Positions 1-47,591 of a stretch of 47,591 nucleotides of DNA are shown in pieces. Every line of letters begins with the position of its first letter. Within the stretch, counting starts at the first letter, position 1. The DNA is from Lampropedia hyalina DSM 16112 (GTDB taxonomy: Bacteria > Pseudomonadota > Gammaproteobacteria > Burkholderiales > Burkholderiaceae_C). A program made the translations under genes and the position numbers. The stretch spans positions 1 through 47,591 of the forward strand of contig NZ_FQUZ01000026.1 of assembly GCF_900129055.1 (NCBI RefSeq). The letters are read 5' to 3'. The notes below the pieces were generated by a model. The model saw nothing but the letters and a program-made list of their open reading frames with translations. It searched no databases and was not told where the DNA came from.

Positions 1-1
1 T

Positions 2-55
2 GCCGTCAAGGCCAAGCTGCGCGAACTGTATGGCGACCTGGTCTCGTTTCCCTAG
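2..55 (+). CDS. C-terminal tail of an unidentified CDS (partial)
   Basis: An open frame enters from the left edge and gives 17 residues ending in SFP before a TAG stop at 53-55. The tail is too short to name. It runs in the same direction as the lipoate ligase gene downstream. The stop codon lies inside the left terminal inverted repeat of the element at 53-322, so the insertion may have supplied the stop and altered the original C-terminus. The reading frame itself is only inferred from the absence of stops and the codon pattern. Confidence 0.4.
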   Translation, partial: AVKAKLRELYGDLVSFP

Positions 56-322
56 GGCGTGTCATTCATCAGATTCACCCCCGCGCCAGTGCGCCCCGGC
101 AGGCCAATCTAGGCGCACGCCGCCGCCCGTATGTCGATACGGGCAAGGTGGGCAACGACGAGTGGCCTGCCGGGGCACACTGGCCCGAAGGGTTGGGCCC
201 AAAAAGGCTGTGCGCGGCGTTGCAAAGCCTCGCAAGGCATAAAGCCTTGCTGCGTTTTGTGCCTTGCTCACAGCCTTTTTGGACTCCAACGCGGGGGCGA
301 ATCTGATGAATGACACGCCCTA
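53..322. mobile_element. MITE-like element with perfect 24-bp terminal inverted repeats
   Basis: Positions 53-76 and 299-322 are perfect inverted complements of 24 bp, beginning TAGGGCGTGTCATTC. Inside are two further inverted pairs. One is 85-106 with 163-184 (22 bp, one mismatch). The other is 201-212 with 269-280 (12 bp). The element therefore folds as two hairpins between matched ends. Short frames on both strands across it carry no recognisable domain, so I treat it as non-coding and non-autonomous. TA is present at both outer edges and could be the target-site duplication. From memory, similar sequences are common in Comamonadaceae. It fills most of the gap before the lipoate ligase gene. 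Confidence 0.8.
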
Positions 323-370
323 TGCCCAGACGGCCACGAAATAATCCACAATCAAAGGAGACACGCCATC

Positions 371-1423
371 ATGCAGCATGGTGAATACAAGGTACACGGC
401 GGCAAGTTCGTGACCGTCGATCTCGACGTACAGAATGAACGGCTGCACAGCGTGCAGGTGGCCGGAGACTTCTTTCTGGAACCCGCCGAAGCCCTGCAAG
501 ACATCTGCGCCGCGCTGGAAGGCCTGCCCGCCACGGCCAGCGTGGCCGACATCAGCACCGCCATCCAGCAAGGCCTGCGCCCCGGAGCCGCCCTGATCGG
601 CTTCAGCCCCGAAGCCGTCGCCATTGCCGTGCGCCGCGCCCTGGGCGTACAGAAAACCTGGCGCGATTTTGAATGGCAGATCATCGAAGCCCCGCCACTC
701 GCACCCGCCATGCACCTGGCACTTGACGAAGTGCTGGGGCAGGAGGTCGCTGCGGGTCGGCGCGCACCCACGCTGCGTTTCTGGGAGTGGAGCACCCCGG
801 CCATCATCATCGGCTGCTTCCAGTCGCTGATGAACGAGGTGGACAGCGAAGCCGCCGCCCAACTGGGGGTGGAAGTGGTGCGCCGCATCACCGGTGGCGG
901 AGCCATGTTCGTCGAGCCGGGTTCGGCCGTCACCTACTCACTCTACGCCCCGGCGGAACTGGTGCAGGGCATGGACTTTGCCGAGTCCTACGCGTTTCTG
1001 GACGACTGGGTGCTCAAGGCACTGAATTCGCTGGGCATTGCCGCCTTCTACAAACCGCTCAACGACATCACCAGCGCGCAGGGCAAGATCGGCGGCGCGG
1101 CGCAGAAACGCTTTGCAGGCGGAGCCGTGCTGCACCATGTGACGATGGCCTACGACATGGATGCCAGCAAAATGCTCCAGGTACTGCGCATCGGCCGCGA
1201 AAAACTCAGCGACAAGGGCACCACCAGTGCCGCCAAGCGCGTCGATCCCCTGCGCAGCCAGACCGGACTGCCACGCGAAGCGGTCATCGCCCGCATGAAG
1301 GAAACCTTCACCACCCTGCACGGCGGCACCCCCGGCACCATCACCCCGGAAGAATTCGCCGCTGCCGAGCAACGCATTGCCGACAAATTCAGCACCGCAC
1401 AATGGCTGCGGCATGTGCCGTAA
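371..1423 (+). CDS. Lipoate-protein ligase A family protein with N-terminal LplB-like accessory domain
   Basis: 350 residues. Residues ~100-340 are a LplA/biotin-protein-ligase-type catalytic domain, with the signature RRITGGGAMF starting at R171 and a likely catalytic lysine at K239 in GKIGGAAQKR. Residues ~1-90 resemble the small accessory domain that sits at the C-terminus of E. coli LplA or is encoded separately as LplB in archaea. Here it comes first. The expected role is ATP-dependent activation of lipoate (or octanoate) and transfer to lipoyl-domain lysines of 2-oxoacid dehydrogenases or GcvH in the cytoplasm. A good ribosome site (AAGGAGA) precedes the ATG. The family call is firm; substrate and acceptor are inferred. 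Confidence 0.88.
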   Translation: MQHGEYKVHGGKFVTVDLDVQNERLHSVQVAGDFFLEPAEALQDICAALEGLPATASVADISTAIQQGLRPGAALIGFSPEAVAIAVRRALGVQKTWRDFEWQIIEAPPLAPAMHLALDEVLGQEVAAGRRAPTLRFWEWSTPAIIIGCFQSLMNEVDSEAAAQLGVEVVRRITGGGAMFVEPGSAVTYSLYAPAELVQGMDFAESYAFLDDWVLKALNSLGIAAFYKPLNDITSAQGKIGGAAQKRFAGGAVLHHVTMAYDMDASKMLQVLRIGREKLSDKGTTSAAKRVDPLRSQTGLPREAVIARMKETFTTLHGGTPGTITPEEFAAAEQRIADKFSTAQWLRHVP

Positions 1424-1454
1424 TCACCCGGCTGTTCAGTCAAAAGAACCACCC

Positions 1455-1558
1455 GTCATTCCCGCGAAAGCGGGAATCCAGTAGCAAGGTATCCAATGGA
1501 GAACCAAGGTGTTCTTTGGATACGTCGTCACTGGATTCCGGGTCAAGCCCGGAATGAC
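1455..1558. repeat. REP-type palindromic repeat pair
   Basis: Two hairpin-forming units face each other: a GTCATTCCCGCGAAAGCGGG unit at the left and its diverged inverted counterpart ending GGAATGAC at 1551-1558. The whole stretch is an imperfect 104-bp palindrome. It lies between the convergent lipoate ligase and mutL genes, where such repeats commonly sit and may act as a bidirectional terminator or mRNA stabiliser. Confidence 0.7.
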
Positions 1559-1587
1559 ACAGCTTAAGTAAACAGCCTGTGCCGTAA

Positions 1588-3591
1588 TCAGCGGCCACGC
1601 AGGAACAGGCCGTCGAGTTCGCGCAAGGTCAGTTGCCGCCAGGTGGGGCGGCCGTGGTTGCATTGGTCGGAGCGCGGGGTGGCTTCCATCTGGCGCAGCA
1701 GGGCGTTCATTTCTGCCACGGTGAGCAGCCGGTTGGCACGCACCGAGCCGTGGCAGGCCATCGTGGAGAGCACTTCATCGCGGGCGCGTTGCAGCACGGT
1801 GCTTTCGTCGTGTTGCGCCAGTTCTGCCAGCACCGCACGCGCCAGAGCCACCGGGTCGGCCTTGGCCAGCATCTGCGGCAGGGTGCGCACGGCCAGCTTC
1901 TGCTCGCTCAGGCGCGTCACCTCCAACCCCAGTTGTTGCAGTACCGAAGCGTTCTTTTCAGCGGTGGCCACTTCCAGCTCGGTAGCGGCAAAGGTGGGCG
2001 GAATCAGCAGCGGCTGGCTGGCCATCTGCCGCGCATCCATCTGCTCTTTCAGGCGTTCATAGACGACGCGCTCGTGGGCCGCGTGCATGTCCACGATCAC
2101 CATGCCCTGCCGGTTCTGCGCCAGGATGAACACCCCGTGCAGTTGCGCAATGGCATGGCCCAGCGGCAACTCCCCGGCCTCGGCGGTGACAGGCAGGGGG
2201 TGCGGGGCGATACCGGAAGGCGCGTCGGCCAGAGGCTCCAGCCGCTCCTGCACGCTCCAGGTGTGGCCTGAAGCAGACTGGCTGGCAGCGGCATATGACG
2301 CAGGCACGTCATCGGCTGTATCGGTCAGGCGGTCTGGCGCGGGCGGGTTGCTGCCTTCCCACAAGGCCCGCAAGGCTTGCTGGGTCTGCACAATGCCGGC
2401 CCCAAAGCTGTCGCGTCGCGGCAACCAGGCCGGTGGCGTGACATTGGCAGGCCATGCCACAGCGTCGCTGGCATCGGCAGAACCGGCCTGATCGGTGGCA
2501 GGCGCGCGCGAAGGAGCCAGCGCGTGCTCGATGGCGTGGCGCACGGCACTGTGGACTTCGCGCCCGTCGCGGAAGCGCACTTCGATCTTGGTGGGGTGGA
2601 CATTCACATCCACCCGCGCCGGGTCAATCTGCACGAACAGCACATACAGGGGCTGGCGTTGCCCGTGCAGCACATCCTCGTAGGCGGAACGCACGGCATG
2701 GGCAATGGTCTTGTCGCGCACGAAGCGGCCATTCACATAGCAGAACTGCTGGTCGGCGCGCGCACGCGATGCCGTGGGAATGCCGGTGCGCCCTTCGATG
2801 CGAATGCCACCCGCCTGATAGTGCACGGCAATGCTCTGCTCGATGAACTCCGCACCCAGCACGTCGGCCATGCGGCGGTTCATGGCCGTGTGCGCTGCCG
2901 ACTCCGTATCAGCGGTGTCGGTGCCGTTGGCGAAGGCATCGACTGCGATGGATGCCTGCCGTGCGGCGGGCAGGCCGCGCCATTGCTGCTGGAGCTTGCC
3001 GCCGTGCCAGATGGCAAATTCCACTCCCGGATGCGCCAGCGCGTGGCGGCGCACGGCTTCCACGCAGTGCGCGTATTCGGTCACATCGGCCTTGAGGAAC
3101 TTGCGCCGTGCCGGGGTGGAGAAAAACAACTCCTGCACCTCGACCGTGGTGCCCACTGCGTGCGCCACCGGCTCCAGTTCACCGGTGACGGCATCGAGCA
3201 ACTGGCCGCTGTCGGCATCGGCCGTGCGCGAGGCAATGCGCAGGTGCGCCACAGAGGCCATCGCCGCCAGTGCCTCGCCGCGAAAGCCCATCGTCTCGAC
3301 GGTTTCCAGATCGTGCAGGGAGCGAATCTTGCTGGTGGCATGGCGGCGCACAGCCAGCGGCAAATCGTCTGGTGGTATGCCAAAACCGTCATCCTGCACG
3401 CTCACCAGCCGCGTGCCACCGGCCATCAGCCGCACCTGAACATGGCTGGCTGCGGCATCGAGGGCGTTGTCCAGCAACTCGCGCACCACCGAGGCGGGGC
3501 GTTCCACCACTTCACCCGCCGCAATCTGGCTGATGAGCGCGTCGGGCAGTTCTTCAATGGGCTGGCGGAGCAGAAAGGCGGGAGTGGACAT
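1588..3591 (-). CDS. mutL: DNA mismatch repair protein MutL (endonuclease type)
   Basis: 667 residues from the ATG at 3591; a TTG 21 nt upstream is less likely as the start. The N-terminal GHKL ATPase is clear: ELLDNALDA (motif I), DDGFGI (motif II), and HATSKI with GFRGEAL (motif III). The C-terminal domain carries VDMHAAHERVVYE, matching the DxHAxxExxxxE endonuclease metal site, with ACHGSVRANR and CNHGRPT as further site motifs. So this MutL should nick the daughter strand itself, unlike E. coli MutL, which relies on MutH. It acts with MutS in post-replicative repair. The linker between domains is acidic and Pro/Ala-rich, as usual. Confidence 0.96.
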   Translation of the reverse strand: MSTPAFLLRQPIEELPDALISQIAAGEVVERPASVVRELLDNALDAAASHVQVRLMAGGTRLVSVQDDGFGIPPDDLPLAVRRHATSKIRSLHDLETVETMGFRGEALAAMASVAHLRIASRTADADSGQLLDAVTGELEPVAHAVGTTVEVQELFFSTPARRKFLKADVTEYAHCVEAVRRHALAHPGVEFAIWHGGKLQQQWRGLPAARQASIAVDAFANGTDTADTESAAHTAMNRRMADVLGAEFIEQSIAVHYQAGGIRIEGRTGIPTASRARADQQFCYVNGRFVRDKTIAHAVRSAYEDVLHGQRQPLYVLFVQIDPARVDVNVHPTKIEVRFRDGREVHSAVRHAIEHALAPSRAPATDQAGSADASDAVAWPANVTPPAWLPRRDSFGAGIVQTQQALRALWEGSNPPAPDRLTDTADDVPASYAAASQSASGHTWSVQERLEPLADAPSGIAPHPLPVTAEAGELPLGHAIAQLHGVFILAQNRQGMVIVDMHAAHERVVYERLKEQMDARQMASQPLLIPPTFAATELEVATAEKNASVLQQLGLEVTRLSEQKLAVRTLPQMLAKADPVALARAVLAELAQHDESTVLQRARDEVLSTMACHGSVRANRLLTVAEMNALLRQMEATPRSDQCNHGRPTWRQLTLRELDGLFLRGR

Positions 3592-3662
3592 GCGACAGAC
3601 GGGGGACAGCAAAAAGCCATTATAGAAAGCCAGTGCTGCCGTGCCCGGTGCGGCACAGGCAC

Positions 3663-3688
3663 AAAAAAAGCCGGACGAACCGGCATTT
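3663..3688 (-). terminator. Rho-independent terminator downstream of rpsT
   Basis: On the minus strand a GCCGG/CCGGC stem with a short TTCGT loop is followed by a run of seven Ts. It lies about 135 nt past the rpsT stop and 72 nt before the mutL start, so it should separate rpsT transcription from mutL. Confidence 0.7.
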
Positions 3689-3822
3689 CTTGTTTTTGCG
3701 AACAGCGCACCCGTTTCAAACGGCAGCCTGACCTAGCGCGAGGGCGAGTATCAGGCCGTGCGGTGTATGGGAAAAGGGGTGGAAGCGGTGATGGCGGGCA
3801 TCGGTAGCTTCCGGTGGGCCAA

Positions 3823-4122
3823 TCAGGCGGCTGCCTGGGACAGGGCCTTGACCTTGGCGGACAGGCGGCTCTTGTCGCGGGCGGCCTTGTTCTTGTGGAA
3901 GATGCCCTTGTCGGCAATGGTGTCGATGACGCTTTGTGCAGCGGCGAAGGCGGCGGTGGCCTTGTCCTTGTCACCGGCCAGCACGGCCTTCTCGACGTTC
4001 TTCACGAAGGTGCGGTACTTGGAACGCAGCGAGGTGTTGGCGGCGTTCAGTTTGATGTTCTGGCGGGCGCGTTTGCGGCCGGATGCCAGACGGGGGTTCT
4101 TTTTGACGGGCTTGGTTGCCAT
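3823..4122 (-). CDS. rpsT: 30S ribosomal protein S20
   Basis: 99 residues, highly basic, beginning [18 protein letters not shown] and containing the S20 helical features ([29 protein letters not shown]). It binds 16S rRNA in the small subunit and helps assembly. It is slightly longer than E. coli S20 (87 residues) because of a short N-terminal extension and an Ala-rich end. It appears monocistronic: repeats lie upstream and a terminator downstream. Confidence 0.97.
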
Positions 4123-4238
4123 GATTCAATCCTTGGAGTTTGTGGATGTTGTTCGCAAAACCCGCCATTGTAAGCAGTTTGCTTGATGCCGCCAAGGGAA
4201 GGGCTGCAAAATGCGCGATGGTGCAAGTCACTCACCGC

Positions 4239-4343
4239 GTCATGCCGGGCTTGACCCGGCATCCAGAAGCATTGTGCGATCCCGGCTATCGGGGCTTTGA
4301 AGGCAAACGTTGCCACTGGATGCCGGGTCAAGCCCGGCATGAC
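4239..4343. repeat. REP-type palindromic repeat pair
   Basis: A GTCATGCCGGGCTTGACCCG unit faces its inverted copy, which ends GGCATGAC at 4343, with about 45 bp of spacer between. It shares the outline of the repeat at 1455-1558 but with a different core. It lies between engB and rpsT, both minus strand, so it sits downstream of engB and upstream of rpsT. Confidence 0.7.
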
Positions 4344-4352
4344 GGAATGCTG

Positions 4353-4432
4353 GGGAAGGTCTGCAAAACTTTTCCGGTAAGCCCGCGTCCGCCAGTGGGA
4401 TGCAGCACAAGGCGGATTTTGCAGAACGTCCC
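4353..4432. repeat. 80-bp palindromic repeat, copy A
   Basis: The ends are inverted complements (GGGAAGGTCTGCAAAA against TTTTGCAGAACGTCCC, two mismatches). The interior (GGTAAGCCCGCG, CCAGTGGGATGC) matches the reverse complement of the repeat at 11541-11622. The two copies therefore belong to one family in opposite orientation. No coding capacity. It begins about 10 bp past the REP pair and ends 6 bp short of the engB stop. Confidence 0.7.
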
Positions 4433-4438
4433 AAGCGT

Positions 4439-5152
4439 TTATGCGGTCGATTCGGCAGGTGGCTGAGCCGGTGCGGGCAGGGCATCGATCCACTGGCGCA
4501 GGTGCAAGGCGGTGTCGGCCACGCCGGTTTTCTTCAGTGCGGAGAACAGTTTGACGGTGCCACCACCGGCGTGCAGGCGGGTGATGGAGAGTGCCTTCTG
4601 CTGTTCGCTGCGGTTGAGCTTGTCGGCCTTGGTGAGCAGCACGAGAAATTGCAGGCCCTGTTCCACGCGCGGGCGGATGATTTCCAGCAGGGCTTCGTCC
4701 AGTTCGGTCAGTCCGAGACGGGAATCGCACAGCAGGGTCACGCCCGCCAGATTCGGGCGCGAGACCAGGTAGTTGGCCATGACGCGCTGCCAGCGCAGTT
4801 TGTCCTGCTGGGGCACGGCGGCGTAGCCATAGCCGGGCAGGTCGGTGAGCACGGCATCGGCCTGTGCCTTGGGGCCGATTTCAAACAGGTTGATGTGCTG
4901 GGTGCGGCCAGGGGTTTTGGAGGCAAACGCCAGTTGGCGTTGCTGGGTCAGGGTGTTGATGCAGGTGGACTTGCCTGCGTTGGAGCGGCCCACGAAGGCG
5001 ATTTCCGGCAGGCTCAGCGCGGGCAACTGGTGGAGCTGCGCGGCGGTGGTGAGGAAGCGGGCAGTGTGCAGCCAGTTCATGGCCTGCTGGGCGGCCTGGG
5101 GGTTGCCGGGTGGCGGGGTCGAAGGGGGGGTGCTGGATGGGGGCTGTGTCAT
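4439..5152 (-). CDS. engB: Ribosome biogenesis GTP-binding protein EngB/YsxC
   Basis: 237 residues from the ATG at 5152. The open frame runs on upstream but loses all family similarity there. G1 is GRSNAGKS (residues 55-62), G3 is DLPGYGYA, G4 is TKAD, and TPGRTQHINLF is the switch I region. This single-domain GTPase works in large-subunit assembly and is essential in many bacteria. A Pro/Ser-rich stretch of about 20 residues precedes the domain, making it a little longer than the usual ~210. The gap of 112 bp to the LysR gene behind it suggests its own promoter. Confidence 0.94.
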   Translation of the reverse strand: MTQPPSSTPPSTPPPGNPQAAQQAMNWLHTARFLTTAAQLHQLPALSLPEIAFVGRSNAGKSTCINTLTQQRQLAFASKTPGRTQHINLFEIGPKAQADAVLTDLPGYGYAAVPQQDKLRWQRVMANYLVSRPNLAGVTLLCDSRLGLTELDEALLEIIRPRVEQGLQFLVLLTKADKLNRSEQQKALSITRLHAGGGTVKLFSALKKTGVADTALHLRQWIDALPAPAQPPAESTA

Positions 5153-5264
5153 GCCGTGCAGTGATCGCGTCAGGGGGAGGCCGTGGGGCCAGGGCCACAG
5201 CCGACCGGAGCGGGGGCGTGGCAGAAAGGATGGGCCACCATTGTAGATGGCTGCGGTGTGTCGC

Positions 5265-6212
5265 TCAGGGCACGGGCGGCAACCAGAATTCCGGCTGCTG
5301 GTAGTGGCGGCGCAGAAAGTCGATCCACAGGCGCACGCGCAGGGGCATGTGCTTGCGCTGCGGATAAACGGCGTAGATGCCGTTGGGCGGGGCATCGTAG
5401 TCGGCCAGCAGGTGCAGCAGGCGACCGGCGGCAATGTCGGCTTCCACCTCCCAGGTGCTGCGCCAGGCAATGCCCTGCCCGGCCAGACACCATTCATGCA
5501 GCACCTGCCCATCGGTGCAGTCCAGCGCGCCACGCGGTTTGATGTGGATGACTTGCGCTCCCTGCCCCGCCGGGGACTCCTGTGCCGCCACCGGGATGGT
5601 GAACGCCCAGCCGCGCGTCTGCGAGGCTTCGCTGGAGAGGGCCAGACACGGGTGCTGTGTCAGCTCCTGTGGGGTGGCGGGCTGGCCGTGGCGTTGCACA
5701 TAGGCGGGCGAGGCGACGCACAGGCGGCGGTTGTCGGCAATGCGGATGCTGATGAGCGAGGAGTCGGGCAGGTCGCCCACGCGCACGGCGCAGTCGTAGC
5801 CCTCGCCCTGCAAGTCCACCAGGCGGTCACTGAGGTTGAGCGAGAGGCGAATCTGCGGGTGTTCGGTATGAAACGCGGGAACCAGCGGGGCCACATGCCT
5901 GCGCCCGAACCCGGCTGGCGCGGTGATGCGCAGGTGGCCGGTGGCCTTGACGCTGCCAGCGGTGACGTTGGCCTCGGCTTCGGCCAGATCGGTGAGCAGG
6001 CGTTGGCAGTCTTCCAGATAGGCCGTGCCTTCGTGGGTGAGGCTGATGCGGCGCGTGGTGCGCAGCAGCAGTTTCACGCCCAGATGGCCTTCCAAGGCAT
6101 CGAGGCGGCGGCTGATGATGGCGGTGGCCACGCCTTCGGTACGCGCAGCGGCGGTGAGGCTGCCCTTGGCCGCGACGGCGACGAAGGATTCAATGGCTTT
6201 GAGTTTGTCCAT
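5265..6212 (-). CDS. LysR-type transcriptional regulator
   Basis: 315 residues from the ATG at 6212 (MDKLKAIESF). Residues ~3-62 are the winged helix-turn-helix (GSLTAAARTEGVATAIISRR, LGVKLLLRTTR). The rest is the two-lobed periplasmic-binding-protein-like effector domain, with GYDCAVRVG in the position typical of the CrgA/DmlR subgroup. It starts 17 nt after the tsaC stop, so it may be co-transcribed with purE-purK-tsaC. LysR regulators often control a divergent neighbour, but there is none here, so the target and effector are unknown. Confidence 0.9.
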   Translation of the reverse strand: MDKLKAIESFVAVAAKGSLTAAARTEGVATAIISRRLDALEGHLGVKLLLRTTRRISLTHEGTAYLEDCQRLLTDLAEAEANVTAGSVKATGHLRITAPAGFGRRHVAPLVPAFHTEHPQIRLSLNLSDRLVDLQGEGYDCAVRVGDLPDSSLISIRIADNRRLCVASPAYVQRHGQPATPQELTQHPCLALSSEASQTRGWAFTIPVAAQESPAGQGAQVIHIKPRGALDCTDGQVLHEWCLAGQGIAWRSTWEVEADIAAGRLLHLLADYDAPPNGIYAVYPQRKHMPLRVRLWIDFLRRHYQQPEFWLPPVP

Positions 6213-6229
6213 TGCAGGCTGGGATTGGG

Positions 6230-7258
6230 CTAGGCACTGGCGGCGGCACGCTGGAGCCGGTCGCGCACGCCGTTCCACGCGGCATCATCGGGTGGGGTTT
6301 CGACCCAGACGAGGGCCACGCCACGCGCATCCAGTTCACGCAGGACACGAAACAGCTCATGGGCAGCCTGGGCGGGGTCGTCGGGCATGGGCAAGTGCGC
6401 GATGCCCGGTGCGCGGATGGCCAGACGGCTGCGGGCATAGACGGCCATGTGGCGCGCCTGGGGGCCAAGAATGTCCAGCCCGGCCTGGATGCTCCGGGCA
6501 TCCATGAGGCGCACCTTGGCATTGGGTGCGTAGTGGGCGGCCAGTGTGCCGGGAGCCGCTGGAGCATCGGTATCGTCGCAGACCGCAGGATCATCGGCAG
6601 CCGCCGAAGCGAATGGGTCGGCCACCGGGATGCCGGTGGCAGCCTGCATCTGCGCCGCACCGATGCGGCCTGGGCGCAGGATGGTGGGGGTGGCGCGGGT
6701 ACAGTCGATGATGGTGGATTCGATGCCCACCTCGCAGGCTCCGCCATCGAGCACCAGCAGATCGTCGCCGAATTCGGCCTGCACATGGGCAGCCAGCGTG
6801 GGGCTGACCTTGCCGAAGCGGTTGGCACTGGGTGCGGCCAGCCCGTACACCGGCTCGGGCAGGCGCAGGCAGGCGTGCAGCACCTGCTGGGCGACCGGGT
6901 GCGAGGGGCAGCGCAGGCCGATGCTGGCGTGCCCTCCGGCAGCTACACTGGCAACTCCGGCGCGGCGCGGCAGGATGAGGGTGAGCGGCCCCGGCCAGAA
7001 TGCCTGCATCAGGCTGCGGGCGAAGGGCGGAATGTCGCAGGCAAAGTGCTCGGCCTGTGCCGCACTGGCCACATGGACGATGAGCGGATGCTCTGCCGGT
7101 CGGCCCTTGCGCTGGAATATCTGTCGCACCGCCGCATCGTTGCCCGCATCGGCGGCCAGCCCATAGACGGTTTCGGTGGGCAGCCCCAGCAGTGCCCCGT
7201 GGCGCAGTTGCTGGCAGGCCTGGTCGATGTGGGAGGTCTGGTCGCCGTCGAGAATCAT
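6230..7258 (-). CDS. tsaC: Threonylcarbamoyl-AMP synthase, Sua5 type
   Basis: 342 residues. Residues ~1-200 are the YrdC/TsaC domain, with GLPTETVYGLAADA, KGRPAEHPLI, SIGLRCPSH and APSANRFGKVSPT. After a linker rich in Ala and Asp, residues ~235-335 form the Sua5 C-terminal domain (APGTLAAHYAPNA and following). It makes threonylcarbamoyl-AMP from threonine, bicarbonate and ATP for the t6A modification of ANN-decoding tRNAs, working with TsaB, TsaD and TsaE. It lies 10 nt behind purK in the same direction, consistent with an operon. The two-domain form is the Sua5 rather than the short TsaC version. Confidence 0.92.
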   Translation of the reverse strand: MILDGDQTSHIDQACQQLRHGALLGLPTETVYGLAADAGNDAAVRQIFQRKGRPAEHPLIVHVASAAQAEHFACDIPPFARSLMQAFWPGPLTLILPRRAGVASVAAGGHASIGLRCPSHPVAQQVLHACLRLPEPVYGLAAPSANRFGKVSPTLAAHVQAEFGDDLLVLDGGACEVGIESTIIDCTRATPTILRPGRIGAAQMQAATGIPVADPFASAAADDPAVCDDTDAPAAPGTLAAHYAPNAKVRLMDARSIQAGLDILGPQARHMAVYARSRLAIRAPGIAHLPMPDDPAQAAHELFRVLRELDARGVALVWVETPPDDAAWNGVRDRLQRAAASA

Positions 7259-7268
7259 GGCAGGGGCT

Positions 7269-8495
7269 TCAGAAATCCGCAGGCAGGCCCAGAATCTGCG
7301 CCACCTCGCGGGCGGTGTTCAGAACCTGGGTGGCTTCGCGCGCGGTGATGTTGATGTGGCCCATCTTGCGGCCCCGGCGTGCCTGGGTCTTGCCGTACAG
7401 GTGCAGATGCACGCCGGGCAGGGCGAGTATCGCCCCCCAGTTCGGGGTGGTGGGGGTCGTGCCTTGGGCATCGTCCGGGGCAAACCAGAGGTCGCCCAGC
7501 AGGTTGAGCATGATGGCCGGGCTGTGCTGGCGCGGCGGCACTAGCGGCAGACCGGCGAGGGTGCGCACTTGCAGGTCGAACTGGCTCAGGTCGCAGGCAT
7601 CCTGGCTGTAGTGGCCGCTGTTGTGCGGGCGCGGGGCCATTTCGTTGGCCACCAGACGGCCATCTTCCAGCACGAAGAATTCCACGCACAGCACGCCCAC
7701 ATATTCGGTGGCACGGGCAATCGTGCAGGCGGCATCGATGGCCTGTTCGGCCACATCGGCCGCAATGCCACCGGGCAGGACTTCGGTGACGGCCAGAATG
7801 CCGTTGTGGTGCAGGTTGCGCTGCACCGGCAGGTGCACGATGCTGCCATCGGCACTGCGGGCGACGATGACGGAGCACTCGAAGTCCAGCGGCAGGCGTT
7901 GCTCCAGCACGCAATCGACCTGACCGAGTTGCTCCCAGGCGGCGGCCAGATCGTCCTTGCGCGCCACCGACACCTGTCCCTTGCCGTCATAGCCCAGCCG
8001 GGAGGTCTTGAGGATGCCGGGGAACAGCGTGGGGCCGACCTTGGCGAGCGCGTCGGCAGAATCGATCACCGCAAACGGTGCGCAGGGCACGCCGTGGTGG
8101 CTGAAATGCACTTTCTCGGCAGCGCGGTTCTGCGCAATCGAGACGGCCACGGCAGGCGGGGCCACCGGGCGCACCTTGGCGAGGGCGGCCAGCGAAGTGG
8201 CGGGCACGTTCTCGAACTCGGTGGTGATGGCATCGCAGGCCCTGGAGAGCTGCACCAGCGCGCTGGCATCCGTGTAGTCGGCGCGAATGTGCTGGTGGCT
8301 CACCAGCCCGGCGGGGCTGCTGGCATCGGGGTCGAGCACCACGGTGCGATAGCCAGCGGCCTGCGCGGCATGGACGAACATCTGCCCCAGTTGTCCGCCG
8401 CCCAGCACCCCCAGCGTACCGCCCGGCAGAACCGGCAGGCAGGCCGCAGACGAAACGGCGGGAGAGAGAAACGGGGCATGGGTGCGATCTGTCAT
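7269..8495 (-). CDS. purK: N5-carboxyaminoimidazole ribonucleotide synthase
   Basis: 408 residues from the ATG at 8495, with AGGGA just upstream; another ATG at 8519 is possible. It is an ATP-grasp enzyme: GGGQLGQMFVHAA at the N-terminus, LKTSRLGYDGKGQ in the central ATP-grasp lobe, and NEMAPRPHNSGHYSQDAC near the active site. It converts AIR, bicarbonate and ATP into N5-CAIR for the next step by PurE, in de novo purine synthesis. It lies 64 nt after purE and 10 nt before tsaC. Confidence 0.96.
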   Translation of the reverse strand: MTDRTHAPFLSPAVSSAACLPVLPGGTLGVLGGGQLGQMFVHAAQAAGYRTVVLDPDASSPAGLVSHQHIRADYTDASALVQLSRACDAITTEFENVPATSLAALAKVRPVAPPAVAVSIAQNRAAEKVHFSHHGVPCAPFAVIDSADALAKVGPTLFPGILKTSRLGYDGKGQVSVARKDDLAAAWEQLGQVDCVLEQRLPLDFECSVIVARSADGSIVHLPVQRNLHHNGILAVTEVLPGGIAADVAEQAIDAACTIARATEYVGVLCVEFFVLEDGRLVANEMAPRPHNSGHYSQDACDLSQFDLQVRTLAGLPLVPPRQHSPAIMLNLLGDLWFAPDDAQGTTPTTPNWGAILALPGVHLHLYGKTQARRGRKMGHINITAREATQVLNTAREVAQILGLPADF

Positions 8496-8559
8496 GGCAA
8501 ATCCCTGGCGGGTGGGCATGGGGTAAAACGGAATGCGGTGGGCACGATGGCGGCTGGCA

Positions 8560-9060
8560 TCAGGGCTGCACGGGCGGCAACTGCATGGCGCGGGCGGCCT
8601 CGGTCTGCTGCTGGCGGAACTGCTGCAAGCGGGTGCGCAGCGCACCGTCGTGGTTGGCCAGCAGGGCCACCGCGAACAGCGCGGCATTGGCCGCTCCCGC
8701 CGCGCCAATTGCAAACGTGGCCACCGGCACGCCCTTGGGCATCTGCACGATGCTGTGCAATGAATCCACGCCTTGCAGGTGGCGGCTGGCCACCGGCACG
8801 CCCAGCACCGGCACTTCGGTCTTGGAGGCCAGCATGCCCGGCAGGTGCGCCGCGCCACCGGCTCCGGCAATGATGGCCTGCAAGCCGCGCCCGGCAGCCT
8901 GCTCGGCATAGGCAAACATATCGTCGGGCATGCGGTGGGCCGAAACCACGCGGGCTTCGTGCGCAATGCCGAATTGCTGGAGAATGGCGACCGCGTGCTG
9001 CATGGTGTCCCAGTCGCTGCTGGAACCCATCACGACTCCCACCTGAATGTCTGCTGTCAT
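8560..9060 (-). CDS. purE: N5-carboxyaminoimidazole ribonucleotide mutase
   Basis: 166 residues from the ATG at 9060, with AAGG at suitable spacing. It carries VVMGSSSDWDTM at the phosphate-binding loop, SAHRMP with the likely catalytic histidine H42, and the AGGAAHLPGM loop. It converts N5-CAIR to CAIR and acts in sequence with PurK, whose gene follows. The 173-bp gap to the divergent chaperone gene should contain the promoter of the purE-purK-tsaC transcript. Confidence 0.97.
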   Translation of the reverse strand: MTADIQVGVVMGSSSDWDTMQHAVAILQQFGIAHEARVVSAHRMPDDMFAYAEQAAGRGLQAIIAGAGGAAHLPGMLASKTEVPVLGVPVASRHLQGVDSLHSIVQMPKGVPVATFAIGAAGAANAALFAVALLANHDGALRTRLQQFRQQQTEAARAMQLPPVQP

Positions 9061-9233
9061 AACGCCTTGAAGGTAAAGAAAACCGCCCGCCTGCAATGCC
9101 ATGCAGCGCGCCCCGCCACGGGGAACATCCGAATGCTGCACAATCGGGCAGAAATGTCCAAAACCCTGATTTTACGTTGTCTGCACCCTCTGCCCGCGCA
9201 GCAGGTGCCGCCAACCCTCTCTGGAGCCAACCC

Positions 9234-10145
9234 ATGATCGATGTCACGATTGAAAACTTTGAAACCGAGGTGATTGCCGCCTCGCTGCAAACGCCCGTGC
9301 TGGTGGACTTCTGGGCACCCTGGTGTGGCCCTTGCCGCACTCTTGGCCCGATTCTGGAAAAACTCGAAGTCGCCTATGGCGGGCGTTTCAAGCTGGTGAA
9401 AATCGACTCCGACCAGGAACAGCAACTGGCGGGCATGTTCGGCATCCGCAGCATTCCCACCTGCGTGCTGATGTCCGGCGGCCAGCCCATCGACGGCTTC
9501 ACCGGCGCATTGCCCGAAGGCCAGCTTCGCGCCTTCCTCGACAAGCACCTGCCCCCCGCTGAAGACAGTGCCGAAGCCAACGCAGAGCTGCCCGATGCCG
9601 AAGAAGCCGCCCCCGAACTGGACTTGCAGGCGCAACTCGAACAACTGCAACAGCAGGTGCAGGACAAGCCCGACGACGAGCAGGCCCGCTTCGACTACAT
9701 CAAGCTGCTGCTGGAACTGGGGCTGGAAGACGATGCCAAAGTGGCATTCGCGCCGGTGATCGACCAGGCCAAGACCTCGCAACGCTATGCCGCACTCAAG
9801 AGCTGGATGGATGCCCTCGATGCCGCCTACGCCGCAGGCGACCTGCCCGACGCGCTGGCCGCACTGGACGCGCAGATTGCCGCCCAACGCCGCGACTTCG
9901 AGGCCCGCTTCCGACGCGCCCAATTGCTGCTGGCCGCCCGCCAGTGGACGGCCAGCATGGACGAATTGCTGGAAATCCTCATGCGCGACAAGGAATGGCA
10001 CGACGGCCTCGCCCGCAAGACCTATGTGGCCATTCTCGACCTGATTGAGCCACCGCGCCCCACCGTCGCCGAAGGCCAGATTCCCCCCGAAGACCCCACC
10101 GTGGCCAGCTACCGCCGCCGCCTCTCCAGCGTGGTACTGAGCTGA
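9234..10145 (+). CDS. cnoX: Thioredoxin-fold co-chaperone, CnoX/YbbN type
   Basis: 303 residues from the ATG at 9234, preceded by GGAG. Residues 1-~108 are a thioredoxin domain with an intact WCGPC site at 30-34. Residues ~130-300 are helical TPR-like repeats with the DxxARFDYIKLLLE pattern of the YbbN family. E. coli CnoX lacks a full CxxC and works mainly as a holdase; here both cysteines are present, so redox activity is plausible. It has an acidic linker (EDSAEANAELPDAEEA). The protease gene begins 27 nt downstream on the same strand. Confidence 0.9.
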   Translation: MIDVTIENFETEVIAASLQTPVLVDFWAPWCGPCRTLGPILEKLEVAYGGRFKLVKIDSDQEQQLAGMFGIRSIPTCVLMSGGQPIDGFTGALPEGQLRAFLDKHLPPAEDSAEANAELPDAEEAAPELDLQAQLEQLQQQVQDKPDDEQARFDYIKLLLELGLEDDAKVAFAPVIDQAKTSQRYAALKSWMDALDAAYAAGDLPDALAALDAQIAAQRRDFEARFRRAQLLLAARQWTASMDELLEILMRDKEWHDGLARKTYVAILDLIEPPRPTVAEGQIPPEDPTVASYRRRLSSVVLS

Positions 10146-10172
10146 CCCCATCCCCCCTCTGCCCCACCACCG

Positions 10173-11540
10173 ATGACCCTCCGATTCCCCCTTGGGAGCC
10201 TTGTGCTGGCGGCCAGTCTGGCCCTGCCCGCCGCCGCGCTGGCACAGGCCACCGACACGCCAGCGGCAGCCACCACAGCAGCACAGGCCACCGCCCCCAC
10301 CGAAGCCCCGCCCCCGCGCCTGTCCGACACCGCCGCCAAAGTCTATGGGCTGGCGCGCGACCGGCTGGTGCAGGTGCGCACCCTGCTCAAGGGGCAAAGC
10401 AGCCAGAACAGCGTAGGCTCGGGCTTCCTGGTCTCGCGCGATGGCCTGCTCATCACCAACTACCACGTCGTCAGCGGCGCGGCCCTGCAACCGAGCCGCT
10501 TTGAACTCATCTACACCACGCTGGACGGTGAAGAAGGCGCACTGGAGCTGCTGGGCTTCGATGTCATCCACGACCTCGCCCTGCTGCGCGTGGTCGGCGA
10601 AGGTCTGCGCGGCGTGGAGCCGCTGGCCTTGCGCAGCCCCGACCAGCCCTTGCAGCGCGGCGAGCGCATCTTCTCGCTGGGCAACCCGCTGGACGTGGGC
10701 TTTGCCGTCATGGAGGGCAACTACAACGGGCTGGTGGAGCGGGCGTTCTACCCCAACATCTTCTTCGGCGGCTCGCTCAGCGGCGGCATGAGCGGCGGCC
10801 CCACGCTGGATGAGCAAGGCCGCGTCATCGGCGTGAACGTCGCCGCGCGGCGCGACGGCGAACAGATCAGCTTCCTCGTACCCGCCGAATACGCCCGCCA
10901 ATTGCAGCAAAGCCACGCAGGCAGCCCTCCGCTGCACGGCGACATCCACCCGGAAATCACCCGCCAGTTGCTGGCCCACCAGCAGCACATGACCGACCGC
11001 TTCCTCGCCCTGCCGTGGCAGCCCTTCCAATCGGCGGGCTACCAGGTGCCCGTGCCGCAGGAAGCCTTCATGCGCTGCTGGGGACGCTCCTCGCCCGAAG
11101 AAAGCAAGGGACTGCGCCAGCGCAGCACCCAGTGCAGCATGGACACGCAAATCTTCATCAGCAACCGGCTCTACATCCAGGGCATCGAACTCTCGCACCG
11201 CTGGATGGACGGCAGCCACCTCGGCCCCTGGCGATTCGCCAGCCGCTACTCCGACCGCTTTGGCGGGCAAATCCACGGCGCGAAAACCGCCGACCCGCAC
11301 AGCACCCCGGCGCAATGCCACGAACGCTTCGTCACCAACGGCGACCTGCCCATGCGTGCCGTGCTCTGCATGGATGCCTACAAGAAACTGCCGGGCCTGT
11401 ACGACATGCGCCTGATGCTGGCCTCCGTCGATCAGGCCGACCAGGGCGTGCAAAGCACCTTCTCCGCCTACGGCGTGAGCTTTGCCAACGCCATGCGCCT
11501 GTCGGAATACTTCCTGGCAGGCTTTGCCCGCCAGCCCTAA
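10173..11540 (+). CDS. Secreted trypsin-like serine protease (S1C/HtrA-like) with an unassigned C-terminal region
   Basis: 455 residues. The N-terminus is a signal peptide (FPLGSLVLAASLALPAAALA), then an Ala/Pro/Thr linker. The protease domain spans ~50-245 with triad candidates H98 (TNYHVV), D134 (HDLALL) and S207 (GGMSGGP), spaced as in HtrA. No PDZ domain follows. Residues ~250-455 are an unfamiliar region with several cysteines (for example QRSTQCSMD), probably disulfide-bonded in the periplasm. The gene overlaps nothing and is followed by an FHA membrane protein gene on the same strand. The substrate is unknown. Confidence 0.85.
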   Translation: MTLRFPLGSLVLAASLALPAAALAQATDTPAAATTAAQATAPTEAPPPRLSDTAAKVYGLARDRLVQVRTLLKGQSSQNSVGSGFLVSRDGLLITNYHVVSGAALQPSRFELIYTTLDGEEGALELLGFDVIHDLALLRVVGEGLRGVEPLALRSPDQPLQRGERIFSLGNPLDVGFAVMEGNYNGLVERAFYPNIFFGGSLSGGMSGGPTLDEQGRVIGVNVAARRDGEQISFLVPAEYARQLQQSHAGSPPLHGDIHPEITRQLLAHQQHMTDRFLALPWQPFQSAGYQVPVPQEAFMRCWGRSSPEESKGLRQRSTQCSMDTQIFISNRLYIQGIELSHRWMDGSHLGPWRFASRYSDRFGGQIHGAKTADPHSTPAQCHERFVTNGDLPMRAVLCMDAYKKLPGLYDMRLMLASVDQADQGVQSTFSAYGVSFANAMRLSEYFLAGFARQP

Positions 11541-11622
11541 GGAAGGTCTGCAAAACCCGTTGCGCCGCCCGCATCCCGCCACTGGGCGCGTGCTTACCGC
11601 AAAGGGTTTTGCAGACCTTCCC
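11541..11622. repeat. 80-bp palindromic repeat, copy B, flanked by CCTAA direct repeats
   Basis: The near-perfect inverted ends (GGAAGGTCTGCAAAAC and GTTTTGCAGACCTTCC) enclose about 50 bp. Read backwards, it matches copy A at 4353-4432. The sequence CCTAA occurs immediately left (11536-11540) and at the right end (11621-11625), which could be a target duplication. The protease stop codon TAA lies in the left CCTAA. Confidence 0.7.
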
Positions 11623-11652
11623 TAACCGAATGCCACCGGCCCCCACCTGCCC

Positions 11653-12705
11653 ATGACCACCACCGCCCTGCCCTCCAGCCCGCCCCCGCTCTCTCCCCCA
11701 CCCCGGCTGGCCCTGATTGACGTACTCGACCGCGACGGCCGTGCCCGCCAGAGCATCTCCGTCACACGCTGGCCGGTGCGCATAGGCCGCGCCCTCGACA
11801 ACGACCTGGTACTCGACGACCCCGGCGTGGCCGCGCACCACTGCACCCTCACCCCCCATGCAGAAAAACCCGCCATCGCCCTACAGGTAGGCGACACCCG
11901 CAACGGCGTACTGCTGGGCCGCACCCGCCTGGCCAGCGGCAGCGAACACCGGCTGGCACACGGGCAGGAATGGCAGGCAGGCCAGACCCGCCTGCGGCTG
12001 CGACTGGCCCAAGGCCCCCTCGCCCCCGAACAGGCCGTGGCCCACGCGGGAGTGGGCGGCCTGCTGTCGGGAACCCTGGCCGTGCTGGCCCTGGCGGGAC
12101 TGACCGGCATCAGCAGCTACCTGGACAGCGTGCCCGGCAAATTCAGCATCTCGCTGACCAGAGAACTGCTCATCGTCGGCCTGCTGGTGGCCCTGTGGTC
12201 GCTGCTCTGGTCGCTCAGCAGCAAAATGTTCCGCCACCAGATGCTGTACTGGCAACACCTGCGCATCGCCGCCTGGGGCACCGTTGCCACCCAACTGGGC
12301 ATGTACGCGCTGGGCGGGCTGTCGTTCGCGCTGTCCATCCCGATCCTCTCGCGCATCCAGCCCGAGTTGCCGTGGCTGGTGCTGATGGTCATGCTCTACG
12401 CCCACCTCATGCGGGTCTTGCCACGCCACCGGCGCGTGGTCGCCGGCACCAGCGTGCTGCTGTGCCTGGGCCTGCTGGCCACCCACCTGAGCCTGCGCCA
12501 GCAGGAAACTGGCCGCTGGTTTGCCCCCCTCTACGCCAGCTCCCTGGCCCACCCTGCCCTGCGCCTGGCCCCTGCCGAAGACGTATCCACCTTCCTGCAA
12601 GGCGCAGCCACACTGGAAGCCCCGCTGCAAACCGCCGCCCGCCAGAACAACCACACCGACGACGAAGACGAGCTGGAACTCGAAGGCATGGAAGACGGGC
12701 TGTAG
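11653..12705 (+). CDS. FHA-domain membrane protein
   Basis: 350 residues. Residues ~20-120 form a forkhead-associated domain, with the phosphothreonine-binding signature around G45-R46 (GRALDNDLVLDDPGVAAHHC). Residues ~135-285 contain about four hydrophobic helices (GGLLSGTLAVLALAGLTG, LIVGLLVALWSLLWSL, PWLVLMVMLYAHLM, VLLCLGLLATHLSL). The C-terminus is acidic (DDEDELELEGMED). The topology suggests a cytosolic FHA head on a membrane anchor. It follows the secreted protease gene, from which it is separated by repeat copy B. A functional link with that protease is only a guess from position. Confidence 0.8.
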   Translation: MTTTALPSSPPPLSPPPRLALIDVLDRDGRARQSISVTRWPVRIGRALDNDLVLDDPGVAAHHCTLTPHAEKPAIALQVGDTRNGVLLGRTRLASGSEHRLAHGQEWQAGQTRLRLRLAQGPLAPEQAVAHAGVGGLLSGTLAVLALAGLTGISSYLDSVPGKFSISLTRELLIVGLLVALWSLLWSLSSKMFRHQMLYWQHLRIAAWGTVATQLGMYALGGLSFALSIPILSRIQPELPWLVLMVMLYAHLMRVLPRHRRVVAGTSVLLCLGLLATHLSLRQQETGRWFAPLYASSLAHPALRLAPAEDVSTFLQGAATLEAPLQTAARQNNHTDDEDELELEGMEDGL

Positions 12706-12857
12706 CGCAAACCGGCATGCTGGCGTTGGTGTGCCCAGGTATCGAGCAGGATTTGCACGGCATCCGGGCGGGTGAATACCGGCAACCACTCCAGCACCGT
12801 GCATGTCAGAAAATGCGGTTGATCTGGTTCCAGTATGAGGTATCGGCTGCGGCCCAT
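12706..12857 (-). pseudogene. Truncated REP-associated tyrosine transposase (RAYT, IS200-like)
   Basis: From an ATG at 12857 the minus strand reads about 50 residues beginning MGRSRYLILEPDQPHFLTC and continuing TVLEWLPVF and DAVQILLDTW. This is the characteristic N-terminus of RAYT proteins, including the first half of the Y1 transposase fold (HFLTC). Similarity stops at about 12706, where the frame runs into antisense of the FHA gene, so the catalytic HUH and tyrosine regions are gone. A REP pair lies 14 bp upstream of its start, as expected for a RAYT locus. Confidence 0.7.
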
Positions 12858-12870
12858 GCTGTGTCTTGCA

Positions 12871-12919
12871 GAGACGCTGGAGCGTCTCGGTGGGGTTCCC
12901 GCGCGGAAGCGTGGGAACC
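12871..12919. repeat. REP pair beside the RAYT remnant
   Basis: Two adjacent hairpins: GAGACGCTGGAGCGTCTC at 12871-12888 and GGTTCCC...GTGGGAACC at 12894-12919. They lie 14 bp from the start of the transposase remnant and 20 bp from the metK stop, so they may also end metK transcription. Confidence 0.75.
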
Positions 12920-12939
12920 ATCAAACCATCCAAGGGGGC

Positions 12940-14121
12940 TTATAACCCGGCGGCTTCGCGCAGCACCTGGGCCTTGTCGGTGGCTTCCCAGGTGAATTCC
13001 GGTTCGTCGCGGCCAAAGTGGCCGTAGGCAGCGGTTTTTTCGTAGATGGGGCGGCGCAGGTCGAGCATTTCGATGATGCCGCGTGGGCGCAGGTCGAAGT
13101 GTTCCTGCACGAGTGCGGCGATGCGCTCGTCGGAAATCACGCCCGTGCCTTCGGTATAGACGGTGACGTTGATGGGTTTGGCCACGCCGATGGCGTAAGA
13201 GACCTGAATCTGCGCCTGCCGCGCCAGCCCGGCGGCCACGATGTTCTTGGCCACATAGCGGGCGGCATAGGCGGCGGAACGATCCACCTTGGTGGGGTCT
13301 TTGCCGCTGAATGCACCGCCACCGTGGGGGCAGGCTCCGCCGTAGCTATCGACGATGATCTTGCGTCCGGTCAGGCCGCAGTCGCCTTGCGGGCCACCGA
13401 TGACGAAGCGACCGGTGGGATTGACCAGGTAGCGCGTGTTCTGCAACCATTCCTGGGGCAGTACGGGCTTGATGATTTCCTCGATGACGGCCTCGATGAA
13501 GCTGGCCTTGAGTTTGGTGGGCGTTTCGCTCTGGTCGGGGCTGTGCTGGGTGGAGAGCACGACGGTGTCGATGCTGTGCGGCTTGCCATCGACGTAGCGC
13601 ATGGTGATCTGGCTCTTGGCATCGGGGCGCAGGAAGGGCAGGCGGCCATCGCGGCGCAACTGGCTCTGGCGTTCGACCAGGCGGTGTGCGTAGTAGATGG
13701 GCGCGGGCATCAGCTCGGGGGTTTCGTCGCAGGCGTAGCCGAACATCAGTCCCTGGTCGCCCGCGCCGATGTTGAGTTCGTCGTCGGCGGCGGCGTTCAC
13801 GCCCTGGGCGATTTCCTGGCTTTGCTTGTCGTAGGCCACGAGTACGGCGCAGCCCTTGTAATCGATGCCGTATTCGGTGTTGTCGTAGCCGATGCGCTGG
13901 ATGGTGTCGCGGGCGATCTGGATGTAATCGACGGTGGCGTTGGAGGTGATTTCACCGGCCAGCACGACCAGTCCGGTGTTGGTGAGGGTTTCGGCTGCAA
14001 CGCGGCTGTACGGGTCCTGGCGCAGAAGCGCATCTAAAATGGCATCCGAGATCTGGTCGGCGACTTTGTCGGGGTGGCCTTCCGAGACCGACTCCGAGGT
14101 GAACAAAAAATCATTGGCCAT
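12940..14121 (-). CDS. metK: S-adenosylmethionine synthetase
   Basis: 393 residues from the ATG at 14121, preceded by AAGGAG. Landmarks are [19 protein letters not shown] at the N-terminus, [26 protein letters not shown] and [19 protein letters not shown]. It makes S-adenosylmethionine from methionine and ATP in the cytoplasm. The 5' leader holds a SAM-II-like aptamer and a segment complementary to the ribosome site, so feedback by its product is likely. It is transcribed alone, with REP sequences just past its stop. Confidence 0.97.
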
Positions 14122-14126
14122 GCAAA

Positions 14127-14178
14127 AACTCCTTGGCTGGTGGAACAAAAAGGGCGTTGCCCGAAGCCTCAAGGAGTT
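14127..14178 (-). promoter_or_regulatory. Candidate ribosome-site sequestering hairpin before metK
   Basis: On the minus strand the metK Shine-Dalgarno segment (14127-14135, CAAGGAGTT type) is perfectly complementary over 9 nt to AACTCCTTG at 14170-14178, just 3' of the putative aptamer. Pairing would hide the ribosome site. A weak GGGC-AAC-GCCC hairpin followed by five Ts (14147-14162) lies in the loop and is an alternative terminator-like platform. Confidence 0.45.
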
Positions 14179-14186
14179 CTGGCGAA

Positions 14187-14245
14187 CGCTTTAGCAGTAT
14201 TTTTTTACGTCGCCCTGCAAGTTGCTCTTTTAACTCGGCGACAGC
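14187..14245 (-). promoter_or_regulatory. SAM-II-like riboswitch aptamer in the metK leader
   Basis: Read on the minus strand, a GTCGCC/GGCGAC stem encloses a loop starting GAGTTAAAAG and ending CTTGCA. It is followed by an A-rich segment and ATACTGCTAAAG. The order of elements (stem, GA-TTAA loop, TTGCA, A-rich linker, GCTAAA) matches the SAM-II aptamer known from metX/metA leaders, and GCAG can pair with CTGC to form the expected pseudoknot. The placement directly upstream of metK supports SAM sensing. The match was made by eye against the remembered consensus. Confidence 0.65.
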
Positions 14246-14267
14246 ATCCATTTTAGCCCCTGATTGT

Positions 14268-15149
14268 ATGCCCCTGGTTTTCCGAATCTTGTCACTGTTG
14301 CCATTGCGGTTGTTGCACGCGATCGGCTGGCTGCTGGGCTGGCTGGTGTTTCTGGCATCGCCCGCCTACCGCCAGCGTTTCCTGGAAAACGCCCGGCAGG
14401 CCGGGCTGGATTTTGCCGCCGTGCGCCCGGCCGTCGGCCACACGGGCAAGATGGTGGCGGAAATGCCCAAAATCTGGCACGGCCAGCCGCAGAAAGTGCA
14501 GATCGATGCCACCACCCGCGCCCGGCTGGATGCACTGCGCACGCAGCCGCAAGGGGTGCTGTTCTTCACCCCGCACATTGGCTGCTTCGAGCTGTCGGCG
14601 CAGGCGGTGTCGCGCTACTGGGAGGGTGCGCGCGGCCCGCTGACGGTGCTGTACCGCCCGTCGCGCAAGCCCTGGCTGGCGGAGTGGATGAAGACCGCAC
14701 GCGACCGCTTTGGCGTGGAGGCCGTGCCCACCGATCTGGGCGGGGTGCGCGCCATGCTGAAGGCATTGCGCAAGGGCAGTTCGGTGGGGCTGTTGCCCGA
14801 TCAGGTTCCGCCCTACGGGCTGGGCATCTGGTCGCCTTTTTTCGGCAAGCCAGCCTACACGATGACGATGGCCGCGAAGTTGATTCAGCAAACCCACCCA
14901 CTGGTGCTGGTGGCGCGTTGCGAACGCCTGCCACGCGGCGCAGGCTATACGCTGCACCTGGAGCCACTGTCGCTGGATGCCGCTGCCGACACCGATACGC
15001 TGGTGGCACAGATCAACCGGGCCATGGAGGCGCAGATTCTGCAAACCCCCGGCCAGTACCTGTGGGGCTATGAACGCTACAAAAGGCCGCGCGGGATGCC
15101 CGCCGACGAGGCCGCAGAGGGGGCCGCACCCGACGGAGAGCAGACATGA
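14268..15149 (+). CDS. Lipid A acyltransferase family protein (LpxL/LpxM/HtrB type), first copy
   Basis: 293 residues from the ATG at 14268. An N-terminal hydrophobic segment (LLHAIGWLLGWLVFLASP) anchors it in the inner membrane. The catalytic HX4E motif is in TPHIGCFE, followed by the YRPSRKPWL and LLPDQVPP blocks of the family. It should add a secondary acyl chain to Kdo-lipid A from acyl-ACP on the cytoplasmic face. It overlaps the next acyltransferase by the ATGA at 15146-15149, so the two are co-translated. No clear ribosome site is visible at its own start; the metK leader lies divergently upstream. Confidence 0.88.
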   Translation: MPLVFRILSLLPLRLLHAIGWLLGWLVFLASPAYRQRFLENARQAGLDFAAVRPAVGHTGKMVAEMPKIWHGQPQKVQIDATTRARLDALRTQPQGVLFFTPHIGCFELSAQAVSRYWEGARGPLTVLYRPSRKPWLAEWMKTARDRFGVEAVPTDLGGVRAMLKALRKGSSVGLLPDQVPPYGLGIWSPFFGKPAYTMTMAAKLIQQTHPLVLVARCERLPRGAGYTLHLEPLSLDAAADTDTLVAQINRAMEAQILQTPGQYLWGYERYKRPRGMPADEAAEGAAPDGEQT

Positions 15150-16018
15150 TGGCGCGGCTGGTGATCGGGTTGATGTATGGGTTCGCCTGGCTGCCGCTGC
15201 CGCTGCTGCGCGCGCTGGGCTGGCTGCTGGGGCAGGTGCTGTTCGTGCTGGTCGCGCCCCGTCGCAAGGTGGTGCTGCGCAATCTGGAGCTGTGCTTTCC
15301 CGAGGTGGCCCCGGCGCGGCGCAAACGCTGGGCACGCCAGAGCTTCGTGTATTTCTGCCAGACCTGGATGGATCGCGGCTGGGTCTGGCTGCGCTCGCCC
15401 GAGGTGGTGCGCCGCCGCATCCGGCTCGATGGCGCGCTGGAGCATCTGGGGGATGCCGAAGACTGCGGCACCATTCTGTTCACCCCGCATTTCTACGGGC
15501 TGGATGCCGCCGGCACCCGGCTGGCACTGGAGACCACGCGCACCGTCACCAGCATCTACACCACGCAACCGAATGCGGGCATCGATGCGTGGATGAAGGC
15601 CTCGCGCGCCCGCTTTGGCGACGTGCACATGCTGAACCGGCGCGACGGCATCCGCCCCATCGTGGCCGCGCTGCGCAAGAAGGGCATTCTGTTTTTGCTG
15701 CCGGACATGAACTTCGGCCCGGAAGAATCCATCTTCGTGCCCTTCTTCGGCGTGGCCGCCGCCACCGTGCCGTCGCTGTCGCGCTTTGCGCAACTGGGGC
15801 GGGCGCGGGTAGTGCCGGTGGTCGCACAGGTCACGCCCACGGGCTACCATGTGCGAATGCTGCCCGCATGGGAAAACTTTCCCAGCGGGGATGCCACCGC
15901 CGATACCGCGCGGATGAACGAACAACTGGAGGGCTGGATCCGCGAGATGCCCGCCCAATACTTCTGGGTACACAAGCGTTTCAAGACCCGCCCGCCGGGT
16001 GAGCCGCCGGTGTATTGA
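15146..16018 (+). CDS. Lipid A acyltransferase family protein (LpxL/LpxM/HtrB type), second copy
   Basis: 290 residues, starting inside the stop of the preceding gene; an adjacent ATG at 15149 is equally possible. An N-terminal hydrophobic helix (FAWLPLPLLRALGWLLG) is followed by the catalytic HX4D motif in TPHFYGLD, then DMNFGPEESIFVPFFG, a diagnostic block of the family. The pair probably adds the two secondary acyl chains of lipid A in turn. Which copy is LpxL and which LpxM cannot be told from the sequence alone. Confidence 0.9.
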   Translation: MMARLVIGLMYGFAWLPLPLLRALGWLLGQVLFVLVAPRRKVVLRNLELCFPEVAPARRKRWARQSFVYFCQTWMDRGWVWLRSPEVVRRRIRLDGALEHLGDAEDCGTILFTPHFYGLDAAGTRLALETTRTVTSIYTTQPNAGIDAWMKASRARFGDVHMLNRRDGIRPIVAALRKKGILFLLPDMNFGPEESIFVPFFGVAAATVPSLSRFAQLGRARVVPVVAQVTPTGYHVRMLPAWENFPSGDATADTARMNEQLEGWIREMPAQYFWVHKRFKTRPPGEPPVY

Positions 16019-16050
16019 ACCGCCCGCTGAGGAACACACGAGAACACACG

Positions 16051-17328
16051 ATGGATACAGCCCACTCCCTCACCATTGCCGGTGCAGGCATTGGCGGCCT
16101 GAGTGCCGCACTCGCCGCCAGTCAGGCTGGCTGGCAAGTGCAGTTGCTGGAGCAGGCCGCGACCCTGGCGGAAGTGGGCGCAGGCATTCAGCTCGGCCCC
16201 AATGCCTGGCACTGTCTGCGCCACTGGCATCTGGAAGCGGCCCTGCGCGAGTGGGCGGCCTTCCCCACCGGCATCGAGACCCGCAGTGCCCGCTCGCACC
16301 GGCTGCTGGCGCGGCTGCCGCTGGGGCAGGACATGGAACGCCGCTACGGCGCACCCTATGCCAGCATCCACCGGGGCGATCTGCACCGCCTGTTGCTGGA
16401 GCAGGTGCAACAGCACAGCGACTGCCGGTTGCGGCTGGGCGTGCGCGCCCATGCCTTTGCCATCGACGGCCATCGCATCGCCGTGCAGGACGAGGCACAG
16501 CAGACGCTGGCCGAAGCCGACGCGCTGCTGGTGGCCGATGGAGTCTGGAGCCGCCTGCGCGAACAACTGCTGCACGATGGCCCGGCCCGCCCCACCGGGC
16601 ACTGCGCCTACCGGGGGCTGATCGCCCAAAGTGCCCTGCCCGCGTCCTTGCGCAGCCAGTGCGTCACCGCCTGGATGGGGCAGGACATGCACGCCGTGCT
16701 CTACCCGGTGCGCGGCGGCGAATGGCTGAACATGGTGGTCATCTTCGCCCTGCCGGAAATCCTGCCCCGGCTGCTGACCCAATCGGCCAGCGGAGCCGCC
16801 GCACAGTGCTGGGACATGCAGGCCCCCCAGGCCCAACTGGAGCAATTGCTGCACACCGCCTGCACGCCGCTGCAAGACCTGGTGCAGGCCATCAGCGACC
16901 ACGGCACGGCGCATGGCGGCGCGCCCTGGCGCATGTGGCCGCTGGCGGGCCGCCCGCCCGTGCAGCATGCCGGGCAGATGGCGCAGGGGCGCGTGGCCCT
17001 GCTGGGCGATGCCGCCCACCCCATGCTGCCCTATCTGGCGCAGGGTGCGGCCATGGCCATCGAAGATGCGCGGCAGTTGCAGCAATCGCTCACCCAGCCG
17101 GGCCTGCCGGACGTGCCCGCACGGCTGCACCACTACGCACAGCACCGCTGGCAGCGCAATGCCCGCGTGCAGCAACAGTCGCGGCGCAATGGCCGCATCT
17201 TCCACCTGGGAGGGCCGGTGCGTCTGGGGCGCGATCTGGCCCTGACCCTGGCAGGGCCACGGCTGATGGACTCGCCCTGGCTCTATGGCTATGGGTTTGT
17301 GGCCCATGCCGATGCAACACCTGCCTGA
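16051..17328 (+). CDS. FAD-dependent aromatic-ring monooxygenase family protein
   Basis: 425 residues from the ATG at 16051. The FAD Rossmann motif is GAGIGGLSAALAAS at the N-terminus. The second FAD site is GDAAHPMLPYLAQGAAMAIED near residue ~320, as in salicylate and 3-hydroxybenzoate 6-hydroxylases. The family uses NAD(P)H and O2 to hydroxylate aromatic acids, though related enzymes act on other substrates. It lies 32 nt after the second acyltransferase gene, but no catabolic genes are nearby, so the substrate is unknown. Confidence 0.82.
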   Translation: MDTAHSLTIAGAGIGGLSAALAASQAGWQVQLLEQAATLAEVGAGIQLGPNAWHCLRHWHLEAALREWAAFPTGIETRSARSHRLLARLPLGQDMERRYGAPYASIHRGDLHRLLLEQVQQHSDCRLRLGVRAHAFAIDGHRIAVQDEAQQTLAEADALLVADGVWSRLREQLLHDGPARPTGHCAYRGLIAQSALPASLRSQCVTAWMGQDMHAVLYPVRGGEWLNMVVIFALPEILPRLLTQSASGAAAQCWDMQAPQAQLEQLLHTACTPLQDLVQAISDHGTAHGGAPWRMWPLAGRPPVQHAGQMAQGRVALLGDAAHPMLPYLAQGAAMAIEDARQLQQSLTQPGLPDVPARLHHYAQHRWQRNARVQQQSRRNGRIFHLGGPVRLGRDLALTLAGPRLMDSPWLYGYGFVAHADATPA

Positions 17329-17769
<441 letters not shown>

Positions 17770-17777
17770 GAACCTGT

Positions 17778-18215
17778 TCAGTCGGGCCGTGCCGCAGCAG
17801 CAGGCGCGGCGATCAGACTGAAGCTGGCGTAGTGATCGCTGGTGTAATAGCAGCGATCGGGCACACTCGGCACGGCACCGCCACAGACGATGCGCCGCGC
17901 GCCCCGATGGCGCACACGCGGAGTGCGCACCGTGTATTCGCGGTAGTAGCCGCGCTTTTGCTGGGGCAGCAGGCGTTCGCGGTTATGGAAGGTCGTGCCG
18001 TCCTTCTCGTACGGAAACGGCCCACCCGCCAGAATCAGCGCGTAGGTGTCTTGCCCCTGGCGTGGCAAATCCCGCAACAGCAGCACCGGCAGGGCCTCGC
18101 TGTCGTGGCGGCTGTCGCGGGCATGCAGTGGCGATGCCAGCCCGATCAGCAACAGGGCACAGCAGCACAACCACTGCCATGCCATATATCGGGGAATTGC
18201 AAAAGAAAATCTCAT
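17778..18215 (-). CDS. Secreted guanyl-specific ribonuclease (RNase Sa/N1 family)
   Basis: 145 residues from the ATG at 18215. Residues 1-32 are a signal peptide (LLLIGLASPLHA). The mature part follows RNase Sa closely: GGPFPYEKDG, NRE at 78-80 (guanine-binding Glu80), YYREYTV with likely catalytic Glu93, RGARRI with Arg107/Arg108, and SDHY with His128. It should cleave RNA 3' of guanosine outside the cytoplasm. The RNase Sa disulfide cysteines are missing, but C111 and C122 could pair. No barstar-like inhibitor gene is visible next to it. Confidence 0.88.
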   Translation of the reverse strand: MRFSFAIPRYMAWQWLCCCALLLIGLASPLHARDSRHDSEALPVLLLRDLPRQGQDTYALILAGGPFPYEKDGTTFHNRERLLPQQKRGYYREYTVRTPRVRHRGARRIVCGGAVPSVPDRCYYTSDHYASFSLIAAPAAAARPD

Positions 18216-18252
18216 GGGCGGCAATCCTTGCGGTTTCGGTCTGGCAGGCGAT

Positions 18253-21200
18253 TCAGGGCTTGAGCAGCCAGTTCTTGACACGGCGTTGCCATTGCTGGGG
18301 AATGGCACGGGCCACCGGACGCAACAGGGGCGCGGAACGCCACACGGTCAGCCGCTGCAAGGCCGCCTGGCGGGTGCGCTGCTCCCGCGTAGTTTCGCGC
18401 TCGCCTTCGCCCAGATGCCGACGGTGCTGGTGCACCACCTGTTCGCCACCGCGCTCCTCGCCGGTGCGCAGTTCGCCAGCCACCTGCCGCGCCAGCAGCG
18501 GGGCCACATAATCGCGTGCGTAGTCCCAGGCAGGCAGCAGAGCTGCATCCGGGGTATGACCGGTGGGCGGCACGGGCGGCTGGCCTTCAACGTAGTGCTG
18601 TGAGCGCACCCGCAGGAAGAAATCCAGCCATGCCTGCGTGGATGTGTCCCAGGGCTGCACCCAGGACCAGGGGCGGTGTTGCAGGCGTTCGGCAAAGGCC
18701 CCGAGATCGGGAGCCACCACCGGCAGCCCCGCCAGAAGGGCCGCGCTGAGCGTGTAGCTGTAGGTTTCCGGCCACTGCGCCGGGAACCAGACCAGATCGG
18801 GGGCGAGTCCGGCCAGGATGGCTGGCAGACGCGCCTCATCGTACTGGCCGTGGACGTGCAGACGGGTCTGCGGAACGGTCTGCAAATGCCGGTAGGCATA
18901 GCCCACCAGATGAAATTCCAGCGGCACCCCGTTCTGACTGGCCAGCCGCGCCACGTCTTCCAGCACATCCGCGCCCTTGATGATGCTCATGGCTCCGATG
19001 ATGGCAATGCGCAGGGGTGCATCGGCGGTCAGGCGACGCGGTGCGGGCAATGGCAATGGGGTGCGGGGATCGATGTCGGTGTGCACGGCCACGCGCACGT
19101 TCGCATCGGGGGCGAAGGCGCGGATGCGACGGGCGGTGTCCTGGCTGGGTGTGAGCACATGGCGCGCGCCACGCAACATGCGGCGGTTGCGCTCGCGCCA
19201 GGCCGCCGTGTCGGGTTCGACGGCGGGCGATGGCGGCGGATGCACGCCCCCACAGCATTCACCGTGGCCATCCAGCCCCAGGTAGCGGCCTGCCGTGCCG
19301 GTGAGGGTGATGTTGGTGCAGAAGCTGTAGAAGTCATGGGCGGTGAAGTCATAGGCCACGCCCAGTTGCTCGGGCAGGCTCCAGATGCAGTCCGGCTGGC
19401 CGATGAAGTGCTGATAGTGCACATGCGCCACACCCAGGGAGCGCAGAATGTCCACGAGCTTGCCCAAGTCCTCGGGCAGGTGGAAGTGCATCTGCCAGTT
19501 GGGCGATGGCGGGCAGGCGGGTGGCTGGTCGGGGTTGAGCATTTCCAGCACCACGTTCTGGTCGGACGAGGGCTTGAGGGTGAGGAACAGCACGCGCTCA
19601 CGCAAGTGCTGCGCCAGCTCATGGACGTGCCGGGTCGTGCCGCCGCCCCGGTTGTGCAGCACCGACAGCACCACCAGGCGTTGGTTCTGGCGGCTGTAAA
19701 GTACCCAGTCCACGGCAGCGCGGGCGGCGCGGGCCGGATCTTGCGGCAGGAAGGCATGGACATCGGCCTCGTAGCGCGGATGCAGGCGGCGCAGGGTTTC
19801 CATGGCGGCCTGTTCGCGCGGGCTTTTGTGCTCCCGGAAGCTCACGCCACCGGTGTGCAGCACAAAGCAGTCCAGCGCGTGCAGGTTGCGCCAGCCCTGA
19901 CGGATGGCACGCTGGCAGAAGTCGTTTTCCTCGCCATAACCCTTGCCGAAGTTCTCGACATCGAACAGCCCGACCTCACGCAAACAATCGCGCCGGATGT
20001 ACATGCAGAAGCCCACGCCGGTGGGCACTTCCACGCTCTGCCCGGCATTGACACTGGCAAAGATGGCATCCAGGCTGGCCGTGGTCTGGCCCGGCGGCAG
20101 CGGGTTGTCCTGGCAGAACAGCGGGTAGCTGCAAATGGTGGCATTGGTGGAGAAGGGCGTGACGGAGGCCACGTTCGCGCTGCTGTAGGCGGCCGCGCGG
20201 ATGCGGTCCAGCCAGTCGTTGGCCACCTCGGTGTCGCTGTTGAGCAGCAGCACGTCGTTGCTGCCGCTGTAGGCCATGCCGCGATTGACGGTGCCGACGA
20301 AGCCCAGGTTTTCGGCGTTTTCCAGCAGCGTCAGGCGCGGTTCGGCCTTGGCCTTGTCGCGCAGCCACTGGGTGACTTCGGGTTCGGGGCTGGCATCGTT
20401 GATGGCAATCAGGCGGCTGGCGGTGCGGTTGGTGCTGGCCAGCACCGATTCGACGCACAGCATGGTGTCGGCCAGCCCCCGGTAGATCGGCACGATGATG
20501 TCCACGGTGTCGCTGATGGGGTCGGGCACCGGCACTGCCACCGGGGTGGCCGCAACCATCGCAGTGGCAGCATCCGCCACAGGAGTGGCGGTCGGCAGTG
20601 CCGCCGTGGCACCATCGCCACGGCCTGCACTGACGGGGAAATCTTGCGGCAATTGCGGGTAGTGGGCTTTCTGCCCCAGCAGCCACTGCTTGGCGCGGAT
20701 GAACGGGCGAGAGTAGCGCAGCAGGCGCGAATTCTCCAGGTTGCGCAGATGCTCCAGCCAGCCATGGAGTTGGCCTTGTAGAAAGTCGCGGTGCTGGTTC
20801 AGCTCGCGGATGGTCTGGGCCTGCTGCTCCAGTTGCTGGCGCAGCACCTGCACGTCGTGCTGCTGGGTCGTGTGCTGCTGAAGCAGTTCGTGGCCCTGCC
20901 GGGATTCGGTGCGCAGTTGCTGCTCAAGCTGGCTTTGGATGCCACGCTGCTGTGCCAGCGTTTGCTGCACCTCGGCCAGGCGCGCCTGCTGGCTTTGTGC
21001 CAGGGCACGCACCCGCTCCAGCTCGCGGGCACGCTCCTGAATACGCCGCTCGGCCTGCTGCGTCAGGAACACCTGGTTCTTGAATGCCAGTTCACGCTGG
21101 TGCAGCTCGGCATCCAGCGTCTGGATGCGCAGTTGCAGGGCATCAATTTCCTCCTGGTACGCTGTTTCCTGGGACTGCCAGAGTGCCTCGGCCTGTTGCA

Positions 21201-22893
21201 GAACCTCGACGCGCTCCTGGGCACTGTGCTGCTGGTCACGCCAGTGTGCGATTTCCTGTTCCTGCTGTGTCACTTGGTTTTTCCGGTCGGTCAGTTCGGC
21301 TTGCAAATGGGCCATCTGTTCCTCGGCGTGGAGCCATTGTTCACGCCAGCGGGCAATGTCCTGTTCCTGCTGCTGCCCCAGCTCCTGCTGGCGAGCCAGG
21401 TCGGCTTGCAGGCTGTCGATGTGTTCCTGGGCATTGCGCTGGTGTGATTGCCAGCCCACAATGTCCTGCTCCTGCTGCTGCCCCCGCTCCTGCTGGCGAG
21501 CGAGTTCGGCTTGCAGGCTGTCGATGTGCTCCTGGGCATTGTGCAGGTGTGCCTGCCAGCCCTCCACCTCCTGCCCCTGCTGGGCCAGTGTGTGGTGCAG
21601 TTGGTCAAGCTGCTGTTGCAAGGCCTGTTTCTGCTCCCGCAGTGCCTGCCGCTCTTCCTGCAAAGGCCGTGCCATGTGTGCCAGTGCCAGATAATCGGCA
21701 GAGAAGGGCCAGCCCATTTCCACTTCCAGCGTGCAGGCGGCCCCTGCCCCCACCTGCCGCAACACGACATCGGGAATCGGCAGGTGCAGCCAGGGATCCT
21801 GCCCGGTCAGCAAGGCCACGGGTGGCCCTGCCAGAGCAGGCAATTGCGGGTTCCAGAGCAGATCGTGGTGGGGCTGTGCCTGCAACGGGGCAATGCCATC
21901 CTCGAATATGTCCCACCCCCACAGCCGCTGTCCACGGTCGTTGCACAGCCGGATGGCGTACAGGTGCAGAAAGCCCGGTCGGTCTGCCGGGTCCAGACGC
22001 AGGGTGCGCAGGTCTGCGGGCAGGCTCGAGAGGTCGAAGCGCAGGGTCTGCCGCCCCTTGCCGACAATGCCATGCCGGGTGAGCTTGTGGTCTTCGCAGC
22101 CGCCCTGGGCATCCAGCCAGTACAGCTGTGCCGTGAACAGGGCATCTTCCTGTGCCGCATGGTGCAGTGCGGTGAGCCAGCGGCTGTTGTCGGGTTCGCG
22201 GTCGGCAGGGCTGGCCGTGACGATGAACTGGTAGCTCAGGGCATCGGGCATGGCCAGGAAGTAGCGTGCCACGGCCGGTGGCAGGCGATCGAATTCCAGA
22301 TGAAACTCGGAATCGACCACCTGACGCTCGATCGTCTCCAGATGCTCCACCTGCCAATGCGCATCGGTGAGAAAACGCAGCAGCGAACGGCGCGTGAAGT
22401 GCCGCAGGTGGGTGGCATCCAGCAGCCCCTCCTCCCGGTAACGGAATTCGCCCAGCACCAGTTCGGCGGCCAGTCCGGCATAGCCGGTATTGGGAATGGA
22501 AATCAGCAGCTTGCCGCCCGGCTTGAGCAGGCGACGGATGGCCTGCAAGCTGTGCTGGGGCGTGCGCAAATGCTCCAACACATCGGCGCAGACGATGGCA
22601 TCGTACTGGCGCGGGGCAAAGAGCTGCGGCAGATCGGCAGTTTCCAGGTCGGCCACCACAACCTTGCGATAATAGGCGCGGGCCATCTCTGCTTCGCCGT
22701 GGTTGAGGGTCAGGCCATCGACACGACACTGCTTGCGCCGCGTCAGGTATTGCCCCAGGGCACCGCTGCCGCACCCCAGGTCGAGCACGTCCGAGTCTGC
22801 CGCGATGGTCTGCACCAGCACCAGAAGCGAGGTACGCTCACCTTCTTCGATGCGGCGGAAATAGATATGCTGGTCGCTTTGGGAAGTCATCAT
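18253..22893 (-). CDS. Multidomain methyltransferase / coiled-coil / GT2 / GT4 glycosyltransferase
   Basis: 1546 residues in one frame. Residues ~1-230 are a class I SAM methyltransferase (VLDLGCGSGALGQYL, VCADVLEHLRTP, GGKLLISIPN). Residues ~390-760 are Gln/Glu-rich coiled coil, including four 35-residue tandem units at ~435-552. Residues ~795-1060 are a GT2 domain (TVDIIVPIYRG, LLLNSDTEV, GYGEENDFCQRA). Residues ~1065-1470 are a GT4/GT-B domain (HNRGGGTTRHVHEL, IIGAMSIIKGADVLEDVARL). No membrane segment is evident. Such proteins build or cap surface polysaccharide, the coiled coil serving as a scaffold or length ruler. It diverges from the GT2 gene at 22956. The start at 22893 or 22890 is equivalent. 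Confidence 0.9.
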   Translation of the reverse strand: MMTSQSDQHIYFRRIEEGERTSLLVLVQTIAADSDVLDLGCGSGALGQYLTRRKQCRVDGLTLNHGEAEMARAYYRKVVVADLETADLPQLFAPRQYDAIVCADVLEHLRTPQHSLQAIRRLLKPGGKLLISIPNTGYAGLAAELVLGEFRYREEGLLDATHLRHFTRRSLLRFLTDAHWQVEHLETIERQVVDSEFHLEFDRLPPAVARYFLAMPDALSYQFIVTASPADREPDNSRWLTALHHAAQEDALFTAQLYWLDAQGGCEDHKLTRHGIVGKGRQTLRFDLSSLPADLRTLRLDPADRPGFLHLYAIRLCNDRGQRLWGWDIFEDGIAPLQAQPHHDLLWNPQLPALAGPPVALLTGQDPWLHLPIPDVVLRQVGAGAACTLEVEMGWPFSADYLALAHMARPLQEERQALREQKQALQQQLDQLHHTLAQQGQEVEGWQAHLHNAQEHIDSLQAELARQQERGQQQEQDIVGWQSHQRNAQEHIDSLQADLARQQELGQQQEQDIARWREQWLHAEEQMAHLQAELTDRKNQVTQQEQEIAHWRDQQHSAQERVEVLQQAEALWQSQETAYQEEIDALQLRIQTLDAELHQRELAFKNQVFLTQQAERRIQERARELERVRALAQSQQARLAEVQQTLAQQRGIQSQLEQQLRTESRQGHELLQQHTTQQHDVQVLRQQLEQQAQTIRELNQHRDFLQGQLHGWLEHLRNLENSRLLRYSRPFIRAKQWLLGQKAHYPQLPQDFPVSAGRGDGATAALPTATPVADAATAMVAATPVAVPVPDPISDTVDIIVPIYRGLADTMLCVESVLASTNRTASRLIAINDASPEPEVTQWLRDKAKAEPRLTLLENAENLGFVGTVNRGMAYSGSNDVLLLNSDTEVANDWLDRIRAAAYSSANVASVTPFSTNATICSYPLFCQDNPLPPGQTTASLDAIFASVNAGQSVEVPTGVGFCMYIRRDCLREVGLFDVENFGKGYGEENDFCQRAIRQGWRNLHALDCFVLHTGGVSFREHKSPREQAAMETLRRLHPRYEADVHAFLPQDPARAARAAVDWVLYSRQNQRLVVLSVLHNRGGGTTRHVHELAQHLRERVLFLTLKPSSDQNVVLEMLNPDQPPACPPSPNWQMHFHLPEDLGKLVDILRSLGVAHVHYQHFIGQPDCIWSLPEQLGVAYDFTAHDFYSFCTNITLTGTAGRYLGLDGHGECCGGVHPPPSPAVEPDTAAWRERNRRMLRGARHVLTPSQDTARRIRAFAPDANVRVAVHTDIDPRTPLPLPAPRRLTADAPLRIAIIGAMSIIKGADVLEDVARLASQNGVPLEFHLVGYAYRHLQTVPQTRLHVHGQYDEARLPAILAGLAPDLVWFPAQWPETYSYTLSAALLAGLPVVAPDLGAFAERLQHRPWSWVQPWDTSTQAWLDFFLRVRSQHYVEGQPPVPPTGHTPDAALLPAWDYARDYVAPLLARQVAGELRTGEERGGEQVVHQHRRHLGEGERETTREQRTRQAALQRLTVWRSAPLLRPVARAIPQQWQRRVKNWLLKP
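21241..21590 (-). repeat. 105-bp tandem repeats (four units) encoding coiled coil
   Basis: A motif beginning CCAG and carrying TCCTG.CCTGCTG recurs at 21241, 21346, 21451 and 21556, exactly 105 bp apart. The encoded unit is 35 residues (five heptads), with the core AQEHIDSLQA and ARQQE. The middle two units are nearly identical at DNA level and the outer two are more diverged. This could allow changes of repeat number between strains. Confidence 0.85.
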
Positions 22894-22955
22894 TGGGGTC
22901 GGAAACCATCACAGAGTCAGCGCGAGGCAAAGCCAGCGCACAGGAAACACAGGTT

Positions 22956-23774
22956 GTGGAACCAACAACAGTCAATCAACAATCTGTGGCCGTCTCCATT
23001 GTCAGCCATGGGCATGGGCCATGGGTGCTGGCATTGCTGCGGCAAATGGCACGGCAACCGGAGCCGTGCGTCAAACGCGTTATTCTGACACTGAATGTAC
23101 CCGAACCCGGCCTGCAACAGCAGTTGGAGCAGGCTCAGGCCGGGATTGACGGCCTGCACCTGGACATCCGCCACAACCGCGCCCCCCAGGGGTTCGCGCG
23201 CAACCACAACCGCGCGCTGCACGGAGCCAGCGAAGACTTCGTCTGCATCCTCAACCCCGACATGGCCCTGTTGCAGTCCCCCACCTTCGGCCCCCTGCTT
23301 GCCTGCGCCAGCCAGCCCGGCATGGGGCTGGCCTACCCCGTGCTGTGCGACCCGGCAGGGCAGTGGCAGGACAACGAGCGCGCCCTGCCCTCACTGCGCA
23401 ACCTGCTGCGCCGGCGGGTGCTGCGGCAGACAGAGCACCGGGTCGATTGGGTCAGTGGCGCGTGCATGGTGCTGCGCACCCGCGACTGGCAGGCACTGGG
23501 CGGCTTCGACGAAGGCTTTCACATGTACTGCGAAGACGTGGACTTCTCGCTGCGGGTGCGCCAGCAGATCGGTGCGCTGGTGCGCGCCCCCGTATGGATG
23601 CAGCACCAGGCACAGCGCGCCAGCAGCCGCCAGTGGCTGCACCTGTGGTGGCATGTGCGCAGCATGTGGCGGCTGTGGCACCTGCCGTCATTTCGCTGGG
23701 CCTTGCAGCACCCCTCCTCCCAGCCACGCCAGCCACCGCCCGCCAGGCCAGGAAACGATTCAACACCATGCTGA
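22956..23774 (+). CDS. GT2 family glycosyltransferase (rhamnosyltransferase-like)
   Basis: 272 residues from a GTG at 22956, chosen because AGGAAA lies 8 nt upstream. A TTG at 22893 would add 21 residues of no family character and overlap the divergent gene. The GT-A fold shows VAVSIVSHGHG, NRAPQGFARNHNRAL, the DxD-type ILNPDM, WVSGACMVLR and YCEDVDFSLR, as in WbbL-like rhamnosyltransferases. It would add a sugar to a lipid-linked intermediate at the inner membrane. It overlaps the phosphoglycosyl transferase gene by 7 nt, so they form an operon. Confidence 0.85.
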   Translation: MEPTTVNQQSVAVSIVSHGHGPWVLALLRQMARQPEPCVKRVILTLNVPEPGLQQQLEQAQAGIDGLHLDIRHNRAPQGFARNHNRALHGASEDFVCILNPDMALLQSPTFGPLLACASQPGMGLAYPVLCDPAGQWQDNERALPSLRNLLRRRVLRQTEHRVDWVSGACMVLRTRDWQALGGFDEGFHMYCEDVDFSLRVRQQIGALVRAPVWMQHQAQRASSRQWLHLWWHVRSMWRLWHLPSFRWALQHPSSQPRQPPPARPGNDSTPC

Positions 23775-24871
23775 TTCTCTGTGTTTTTGCCTTCTTCATC
23801 ACCACCATCATCAGTGGCCTGCTGGTGCGCCGCGCCCGGCGGCACGCCCGCCGCTACCCCGGAGGCATGCCCCAGCGGTTCCACAAGGGCGACGTGCCCC
23901 GCATCGGCGGCGTGGCCCTGGCCTGCGGCATGGGCTGCGCAGCGTTCGTGGGCATGTTCAACACCCTGCGCGGAGACGTGGCCAATCTGAACCTGGGCTG
24001 GTGGAGCATCGTGTGGGGGCTGTGCATGATTCCTGCCGTGCTCGGCGGCCTGCTCGAAGACTTGAGCCAGCGCATGTCGGTGCGCTGGCGTTTCCTGCTC
24101 ACCTTCACCAGCGCGGCCCTGGCCGTCTGGCTGCTGGGGGCGAGCGTGCCCCGGCTGGACATTGGCTGGCTGGACGGCACCACATGGCTGTGGCCGTGGC
24201 TGGGCATCGGCATCGCGCTGCTGGCGGTGGCCGGACTGCCGCATGCGCTGAACATCATCGACGGCTACAACGGCCTGGCCTGCATGGTGGCCATCATCGT
24301 CTCGCTGGCACTGGCGCATGTGAGCCTTCAGGTCAATGACCGTGCCCTGGCCGCCATGTTCGTGGTCACGGCTGCCTCCAGCGGTGGCTTTCTGCTGTGG
24401 AACTACCCGCGCGGCCTGATTTTTGCGGGCGACAGCGGGGCGTATCTGTGGGGCAGCATCCTCTCCATCGGCTGCATCCTGCTGGTGCAGCGGCACGAGG
24501 AAGTCTCGCCCTGGTTCCCATTGCTGCTGCTGATCTACCCGGTCTGGGAAACGCTGTTTTCCATGTACCGCAAATGGGTGCGTGGCTCCTCTCCCGGCAT
24601 GGCCGACGCACTGCATTTCCACCAGCTCATCTACCGCCGCATCGTGCAGCGCGTGTTCGACGACGACAACGAGGCGCGCGACATGCTGATGCGCAACAAC
24701 CGCACCTCCCCGTATCTGTGGGCCTACACCGTGCTCACCGTGCTGCCCGCCGTCATCTTCTGGCACACCAGCTGGGTGCTGATGCTGTTCTGTGTCTTCT
24801 TCGCCATCACCTACACCGCCGCCTACGTCGCCATCGTGCGCTTCAAGGTGCCGGACTGGCTGCGCTGGTGA
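23768..24871 (+). CDS. Undecaprenyl-phosphate sugar-1-phosphate transferase (WecA/MraY family)
   Basis: 367 residues from the ATG at 23768, with about ten membrane helices. Family landmarks are FHKGDVPRIGGVAL near the start, GGLLEDLSQR (the DD site, here ED), NIIDGYNGLA, FAGDSGAYLWG, and the cytosolic HFHQLIYRR loop. It should load a sugar-1-phosphate (GlcNAc, GalNAc, FucNAc or similar) onto undecaprenyl phosphate to start a surface glycan. Its pairing with a GT2 gene and the giant GT protein supports a lipid-linked polysaccharide pathway. The sugar is not predictable. Confidence 0.9.
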   Translation: MLILCVFAFFITTIISGLLVRRARRHARRYPGGMPQRFHKGDVPRIGGVALACGMGCAAFVGMFNTLRGDVANLNLGWWSIVWGLCMIPAVLGGLLEDLSQRMSVRWRFLLTFTSAALAVWLLGASVPRLDIGWLDGTTWLWPWLGIGIALLAVAGLPHALNIIDGYNGLACMVAIIVSLALAHVSLQVNDRALAAMFVVTAASSGGFLLWNYPRGLIFAGDSGAYLWGSILSIGCILLVQRHEEVSPWFPLLLLIYPVWETLFSMYRKWVRGSSPGMADALHFHQLIYRRIVQRVFDDDNEARDMLMRNNRTSPYLWAYTVLTVLPAVIFWHTSWVLMLFCVFFAITYTAAYVAIVRFKVPDWLRW

Positions 24872-25237
24872 GCAGCTTCCGGCACGGGTACGCTGCGTGC
24901 GGCAAGTATGGCCTGTGTGAATGGCCAAGTATGCGCGGTCAATAGTGGCAACTCACGCATCTGAGGCCTGCACATGGTAGATGAAGGCATGGTGGTGCAA
25001 GCGGAGCGCGGGCAATACGCATCGCTGTACCGGGGGCTGCTGCACCGGGTGATGTGTCTCGGGTCATGCTGTCGGGGTCTACCATTTGCGCTTGAGACCA
25101 TACCGTGCAAGTTTTTCTGGCTTCGCTGCATCGATGACAGATACGGTCGGTGTGACCTGGGCAATTGCAGGTTATGCTCACCGCCATCATTCTTCTCAAA
25201 AGTCTGCCTCTTCTTCATTCCATAAAGGATCCTACCG
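24872..25237. other. Intergenic region before the giant fusion gene
   Basis: 366 bp without a convincing gene; a small frame at 24974-25225 has no ribosome site or domain. A short duplicated AAGTATGGCC-like motif occurs at about 24905-24930. The promoter of the giant gene probably lies in the right half, but I could not pick a clear -35/-10 pair. AAAGGA at 25224-25229 is the ribosome site for the gene. Confidence 0.5.
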
Positions 25238-28200
25238 ATGTCTTTGTCTGGCTTGCTCGTACATGCGCACGATCGTATCCAATCGCAATTTACGCAACAG
25301 CAGGCGTTGATGCCATCAGGGGCAAGCTCCATCATCCTGTTTTTCTCCCTGTGTGACGGGCAAAGTCGTGCAGTGGTTCGGCACTATCGGGCCGACACGT
25401 TGGAAGCCGCTTGGCAACAAGCCGTTCAGAACACCCAACGCCTGGCCAGCCGGAACAAAAATGCCTTCAAATGGCTGCGTGTGGACTGGGTTCGTGAGAT
25501 ACAGCCAACGACCTGGCAAGACCTCAATGCCCTTTTGAAGCAAACCAAGCGCAACTACTTTCGCCTGGGCCTCGCCCTGGACGCCAAGCTTGACGTGGCA
25601 TTCCTGGAACAGGAACTCAACGCCAACGCCATGCTTTACCCCGGCTCCAACAAGGTGGAAGCCGGACTGAACCTGAATAATTTCACCGTTTACGCACGAC
25701 GGCGTTTTGGCAAGGAAGTCGTGCTGGACTTCTCGCCCGAAAACCCAGTTTACCTCTTTGCCCACGATGGCCTGTTCCTGTCCGATGACCCGCAACTGGC
25801 AGCCCTGCCTGAAGGCAATGGGCCCATTGCTCTGCCAGGCCCTGGCACCACGCAGGTGCATTGGCGTGACAGCGCATCTTTGAATGCCAGCCGCCGCCAG
25901 ATCAAGAGCCTGAACCCGGACCAGGTCTACACCCTGATCGACAGCAGTGCCAATTTTCTCGCCAGTCAAGTCCAACAGACTGGGCAATTCATCTACGGCC
26001 ATTTTCCCTGCTTCGGGCGCGAAATTCCCACCTATAACGCCTTGCGCCACGCCAGCTCGGTGTACTCCATGCTCGAAGGTTGGGAGCTGACACGCAACGA
26101 TGCGCTGCTGGCTGCCGTGCGCCGTTCACTCATCTACCTGACCGAAACCCTGATCCGCCACTATCCGCAGCCCGATGGCACCACCCTCGCCTACAACGTG
26201 GACATCAACGGCGAAATCAAGCTCGGGGCCAATGCCGTGAGCCTGCTGGCCTTGGTCAAGTACGACGAACTGACCGGCGACACCCGCTACCGCCCCCTGA
26301 TGGAACAACTGGCACTGGGCATTGGGCGCATGCAGAACGCAGAAAACGGCAGCTTCGTGCATGTGCTCCACAGCACAGACCTTTCGCTGAAAGAGACATT
26401 CCGCATCGTTTACTACGACGGTGAAGCCGCCTTCGGCCTGATGCGCCTGTACGGCCTGACCCGCGATGCGCGCTGGCTGAGCATCGTAGAACGGGCCTTT
26501 GACTATTTCATCCGTGCCGATCACTGGAAACACCACGACCACTGGCTGTCTTATTGCGCCAACGAGCTGACCCTGTACAAGCCGCAAGAAAAATACTTCC
26601 GCTTTGGTGTGCAGAACGTCGCAGGTTATCTGGACTTCATCCTCAAGCGCGAGACCACTTACCCCACGCTGCTGGAGCTGTCCATGGCCTTCGAAGCCAT
26701 GCTCGGCCGCATCGAGACCAATCACCCTGAAATGCGCCATGTGCTCGAAGGCCTGGACATCGACAAGTTCCATCGTGCACTGCACCACCGCGCCCACTAC
26801 CTGCTCAATGGCTTCTTCTGGCCAGAGTTCGCCATGTACTTTGCCAAGCCAGAAAGCATTCTGGGCAGCTTCTTCATCCGCCACCATACCTTCCGGGTGC
26901 GCATCGATGACATCGAACATTACCTTTCGGGGTATGTGGCGTACTGGAAGATGCTGAAAAAAACGGCATCAATCAGCCCACCACCCACCCCAGAGCCTGG
27001 GGGAGATCAGGTCACGAATACCTTGCCGGCTGCGAACTCCGTCGCGGTTTCCGCTCCAGCCCCATCCAGACCCGTGGTCGCCTGGGGGGGCGATGTCAAT
27101 CTGGGTCGCCGTCAGCACTACCGCACCGCCGAACTGGGCCCTGCCAATGTATTGCCCATTCCCGCATTGAAAGACGCAGACCTCAGCATCGTCAATCTGG
27201 AATGTGTCGTCGCCACGCAAGGAGAACAAGGCATCAACAAGGGCGAAGGCGGCCCCTACTACTATCGCGCCCGTCCTGAAATGCTTCAGATTCTGCTCGA
27301 GTCCCATATCGACGTGGTGACAACGGCCAACAATCACAGCGGCGACTACGGGCCTGATGCGTTGCTGGAACAAGGTGCCTGGCTCGATGCCATCGGTATT
27401 GGCCATGCCGGCACAGGAGCACATCGGGAAGCCGCATTGACCCCTGTGCTGCGACGTGCGGGAGAGCTGAACATCGCCATCTTCTCCATCGATGCGACAC
27501 AGCACCGTTATGCCGCCACCGATCGCAGGCCTGGCTCTGCCTATCTCCCCCTCCATGATGCCGCAGCCTGGCATGCCGAATTCGCACCACGCATTACCGC
27601 CATTCGCCAGCGCGCGCACATCGTACTGGTGGCGGTTCACTGGGGGGAAAACCTGGCCACCATGCCGGATGCGGCTGAAATCGCCGTGGGCCACAGCCTG
27701 ATCGATGCAGGTGCCGATGCCGTGCTGGGTGCCTCGGCCCACGTATTGCAAGGCATCGAAATCTATCGTGATCGGCCCATCATTCATGACGCAGGCGATC
27801 TGCTGTTCGATTCGGTACGCAGCACCCTGGGCGACAGCGGCATCTTCCGCCTGGAACTGAGCCATCATGGTGTGGAACGCATCGTTTTCGTACCGATTGG
27901 CATCGGCTTCGGATTCTCCGAGCAACTGTCTGGCCAAGCAGCACAAACTGCCGTTCGCAACTATGCCATTCAGTGCGCTGCCACCGCAAGCCAACTGATT
28001 CCGACGGCAGATGGCTGCGGCTATATCGAACTGACACCACCTGCCCGCCCATTCCTCAGAAAAATACCTGCACCCCAGGCCACCTGCTCTCCGGAAATAC
28101 TCTCTGCTCCAATCTACCCCGAACTGGAAACCCATCAAAACTGGACAATAGACACCATTCCAGCCGATGCACGCATGGAACCATGCAAACTGGGGCCACT

Positions 28201-31200
28201 GACCCTGTTGGGATGCCGAGTCAGCCCCACCACCATCGACCGACGCAGAATGCTGTGGGTGGAAAGCTTCTGGTGTTGCGACGATGCAGTTCAGGAAGAC
28301 ATACGCCTGGATTTCCGCGCCGTACCCCAAAGCCCAACCCGGATGAAACCGTGGGGCATCAGCATGGACCACGATCCATGCGACTGGCTGATGCCCACCT
28401 CGCGCTGGAAGCCCGGCACCATTTACCGTGACTACTATGGCCTGCGCCCACCATATCTGAAGGATTGGGAAAACGTTGATCTGCAAGTCAGCGTCAAAAT
28501 TGTTTCAGCCATATACCCTACCCAACCGGTGTGGCTGCCATGGACTGTGCAACTGGCAGTGCCAGGCAAAAATCAAACCGCATCTTCATCCCTCAACGCT
28601 CAAGATGAAAAACCAGCTCGATATTCATTCTCTTCTTCAGAATTGGAAAAATTAACCCACGGACATTGGGAATACCCTCCAGAAAAAGAAATTTATCTGG
28701 ACTACTTTGTTACAGGGGCAGGCTTCGTCAAAGAACCACGCACTTGCATGGTGTGCATGTTTTATGAAACCTGGCTAAAAGGAACTGGCAACTCTGGCCA
28801 TTACAAAAATATTTTTTCAGATAGCCACATTTCTTTTCTGAATCAATACAACAAAGCAAATTTAAAAGAAAACGTAAACTGTCTTGTTGTACAACGGCCC
28901 ATACCAGAACTCTCTCATATTCCACAGCTTGTGGTAAAAGACAGTTATCAGATATTGAAAACATTGGCAACAGCCGCACGCAACAAAATGGCCGATAACG
29001 GCACCATTTTTGCCGTAACAGGTGCTGTAGGAAAATCAACAACTTGTGACTTACTGACCCGTGCAATCCGCCCCTTCAGCAATTGCATTGCCATGACCAA
29101 TGGCCATAACTCAAGGACAGGCGTGGTAATCTGGACTGCAAGTCTTGGCATGTTTGATCCTGCGTTCAATCAAGAAAACAACCTTCCAAATACCTGCATT
29201 CTGGAAGTGGCCGGCTCCGCACTCTGGATGAAAAGCGGTTGGGCCATGCAGGCAGTACGCCCCAACATCGCCATCATCACCCACATTGAACTCACCCAAT
29301 ATGGTGCCAGCTCAAAGAGCATAGAGGATGTGGCGTACTTCAAATCCAGAATATGCGAAACCATCTATCCTGATGGCAAAGCCGTCCTGTACCGAGAAAT
29401 GCCTTTGTACGACAAGGTGCTTGAGTATGTCAAAAACTACGGTGCAACGCCCTGCTCCTATGGCGAAAGCCCAGACGCAGACGCCCGCCTGCTTTCATAC
29501 CATTTCAACCTGCCGACCATCGACCAGCAACAAACCGATCTGACGATGAGCGTAAAGGCCAACATCCTCGGCGAGGAAGTTTCATACGATGTGGGAGCCA
29601 TAGGCAAACCCGTTGCGCTCAACTCCCTGGCCGCCCTGACAGCAGCCAAGCTGGCCGGTTTCGACATTCAAGCTTCAGCCAAAGCACTGGAAGACTTCAA
29701 AGCCCGAGACAATACACTGGCAATATCCACGCACAACAATGTACTGGTCGTGGACTGTTCCCACAACCTCGAAATACCTTCTATTCTTGCAGCATTCGAT
29801 GTCTTGAAGCAGAGTGAATTTTCGAAAAATGGCAGACGTATTGTCATCATGAGTCGCATCGTGAACATGGGAAATATTGCCACAGACTTCCACCTGAAGC
29901 TCGAGGAGCCTTTCAATAGTTATGGTTTTGACAAATTCTTCATCCACAACCCAAACCACGAATGGGACAAACTGCTTCCAAAATTACCAGAGGGCTTGGT
30001 AGGTGGTGTATCAACAGATGCCAAAGGCACTGTCAGCCAATTTATGGAATATGTACAGGAAGGTGATTCAGTTTTACTACTGGGTGCCAGTAGAGGATGT
30101 GATTTTGGCGAGGTTCTCCCCAATATTTTAAAAAAACTGAAAGAAAATTTTCAGAAAATTCAGTATAAAAAATCAGCTCCAACTGCGACACTCGTCAGCA
30201 TCCGAGGCAAGGTGCAGGGAGTCGGTTACAGAAACTGGGCACGTAGGAATGCAAAATTACGCGCTTTAAGCGGTTGGGTCTGCAACCAAAATGACGGCTC
30301 AGTGCAGATGCTACTGGCTGGTGATTCTGATGCAATAAGCGATATGCTGGCAGAATGTCGCAAAGGACCGGATGAAAGTAACGTAATTGAAGTAAAAACC
30401 GAAAGCTGGTCAGGCCCATTAACAGATGGTTTTGAAATTATCAACAAGAACCCTTCAAATCCAGCAATGGATAAAAATATGAAGCAATCTGATATCACAG
30501 CAACATCCTCCGATCTTATTTTTCACGAAATCAAAATACCAGCCTGCCTTAAAGGACAACAAAATGGCAAAGTGGACGCCCGCTTGCTCGAAGAAATTCG
30601 TGGAGGTTTTTTATTGGCACCTGCAGCAAAAAAATGGAATGAAATGCGACATTCCGCATTCCTGGATGGTGTGGTCTTGATGCCTGTCAACGCTGACAGC
30701 ACATACCGTAACTTGACACAACAGGAAAAAATATTTCTAGCATGCCATGATCCTTGTGAGCCATCAAATGCGGCTATTCAATGGAATGACCGTCACTGGT
30801 CACTGAAGAAAAACCTTGCCTTAGCCGCCATACCAGGCACCAGCAATCACGGCTGGGGCTTATCCATCGATGTACGGCTTACTTTTTATGGCAGGGAAAA
30901 AGATTGGCTACTGGATCACGCGCCAATTTTTGGATTTTGTTGGGAGTATGAATCCGAACCTTGGCACATCACCTATTTTCCTGGAGATAAAGTAACTCGC
31001 TTTTGGTCTGCTCATGGCATTGAACAAGCTACCCCTGGAACATGGCTGACAAAACCAAAATCTCACTTTCTGGCAAAACGGATTGTGGCTTTGACTCCAG
31101 ATTATCAACCAGGTGACGTAGTCGTTCTTGCAAACGGCACTTCGGGCTTAGGAATTCAACCAGATGATCTTGTCAAGCTGCCCGCGCCACCAGCAGCCAT

Positions 31201-32413
31201 CATTACGTCATTGGAACACGACAATATACCCGAACCTCTGACATCAAAGGCAACGCCGATCTATCAAGTCAAAAGCAGCAAAACCGCTTTATACCATCTT
31301 GCTCATTTCAGTCGATCTCAATTCAAGGGAAAATTAATTGGAATCACTGGAACATCTGGAAAAACCAGCACGACAAGCATGCTTTTCAAGGCACTTCTGG
31401 ATCTAGAAAAAGACACCCAGATCAGCAGGGGAGGCAATGTATCTGCTGCCATTGCGAAAAGTTTACGCGGAATGCCATGGGACGCTGACTTCTATGTCGT
31501 GGAAATAGAGCAATCCACCATCGATATCAGCAGCCTGGTGGCACGCCCGGATGTGGCCATCATTACAAGTATCGGGCCTGGGCACTTGGAGAAGCATAAA
31601 AACACGATTGGCGTTGCCAAAAGAAAAGCGATGATTTTTGATGGCATGGCAGACGGTAGCATAGCGATCATTTGCCATGACACAGAACATTCAGACATTC
31701 TGATCAACAAGGCAAAAGACCAAAGGCTTCGTATTTATACCTATGGCCAGCATACAGATGCAACAATTCGCTTATTGAATTGGGATGAGGCAGAGCAACA
31801 GGCATTGGTTGCCACTCCAGTCGGTTCATTGCATTTTCACATGCCAGTTGAAGGACTGCATATGGTACAGAATGCAATGGCCTGCATCGCCACGGCACTG
31901 GCTCTTGAATTGGATGCGGAAAAACTGGTCAAAAGCTTCAGCACTTTCAAACCTGTCAAAGGCAGAGGCGTCGTGCATGTGTTGCAACGTGACAATGGCG
32001 GTTCATTCACCGTCATTGATGAGAGTTATAACGCCAACCCCCTGTCCATGAAAGCCGCGATTGACGCATCCAATGCCCGGTTCAGAAATGGCGAATACCA
32101 ACGGCATGTCCTGATTCTGGGAGACATGCTGGAATTGGGCGCAGATGAAGTGGCCTACCATGCTGCACTGGCAGATGCGCTGAAGAAACAGCCTGCCGAT
32201 GTGCTGGTGCTGTGCGGCCCTCTGATGGCCCACCTTGCTGCGAAGCTGCGTGAGTCCGGGTCCTCTTGTGTGATAGAGGCTTTTCAGTCCGTGGAACAAG
32301 TCATCGAATGGACTGAAGCGCACCTGCACGATGGGGATTTGGTGCTCGTGAAAAGCTCCAATGGCACCGGGCTGCACCGTCTGGTGGAGGAGTTGGTGCG
32401 CAAGGGCAAATGA
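25238..32413 (+). CDS. Giant fusion: (alpha/alpha)6-like, CapA/PgsA, Mur ligase, acylphosphatase, M15 peptidase, MurF-like ligase
   Basis: 2391 residues, ATG at 25238 with AAAGGA. Order: ~1-240 unassigned; ~245-585 helical repeats suggesting an (alpha/alpha)6 toroid; ~610-900 CapA/PgsA phosphoesterase (D619 in GGDVNLGR, N653-L-E655, N699-H700, H801-W-G, H835 in SAHV); ~920-1200 unassigned; ~1240-1640 Mur ligase (TGAVGKSTT, K1266; DCSHNLE); ~1650-1740 acylphosphatase (R1665 in GKVQGVGYR, N1683 in GWVCN); ~1770-1920 M15 peptidase (H1871 and D1878 in SNHGWGLSID; E1907-P-W-H1910); ~1925-2391 MurF-like ligase (TGTSGKTST, K2042; DESYNANP at 2261). No signal peptide or membrane helix is seen. CapA plus a Mur ligase recalls poly-gamma-glutamate synthesis (PgsA/PgsB), but the overall architecture is unfamiliar. 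Inference: it builds and trims a peptide or amino-acid decoration of a surface polymer. Confidence 0.85.
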   Translation: MSLSGLLVHAHDRIQSQFTQQQALMPSGASSIILFFSLCDGQSRAVVRHYRADTLEAAWQQAVQNTQRLASRNKNAFKWLRVDWVREIQPTTWQDLNALLKQTKRNYFRLGLALDAKLDVAFLEQELNANAMLYPGSNKVEAGLNLNNFTVYARRRFGKEVVLDFSPENPVYLFAHDGLFLSDDPQLAALPEGNGPIALPGPGTTQVHWRDSASLNASRRQIKSLNPDQVYTLIDSSANFLASQVQQTGQFIYGHFPCFGREIPTYNALRHASSVYSMLEGWELTRNDALLAAVRRSLIYLTETLIRHYPQPDGTTLAYNVDINGEIKLGANAVSLLALVKYDELTGDTRYRPLMEQLALGIGRMQNAENGSFVHVLHSTDLSLKETFRIVYYDGEAAFGLMRLYGLTRDARWLSIVERAFDYFIRADHWKHHDHWLSYCANELTLYKPQEKYFRFGVQNVAGYLDFILKRETTYPTLLELSMAFEAMLGRIETNHPEMRHVLEGLDIDKFHRALHHRAHYLLNGFFWPEFAMYFAKPESILGSFFIRHHTFRVRIDDIEHYLSGYVAYWKMLKKTASISPPPTPEPGGDQVTNTLPAANSVAVSAPAPSRPVVAWGGDVNLGRRQHYRTAELGPANVLPIPALKDADLSIVNLECVVATQGEQGINKGEGGPYYYRARPEMLQILLESHIDVVTTANNHSGDYGPDALLEQGAWLDAIGIGHAGTGAHREAALTPVLRRAGELNIAIFSIDATQHRYAATDRRPGSAYLPLHDAAAWHAEFAPRITAIRQRAHIVLVAVHWGENLATMPDAAEIAVGHSLIDAGADAVLGASAHVLQGIEIYRDRPIIHDAGDLLFDSVRSTLGDSGIFRLELSHHGVERIVFVPIGIGFGFSEQLSGQAAQTAVRNYAIQCAATASQLIPTADGCGYIELTPPARPFLRKIPAPQATCSPEILSAPIYPELETHQNWTIDTIPADARMEPCKLGPLTLLGCRVSPTTIDRRRMLWVESFWCCDDAVQEDIRLDFRAVPQSPTRMKPWGISMDHDPCDWLMPTSRWKPGTIYRDYYGLRPPYLKDWENVDLQVSVKIVSAIYPTQPVWLPWTVQLAVPGKNQTASSSLNAQDEKPARYSFSSSELEKLTHGHWEYPPEKEIYLDYFVTGAGFVKEPRTCMVCMFYETWLKGTGNSGHYKNIFSDSHISFLNQYNKANLKENVNCLVVQRPIPELSHIPQLVVKDSYQILKTLATAARNKMADNGTIFAVTGAVGKSTTCDLLTRAIRPFSNCIAMTNGHNSRTGVVIWTASLGMFDPAFNQENNLPNTCILEVAGSALWMKSGWAMQAVRPNIAIITHIELTQYGASSKSIEDVAYFKSRICETIYPDGKAVLYREMPLYDKVLEYVKNYGATPCSYGESPDADARLLSYHFNLPTIDQQQTDLTMSVKANILGEEVSYDVGAIGKPVALNSLAALTAAKLAGFDIQASAKALEDFKARDNTLAISTHNNVLVVDCSHNLEIPSILAAFDVLKQSEFSKNGRRIVIMSRIVNMGNIATDFHLKLEEPFNSYGFDKFFIHNPNHEWDKLLPKLPEGLVGGVSTDAKGTVSQFMEYVQEGDSVLLLGASRGCDFGEVLPNILKKLKENFQKIQYKKSAPTATLVSIRGKVQGVGYRNWARRNAKLRALSGWVCNQNDGSVQMLLAGDSDAISDMLAECRKGPDESNVIEVKTESWSGPLTDGFEIINKNPSNPAMDKNMKQSDITATSSDLIFHEIKIPACLKGQQNGKVDARLLEEIRGGFLLAPAAKKWNEMRHSAFLDGVVLMPVNADSTYRNLTQQEKIFLACHDPCEPSNAAIQWNDRHWSLKKNLALAAIPGTSNHGWGLSIDVRLTFYGREKDWLLDHAPIFGFCWEYESEPWHITYFPGDKVTRFWSAHGIEQATPGTWLTKPKSHFLAKRIVALTPDYQPGDVVVLANGTSGLGIQPDDLVKLPAPPAAIITSLEHDNIPEPLTSKATPIYQVKSSKTALYHLAHFSRSQFKGKLIGITGTSGKTSTTSMLFKALLDLEKDTQISRGGNVSAAIAKSLRGMPWDADFYVVEIEQSTIDISSLVARPDVAIITSIGPGHLEKHKNTIGVAKRKAMIFDGMADGSIAIICHDTEHSDILINKAKDQRLRIYTYGQHTDATIRLLNWDEAEQQALVATPVGSLHFHMPVEGLHMVQNAMACIATALALELDAEKLVKSFSTFKPVKGRGVVHVLQRDNGGSFTVIDESYNANPLSMKAAIDASNARFRNGEYQRHVLILGDMLELGADEVAYHAALADALKKQPADVLVLCGPLMAHLAAKLRESGSSCVIEAFQSVEQVIEWTEAHLHDGDLVLVKSSNGTGLHRLVEELVRKGK

Positions 32414-33372
32414 CAACGAAGATTGCACCGATTGGCGCAGCCAAGCTGTGTATGGGCATCGTCAGCCTTGGGCTTGCACTGTGGTGCCTGCCGGCACAGG
32501 CTGCCGAGTGCCAGCGCGCGCTGCGGCCACTGGCAGGCGACTGGAGCGAACACCGCAGTGGCGAGTTCATCTTCCAGTACTCGCTGACGGGTGAACATGC
32601 CCTGCATTCCTCCGTCGATACACCCGATTCGGGCCTGCCGGATGTGGTCGCGGATGTGGAGCAGCAATTGCTGGCCATGCGGGAGATGCTCAAAAGCCTG
32701 CACTTCCAGTTGCCGCTGGAAAGCCCTCGCTACCAAACCCAAGGGGCCAGCCACATTCTGGTGCTTTTCCAGAAACTGAAAAAGACGGGTCTTGCCTTTG
32801 ATGAGGTCAGCCGTCTGCCCTCAGGGGAATGTGTGTTGATGATTCAGATTGCCAGCCATTACCGCAGCGGCAATCTGACTCCGGCGCATGAACTGTTCCA
32901 CCAGGTGCAGAACGGCTACACGCCGTTCAAGCGTGCGTGGTTTTACGAGGGCACGGCCCGCTGGTCCGAAACGCTGCTGGGCCAGCGCAAGGCGGTTGCG
33001 CAGCCGGTTCCAGCCCATGCACTGGATTTGCGGGCATTCTGGCAACAGTCCTATGCAGCGGTTGCGGTCTGGCATGGCTTGATTAAGCGTTGCAGCAGGA
33101 CTGCCGCACCGGCAGAGATTCCGGCTGCCGTGCGCAGTCTGCGCTACCGCAACGGCACGCCGGTGTTGCAGGACGACCAGATTCCGGGCCATGATTACAT
33201 GCGCCGCGTTCTGGAGGCCCTGAAGGTTCTGGGCGACGAGACCACGGTCAAACAAAAGCTGACAACGCACCACTGGCCGGAGAAGGTGCAGCGGGATGCA
33301 CAGCACGATGCCGCCATGTGGCGTGCGGTCTTGAGTGCCTGCCAGCCCGGTGAAGGAAGCTCTGCACCCTGA
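32410..33372 (+). CDS. Secreted putative zinc metallopeptidase-like protein (HExxH)
   Basis: 320 residues, with its ATG overlapping the TGA of the giant gene (ATGA), so it is very likely co-translated. The N-terminus is a signal peptide (GIVSLGLALWCLPAQA). The key motif is H160-E-L-F-H164 (HELFHQVQNGY), with E180 in FYEGTARWSE at a gluzincin-like distance, the pattern of peptidase MA-type zincins. No exact family was recognised. It should act in the periplasm or outside. Coupling to the giant protein suggests a shared pathway, perhaps cleaving the polymer or a crosslink. Catalytic activity is inferred from the motif only. Confidence 0.7.
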   Translation: MTTKIAPIGAAKLCMGIVSLGLALWCLPAQAAECQRALRPLAGDWSEHRSGEFIFQYSLTGEHALHSSVDTPDSGLPDVVADVEQQLLAMREMLKSLHFQLPLESPRYQTQGASHILVLFQKLKKTGLAFDEVSRLPSGECVLMIQIASHYRSGNLTPAHELFHQVQNGYTPFKRAWFYEGTARWSETLLGQRKAVAQPVPAHALDLRAFWQQSYAAVAVWHGLIKRCSRTAAPAEIPAAVRSLRYRNGTPVLQDDQIPGHDYMRRVLEALKVLGDETTVKQKLTTHHWPEKVQRDAQHDAAMWRAVLSACQPGEGSSAP

Positions 33373-33581
33373 CGATAAGGCGTATCGGGAAAGGGGCAGC
33401 GCAAGGCAAGGATAGCCCCCAGCGAAGCGCAGAAGGGAATGCGCAACACAAACGCTTTTTTCACCATCAAAACGCGCCCTGCGGCTTCAACGGAATGTCC
33501 CCATAACCACAAGCCCAGTCCGCAACATGCGCCGAATGCCTTCAGGTGTGCCGTAAACCGTGCAGGCAACGATTTTCTACA

Positions 33582-36359
33582 TCATGCCGCATTCGTGCCA
33601 AACAAGGTTTGCCACAGCACCGGGCCGGCCTGCTGCCAGGGCTGCCCGGACTGGGGCACGATGGGTTCGTGTTCATTGAGGCGGGCGTTGTGCTGGATGC
33701 GGCGCATTTCGCGGTAGGCGTTGGCGGCTGCGTGGCCGATGCCAGCGGGCAGCAGGCCAGCGTCTTCGGCCATCTGGAGCAGGGCGATGTTGCCGGCATT
33801 GCGCACCAGTTGCGGGTATTGGCCTGACCAGGCCAGCACGAGGTACTGGGTGGCGAATTCGATGTCGATCATGCCACCGGGACTGTGTTTGACGTCGAAT
33901 TCGCCGGCCTTGACCGGGTGGGCCTGGCGCATGCGCTGGCGCATGGTGCAGATTTCCTGCGCCAGCAGGGCGTGGTCGCGGGGGGACTGGATGACGGCCT
34001 GGCGCACGGTATCGAACTCGCTGCGCAGATGCGGGTTGCCGAGTACGAAGCGGGCGCGGGTCATGGCCTGATGCTCCCACGTCCACGCGGTGTTGCTGCC
34101 GCGCTGCTGCTGGTAGTTGGCATAGGCCGCAAAGCCGGTGACGAGCAGGCCGGAGTTGCCATTGGGGCGCAGTGCAGTGTCGATTTCGTAGAGGTCGCCT
34201 TCGGCGGTCTTGGTGGTGAGCCACGAGATGAGCTTGCGCACCAGGTTGCCATAGACCACGGGCGCGTCATCGTCGTCATCGTCGAAGACGAACACGATGT
34301 CCAGATCGCTGCCGTAGCCCAGCTCCAGCCCGCCGAGTTTGCCGTAGCCGATGATGGCGAACTGGGGGGTGTCGCGGTGTTTCTTGCGCAGGTGCTGCCA
34401 GCACCAGGCGGTGGTGGTTTCCAGCACCGCATCGGCCAGCGCGCTGAGGTCGTCGGCTACCTGTTCCACGCTGATGGAGCCATTGACATCCCGCGCCAGG
34501 GTGCGGAAGACTTCGCCGTGGTGGGCACGGCGCAGCAGGTTCATGAGGCTTTCCTCGTCGGCCTCGCCGGTGCTTTGCAGCGCGGTGTGCCGCCGCTCCA
34601 GTTCCTGCTGGAAGGTGGCGCGGTCGAAGCGGTCGCTGAAGATGGAGCCGCTGGCCAGTTCGTCGATGACGGCAGGATGCCGCTGCATGTAGCGCAGTGG
34701 CCAGCGGGCCGCACCCAGCAGGTGCAGCAGGCGGTCGTGGACGATGGGGCGTTCGAGCAGCAGCGCAAAGTAGGTTTCGCGCCCCAGCATGGTTTCCAGC
34801 CAGTCGGCAAAGCGGCAGGCTCCTTCCAGCGTGGCAGTGCCCTGGGCCAGATGCTGGCCGGTGAGCAGCAGGATTTTCAGGACGCGTGCGCTGGCTTCGT
34901 CACGCAGCCCCAGAAAGCGCGGCGAGTCCTGCCATGCCCGCAGATGCTGGGCAAAGTCGGGTGGCACCTGCTCCAGCAATTGCGCCAGCGAGGTGGGCAT
35001 GGCGTGTTTGCGGCTGCATTGTCCGCCGGTGCAGCGGCGTGGCGCATTGCCGCCCAGCAGGCTGTCGAATTCCTGCGCCACCCGTTCGCGGTGCTGGTCA
35101 AGTTCGCGCAAAAAATGCGCGGTGTCACCAAAACCCAGCGTGGCGGCAATCCATTGCAGGTCGTCGTCGCGCACGGGCAGGATGTGGGTCTGCTGGTCGT
35201 CGAGGTACTGGATGCGGTGTTCCACACGGCGCAGAAACAGGTAGGCATCGGCCAGGCTGGTGGCGGTGGCTTCATCCATCAGCCCGGCGTGGGTCAGGCG
35301 GCGCAGGGCTTCGAGCGTGGGGCGGCAGCGCAGTTCGGGGAAGTGCCCGCCGCGCACCACTTGCAGCAGTTGCACGGTGAATTCAATTTCGCGGATACCG
35401 CCGCGCGAGAGCTTGACATCGTTGGCGCGCTCAGGGCGGCCCGCGCTGCGGGTGTTGGCATGGTCGCGGATTTGCCGGTGCAGATTGCGCAGGGCATCGA
35501 ACACGGCATAGTCCAGGTAGCGGCGGAAGACGAAGGGCAACACCACTTCGCGCAGTTTCTGCACGCCGGGGAAGGCGTAGCCCGACCCCGGAGCATCCGC
35601 CTCGTCCCTGTGCGGATGAACGGTGCCAGTAGAAGCCACCACCCGGCTCTTGAGCCAGGCAAAGCGTTCCCACTCGCGCCCGTGTGCGACAAAATACTCG
35701 GCCAGTGCCTGCAAGGAAACGGCAGGCGGGCCGGAATTGCCGTGCGGGCGCAGGGCCAGGTCCATGCGGAAAACGAAGCCGTGTTCGGTGGTGTCGCCGA
35801 TCAGCGTCTGGATGCGCCGCACCAGCAGGCCGAAGTATTCGTGGTTGGAGATGCGCCCGCGCCCCTGGGCGTTGCCGCTGGTTTCGCCATCTTTTTCATA
35901 GACGTAGATCAGGTCGATGTCGCTGGAGACGTTCAGCTCCCGCGCCCCGAGCTTGCCCATGCCGATGACCCACAGGGCCACGGGCTGGCCGTGTGCATCC
36001 TGTGCCCGTCCGTGCCGCTCCAGCAGACTGGCTTGGGCCTCTTGGCAGGCGGCATCGAGTGCCAGTTCGGCCAGCACGGTCATGGGGCCGGTGATGTCGC
36101 GCAGGCTGGCCTGGCCTTCGGTGTCCAGCTCCACCAGCCGGTGCAGCACCAGTTGGCGCAGAATGCGCAGGGCCGCGCCCAGCTCGTACTGAGGGCGCAA
36201 CTGCGCCAGCGTGGCGGCCATGCGGCTGCGGTCGGGCACACCTGCTGGCAGCAAATGCAGCTCTGCCGCATAACGCCGCGCCAGCCGCTGGAAGAAACGC
36301 GAATAGGCCGCCGTGGCTGGCACGACCGCAGAAGAAAGCACAACGGAACTGGAAGGCAT
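33582..36359 (-). CDS. glnE: Bifunctional glutamine synthetase adenylyltransferase / adenylyl-removing enzyme
   Basis: 925 residues from the ATG at 36359, which has GGAG at fitting distance; the frame extends upstream to a GTG. It has two nucleotidyltransferase domains. The N-terminal deadenylylase has GMGKLGARELNVSSDIDLIY, and the C-terminal adenylylase has GYGKLGGLELGYGSDLDIVF. The helical regulatory region lies between them. It adds AMP to glutamine synthetase, or removes it, in response to PII and PII-UMP (see glnB at 17425) and glutamine. Its 197-bp divergent spacer with the yhdP-type gene should hold promoters for both. Confidence 0.96.
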   Translation of the reverse strand: MPSSSVVLSSAVVPATAAYSRFFQRLARRYAAELHLLPAGVPDRSRMAATLAQLRPQYELGAALRILRQLVLHRLVELDTEGQASLRDITGPMTVLAELALDAACQEAQASLLERHGRAQDAHGQPVALWVIGMGKLGARELNVSSDIDLIYVYEKDGETSGNAQGRGRISNHEYFGLLVRRIQTLIGDTTEHGFVFRMDLALRPHGNSGPPAVSLQALAEYFVAHGREWERFAWLKSRVVASTGTVHPHRDEADAPGSGYAFPGVQKLREVVLPFVFRRYLDYAVFDALRNLHRQIRDHANTRSAGRPERANDVKLSRGGIREIEFTVQLLQVVRGGHFPELRCRPTLEALRRLTHAGLMDEATATSLADAYLFLRRVEHRIQYLDDQQTHILPVRDDDLQWIAATLGFGDTAHFLRELDQHRERVAQEFDSLLGGNAPRRCTGGQCSRKHAMPTSLAQLLEQVPPDFAQHLRAWQDSPRFLGLRDEASARVLKILLLTGQHLAQGTATLEGACRFADWLETMLGRETYFALLLERPIVHDRLLHLLGAARWPLRYMQRHPAVIDELASGSIFSDRFDRATFQQELERRHTALQSTGEADEESLMNLLRRAHHGEVFRTLARDVNGSISVEQVADDLSALADAVLETTTAWCWQHLRKKHRDTPQFAIIGYGKLGGLELGYGSDLDIVFVFDDDDDDAPVVYGNLVRKLISWLTTKTAEGDLYEIDTALRPNGNSGLLVTGFAAYANYQQQRGSNTAWTWEHQAMTRARFVLGNPHLRSEFDTVRQAVIQSPRDHALLAQEICTMRQRMRQAHPVKAGEFDVKHSPGGMIDIEFATQYLVLAWSGQYPQLVRNAGNIALLQMAEDAGLLPAGIGHAAANAYREMRRIQHNARLNEHEPIVPQSGQPWQQAGPVLWQTLFGTNAA

Positions 36360-36556
36360 GGCGGGAACTCCGACGAACTCAATATGCGCCAAGTGTACTG
36401 CGCAGAAGGTTCTCGCGTAAAAGGCCACTACAGTCCCTGTGCCCGGCAGAGGTTGCCTTGAGGAAACGCTCGTTCCCTTGAGCGACGGAAGGCGTGCCGG
36501 ATAATGCAGGCCGCCCGTTCACCTCACCACCCGCTCCGATTCATCCCCCCTCCCGC

Positions 36557-39500
36557 ATGTCTGCTTCTGCCTCTTTCATTCCCCGGTGGCAACGTGTGGC
36601 GCGCCGCCTGGTGCGCTGGGCCTTGCTGCTGCTGCTGGTGTTCTGGCTGCTGGTGCTGGCGACACTGGCCCTGCTGCACGGCTGGGTGATGCCGCGCCTG
36701 TCGCAATGGAAACCGCAAATCGAGGCCCAGGCCAGCCGCTGGCTGGGTGGCCCATTGCAGATCGGGCAGATCGAAAGCCGCCCCAATGGGCTGATTCCCG
36801 CTGTAACGGTGCGCCATGTCTCGCTGCGCAATGCCTCCGGTACAGAGGTGCTGGCGATTCCTGAAGTGGTGGCCGCCGTTTCGCCGCGTTCGCTCTGGCG
36901 CAAGGGCTTCGAGCAACTGGTGTTCCAATCGCCCACCATTCATGTGCAGCATGGCAGCGACGGCCAATGGCAAGTGGCGGGGCAAACGCTTGGCACTGGC
37001 CCGAATACCCCCGCCGATGCAGCCGCTGCGCCCGCCATGCAGCGCGCCAGCCCGGTGCTGGAATGGCTGCTGACCCAGCCCGAACTGCTGGTGCAGGATG
37101 CCCAAATCTGGCTGACCGATGCCAGCACGCCCACCACCTCGCTGAAGCTGCAAGAAGTGCAACTGCTGCTGCGCCACCATCTGCGCAGTCACGAGATTGC
37201 ACTGAAGCTGCGCCCCGACCTGCCCGGCGTGCCCGCACTGGAATGGCGTGCCCAGTTGCGCCGCCCGCTGGTCTCCACCGGCACAACCTGGTGGCCACGC
37301 TGGAGCGGCCAGAGCTGGATGCAATGGCAGGGCGTGAATCTGGCCACGCTGGCCTCTGTGCACCACCTGCCACTGCTGGCGCAGTGGCGCGAGCATCTGC
37401 CCCAACAGGGTGCATGGCTGGAGCCGCTGCAAGGGCAGGCCAGCGTGCGCGCCTGGCTGCAATGGCAGCAAGGGCAGGTGCAGCAAGCCAGTCTGGATGT
37501 CGCCCTGCAACAGGCACGAGTGCATCTGCCCGGTGCGGCACGCGCGCTGGCCGTGGAACACTTCTCCACCCGTGTGGAGGCCGAACGCCTGCCGCGCGGC
37601 TGGTCGCTGCAAACCCGCGATCTGGACTTGCACACCACGGGTGGCCTGCGCTGGAACCAAGGCAATCTGACCTTGCACCACGAACGCGCCACCGCCCGCC
37701 AGAATGGCCAGACGCGCGTGCAGGCCAGCCATGCCGATCTGGCAGCCGTGGCGCGGTTGCTGGAGTTCGTCCCCTGGCCCTGGCTGGCGCAAGACACCGC
37801 GCAAACCGCCCAGGAGACGACCGCAGCCTCGCCACACTGGGCGCAGACCCTGCCCGCACAACTGGCGCGCTGGCAACCCGCTGGCATGCTGGACGAACTG
37901 GTGCTGGACTGGCAGACCGCCCCCCCTTCCACCACCGCCACCCAGCCGCCGCAGTACCGCGTGCAGGCTCGCGTGCAGCAATTGCGGCTGGGCGTGGCCG
38001 CCGACGGCTCGGCCCTGCCCCAGGCCCCAGCCGGGCTGCACGGACTGTCGGGCGAAGTCACCCTCACCCAGGATGGCGGCGAGGCGCGCGTCCAAGTTGA
38101 GAACGGCGATCTGCACCTGCCGCAAGTCTTCAGCCACCGCATTCCCGTCACCCGGCTCTCTGCCGACCTGCACTGGCAACGCAGTGCCAACGGCCAGATG
38201 CGGCTGGAAGTGCGCGAGAGCCAATGGGCCAATCCCCATGCCCAGGGGCAGGCCAGTGCCGTCTGGAGCAACTACACAGATGCGCAGATGCAGGCGCACG
38301 CCCGCCAACGCCCCGGCCAGCCGGCCTCGCGCCTGCCGGGTGTACTGACACTCCACGGCCAGCTCCAGAACGTCGATGCCGCCCAGGTACACCGCTACCT
38401 GCCGCTGAGCATTCCCGCCGACACGCGCCGTTATGTACAGGAAGCCGTGCTGCAAGGCCGCGCCCCACGCGTGGACTTCACCGTGCGCGGCGATCTGCGG
38501 CGGTTCCCGTTCGACCCCCATCCTGCGACGGCTTCCGCCCGCACTGCCGCGCCCGCCGAACAATTCCGCATTGCCGCGCAACTGCAAGACGTTGAATACC
38601 GCTATGTACCGCATTACCTGCTGCGCCCGAATCAACAGGCCGTGCGCCCGTGGCCCGATCTGGCCGGACTGCGCGGCGAACTGGTATTCGAGGGCAACCG
38701 GATGCAGTTGCAGGTACAGCAAGGCCAGTTGAAGCAGGACAGGGCCGTGCGCATCCACCGCGCCAGTGCGCGCATTGCCGACCTGCGCAAGGCCGTGGTG
38801 GAAGTCGATGTACAAGCCAGCGGCCCGCTGCAACAGCAGTTCGATGCCGTGCGCGACACCCCGGTGGCAGGCTACACCCACCACCTGCTGGACGACATGC
38901 AGGCCACGGGCGAAGCCGCACTGCATCTGCAACTGGGTATCGGGCTGTCCAGGGGGGACGAACACCGTGTGCAGGGCACCGTCGAGTTTCAGGGCAACCG
39001 CCTGGACTGGTGGCCACAGATTCCGGCCCTGCAAGACCTGCGCGGCAACCTGCACTTCAGCGAAAAAGACTTTCGCTTCGAGCAACTCCGCGCCCAGGCC
39101 CTGGGCGGCAGCGTGCAACTGGATGGACACATGCGGCCCTTCGTCTCCGGCCAGCCCGTGCAAACCCGGATTCAGGCACAGGGCACGCTGAATGCCGAAG
39201 GACTGCGCCGCCACTGGCCGCAAGCCGCCAGCCCGTGGCTGAACGCCCTGCAAGGCCAGACCGACTACCGCGTCACCGTGCAGACGCGCGGCGAAGCCGT
39301 GCAACTGGACATCGACAGCAGCCTGCAAGGCATCCAAAGCGACCTGCCCGCACCGCTGGACAAACCCGCCGACCGCCCCATGCCACTGCGCATCCACACC
39401 GACTCGGCCACTCAGGGTCTGCGTATCCGTCTGGGTGACACCTTGCGGGCCGATCTGGCGCAGAACAACGGCACGATCTGGATTGGCCAGCCCCCACCCA

Positions 39501-40810
39501 GACCAGAGGCCGACCGCTCCGGCATTCGCGCCGTGGTGCGCCTGCCGGAACTCGATGTTCACGCCTGGCAGAACCTGCTCGCATCAGCCGACGGCCAGAG
39601 CGCGGCGGCTTCCGGCAGCGTGGCAGACACCTCTGCCAGCACACGCTACCTGCCGGGGCAATCGGACTGGCAGATCGACCGCCTGCACTGGCAGGGGCGC
39701 ACCCTGCACCAGTTCCAGATGCAGCTCAGCCACGCCACGGCACAACGCCCGCACTGGAGTGCCCGCGTGCAATCGCAGGAACTGGTGGGCGACCTGGATT
39801 ACCGTCTGCCCCGTCGCCAGCCACAAGGCGATGCCGGACAGATCACGGCCCGCCTGGACTATCTGGAACTGCCCGAATCCGCCACGACAGCCGCCACTGC
39901 GTCTCCGGCCCCATCCGCCAGCCATCCGGCCCTGCAACAGTTGCCCGCGCTGGACGTACAGATCGACCGCCTGCTGTTCGCCCGCCGCGACTGGGGGCGC
40001 GTGGAACTGCAAGCCACCAACCGCCCCCCATCCGCCGGACAAGGCCACGAATGGCGCGTCAGCCACCTCGCCATCCAGACCCCCGAAGCCGAACTCACCG
40101 CCCAGGGCAACTGGAAGCAAATCGTGCCGCTGGGCAACGCCCCCCCTTCCCTGCTGGGCGATGGCAAGCGCACCGCGCTGCAATTCCAGTTGAAGGTGCA
40201 CAACGCCGCGCGACTGCTGGCCCGGCTGGGTATGCCTGGCGTGCTGCAAGGCGGACAAGGCACACTGCAAGGCCACCTCGGCTGGCTGGGGTCGCCTGCG
40301 CGGCTGGACTACCCCAGCCTGGACGGCGCATTTCAGCTTCGTGTGGAACAGGGACAGTTCCTGCCGGTGGATGCAGGCATGGCCCGGCTGCTGGGCGTGC
40401 TGAACCTGCAAGCCCTGCCGCGCCGCCTGTCGCTGGACTTCCGCGACATCTTCAGCGACGGCTTCGCGTTCGACTTCGTGCAGGGCGACTTCCAGCTCTC
40501 ACAGGGCATCATCCGCAGCAACAACCTTCAGATGAAAGGCGTGAATGCCGCCGTCATCATGGAAGGCGAAGCCGACATCCTGCGCGAAACGCAAGACCTG
40601 CACGTCGTCGTCGTGCCGGAAATCAACGCCCTGACCGCCTCGCTGGTGGCCACCGCCATCAACCCTGCCATAGGCGCAGGCAGCTTCGTGGCACAACTGC
40701 TGCTCAGCCGCCCGCTGGCCAGCGCGGCCACTCGAGAATTCCGCCTGCACGGCTCCTGGAAAGAACCCCAGTTCGAGCGGGTGCAGGCAGGTACGCGCAC
40801 CGGGAACTGA
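36557..40810 (+). CDS. yhdP: YhdP family AsmA-like envelope protein
   Basis: 1417 residues from the ATG at 36557; a GTG at 36494 is in frame but has its ribosome site too close. One N-terminal membrane helix (ALLLLLVFWLLVLATLALL) is followed by a very long beta-rich periplasmic region and a C-terminal AsmA-type block (DIFSDGFAFDFVQGDF, ADILRETQDLHVVVVPE). YhdP, TamB and YdbH form bridge-like proteins that move phospholipids from inner to outer membrane. It lies next to glnE, as I recall from other Burkholderiales. It is longer than E. coli YhdP (1266 residues). Confidence 0.9.
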   Translation: MSASASFIPRWQRVARRLVRWALLLLLVFWLLVLATLALLHGWVMPRLSQWKPQIEAQASRWLGGPLQIGQIESRPNGLIPAVTVRHVSLRNASGTEVLAIPEVVAAVSPRSLWRKGFEQLVFQSPTIHVQHGSDGQWQVAGQTLGTGPNTPADAAAAPAMQRASPVLEWLLTQPELLVQDAQIWLTDASTPTTSLKLQEVQLLLRHHLRSHEIALKLRPDLPGVPALEWRAQLRRPLVSTGTTWWPRWSGQSWMQWQGVNLATLASVHHLPLLAQWREHLPQQGAWLEPLQGQASVRAWLQWQQGQVQQASLDVALQQARVHLPGAARALAVEHFSTRVEAERLPRGWSLQTRDLDLHTTGGLRWNQGNLTLHHERATARQNGQTRVQASHADLAAVARLLEFVPWPWLAQDTAQTAQETTAASPHWAQTLPAQLARWQPAGMLDELVLDWQTAPPSTTATQPPQYRVQARVQQLRLGVAADGSALPQAPAGLHGLSGEVTLTQDGGEARVQVENGDLHLPQVFSHRIPVTRLSADLHWQRSANGQMRLEVRESQWANPHAQGQASAVWSNYTDAQMQAHARQRPGQPASRLPGVLTLHGQLQNVDAAQVHRYLPLSIPADTRRYVQEAVLQGRAPRVDFTVRGDLRRFPFDPHPATASARTAAPAEQFRIAAQLQDVEYRYVPHYLLRPNQQAVRPWPDLAGLRGELVFEGNRMQLQVQQGQLKQDRAVRIHRASARIADLRKAVVEVDVQASGPLQQQFDAVRDTPVAGYTHHLLDDMQATGEAALHLQLGIGLSRGDEHRVQGTVEFQGNRLDWWPQIPALQDLRGNLHFSEKDFRFEQLRAQALGGSVQLDGHMRPFVSGQPVQTRIQAQGTLNAEGLRRHWPQAASPWLNALQGQTDYRVTVQTRGEAVQLDIDSSLQGIQSDLPAPLDKPADRPMPLRIHTDSATQGLRIRLGDTLRADLAQNNGTIWIGQPPPRPEADRSGIRAVVRLPELDVHAWQNLLASADGQSAAASGSVADTSASTRYLPGQSDWQIDRLHWQGRTLHQFQMQLSHATAQRPHWSARVQSQELVGDLDYRLPRRQPQGDAGQITARLDYLELPESATTAATASPAPSASHPALQQLPALDVQIDRLLFARRDWGRVELQATNRPPSAGQGHEWRVSHLAIQTPEAELTAQGNWKQIVPLGNAPPSLLGDGKRTALQFQLKVHNAARLLARLGMPGVLQGGQGTLQGHLGWLGSPARLDYPSLDGAFQLRVEQGQFLPVDAGMARLLGVLNLQALPRRLSLDFRDIFSDGFAFDFVQGDFQLSQGIIRSNNLQMKGVNAAVIMEGEADILRETQDLHVVVVPEINALTASLVATAINPAIGAGSFVAQLLLSRPLASAATREFRLHGSWKEPQFERVQAGTRTGN

Positions 40811-40839
40811 AATGGCGTGCTGGTGAAGCCCACCCACAG

Positions 40840-40858
40840 CGTCATGCCGAGCATGACG
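40840..40858. terminator. Hairpin between convergent genes
   Basis: A perfect 8-bp stem (CGTCATGC/GCATGACG) with a 3-nt loop sits 29 bp past the yhdP stop and 32 bp from the receptor stop. There is no T-run, so it may be a degenerate REP unit that slows RNA polymerase or protects 3' ends rather than a classical terminator. Confidence 0.4.
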
Positions 40859-40890
40859 GAGTTATGGGGTTTGTGTTGGGCAAAGCCAGA

Positions 40891-43208
40891 TCAGAACTTC
40901 ACTTCCAGACTGGTGCCGAAGCTGCGGCCTGGGCGGGTCTGGCGTTGGATGTCTGCGGTGGCGTTGGCGGCCAGCGAGCGCACCGAGGCGTAGTCCCAGT
41001 ACTTGCGGTCGCTCAGGTTGTAGATGCCGACATTCCAGGTGACGTTGCGGTTCAGGTTCCAGTAAGCAGTCCAATCCAGCACCGTGGCGGAAGGCACGGC
41101 GAAGTATTCGGTGGTGCTGGCACTGGCGGCATCGCTGGCCTGTTTGCTGCGGGTGTGGCTGGCGTGCAATGCCGTGCCGAAACGCCTGGACGGGTCATCG
41201 TAGGCCAGCCCCGCCACCACCTTGGCCGGCAGTACCGATGGCAACCAGCCGCGATTGCCGGTGCGGGTGTTCTGTGCACTGCCCTGCGACCAGCCACCGG
41301 CCAGATTCACACTCAGACCCCGCGCCGACGGTGCCCAGACCCCCAGATCGAAACGGCTGGAGAGTTCGGTTCCCCAGATTTCCGCCTTGCCAATGTTGTG
41401 GGCACGGTACACGAACAGCCCGAATTGCGGTAGATTGGGGTCGCGCCCGATGTTTTCATATTCGATGAAGTTCTTGTAGCGACTGTAGAACGCAGAGGCA
41501 TTCAGGGTGATGCCCTTGGCAGCCTGGCCGCGCACGCCCAGCTCCAGGGTCTGGCTGGTTTCCTTGTCCAGATCAGGATTGCCCAGCACGGCATAGCCCG
41601 TACCCGGATTTTCAAAAGAACCGGTCAGCTCGGTGATGCTGGGTCGGCGCACCCCTCGGCTGTAATGGGCATAGGCATCGAATTGGGGAGCCAGTTCCAG
41701 ACTGACGTTCAGGCTGGGCAGCAAGGCGGTATCGGAACTCTTGCGCACTTCGCCCGCCGAAGCACCGGAACCCTGCGCATAGCGGGCCTGATCGGTGGGT
41801 TTGACACGCTGGTGCTGCACGGTCAGCCCCGGTGTGACCTTGACACGCCGCCCCCCCAGACTCAGGGCAATCTCATCGCGGACATACAGGCTCAGCCGCG
41901 CGTCCTTGGCGGCACTGGCGCGATCCTTGATGGTTTGGGAGACGAAGACTCCTGACAGGTCGGTGCGTGTTTCTTCCCAGGGACGCTGGCTGTCGATCTG
42001 GGTGTAGGACAGGCCATAGTACAGAGTGTGTGCCCCAAGGGACTTGCTGGCATCGGCACTCGCGCCCCAGGTGTCGTATTCACTGTTGGTATAGAGGTGG
42101 CGGGCATAGCTGGCACCGGCACGGGGAATGACTTCGGGCACGAAGGTGATGTTTTTGGCTTCGGCACTCTGGTAATAGATGCGGCTTTCGAGGCTGTCGA
42201 ACACGGCCAGCTCCTGCGCCGGAGTGTAGCGGTGTTCCAGGCTGATGCGGCTGCGGCGGTCGGTGACATCCTGCCGGGGGCCTGCGGCATCGAGGCCGTG
42301 ACCTCGCTGGCATTGGTGTATTGCGTGCCCCGGTCGAAGTGCTCCACGCTCAGCCCCAGGCGGTTGCCGGTGTGCGCACCCCAGACGAACTTGGTCAGCA
42401 GCGCATTGCTGTCCCAGTCTTGCGGGTTGGGGGAAATATCGCCTTCGGATTTCGCCTGTTCGCCATCGCGGCGCACATAAATGCCCAGGGCCTGCACCGC
42501 GCCGATCTGTGTTGCGCCGGTCAGGGTATGGGCGCGGCTTTTGTTCGCCGACTGGTAGCCGAATTTGTAGCCCAGGTGCGACTGCTTGCCATCGCGCAGA
42601 AAGTCTTCCGGGGACTTGGTGGTGAAGCTGACCCGCCCGCCCAGGTTCGGACTGCCAGCGCGCCCCGCCGCCGTCGCACCGGAGGCGATCTCGACCTGCT
42701 GGAACAGATCGGTCTCCAGCGTATCGCGGCCGGTGGAGAAGCTGCTGGTGCTCATGCCATCGGGCTTGATTTCGGCAGGCGGCAACTCGATGCCATCCAC
42801 CTCCAGAGCCACCCGGTTGCCTTCCAGGCCCCGCACGTTGTAGCCGGGCGTGCCCGCACCGTCCCACAGGTTGCCGGTGCCACTGGCAGTCTCGGGTGCG
42901 GACACCAGCGGCTGATAGCGCACCACATCGGCCATGCTGGCCGCGCCCTGTTTTTGCAGGTCTTCGGCTGTGATGGTGGTGGTATGCCCCTGGTTTTTTG
43001 CTTCCTCGGCGGAAGCCGTGACCTGCACTTCCGGCAGCGCGGTGGCAGAGACGGTTGAAGGAGCCGCTGCCGTTTGTGCCCTGGCTGCCAGCGGCAGCAG
43101 CGCACCTCCCAGCAGACCGGCACATGCCAGCGCGAAGGCCGTACCCGAGAGACGGAACGAGGGAGGCAGGGCAGACGTGTGCCGCCCCGATGCAAAGGAC
43201 TCAACCAT
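40891..43208 (-). pseudogene. TonB-dependent outer-membrane receptor (heme/siderophore type), frameshifted
   Basis: The N-terminal half reads from the ATG at 43208 in one frame. It has a signal peptide ending at about ARAQ, then a plug domain (LPEVQVTASA, GYNVRGLEGNRVALEVDGIELP). The beta-barrel, with NPDLDKETSQTLELG and C-terminal SLEVKF, is in another frame from about 42278 down to 40891. The two join smoothly (SMPQAPGR then QDVTDRRSR) if one base is added in the C2G5 run at 42274-42280 (plus strand). Repaired, it would be about 770 residues. The plug resembles hemoglobin/heme receptors of the HemR type, but the ligand is unsure. It may be a real frameshift, phase variation or a sequencing error. 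Confidence 0.85.
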
Positions 43209-43388
43209 ACAGATTCACTTTCACAGCTTGGGTGATGAAACGGGAATATTGGCTGGCTGAGTCGTCCGCAGCATCAAGGCAGGCTCCTGCACACCCGCAC
43301 GGCCATCACCGCATCCAACGATGCGGCAACCGGTGCGGGGAGACAGGGAGATACCGAGGCGGGCACTGTGGCTGGCTGGAAGGCGCGA

Positions 43389-43408
43389 TTGTAGAATTTA
43401 TTCGCATT
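43389..43408 (-). promoter_or_regulatory. Candidate Fur-box-like operator upstream of the TonB receptor
   Basis: On the minus strand, AAATGCGAATAAATTCTACA is an imperfect palindrome resembling the betaproteobacterial Fur consensus (AATGCGAATNATTCTCATT type). It lies between the corA stop and the receptor start, 180 bp before the ATG, in a locally AT-rich patch. The match is partial and made by eye. Confidence 0.35.
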
Positions 43409-43446
43409 TACCCGCCGAAGAAAGCACGATGCAGGCTCTGCCTGCG

Positions 43447-44430
43447 CTATTTGAGCCAGCCCTTGCGGCGGAAATACCACATCGGAATGACGGCACTGGC
43501 CACCATCAGGGCCAGCACATACGGGTAGCCCAGCTTCCATTCCAGCTCGGGCATGTAGGTGAAGTTCATGCCGTAGATGCTGGCAATCAGCGTCGGCGGC
43601 AACAGGCAGACGCTGGCCACCGAGAATATCTTGATGATCTTGTTCTGGTTGATGTTGATGAAACCCACCGTCGCATCCATCAGGAAGTTGATCTTGTCGA
43701 ACAGGAAGGCGGTGTGGCTGTCCAGCGACTCGATGTCGCGCAGAATCTGGCGGGCGGTCTCGAACTGCTCGGCATTGAGCATCTTGCTGCGCATCATGAA
43801 GCTGACGGCACGGCGCGTGTCCATGACGTTGCGGCGAATGCGGCCGTTCAGGTCTTCGTGCCGGGCAATGCTGCCCAGCACGTCGCTGGCTTCGGTGTCG
43901 GTGACTTCGCCCGACAGAATGCGCTCACTGGAAGCGTCCAGCTCGTCGTAGATGGTCTCCAGCGTGTCGGCAGAGTATTCGGCATCCGCATCGAACAGGT
44001 TCAGCAGCACTTCCTTGGCATCGCTGATGAGTCCGGGGGTGCGACGCGCGCGCAGGCGCAGCAGCCGGAACACCGGCACTTCTTCCTCGCGGATGGAAAA
44101 CAGCACGTTGTAGCTGCGCAGGTTGGCGTTGCTCTGGTTCAGGATGAAAGCCACCCGCGCCGAGTGCGGCTCGTCATCGTCGATCAGAAAGTCGCTGCGA
44201 ATGTGCAGCTCGCCATTGTCTTCTTCATAGAAGCGGGCGGATTCCTCGATGTCGTCATCGACGGCATCGTCGGGAATCAGCAGCCCGTAGTGCTGCTTGA
44301 GCCAGAATTTCTCCTCTGGCGTGGGGGACTCCATGTCCACCCAGATGGGTTGCAACTGGGTCAGATCGTAGAGGGATTCGACTTCTTCCTGCACAAGCCG
44401 ACCATTGGCCAAGGTAAAGACGTTGAGCAT
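43447..44430 (-). CDS. corA: CorA family magnesium/divalent cation transporter
   Basis: 327 residues. The cytosolic N-terminal funnel domain is acidic (DDDIEESARFYEED, SDFLIDDDEP). Two C-terminal membrane helices flank the selectivity motif YGMNF (Y286-N289) in IASIYGMNFTYMPE, and the tail is basic (RRKGWLK). It forms a pentameric channel for Mg2+ (or Co2+/Ni2+) in the inner membrane. The ATG at 44430 fits family length. It lies upstream of the TonB receptor on the same strand but is separated by a 238-bp region with its own operator candidate. Confidence 0.95.
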   Translation of the reverse strand: MLNVFTLANGRLVQEEVESLYDLTQLQPIWVDMESPTPEEKFWLKQHYGLLIPDDAVDDDIEESARFYEEDNGELHIRSDFLIDDDEPHSARVAFILNQSNANLRSYNVLFSIREEEVPVFRLLRLRARRTPGLISDAKEVLLNLFDADAEYSADTLETIYDELDASSERILSGEVTDTEASDVLGSIARHEDLNGRIRRNVMDTRRAVSFMMRSKMLNAEQFETARQILRDIESLDSHTAFLFDKINFLMDATVGFININQNKIIKIFSVASVCLLPPTLIASIYGMNFTYMPELEWKLGYPYVLALMVASAVIPMWYFRRKGWLK

Positions 44431-44500
44431 GGCAACTCACTCCTTCGGGCGTGGGAACACAAGATTTTTTCAAGGGGGACGGGGCGGCAGTGAAACGACG

Positions 44501-44641
44501 CTTTCAACCCCTAGGGCGAATCTAATGGATGACACGCCCTAGGTTCAGGCTGGCAAAGAGCCTGTCACCGATTGAAAATCCTCGCCATCGCGCCACACAG
44601 AATCAGGGCGTGTCGGCAAGTGTTTCCGAAGGGGTTGAAAG
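44501..44641. repeat. Inverted repeat enclosing a solo MITE end
   Basis: CTTTCAACCCC at 44501-44511 is the exact inverted complement of GGGGTTGAAAG at 44631-44641. Directly inside the left arm, 44512-44542 reads TAGGGCG followed by a one-base variant of the 24-bp terminal repeat of the element at 53-322. This looks like an internally deleted copy of that MITE. The rest of the 376-bp gap between corA and the transporter gene shows no gene. Confidence 0.6.
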
Positions 44642-44806
44642 CTGCCAACTCGGGGCAACTTCCATGGGATTTCTCCTGCAATGTGGATGAATGGATGCCT
44701 GTCAGGGCAGGCACGCAAAAATGGTCGCCATTATCGCACCGGCATCTGCTACGGCAGTGGGCAACGGGGCGGCCTGCCAGGTTTTTTCGTGCGGTTCACC
44801 ATGGCG

Positions 44807-45697
44807 TCAAATCCGGCCTGTACGCATTTGCTGGCGCACCTGCACCACGCCTTCGAGCATCAGACAGGCCACGGCAGCGAAAATCAGGCCATAGGTGGGC
44901 CATTGCGCAGCCTGCACCCGCTCGCCCAGCAACAGGGCCACCACCACCAGCAGCACCGGCTCCACATACGACAGCAAGCCGAACAGCCCCAGCGGCAGCA
45001 GCCGGTGCGCCACCATGTACAAGGCCAGCGAGACGGCACTGAGCAGCCCCAGCAAGGGCAGCAAGGCATAAAGCCGGGGGTGCGCACCGAACAACTCGGC
45101 CACGGGCGGCCCCTGCCAGACGAACCAGCACGCCACCGGCACCATCAGCACCACATCCAGCCAGTGCCCGGCCAGATTCGCCGTGCCCAGGCGGCGGCGC
45201 AGCACGAAATACACCGGATAGCCCAGCGACACCACCGCCATCTCCCACGAGAAGCTGGCCGTGCGCCCGAACTCCCAGGCCACGCCCAGGGCCGCCAGGG
45301 CCGTGGCCCAGCACTGGGCGCGGCTGAGGCGTTCGCCATACACCAGCCTCCCGGTCAGCACCATGGCCAGTGGCAACAGAAAATACCCCAGGGCCACTGG
45401 CAAGGCACGGCCATTGAGCGGTGCCCACAGGAACAGCCACAACTGAATGCCCAGCAAGAAGGCACTGAGCAGCAGCAACGGCACCAGCAGCGGCTGGCGA
45501 CACACCCGCTGCCACAGGGCACGCACGGCAGGCCACTCGTGGCGCAGCCACAGCAGGGCCGTGGTGAGGGGAATGGTCAGCACGATGCGCCAGCCAAACA
45601 CCTCCTGCCCCTGCAAGGGCGCGAGGGCAGGCGACAGAAAATACATGCAGGCAAAAATGCCCGATGCCGCCACAGAAGCCAGAATTCCTTTTTGCAT
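44807..45697 (-). CDS. EamA/RarD family membrane transporter
   Basis: 296 residues from the ATG at 45697 (MQKGILASVAASGIFACMY), the usual family start with AGGTGG before it. An ATG at 45724 would add nine residues, but its ribosome site abuts the start codon. About ten hydrophobic helices form two EamA halves, with YFLLPLAMVLTGRLVYGERL in the first and LGLFGLLSYVEPVLLVVVAL in the second. It belongs to the drug/metabolite transporter superfamily, RarD-like branch. The substrate is unknown. No partner gene is adjacent. Confidence 0.88.
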   Translation of the reverse strand: MQKGILASVAASGIFACMYFLSPALAPLQGQEVFGWRIVLTIPLTTALLWLRHEWPAVRALWQRVCRQPLLVPLLLLSAFLLGIQLWLFLWAPLNGRALPVALGYFLLPLAMVLTGRLVYGERLSRAQCWATALAALGVAWEFGRTASFSWEMAVVSLGYPVYFVLRRRLGTANLAGHWLDVVLMVPVACWFVWQGPPVAELFGAHPRLYALLPLLGLLSAVSLALYMVAHRLLPLGLFGLLSYVEPVLLVVVALLLGERVQAAQWPTYGLIFAAVACLMLEGVVQVRQQMRTGRI

Positions 45698-45851
45698 ACC
45701 CACCACCTGAGCCGGTTCGTCCATCTCCTGTGTCGATCAGACAGGAGCGAAAGCCGTGGAGTGTGCGCGAATTCAGGCCACTACAGGGCCACGGCGGCCA
45801 ATGCCCCCGCACCCATCCCCGGCACGCTGGACAAATCGGGCGGCATCCCCC

Positions 45852-46649
45852 TTACCGCGTGGTGCGGGAAGGCTGTGCCAACCGCAGAGCCTGGCGCAAA
45901 TCGGCCCAGGCCCCGGCCTTGGCATGGGCGGCATGCAGCAGGTAGCCGGGGCTGTAGGTGGCCAGCACCGGCATGCCGCAGACCTGGTGGGGGGTTTGCC
46001 GCAACACCCCCAGCGGCTGCTGGTTCTGCAACAGGGTCTGCGCGGCCACCCGCCCCATCAGCACCACCACCTGCGGGCGCAAGGTCTGCGCCACCTGTTC
46101 CAGCGTGAGGGCAGTATCGGCCACCGCATCCGGGACGGCACGCTGCATCCGCGCCTGCCAGACACCGGCCTGCTGGAACAGTCCCATGGCACGCAACATG
46201 TTGTGGAAAAGCTGCTGCACCTGCGGCGCATCGACCCCGGCATCGGCAAAATCATCGGTAACGAACAGCCAGCGTGTGCCCTGCTGCGGCGATTGGGCTG
46301 CCCTGTCGAACACCGGCACGGGCGGCTGGCACCACCATGCGCCCAGTGCCATTCGCTGCGGCACCGAAGCCACAGATTCAGCGAAAGTGGCCGTCTGGCT
46401 ACTCGCCGGTTTCGGCTCGGCAGGCAATGGCGATGCCGTGGGCACAGAGGAAGGCACATGCTTCTGTGCCGGAGCTGCAACCGGTGGCGGTTGCGTGCGC
46501 AATGCGGGAAGCGGCTTCACGCCCTCACCCGGCTGCTCCTGCACTGCCGATGGCGATGGCAACGGCGGTGCAGGCATCCACCACAGCTCCAGCCCCATGG
46601 CCTTGAGCATGGCATGGCGGCGGGCATCCAGTTGCAGCGGGGCGTGCAT
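45852..46649 (-). CDS. Uracil-DNA glycosylase superfamily protein, degenerate
   Basis: 265 residues. After a Pro/Ala-rich N-terminal stretch (~25-95), residues ~120-255 follow the outline of a family 4/5-type UDG: WLFVTDDF where active enzymes have a GEAPG motif, VVLMGRVAAQTLL, and ATYSPGYLL in place of the HPS/HPAY loop. The catalytic GEAPG motif and the four Fe-S cysteines appear lost (only two cysteines remain), so glycosylase activity is doubtful. Its start overlaps the rimI stop by ATGA, so it is translated with rimI. A structural or DNA-binding role is possible. Confidence 0.7.
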   Translation of the reverse strand: MHAPLQLDARRHAMLKAMGLELWWMPAPPLPSPSAVQEQPGEGVKPLPALRTQPPPVAAPAQKHVPSSVPTASPLPAEPKPASSQTATFAESVASVPQRMALGAWWCQPPVPVFDRAAQSPQQGTRWLFVTDDFADAGVDAPQVQQLFHNMLRAMGLFQQAGVWQARMQRAVPDAVADTALTLEQVAQTLRPQVVVLMGRVAAQTLLQNQQPLGVLRQTPHQVCGMPVLATYSPGYLLHAAHAKAGAWADLRQALRLAQPSRTTR

Positions 46650-47164
46650 CAGGCGGCACTCCCCGGCAGCACGCGCTTCATGACCACCGCATCCTCGCGC
46701 TGCTGGCCATCCAGCGGGTAATAGCCCTTGCGCACGGCCACGAACTCAAAGCCGTGGCGGGCATACAGGCGTTGCGTGGCCGCATGGCTGGCACGCACCT
46801 CCAGCCAGATGCACTGCGCCTGCTGCTGTTGCGCCCACACTGCCAGTGCCTGCAACAGCACCCCGGCCAGCCCCTGTCGGCGAACGTCGGGGCACACGGT
46901 GATATTGAGCAGATGCGCCTCCTCCACCCCCGGCATGGCCACCGTGTAGCCCAGCAACTGCGAACCATGCGACAGCAACTGAATGTGGAAGCCTGCCTTC
47001 AGTGCATCGGTGAAATTGCCGCGCGTCCACGGATGGCTGTAGCTTTGCGCCTCGATGGCCAACACCGCATCCAGCTCCGCCGGGGTCGTCACGCCATGCC
47101 AACGCCACGCCGCACCGGCAGCGGGCAGCAGTGTTTCGTCGGGAACGGAAGCGGTGAAAGGCAT
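46649..47164 (-). CDS. rimI: Ribosomal-protein S18 alanine N-acetyltransferase-like GNAT protein
   Basis: 171 residues from the ATG at 47164; a TTG five codons upstream is in frame but less likely. The GNAT fold shows LNITVCPDVRRQGLAGVLLQAL (acetyl-CoA loop, RRxGxAxxLL) and ASHAATQRLYARHGFE, with GYYPLDGQQREDAVVM at the end as in RimI. It acetylates the N-terminal alanine of S18. RimI is often beside tsaB, which would lie outside or elsewhere; here its upstream neighbour is the SWIB gene. Confidence 0.88.
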   Translation of the reverse strand: MPFTASVPDETLLPAAGAAWRWHGVTTPAELDAVLAIEAQSYSHPWTRGNFTDALKAGFHIQLLSHGSQLLGYTVAMPGVEEAHLLNITVCPDVRRQGLAGVLLQALAVWAQQQQAQCIWLEVRASHAATQRLYARHGFEFVAVRKGYYPLDGQQREDAVVMKRVLPGSAA

Positions 47165-47224
47165 GGCGAGGTACGACAATGGAAAAACAGCACGGAAGAA
47201 CGCTCAGCAGTGTAGCGGATAGCC

Positions 47225-47591
47225 TTACTGCAAATGCTCCCCGAGCAACCCAGTAATCTCCAACATGCCCACCCTGTCCCTGCCCAGCACCTGCCGCAAG
47301 CGCGCATCGGCCACAATCGTGCGCCGATCCTGCGGGTCTTGCAGGTTCTGCGCCCGGATGTACTCCCACACCTTCTTCAGGGCCTGCGGCCGGCTCACCG
47401 GCTCCGCCCCGATCACCGCCGCCAGGGCCGCACTCGGGGTCTTGCCCGCAGCAGGCGCGCGCACGGCCTTCTTCGCCGATGACCGGGCCGCTGTCTTGCT
47501 GGCCGCCTTCTTCGCCACTGGCCGGGCTGTGGTTTTGGCCGCCGCCCGTCCCTTGCCCCCCTCGCGCACCTCGAACGCAAACCCCACCTTC
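47225..47591 (-). CDS. SWIB/MDM2-domain protein with a basic tail (partial at the window edge)
   Basis: About 122 residues are visible and the frame remains open to the edge. A GTG at 47587 could start it, but the true start may be outside. Residues ~10-50 are Lys/Ala-rich (KKAASKTAARSSAKKAV), histone-H1-like. Residues ~50-120 are a SWIB domain (PSAALAAVIG, ALKKVWEYIRAQNLQDPQDRRTI, LLGEHL). Bacterial SWIB proteins are probably nucleoid-associated, though little is known of their function. It lies 60 nt upstream of rimI. Confidence 0.85.
   Translation of the reverse strand, partial: KVGFAFEVREGGKGRAAAKTTARPVAKKAASKTAARSSAKKAVRAPAAGKTPSAALAAVIGAEPVSRPQALKKVWEYIRAQNLQDPQDRRTIVADARLRQVLGRDRVGMLEITGLLGEHLQ

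Follow-up and report, generated by a model that had tools for sequence, protein, structure and literature searches.

A seven-module fusion protein in a single reading frame

What does a bacterium do with a single polypeptide that places two Mur-type ligases, a CapA domain, an acylphosphatase, and a peptidase behind a helical toroid? The question is raised by one gene of Lampropedia hyalina DSM 16112, which we analyzed within a window of 47,591 nucleotides that is identical to its contig (NZ_FQUZ01000026.1). A first-pass annotation had described the gene as an uninterrupted fusion of the enzymes just named. The frame indeed opens with ATG and contains no internal stop codon and no unknown base, and in a scan of the whole protein each Pfam match exceeded its curated cut-off. 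Seven modules follow one another from the N to the C terminus (Table 1), beginning with the toroid, which we call TOR; the beta-rich segment between CapA and Mur1 was unnamed in the earlier annotation. Mur_ligase_M matched two stretches of the fusion (best, residues 2036-2220, E 2.9e-47), and Mur_ligase_C matched residues 2255-2374 (E 1.2e-21). A simple scan of the protein found no hydrophobic segment suited to a membrane span. The start codon of the downstream HELFH-motif gene overlaps the stop codon of the fusion gene, and relatives of the HELFH-motif protein are neighbors of TOR genes elsewhere.

Table 1. Positions of the fusion gene, its modules, and the adjoining gene in the window
Feature	Position	Strand	Residues	Remarks
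Fusion gene, TOR-CapA-beta segment-Mur1-acylphosphatase-M15-Mur2	25238..32413	+	2391 aa	
TOR, N-terminal (alpha/alpha) toroid	25238..26992	+	about 1-585	no Pfam family
CapA / PGA_cap domain (PF09587)	27077..27811	+	614-858	Pfam E 6.9e-54
Beta-rich segment 3′ of CapA	27875..28567	+	about 880-1110	conserved; no Pfam match
Mur1	28805..30157	+	about 1190-1640	P-loop GAVGKST; DCSHN motif; no Pfam C-domain match
Acylphosphatase domain (PF00708)	30197..30439	+	1654-1734	Pfam E 9.9e-21
M15/VanY peptidase domain	30620..30982	+	1795-1915	Pfam E 9.5e-12
Mur2, MurF-like ligase	31001..32410	+	1922-2391	P-loop GTSGKT; DESYNANP motif
HELFH-motif protein	32410..33372	+	320 aa	signal-peptide-like N terminus; NCBIfam MXAN_6640_HExxH E 2.7e-9, below cut-off

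The earlier annotation had proposed a search for homologs that keep the same domain order. Among the loci examined, the full order occurs in this genome only, whereas partial orders were found at L020 (TOR-CapA-Mur1) and L062 (TOR-ATP-grasp-M15-Mur2); relatives of about 2100 residues with two Mur domains are present at L021, L026, and L067. When 10 genomes of the genus were compared at E of at most 1e-40, the C-terminal third found its own genome alone, apart from a match of the Mur2 part in G003, and no viral contig matched its peptide patterns. The G+C content is 0.57-0.61 in TOR and CapA, 0.45-0.50 from Mur1 to Mur2, and 0.656 in the remaining window. Because G+C drops along the gene and differs from that of the window, the gene has the look of an acquisition or a recent fusion. 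The same shift, together with a domain order that recurs only in parts, would fit an accident of assembly or fusion that joined two TOR-family genes and left the extra domains without a common function. We regard such an accident as distinctly improbable, given the open frame, the intact P-loop and acylphosphatase signatures, the apparently intact M15 signature, and the two-Mur relatives of about 2100 residues.

Sequence features of the enzyme domains

MurF (UDP-MurNAc-tripeptide:D-Ala-D-Ala ligase) is the named family nearest to both ligases. Scored alone, Mur1 reached 52.8 bits against Mur_ligase_M (cut-off 24) with no Pfam match to Mur_ligase_C, and Mur2 matched both families. The nearest NCBIfam models are of the MurF type, yet both domains fall under their cut-offs: against TIGR01143 (MurF; cut-off 288.6 bits), Mur1 scored 119 bits and Mur2 237.7 bits, the whole-protein score of 346.4 bits being the sum of the two. 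Both P-loops are intact, and Mur2 retains the DESYNANP motif as well, but Mur1 has DCSHN, with TQY in place of the AHL histidine. In a tree, the eight MurF rows taken as housekeeping form a clade with 100/100 support, and Mur1, Mur2, and the other TOR-linked Mur domains lie outside it; the genome encodes a separate MurF-like protein on contig C22. The P-loop of one TOR-Mur protein, that of L157, is degenerate. The scores under the cut-off, the deviations of Mur1, and this P-loop count against the ligation proposed below.

Among solved structures, the CapA domain matched only three near-identical sequences (8gq9, 8gqb, and 8ith; best 8gq9, E 5e-15), which are deposited as poly-gamma-glutamate synthesis protein and which we take to be the epimerase MslH. 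By these matches and that to the NCBIfam model epimerase_MslH, the domain is related to the lasso-peptide epimerase MslH and the CapA family, but the fusion scored only 72.3 bits against this model, far below its cut-off of 700. The acylphosphatase domain scored above its family cut-off and contains GYR and CNQNDG, the motifs of the catalytic Arg and Asn. The zinc ligands of M15/VanY peptidases lie in an H...D ... E..H motif; SNHGWGLSID and ESEPWH can be read in the M15 domain, whose best match to a solved structure was weak (E 0.04).

Poly-gamma-glutamate systems include both CapA and Mur-type ligases, and Mur1 weakly matched cyanophycin synthetase. A synthase of poly-gamma-glutamate or of a cyanophycin-like polymer, in which the Mur domains would polymerize amino acids and CapA would handle the product, is nevertheless very improbable. 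CapC/PgsC (PF14102) gave no match in the window's genome (0/1; among 14 control genomes, Bacillus subtilis matched), the protein has no ATP-grasp domain, and the association described below is with ribosomally made repeat proteins. Poly-gamma-glutamate synthesis itself was rejected because the genome, which does encode a CapA/PgsA domain, has no CapC/PgsC match.

TOR is a toroid with enzyme-like conservation

The helical toroid that the first-pass annotation had seen at the N terminus reappeared in an AlphaFold2 model of residues 1-600, a confident (alpha/alpha) toroid (mean pLDDT 93, pTM 0.91). Its best Foldseek matches were toroids of this class, namely 2-epimerases, GH76, and GH105. TOR matched no Pfam family, and a Listeria TOR gave subthreshold Pfam matches to the AGE-type 2-epimerase/GH76/GH105/GH88 toroid families. 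As modeled, TOR would therefore share its fold class with these enzymes, but it is only 9-15% identical to the matched structures and does not belong to their families by sequence. Across 15 divergent rows, 54 TOR residues are invariant, E396, D434, H435, D557, and D558 of the window's protein among them; because 36 of these are charged, polar, Tyr, or Trp, the conservation is enzyme-like and looks catalytic. TOR proteins stand alone or are fused with Mur ligases, CapA, ATP-grasp, glycosyltransferases, or DD-carboxypeptidases, and TOR occurs in 3 of 369 genomes of the class, the window's own included. In the literature searched, TOR is an undescribed protein family. Labels in the plasmid collection include "poly(glycerol-phosphate) alpha-glucosyltransferase" for some TOR proteins and "Mur ligase family protein" for TOR-Mur fusions.

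TOR genes accompany aspartate-dipeptide-repeat proteins

Many TOR genes adjoin genes for giant adhesive surface proteins whose repeats alternate Asp with Ala, Gly, or Ser, as (DA)n, (DG)n, or (DS)n. A (Dx)8 or longer run lay inside the fetched flank of 53/111 TOR stretches (31/47 groups), a count that takes frames of at least 80 residues whatever their gene status, uses shortened names rather than taxa as groups, and includes one place twice (L017, L162) as well as apparent further doubles among the family genomes (e.g., L148/L033, L150/L041, L151/L056, L159/L055). Locus labels derive from Pfam scans of chosen proteins, and in most loci the neighbors were named from their similarity to a small set of these. 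In Gram-negatives the repeat proteins are type-1-secreted adhesins, and those of Listeria and Staphylococcus are anchored to the wall. In 6 of the 17 fetched family and class loci, the order on one strand is repeat adhesin, TOR(-CapA)(-Mur), ABC, and HlyD, with OEP next in three of the six. Listeria encodes an LPXTG protein with (DA)n followed by TOR. From plasmids, 17 of 54 matching records were fetched, picked for spread; on an S. aureus plasmid, a wall-type protein with (DADADS)n precedes TOR and then a Mur ligase. In S. haemolyticus, TOR and a Mur ligase follow a gene annotated pls. A further TOR-Mur gene lies within a type-1 secretion locus in each of three genomes of one genus; the repeats there are of the Ala type in two of them and (SD)n in the third. 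None of 24 Variovorax loci has a repeat in its flank, which counts against the reading of TOR systems as repeat modifiers.

A link of TOR to type-1 secretion as such was rejected, since TOR also accompanies wall-anchored proteins. A link to LapG/LapD adhesin release was likewise rejected, the window's genome having no LapG match; LapG was seen near TOR at L062 (by Pfam) and at L037, L058, and L059 (by similarity to L062). The direct adjacency of TOR and exporter genes in many loci would suit a noncatalytic cytosolic chaperone or export adaptor that prevents long acidic repeats from folding or shields them, the fused enzymes being passengers with a role in cell-wall metabolism. This role is improbable in view of the wall-anchored Gram-positive proteins that TOR also accompanies, the position of TOR-linked Mur domains outside the housekeeping-type MurF clade, and the catalytic look of TOR conservation.

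The link also holds between genomes. Of 399 genomes of the family, 15 are TOR-positive and 384 TOR-negative. More than 20 matches to the codon pattern D[A/S]x4, a cut-off chosen after the numbers were known, occurred in 11 of the former and 3 of the latter (Fisher p 5e-16), the pattern leaving Ser AGY codons outside and ignoring reading frame, so that matches may lie off coding frames. At least one match was found in 14/15 and 137/384, respectively (p 8e-6). Six of the nine TOR-positive genera hold both TOR states, and within these six the observed assignment was the most extreme of 120,000. A backward-pattern control exceeded 20 matches in 0/15 TOR-positive and 7/384 TOR-negative genomes. These seven include G683 and G691, two of the three repeat-rich genomes without TOR; both are thus repeat-rich in general. 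G789, also TOR-negative, stands at exactly 20 matches. The link between the TOR family and repeat proteins is well supported, and TOR marks aspartate-dipeptide-repeat surface proteins across distant bacteria.

The partner enzyme tracks the residue next to aspartate

Where repeats are Ser-rich, TOR is partnered with glycosyltransferases (GT), and where they are Ala-rich, mostly with Mur ligases. In a comparison chosen after the numbers were known, the Ser fraction of x positions was 0.62-0.99 in 5 GT-partner loci and had a median of 0.01 in 34 Mur-partner loci (p 2e-4 by locus; 8e-4 over 3 versus 18 genus groups), with the 12 partnerless TOR loci and L075 (TOR-CapA) left out. The underlying table covers 52 of the 53 repeat-positive stretches, omitting L017 as the same place as L162, and GT partners were assigned by Pfam in L016, L166, and L088 and by similarity in L089 and L098. 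A sister pair shows the same contrast: G001 has TOR-GT2 and a Ser fraction of 0.71, whereas G000 has TOR-Mur and 61% Ala plus 35% Gly on contig C5. Exceptions are the Ser fractions of five TOR-Mur loci (L152, 0.96; L037, 0.47; L164, 0.39; L147 and L162, 0.32) and of L075 (0.94).

Since TOR lacks a recognized partner in 12/52 repeat loci (by our own thresholds, no Mur, CapA, or GT match in the TOR frame and no Mur or GT within 3 kb), Mur ligation is not universal. DD-carboxypeptidases recur alongside Mur domains (M15 in L062, S11 in L021), which also speaks for the modifier role proposed below. Both observations, as well as the 54 invariant residues and the 2-epimerase/GH-like fold, would agree with a scheme in which TOR itself performs the essential chemistry on the repeat, for example, an epimerization, an isomerization, or a sugar-related step, and Mur, CapA, and M15 make a peptide or sugar-peptide of its own kind, to be attached at another site of the adhesin or to anchor it to the wall. 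We consider this scheme rather unlikely, because the pairing of Mur mostly with Ala-rich and of GT with Ser-rich repeats suggests that both act on the repeat.

Candidate substrates in the window's genome

Contigs C1, C5, and C57 of the window's genome encode (DA/DG)n proteins, and the genome has a type-1 exporter too, all on contigs other than the window; the fusion gene itself adjoins neither. These repeat proteins are the likely substrates. For the closest relatives of the fusion by sequence (L020, L058, L059, L062, and L063), the fetched flank, on contigs that are short, contains no (Dx)8 run, and L020 has LLGEDG-type repeats instead. This absence and the position of the fusion gene count against the proposed role.

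Discussion

The gene product is probably a machine that decorates aspartate-repeat surface proteins before export. We favor a role for the TOR fusion as a cytoplasmic modifier that would ligate amino acids or peptides to Asp side chains of repeat proteins and trim what it has added. TOR would bind, and probably itself act on, the repeat region in the cytoplasm. Mur1 and Mur2 would activate carboxylates as acyl phosphates and then couple these with amino acids or short peptides. Most simply, these carboxylates would be the Asp beta-carboxyls of the repeat, because (DA)n and (DG)n offer no hydroxyl for glycosylation. The acylphosphatase may hydrolyze stray acyl phosphates, the M15 domain may trim the added peptide, and CapA, as a relative of a lasso-peptide epimerase, may alter stereochemistry. 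The adhesin would then leave through the type-1 exporter, and the putatively secreted HExxH protein could act outside on the adhesin or its partners.

The first-pass annotation had pictured a single-chain machine for loading a carrier with amino acids or peptides and for editing what has been loaded. This picture fits the repeat link; it had left the carrier unnamed, and the attachment itself is predicted from sequence. The evidence points to aspartate-dipeptide-repeat surface proteins, rather than a poly-gamma-glutamate-like polymer, as the putative carrier. The annotation's statement that it knew of no description of the assembly is uncontradicted in the literature searched, where no paper combined CapA, Mur ligase, and acylphosphatase, or Mur ligase, adhesin, and type I secretion (looser combinations were surveyed in part).

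Tentatively, we extend this proposal to a widespread, undescribed pathway in which peptidoglycan-type ligases (Mur, ATP-grasp) and DD-carboxypeptidases, guided by the toroid, may equip the aspartates of ribosomally made (Asp-X)n surface proteins with side chains of amino acids or peptides. If so, the window's protein would be this pathway at its most compact, a single chain that ligates, edits, trims, and possibly epimerizes. On this view, Mur ligases would have been recruited from cell-wall synthesis into protein modification. Adhesins with Asp-dipeptide repeats occur in soil, marine, and human-associated bacteria; as a marker across phyla, TOR offers a handle on the fate of (DA)n repeats, and the family corrects database names such as the glucosyltransferase and Mur ligase labels above.

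Comparison with known systems

To our knowledge, Ser-Asp repeats are the only Asp-dipeptide repeats with a known modification. BapA of Paracoccus denitrificans, a predicted type-1 secretion substrate with 891 Asp-Ala repeats that is needed for biofilm formation, shares its repeat type with the proteins beside TOR genes; it migrates slowly in gels, its authors could not exclude post-translational modification, and the available portion of their report names no modifying enzyme (PMC5588039). In Staphylococcus, SdgA/SdgB and GtfC/GtfD are glycosyltransferases acting on Ser of Ser-Asp repeat proteins. By the available portions of two reports, these systems resemble those of TOR in placing dedicated enzymes beside adhesins with an alternating Asp dipeptide repeat (PMC3794999, PMC7029136). 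TOR systems differ in their toroid family, their Mur ligases, and their mostly Ser-poor repeats; the linkage of enzyme and adhesin is found across the TOR family, whereas the window's repeat proteins are on other contigs.

The Mur-like domain of cyanophycin synthetase uses ATP to drive ligation onto the Asp beta-carboxyls of a peptide, and the synthetase makes this backbone with its own ATP-grasp domain. The weak match of Mur1 is the likeness in sequence. In the TOR fusion, which has no such domain, the Asp backbone would instead be ribosomal, and the product, if the proposal is true, would in effect be a genetically encoded cyanophycin or a murein on a protein backbone.

Architecture and folds of the fusion protein

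The fusion gene is a single uninterrupted frame of 2391 residues with no unknown bases, as the first-pass annotation had claimed from inspection of the window. Pfam, NCBIfam and alignment delimit its modules, and the N-terminal toroid module, TOR, matched no family. It has no hydrophobic segment suited to a membrane span or a signal (best 19-residue hydropathy 1.32), so the protein is expected to work in the cytoplasm, the compartment that supplies ATP.

Modules of the fusion protein (residues) and features of the window and of related loci (nucleotides)
Feature	Position	Remark
Fusion gene	25238-32413 (+)
TOR	1-585	no family match
CapA	614-858
Beta-rich segment	from CapA to about 1110
Mur1 ligase	about 1190-1640
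Acylphosphatase	1654-1734
M15/VanY	1795-1915
MurF-like ligase Mur2	1922-2391
Downstream gene	32410-33372	HELFH motif, signal-peptide-like N-terminus; start overlaps fusion stop codon
1546-residue frame upstream	18253-22893 (-)	methyltransferase, GT2 and GT4 domains; possible surface-glycan or adhesin-glycosylation gene
tRNA-Ala(tgc), ARAGORN	34347-34437 (+)	antisense within glnE (33582-36428 -); probably false
Exporter and adhesin-like frame, L107	11347-19996	contig C24, same genome
Adjacent repeat frames, L120	1277-5433	contig C1, same genome
Magnetococcales locus L022	5362-12013
Selenomonadales locus L069	486-19805
Agrobacterium TOR protein, L174	8986-13968	1660 residues
Labelled TOR proteins, L165 and L170	8776-10434 and 8932-10548

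The complete module order occurs in no other locus examined, and no homologue retaining it was found among them. The proteins of L020 (TOR-CapA-Mur1) and L062 (TOR-ATP-grasp-M15-Mur2) look like its two halves. In a 41-row Mur tree, Mur1 groups with the Mur that L020 has linked to CapA, and Mur2 with the one linked to M15 in L062 (100/100 each), both outside a 100/100 clade of eight presumed housekeeping MurF rows, assigned by our judgement. The fall in G+C along the gene is consistent with its having been put together from modules recently.

Structure prediction supported the Mur fold that the first-pass annotation had assigned to Mur1: the AlphaFold2 model of the Mur1-containing segment (pLDDT 82, pTM 0.64) matches MurF structures (4qf5, E 9e-31, TM by target 0.86). 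Scanned alone, both ligases lie nearest to MurF-type models, below the cut-off of 288.6 bits (Mur2 237.7, Mur1 119); the mechanism proposed below does not call for a genuine MurF. The P-loop is intact in both; Mur2 retains DESYNANP, whereas Mur1 has DCSHN instead, lacks the usual AHL histidine and, scanned alone, gave no Pfam C-domain match. The best solved match of CapA is 8gq9, which we take to be MslH; CapA scores far below the cut-off of the NCBIfam MslH family, named lasso-peptide epimerase.

The TOR model (AlphaFold2, 40-sequence alignment) has a mean pLDDT of 93 and a pTM of 0.91. Its Foldseek matches are (alpha/alpha) toroids, namely glucose and cellobiose 2-epimerases, GH76 and GH105 (E about 1e-6 to 1e-4, identity 9-15%). 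Across 15 divergent proteins, 54 columns are invariant and 36 of these are charged, polar, Tyr or Trp; TOR therefore looks, from its sequence, like an enzyme and not only a scaffold.

TOR as a modular family

A scan of 84,980 species genomes yielded 79 loci. TOR is found alone (about 565 aa), joined to Mur, to CapA-Mur (about 1600 aa), to CapA and two Murs (about 2100 aa; L021, L026, L067), to GT2 (L016), to GT4 (L018, L166) and to ATP-grasp-M15-Mur (L062); a second copy in L021 combines it with CapA-Mur and an S11 DD-carboxypeptidase. Acylphosphatase recurs in the vicinity, either at the C-terminal end of an ATP-grasp protein (L095) or in small proteins (L022).

In L022, after TOR-CapA-Mur come two proteins with multiple ATP-grasp domains and two short acylphosphatases. 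L069 is a long array of TOR, CapA, Mur and M15 genes, including one for a protein with two TOR domains. The other two thirds of the L174 protein match no module tested by similarity. In Sulfitobacter (L168, L180), TOR-Mur genes are flanked on one side by condensation-domain genes and on the other by a BapA-prefix gene with (DA)n; a polyketide synthase gene follows farther out. The TOR proteins of L165 and L170 are labelled 'poly(glycerol-phosphate) alpha-glucosyltransferase'; Pfam found no GT domain in the Listeria TOR so labelled, and the label was probably carried over from TOR-GT4 fusions such as L166.

Association with aspartate-dipeptide repeats

In many groups, TOR neighbours include a type-1 exporter (ABC, HlyD, OEP) and BapA-type adhesins with long (DA)n, (DS)n, DADSDN or SDSDED stretches; the BapA_N protein of Agrobacterium L078 has about 680 residues of such repeat. 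L015 and L020 have LLGEDG-type repeats in their place. The association is independent of the exporter: in Listeria, an LPXTG protein with (DA)n precedes TOR, and on an S. aureus plasmid a wall-type protein with (DADADS)n is followed by TOR and a Mur ligase. S. simulans and S. haemolyticus have surface protein, TOR and Mur ligase, with repeat runs within the stretch, and in two Enterococcus records 575 and 830 bases separate a run from TOR. Partnerless TOR genes of Rhizobiaceae (L091, L092, L093, L097) lie <2 kb from almost pure Asp-Gly (DG)n runs in putative frames.

Overall, 53 of 111 TOR-bearing stretches, in 31 of 47 groups, have a (Dx)8+ run in the fetched flank. Against the association, none was found in the flanks of the closest relatives (L020, L058, L059, L062, L063), whose contigs are short, of 24 Variovorax loci, of 5 of 13 Microbulbifer loci or of genome G031, nor in those of Acinetobacter, Halomonas, Magnetococcales, Celeribacter, Xenophilus, Brucella, Desulfovibrio, Paramesorhizobium, Rickettsiales and both Selenomonad loci.

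At genome level, each of 399 genomes of the window's family was examined twice, and TOR was present in 15. More than 20 D[A/S]x4 codon-pattern matches occurred in 11/15 TOR-positive versus 3/384 TOR-negative genomes (Fisher p 5e-16), and at least one in 14/15 versus 137/384 (p 8e-6); the backward control exceeded 20 in 0/15 versus 7/384, by our reading of the counts. Because these genomes are related, we permuted within the six genera holding both TOR states; none of the other assignments among the 120,000 was as extreme as the observed one.

The window's own genome has 55 D[A/S]x4 matches, on contigs C1, C5 and C57 (backward control 0). C5 encodes a repeat protein with x positions of 61% Ala, 35% Gly and 3% Ser (n 205, sequenced runs); C1 and C57 contain pieces at contig ends. 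C3 encodes a BapA_N domain, a very large adhesin-like frame on C24 adjoins genes for a LapB-type exporter, and LapG gave no match in the genome. These substrate candidates and the exporter are on other contigs, not adjoining the fusion gene, whose contig the window spans entirely. The two L120 frames resemble each other in their C-terminal domain (FVEYLYQSILVR...), which follows (DA)n in one and a different tandem repeat in the other.

Partner enzymes and repeat composition

Across the 52 repeat loci, TOR has a glycosyltransferase partner, fused or adjacent, in 5, a Mur ligase in 34, no recognised partner in 12 and CapA only in 1. Ser fills 62-99% of x positions at the glycosyltransferase loci and a median of 1% at the Mur loci (p 2e-4 by locus; 8e-4 for 3 versus 18 genus groups). 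Exceptions are Mur loci L152 (0.96), L037 (0.47), L164 (0.39), L147 and L162 (both 0.32), and L075, with CapA and no Mur (0.94). In the genus of the window, the TOR-GT2 of G001 goes with 71% Ser (n 31), and the TOR-Mur of the window's own genome with Ala/Gly repeats. This pattern is expected if Ser is glycosylated and hydroxyl-free repeats are modified via the Asp carboxylate, by Mur-ligase chemistry.

Co-occurrence, gene order, intact motifs and fold are observed; in the inferred mechanism, TOR would engage the repeat region, the Mur domains would make acyl phosphates and amide bonds, the acylphosphatase would edit, M15 would trim and CapA might epimerise. DD-carboxypeptidases of two families, M15 and S11, recur beside TOR-linked Murs, which hints at stem-peptide-like side chains. 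The first-pass annotation had read the protein as a single-chain machine attaching amino acids or peptides to a carrier and editing them; this is partly right and fits the modules, but it did not name the carrier, here probably Asp-dipeptide-repeat adhesins. Its remark that it knew of no description of the assembly is not contradicted by the literature searched (most subscription journals lay outside it), which yielded no paper on CapA with Mur ligase and acylphosphatase or on Mur ligase with adhesin and type I secretion. The system would belong to a kind already known, the dedicated modification of Asp-dipeptide repeat adhesins, with a substantial chance that its chemistry is new. What is new is chiefly the TOR family to which the fusion led, and to a lesser degree the fusion itself.

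Among known systems, Paracoccus BapA is reported to have 891 Asp-Ala repeats and to migrate slowly in gels, and its authors could not exclude modification (PMC5588039). The SesJ study describes glycosyltransferases encoded beside SD-repeat genes (PMC7029136). SdgA and SdgB glycosylate SD repeats (PMC3794999), the kind of reaction expected at Ser-rich repeats with a glycosyltransferase partner of TOR.
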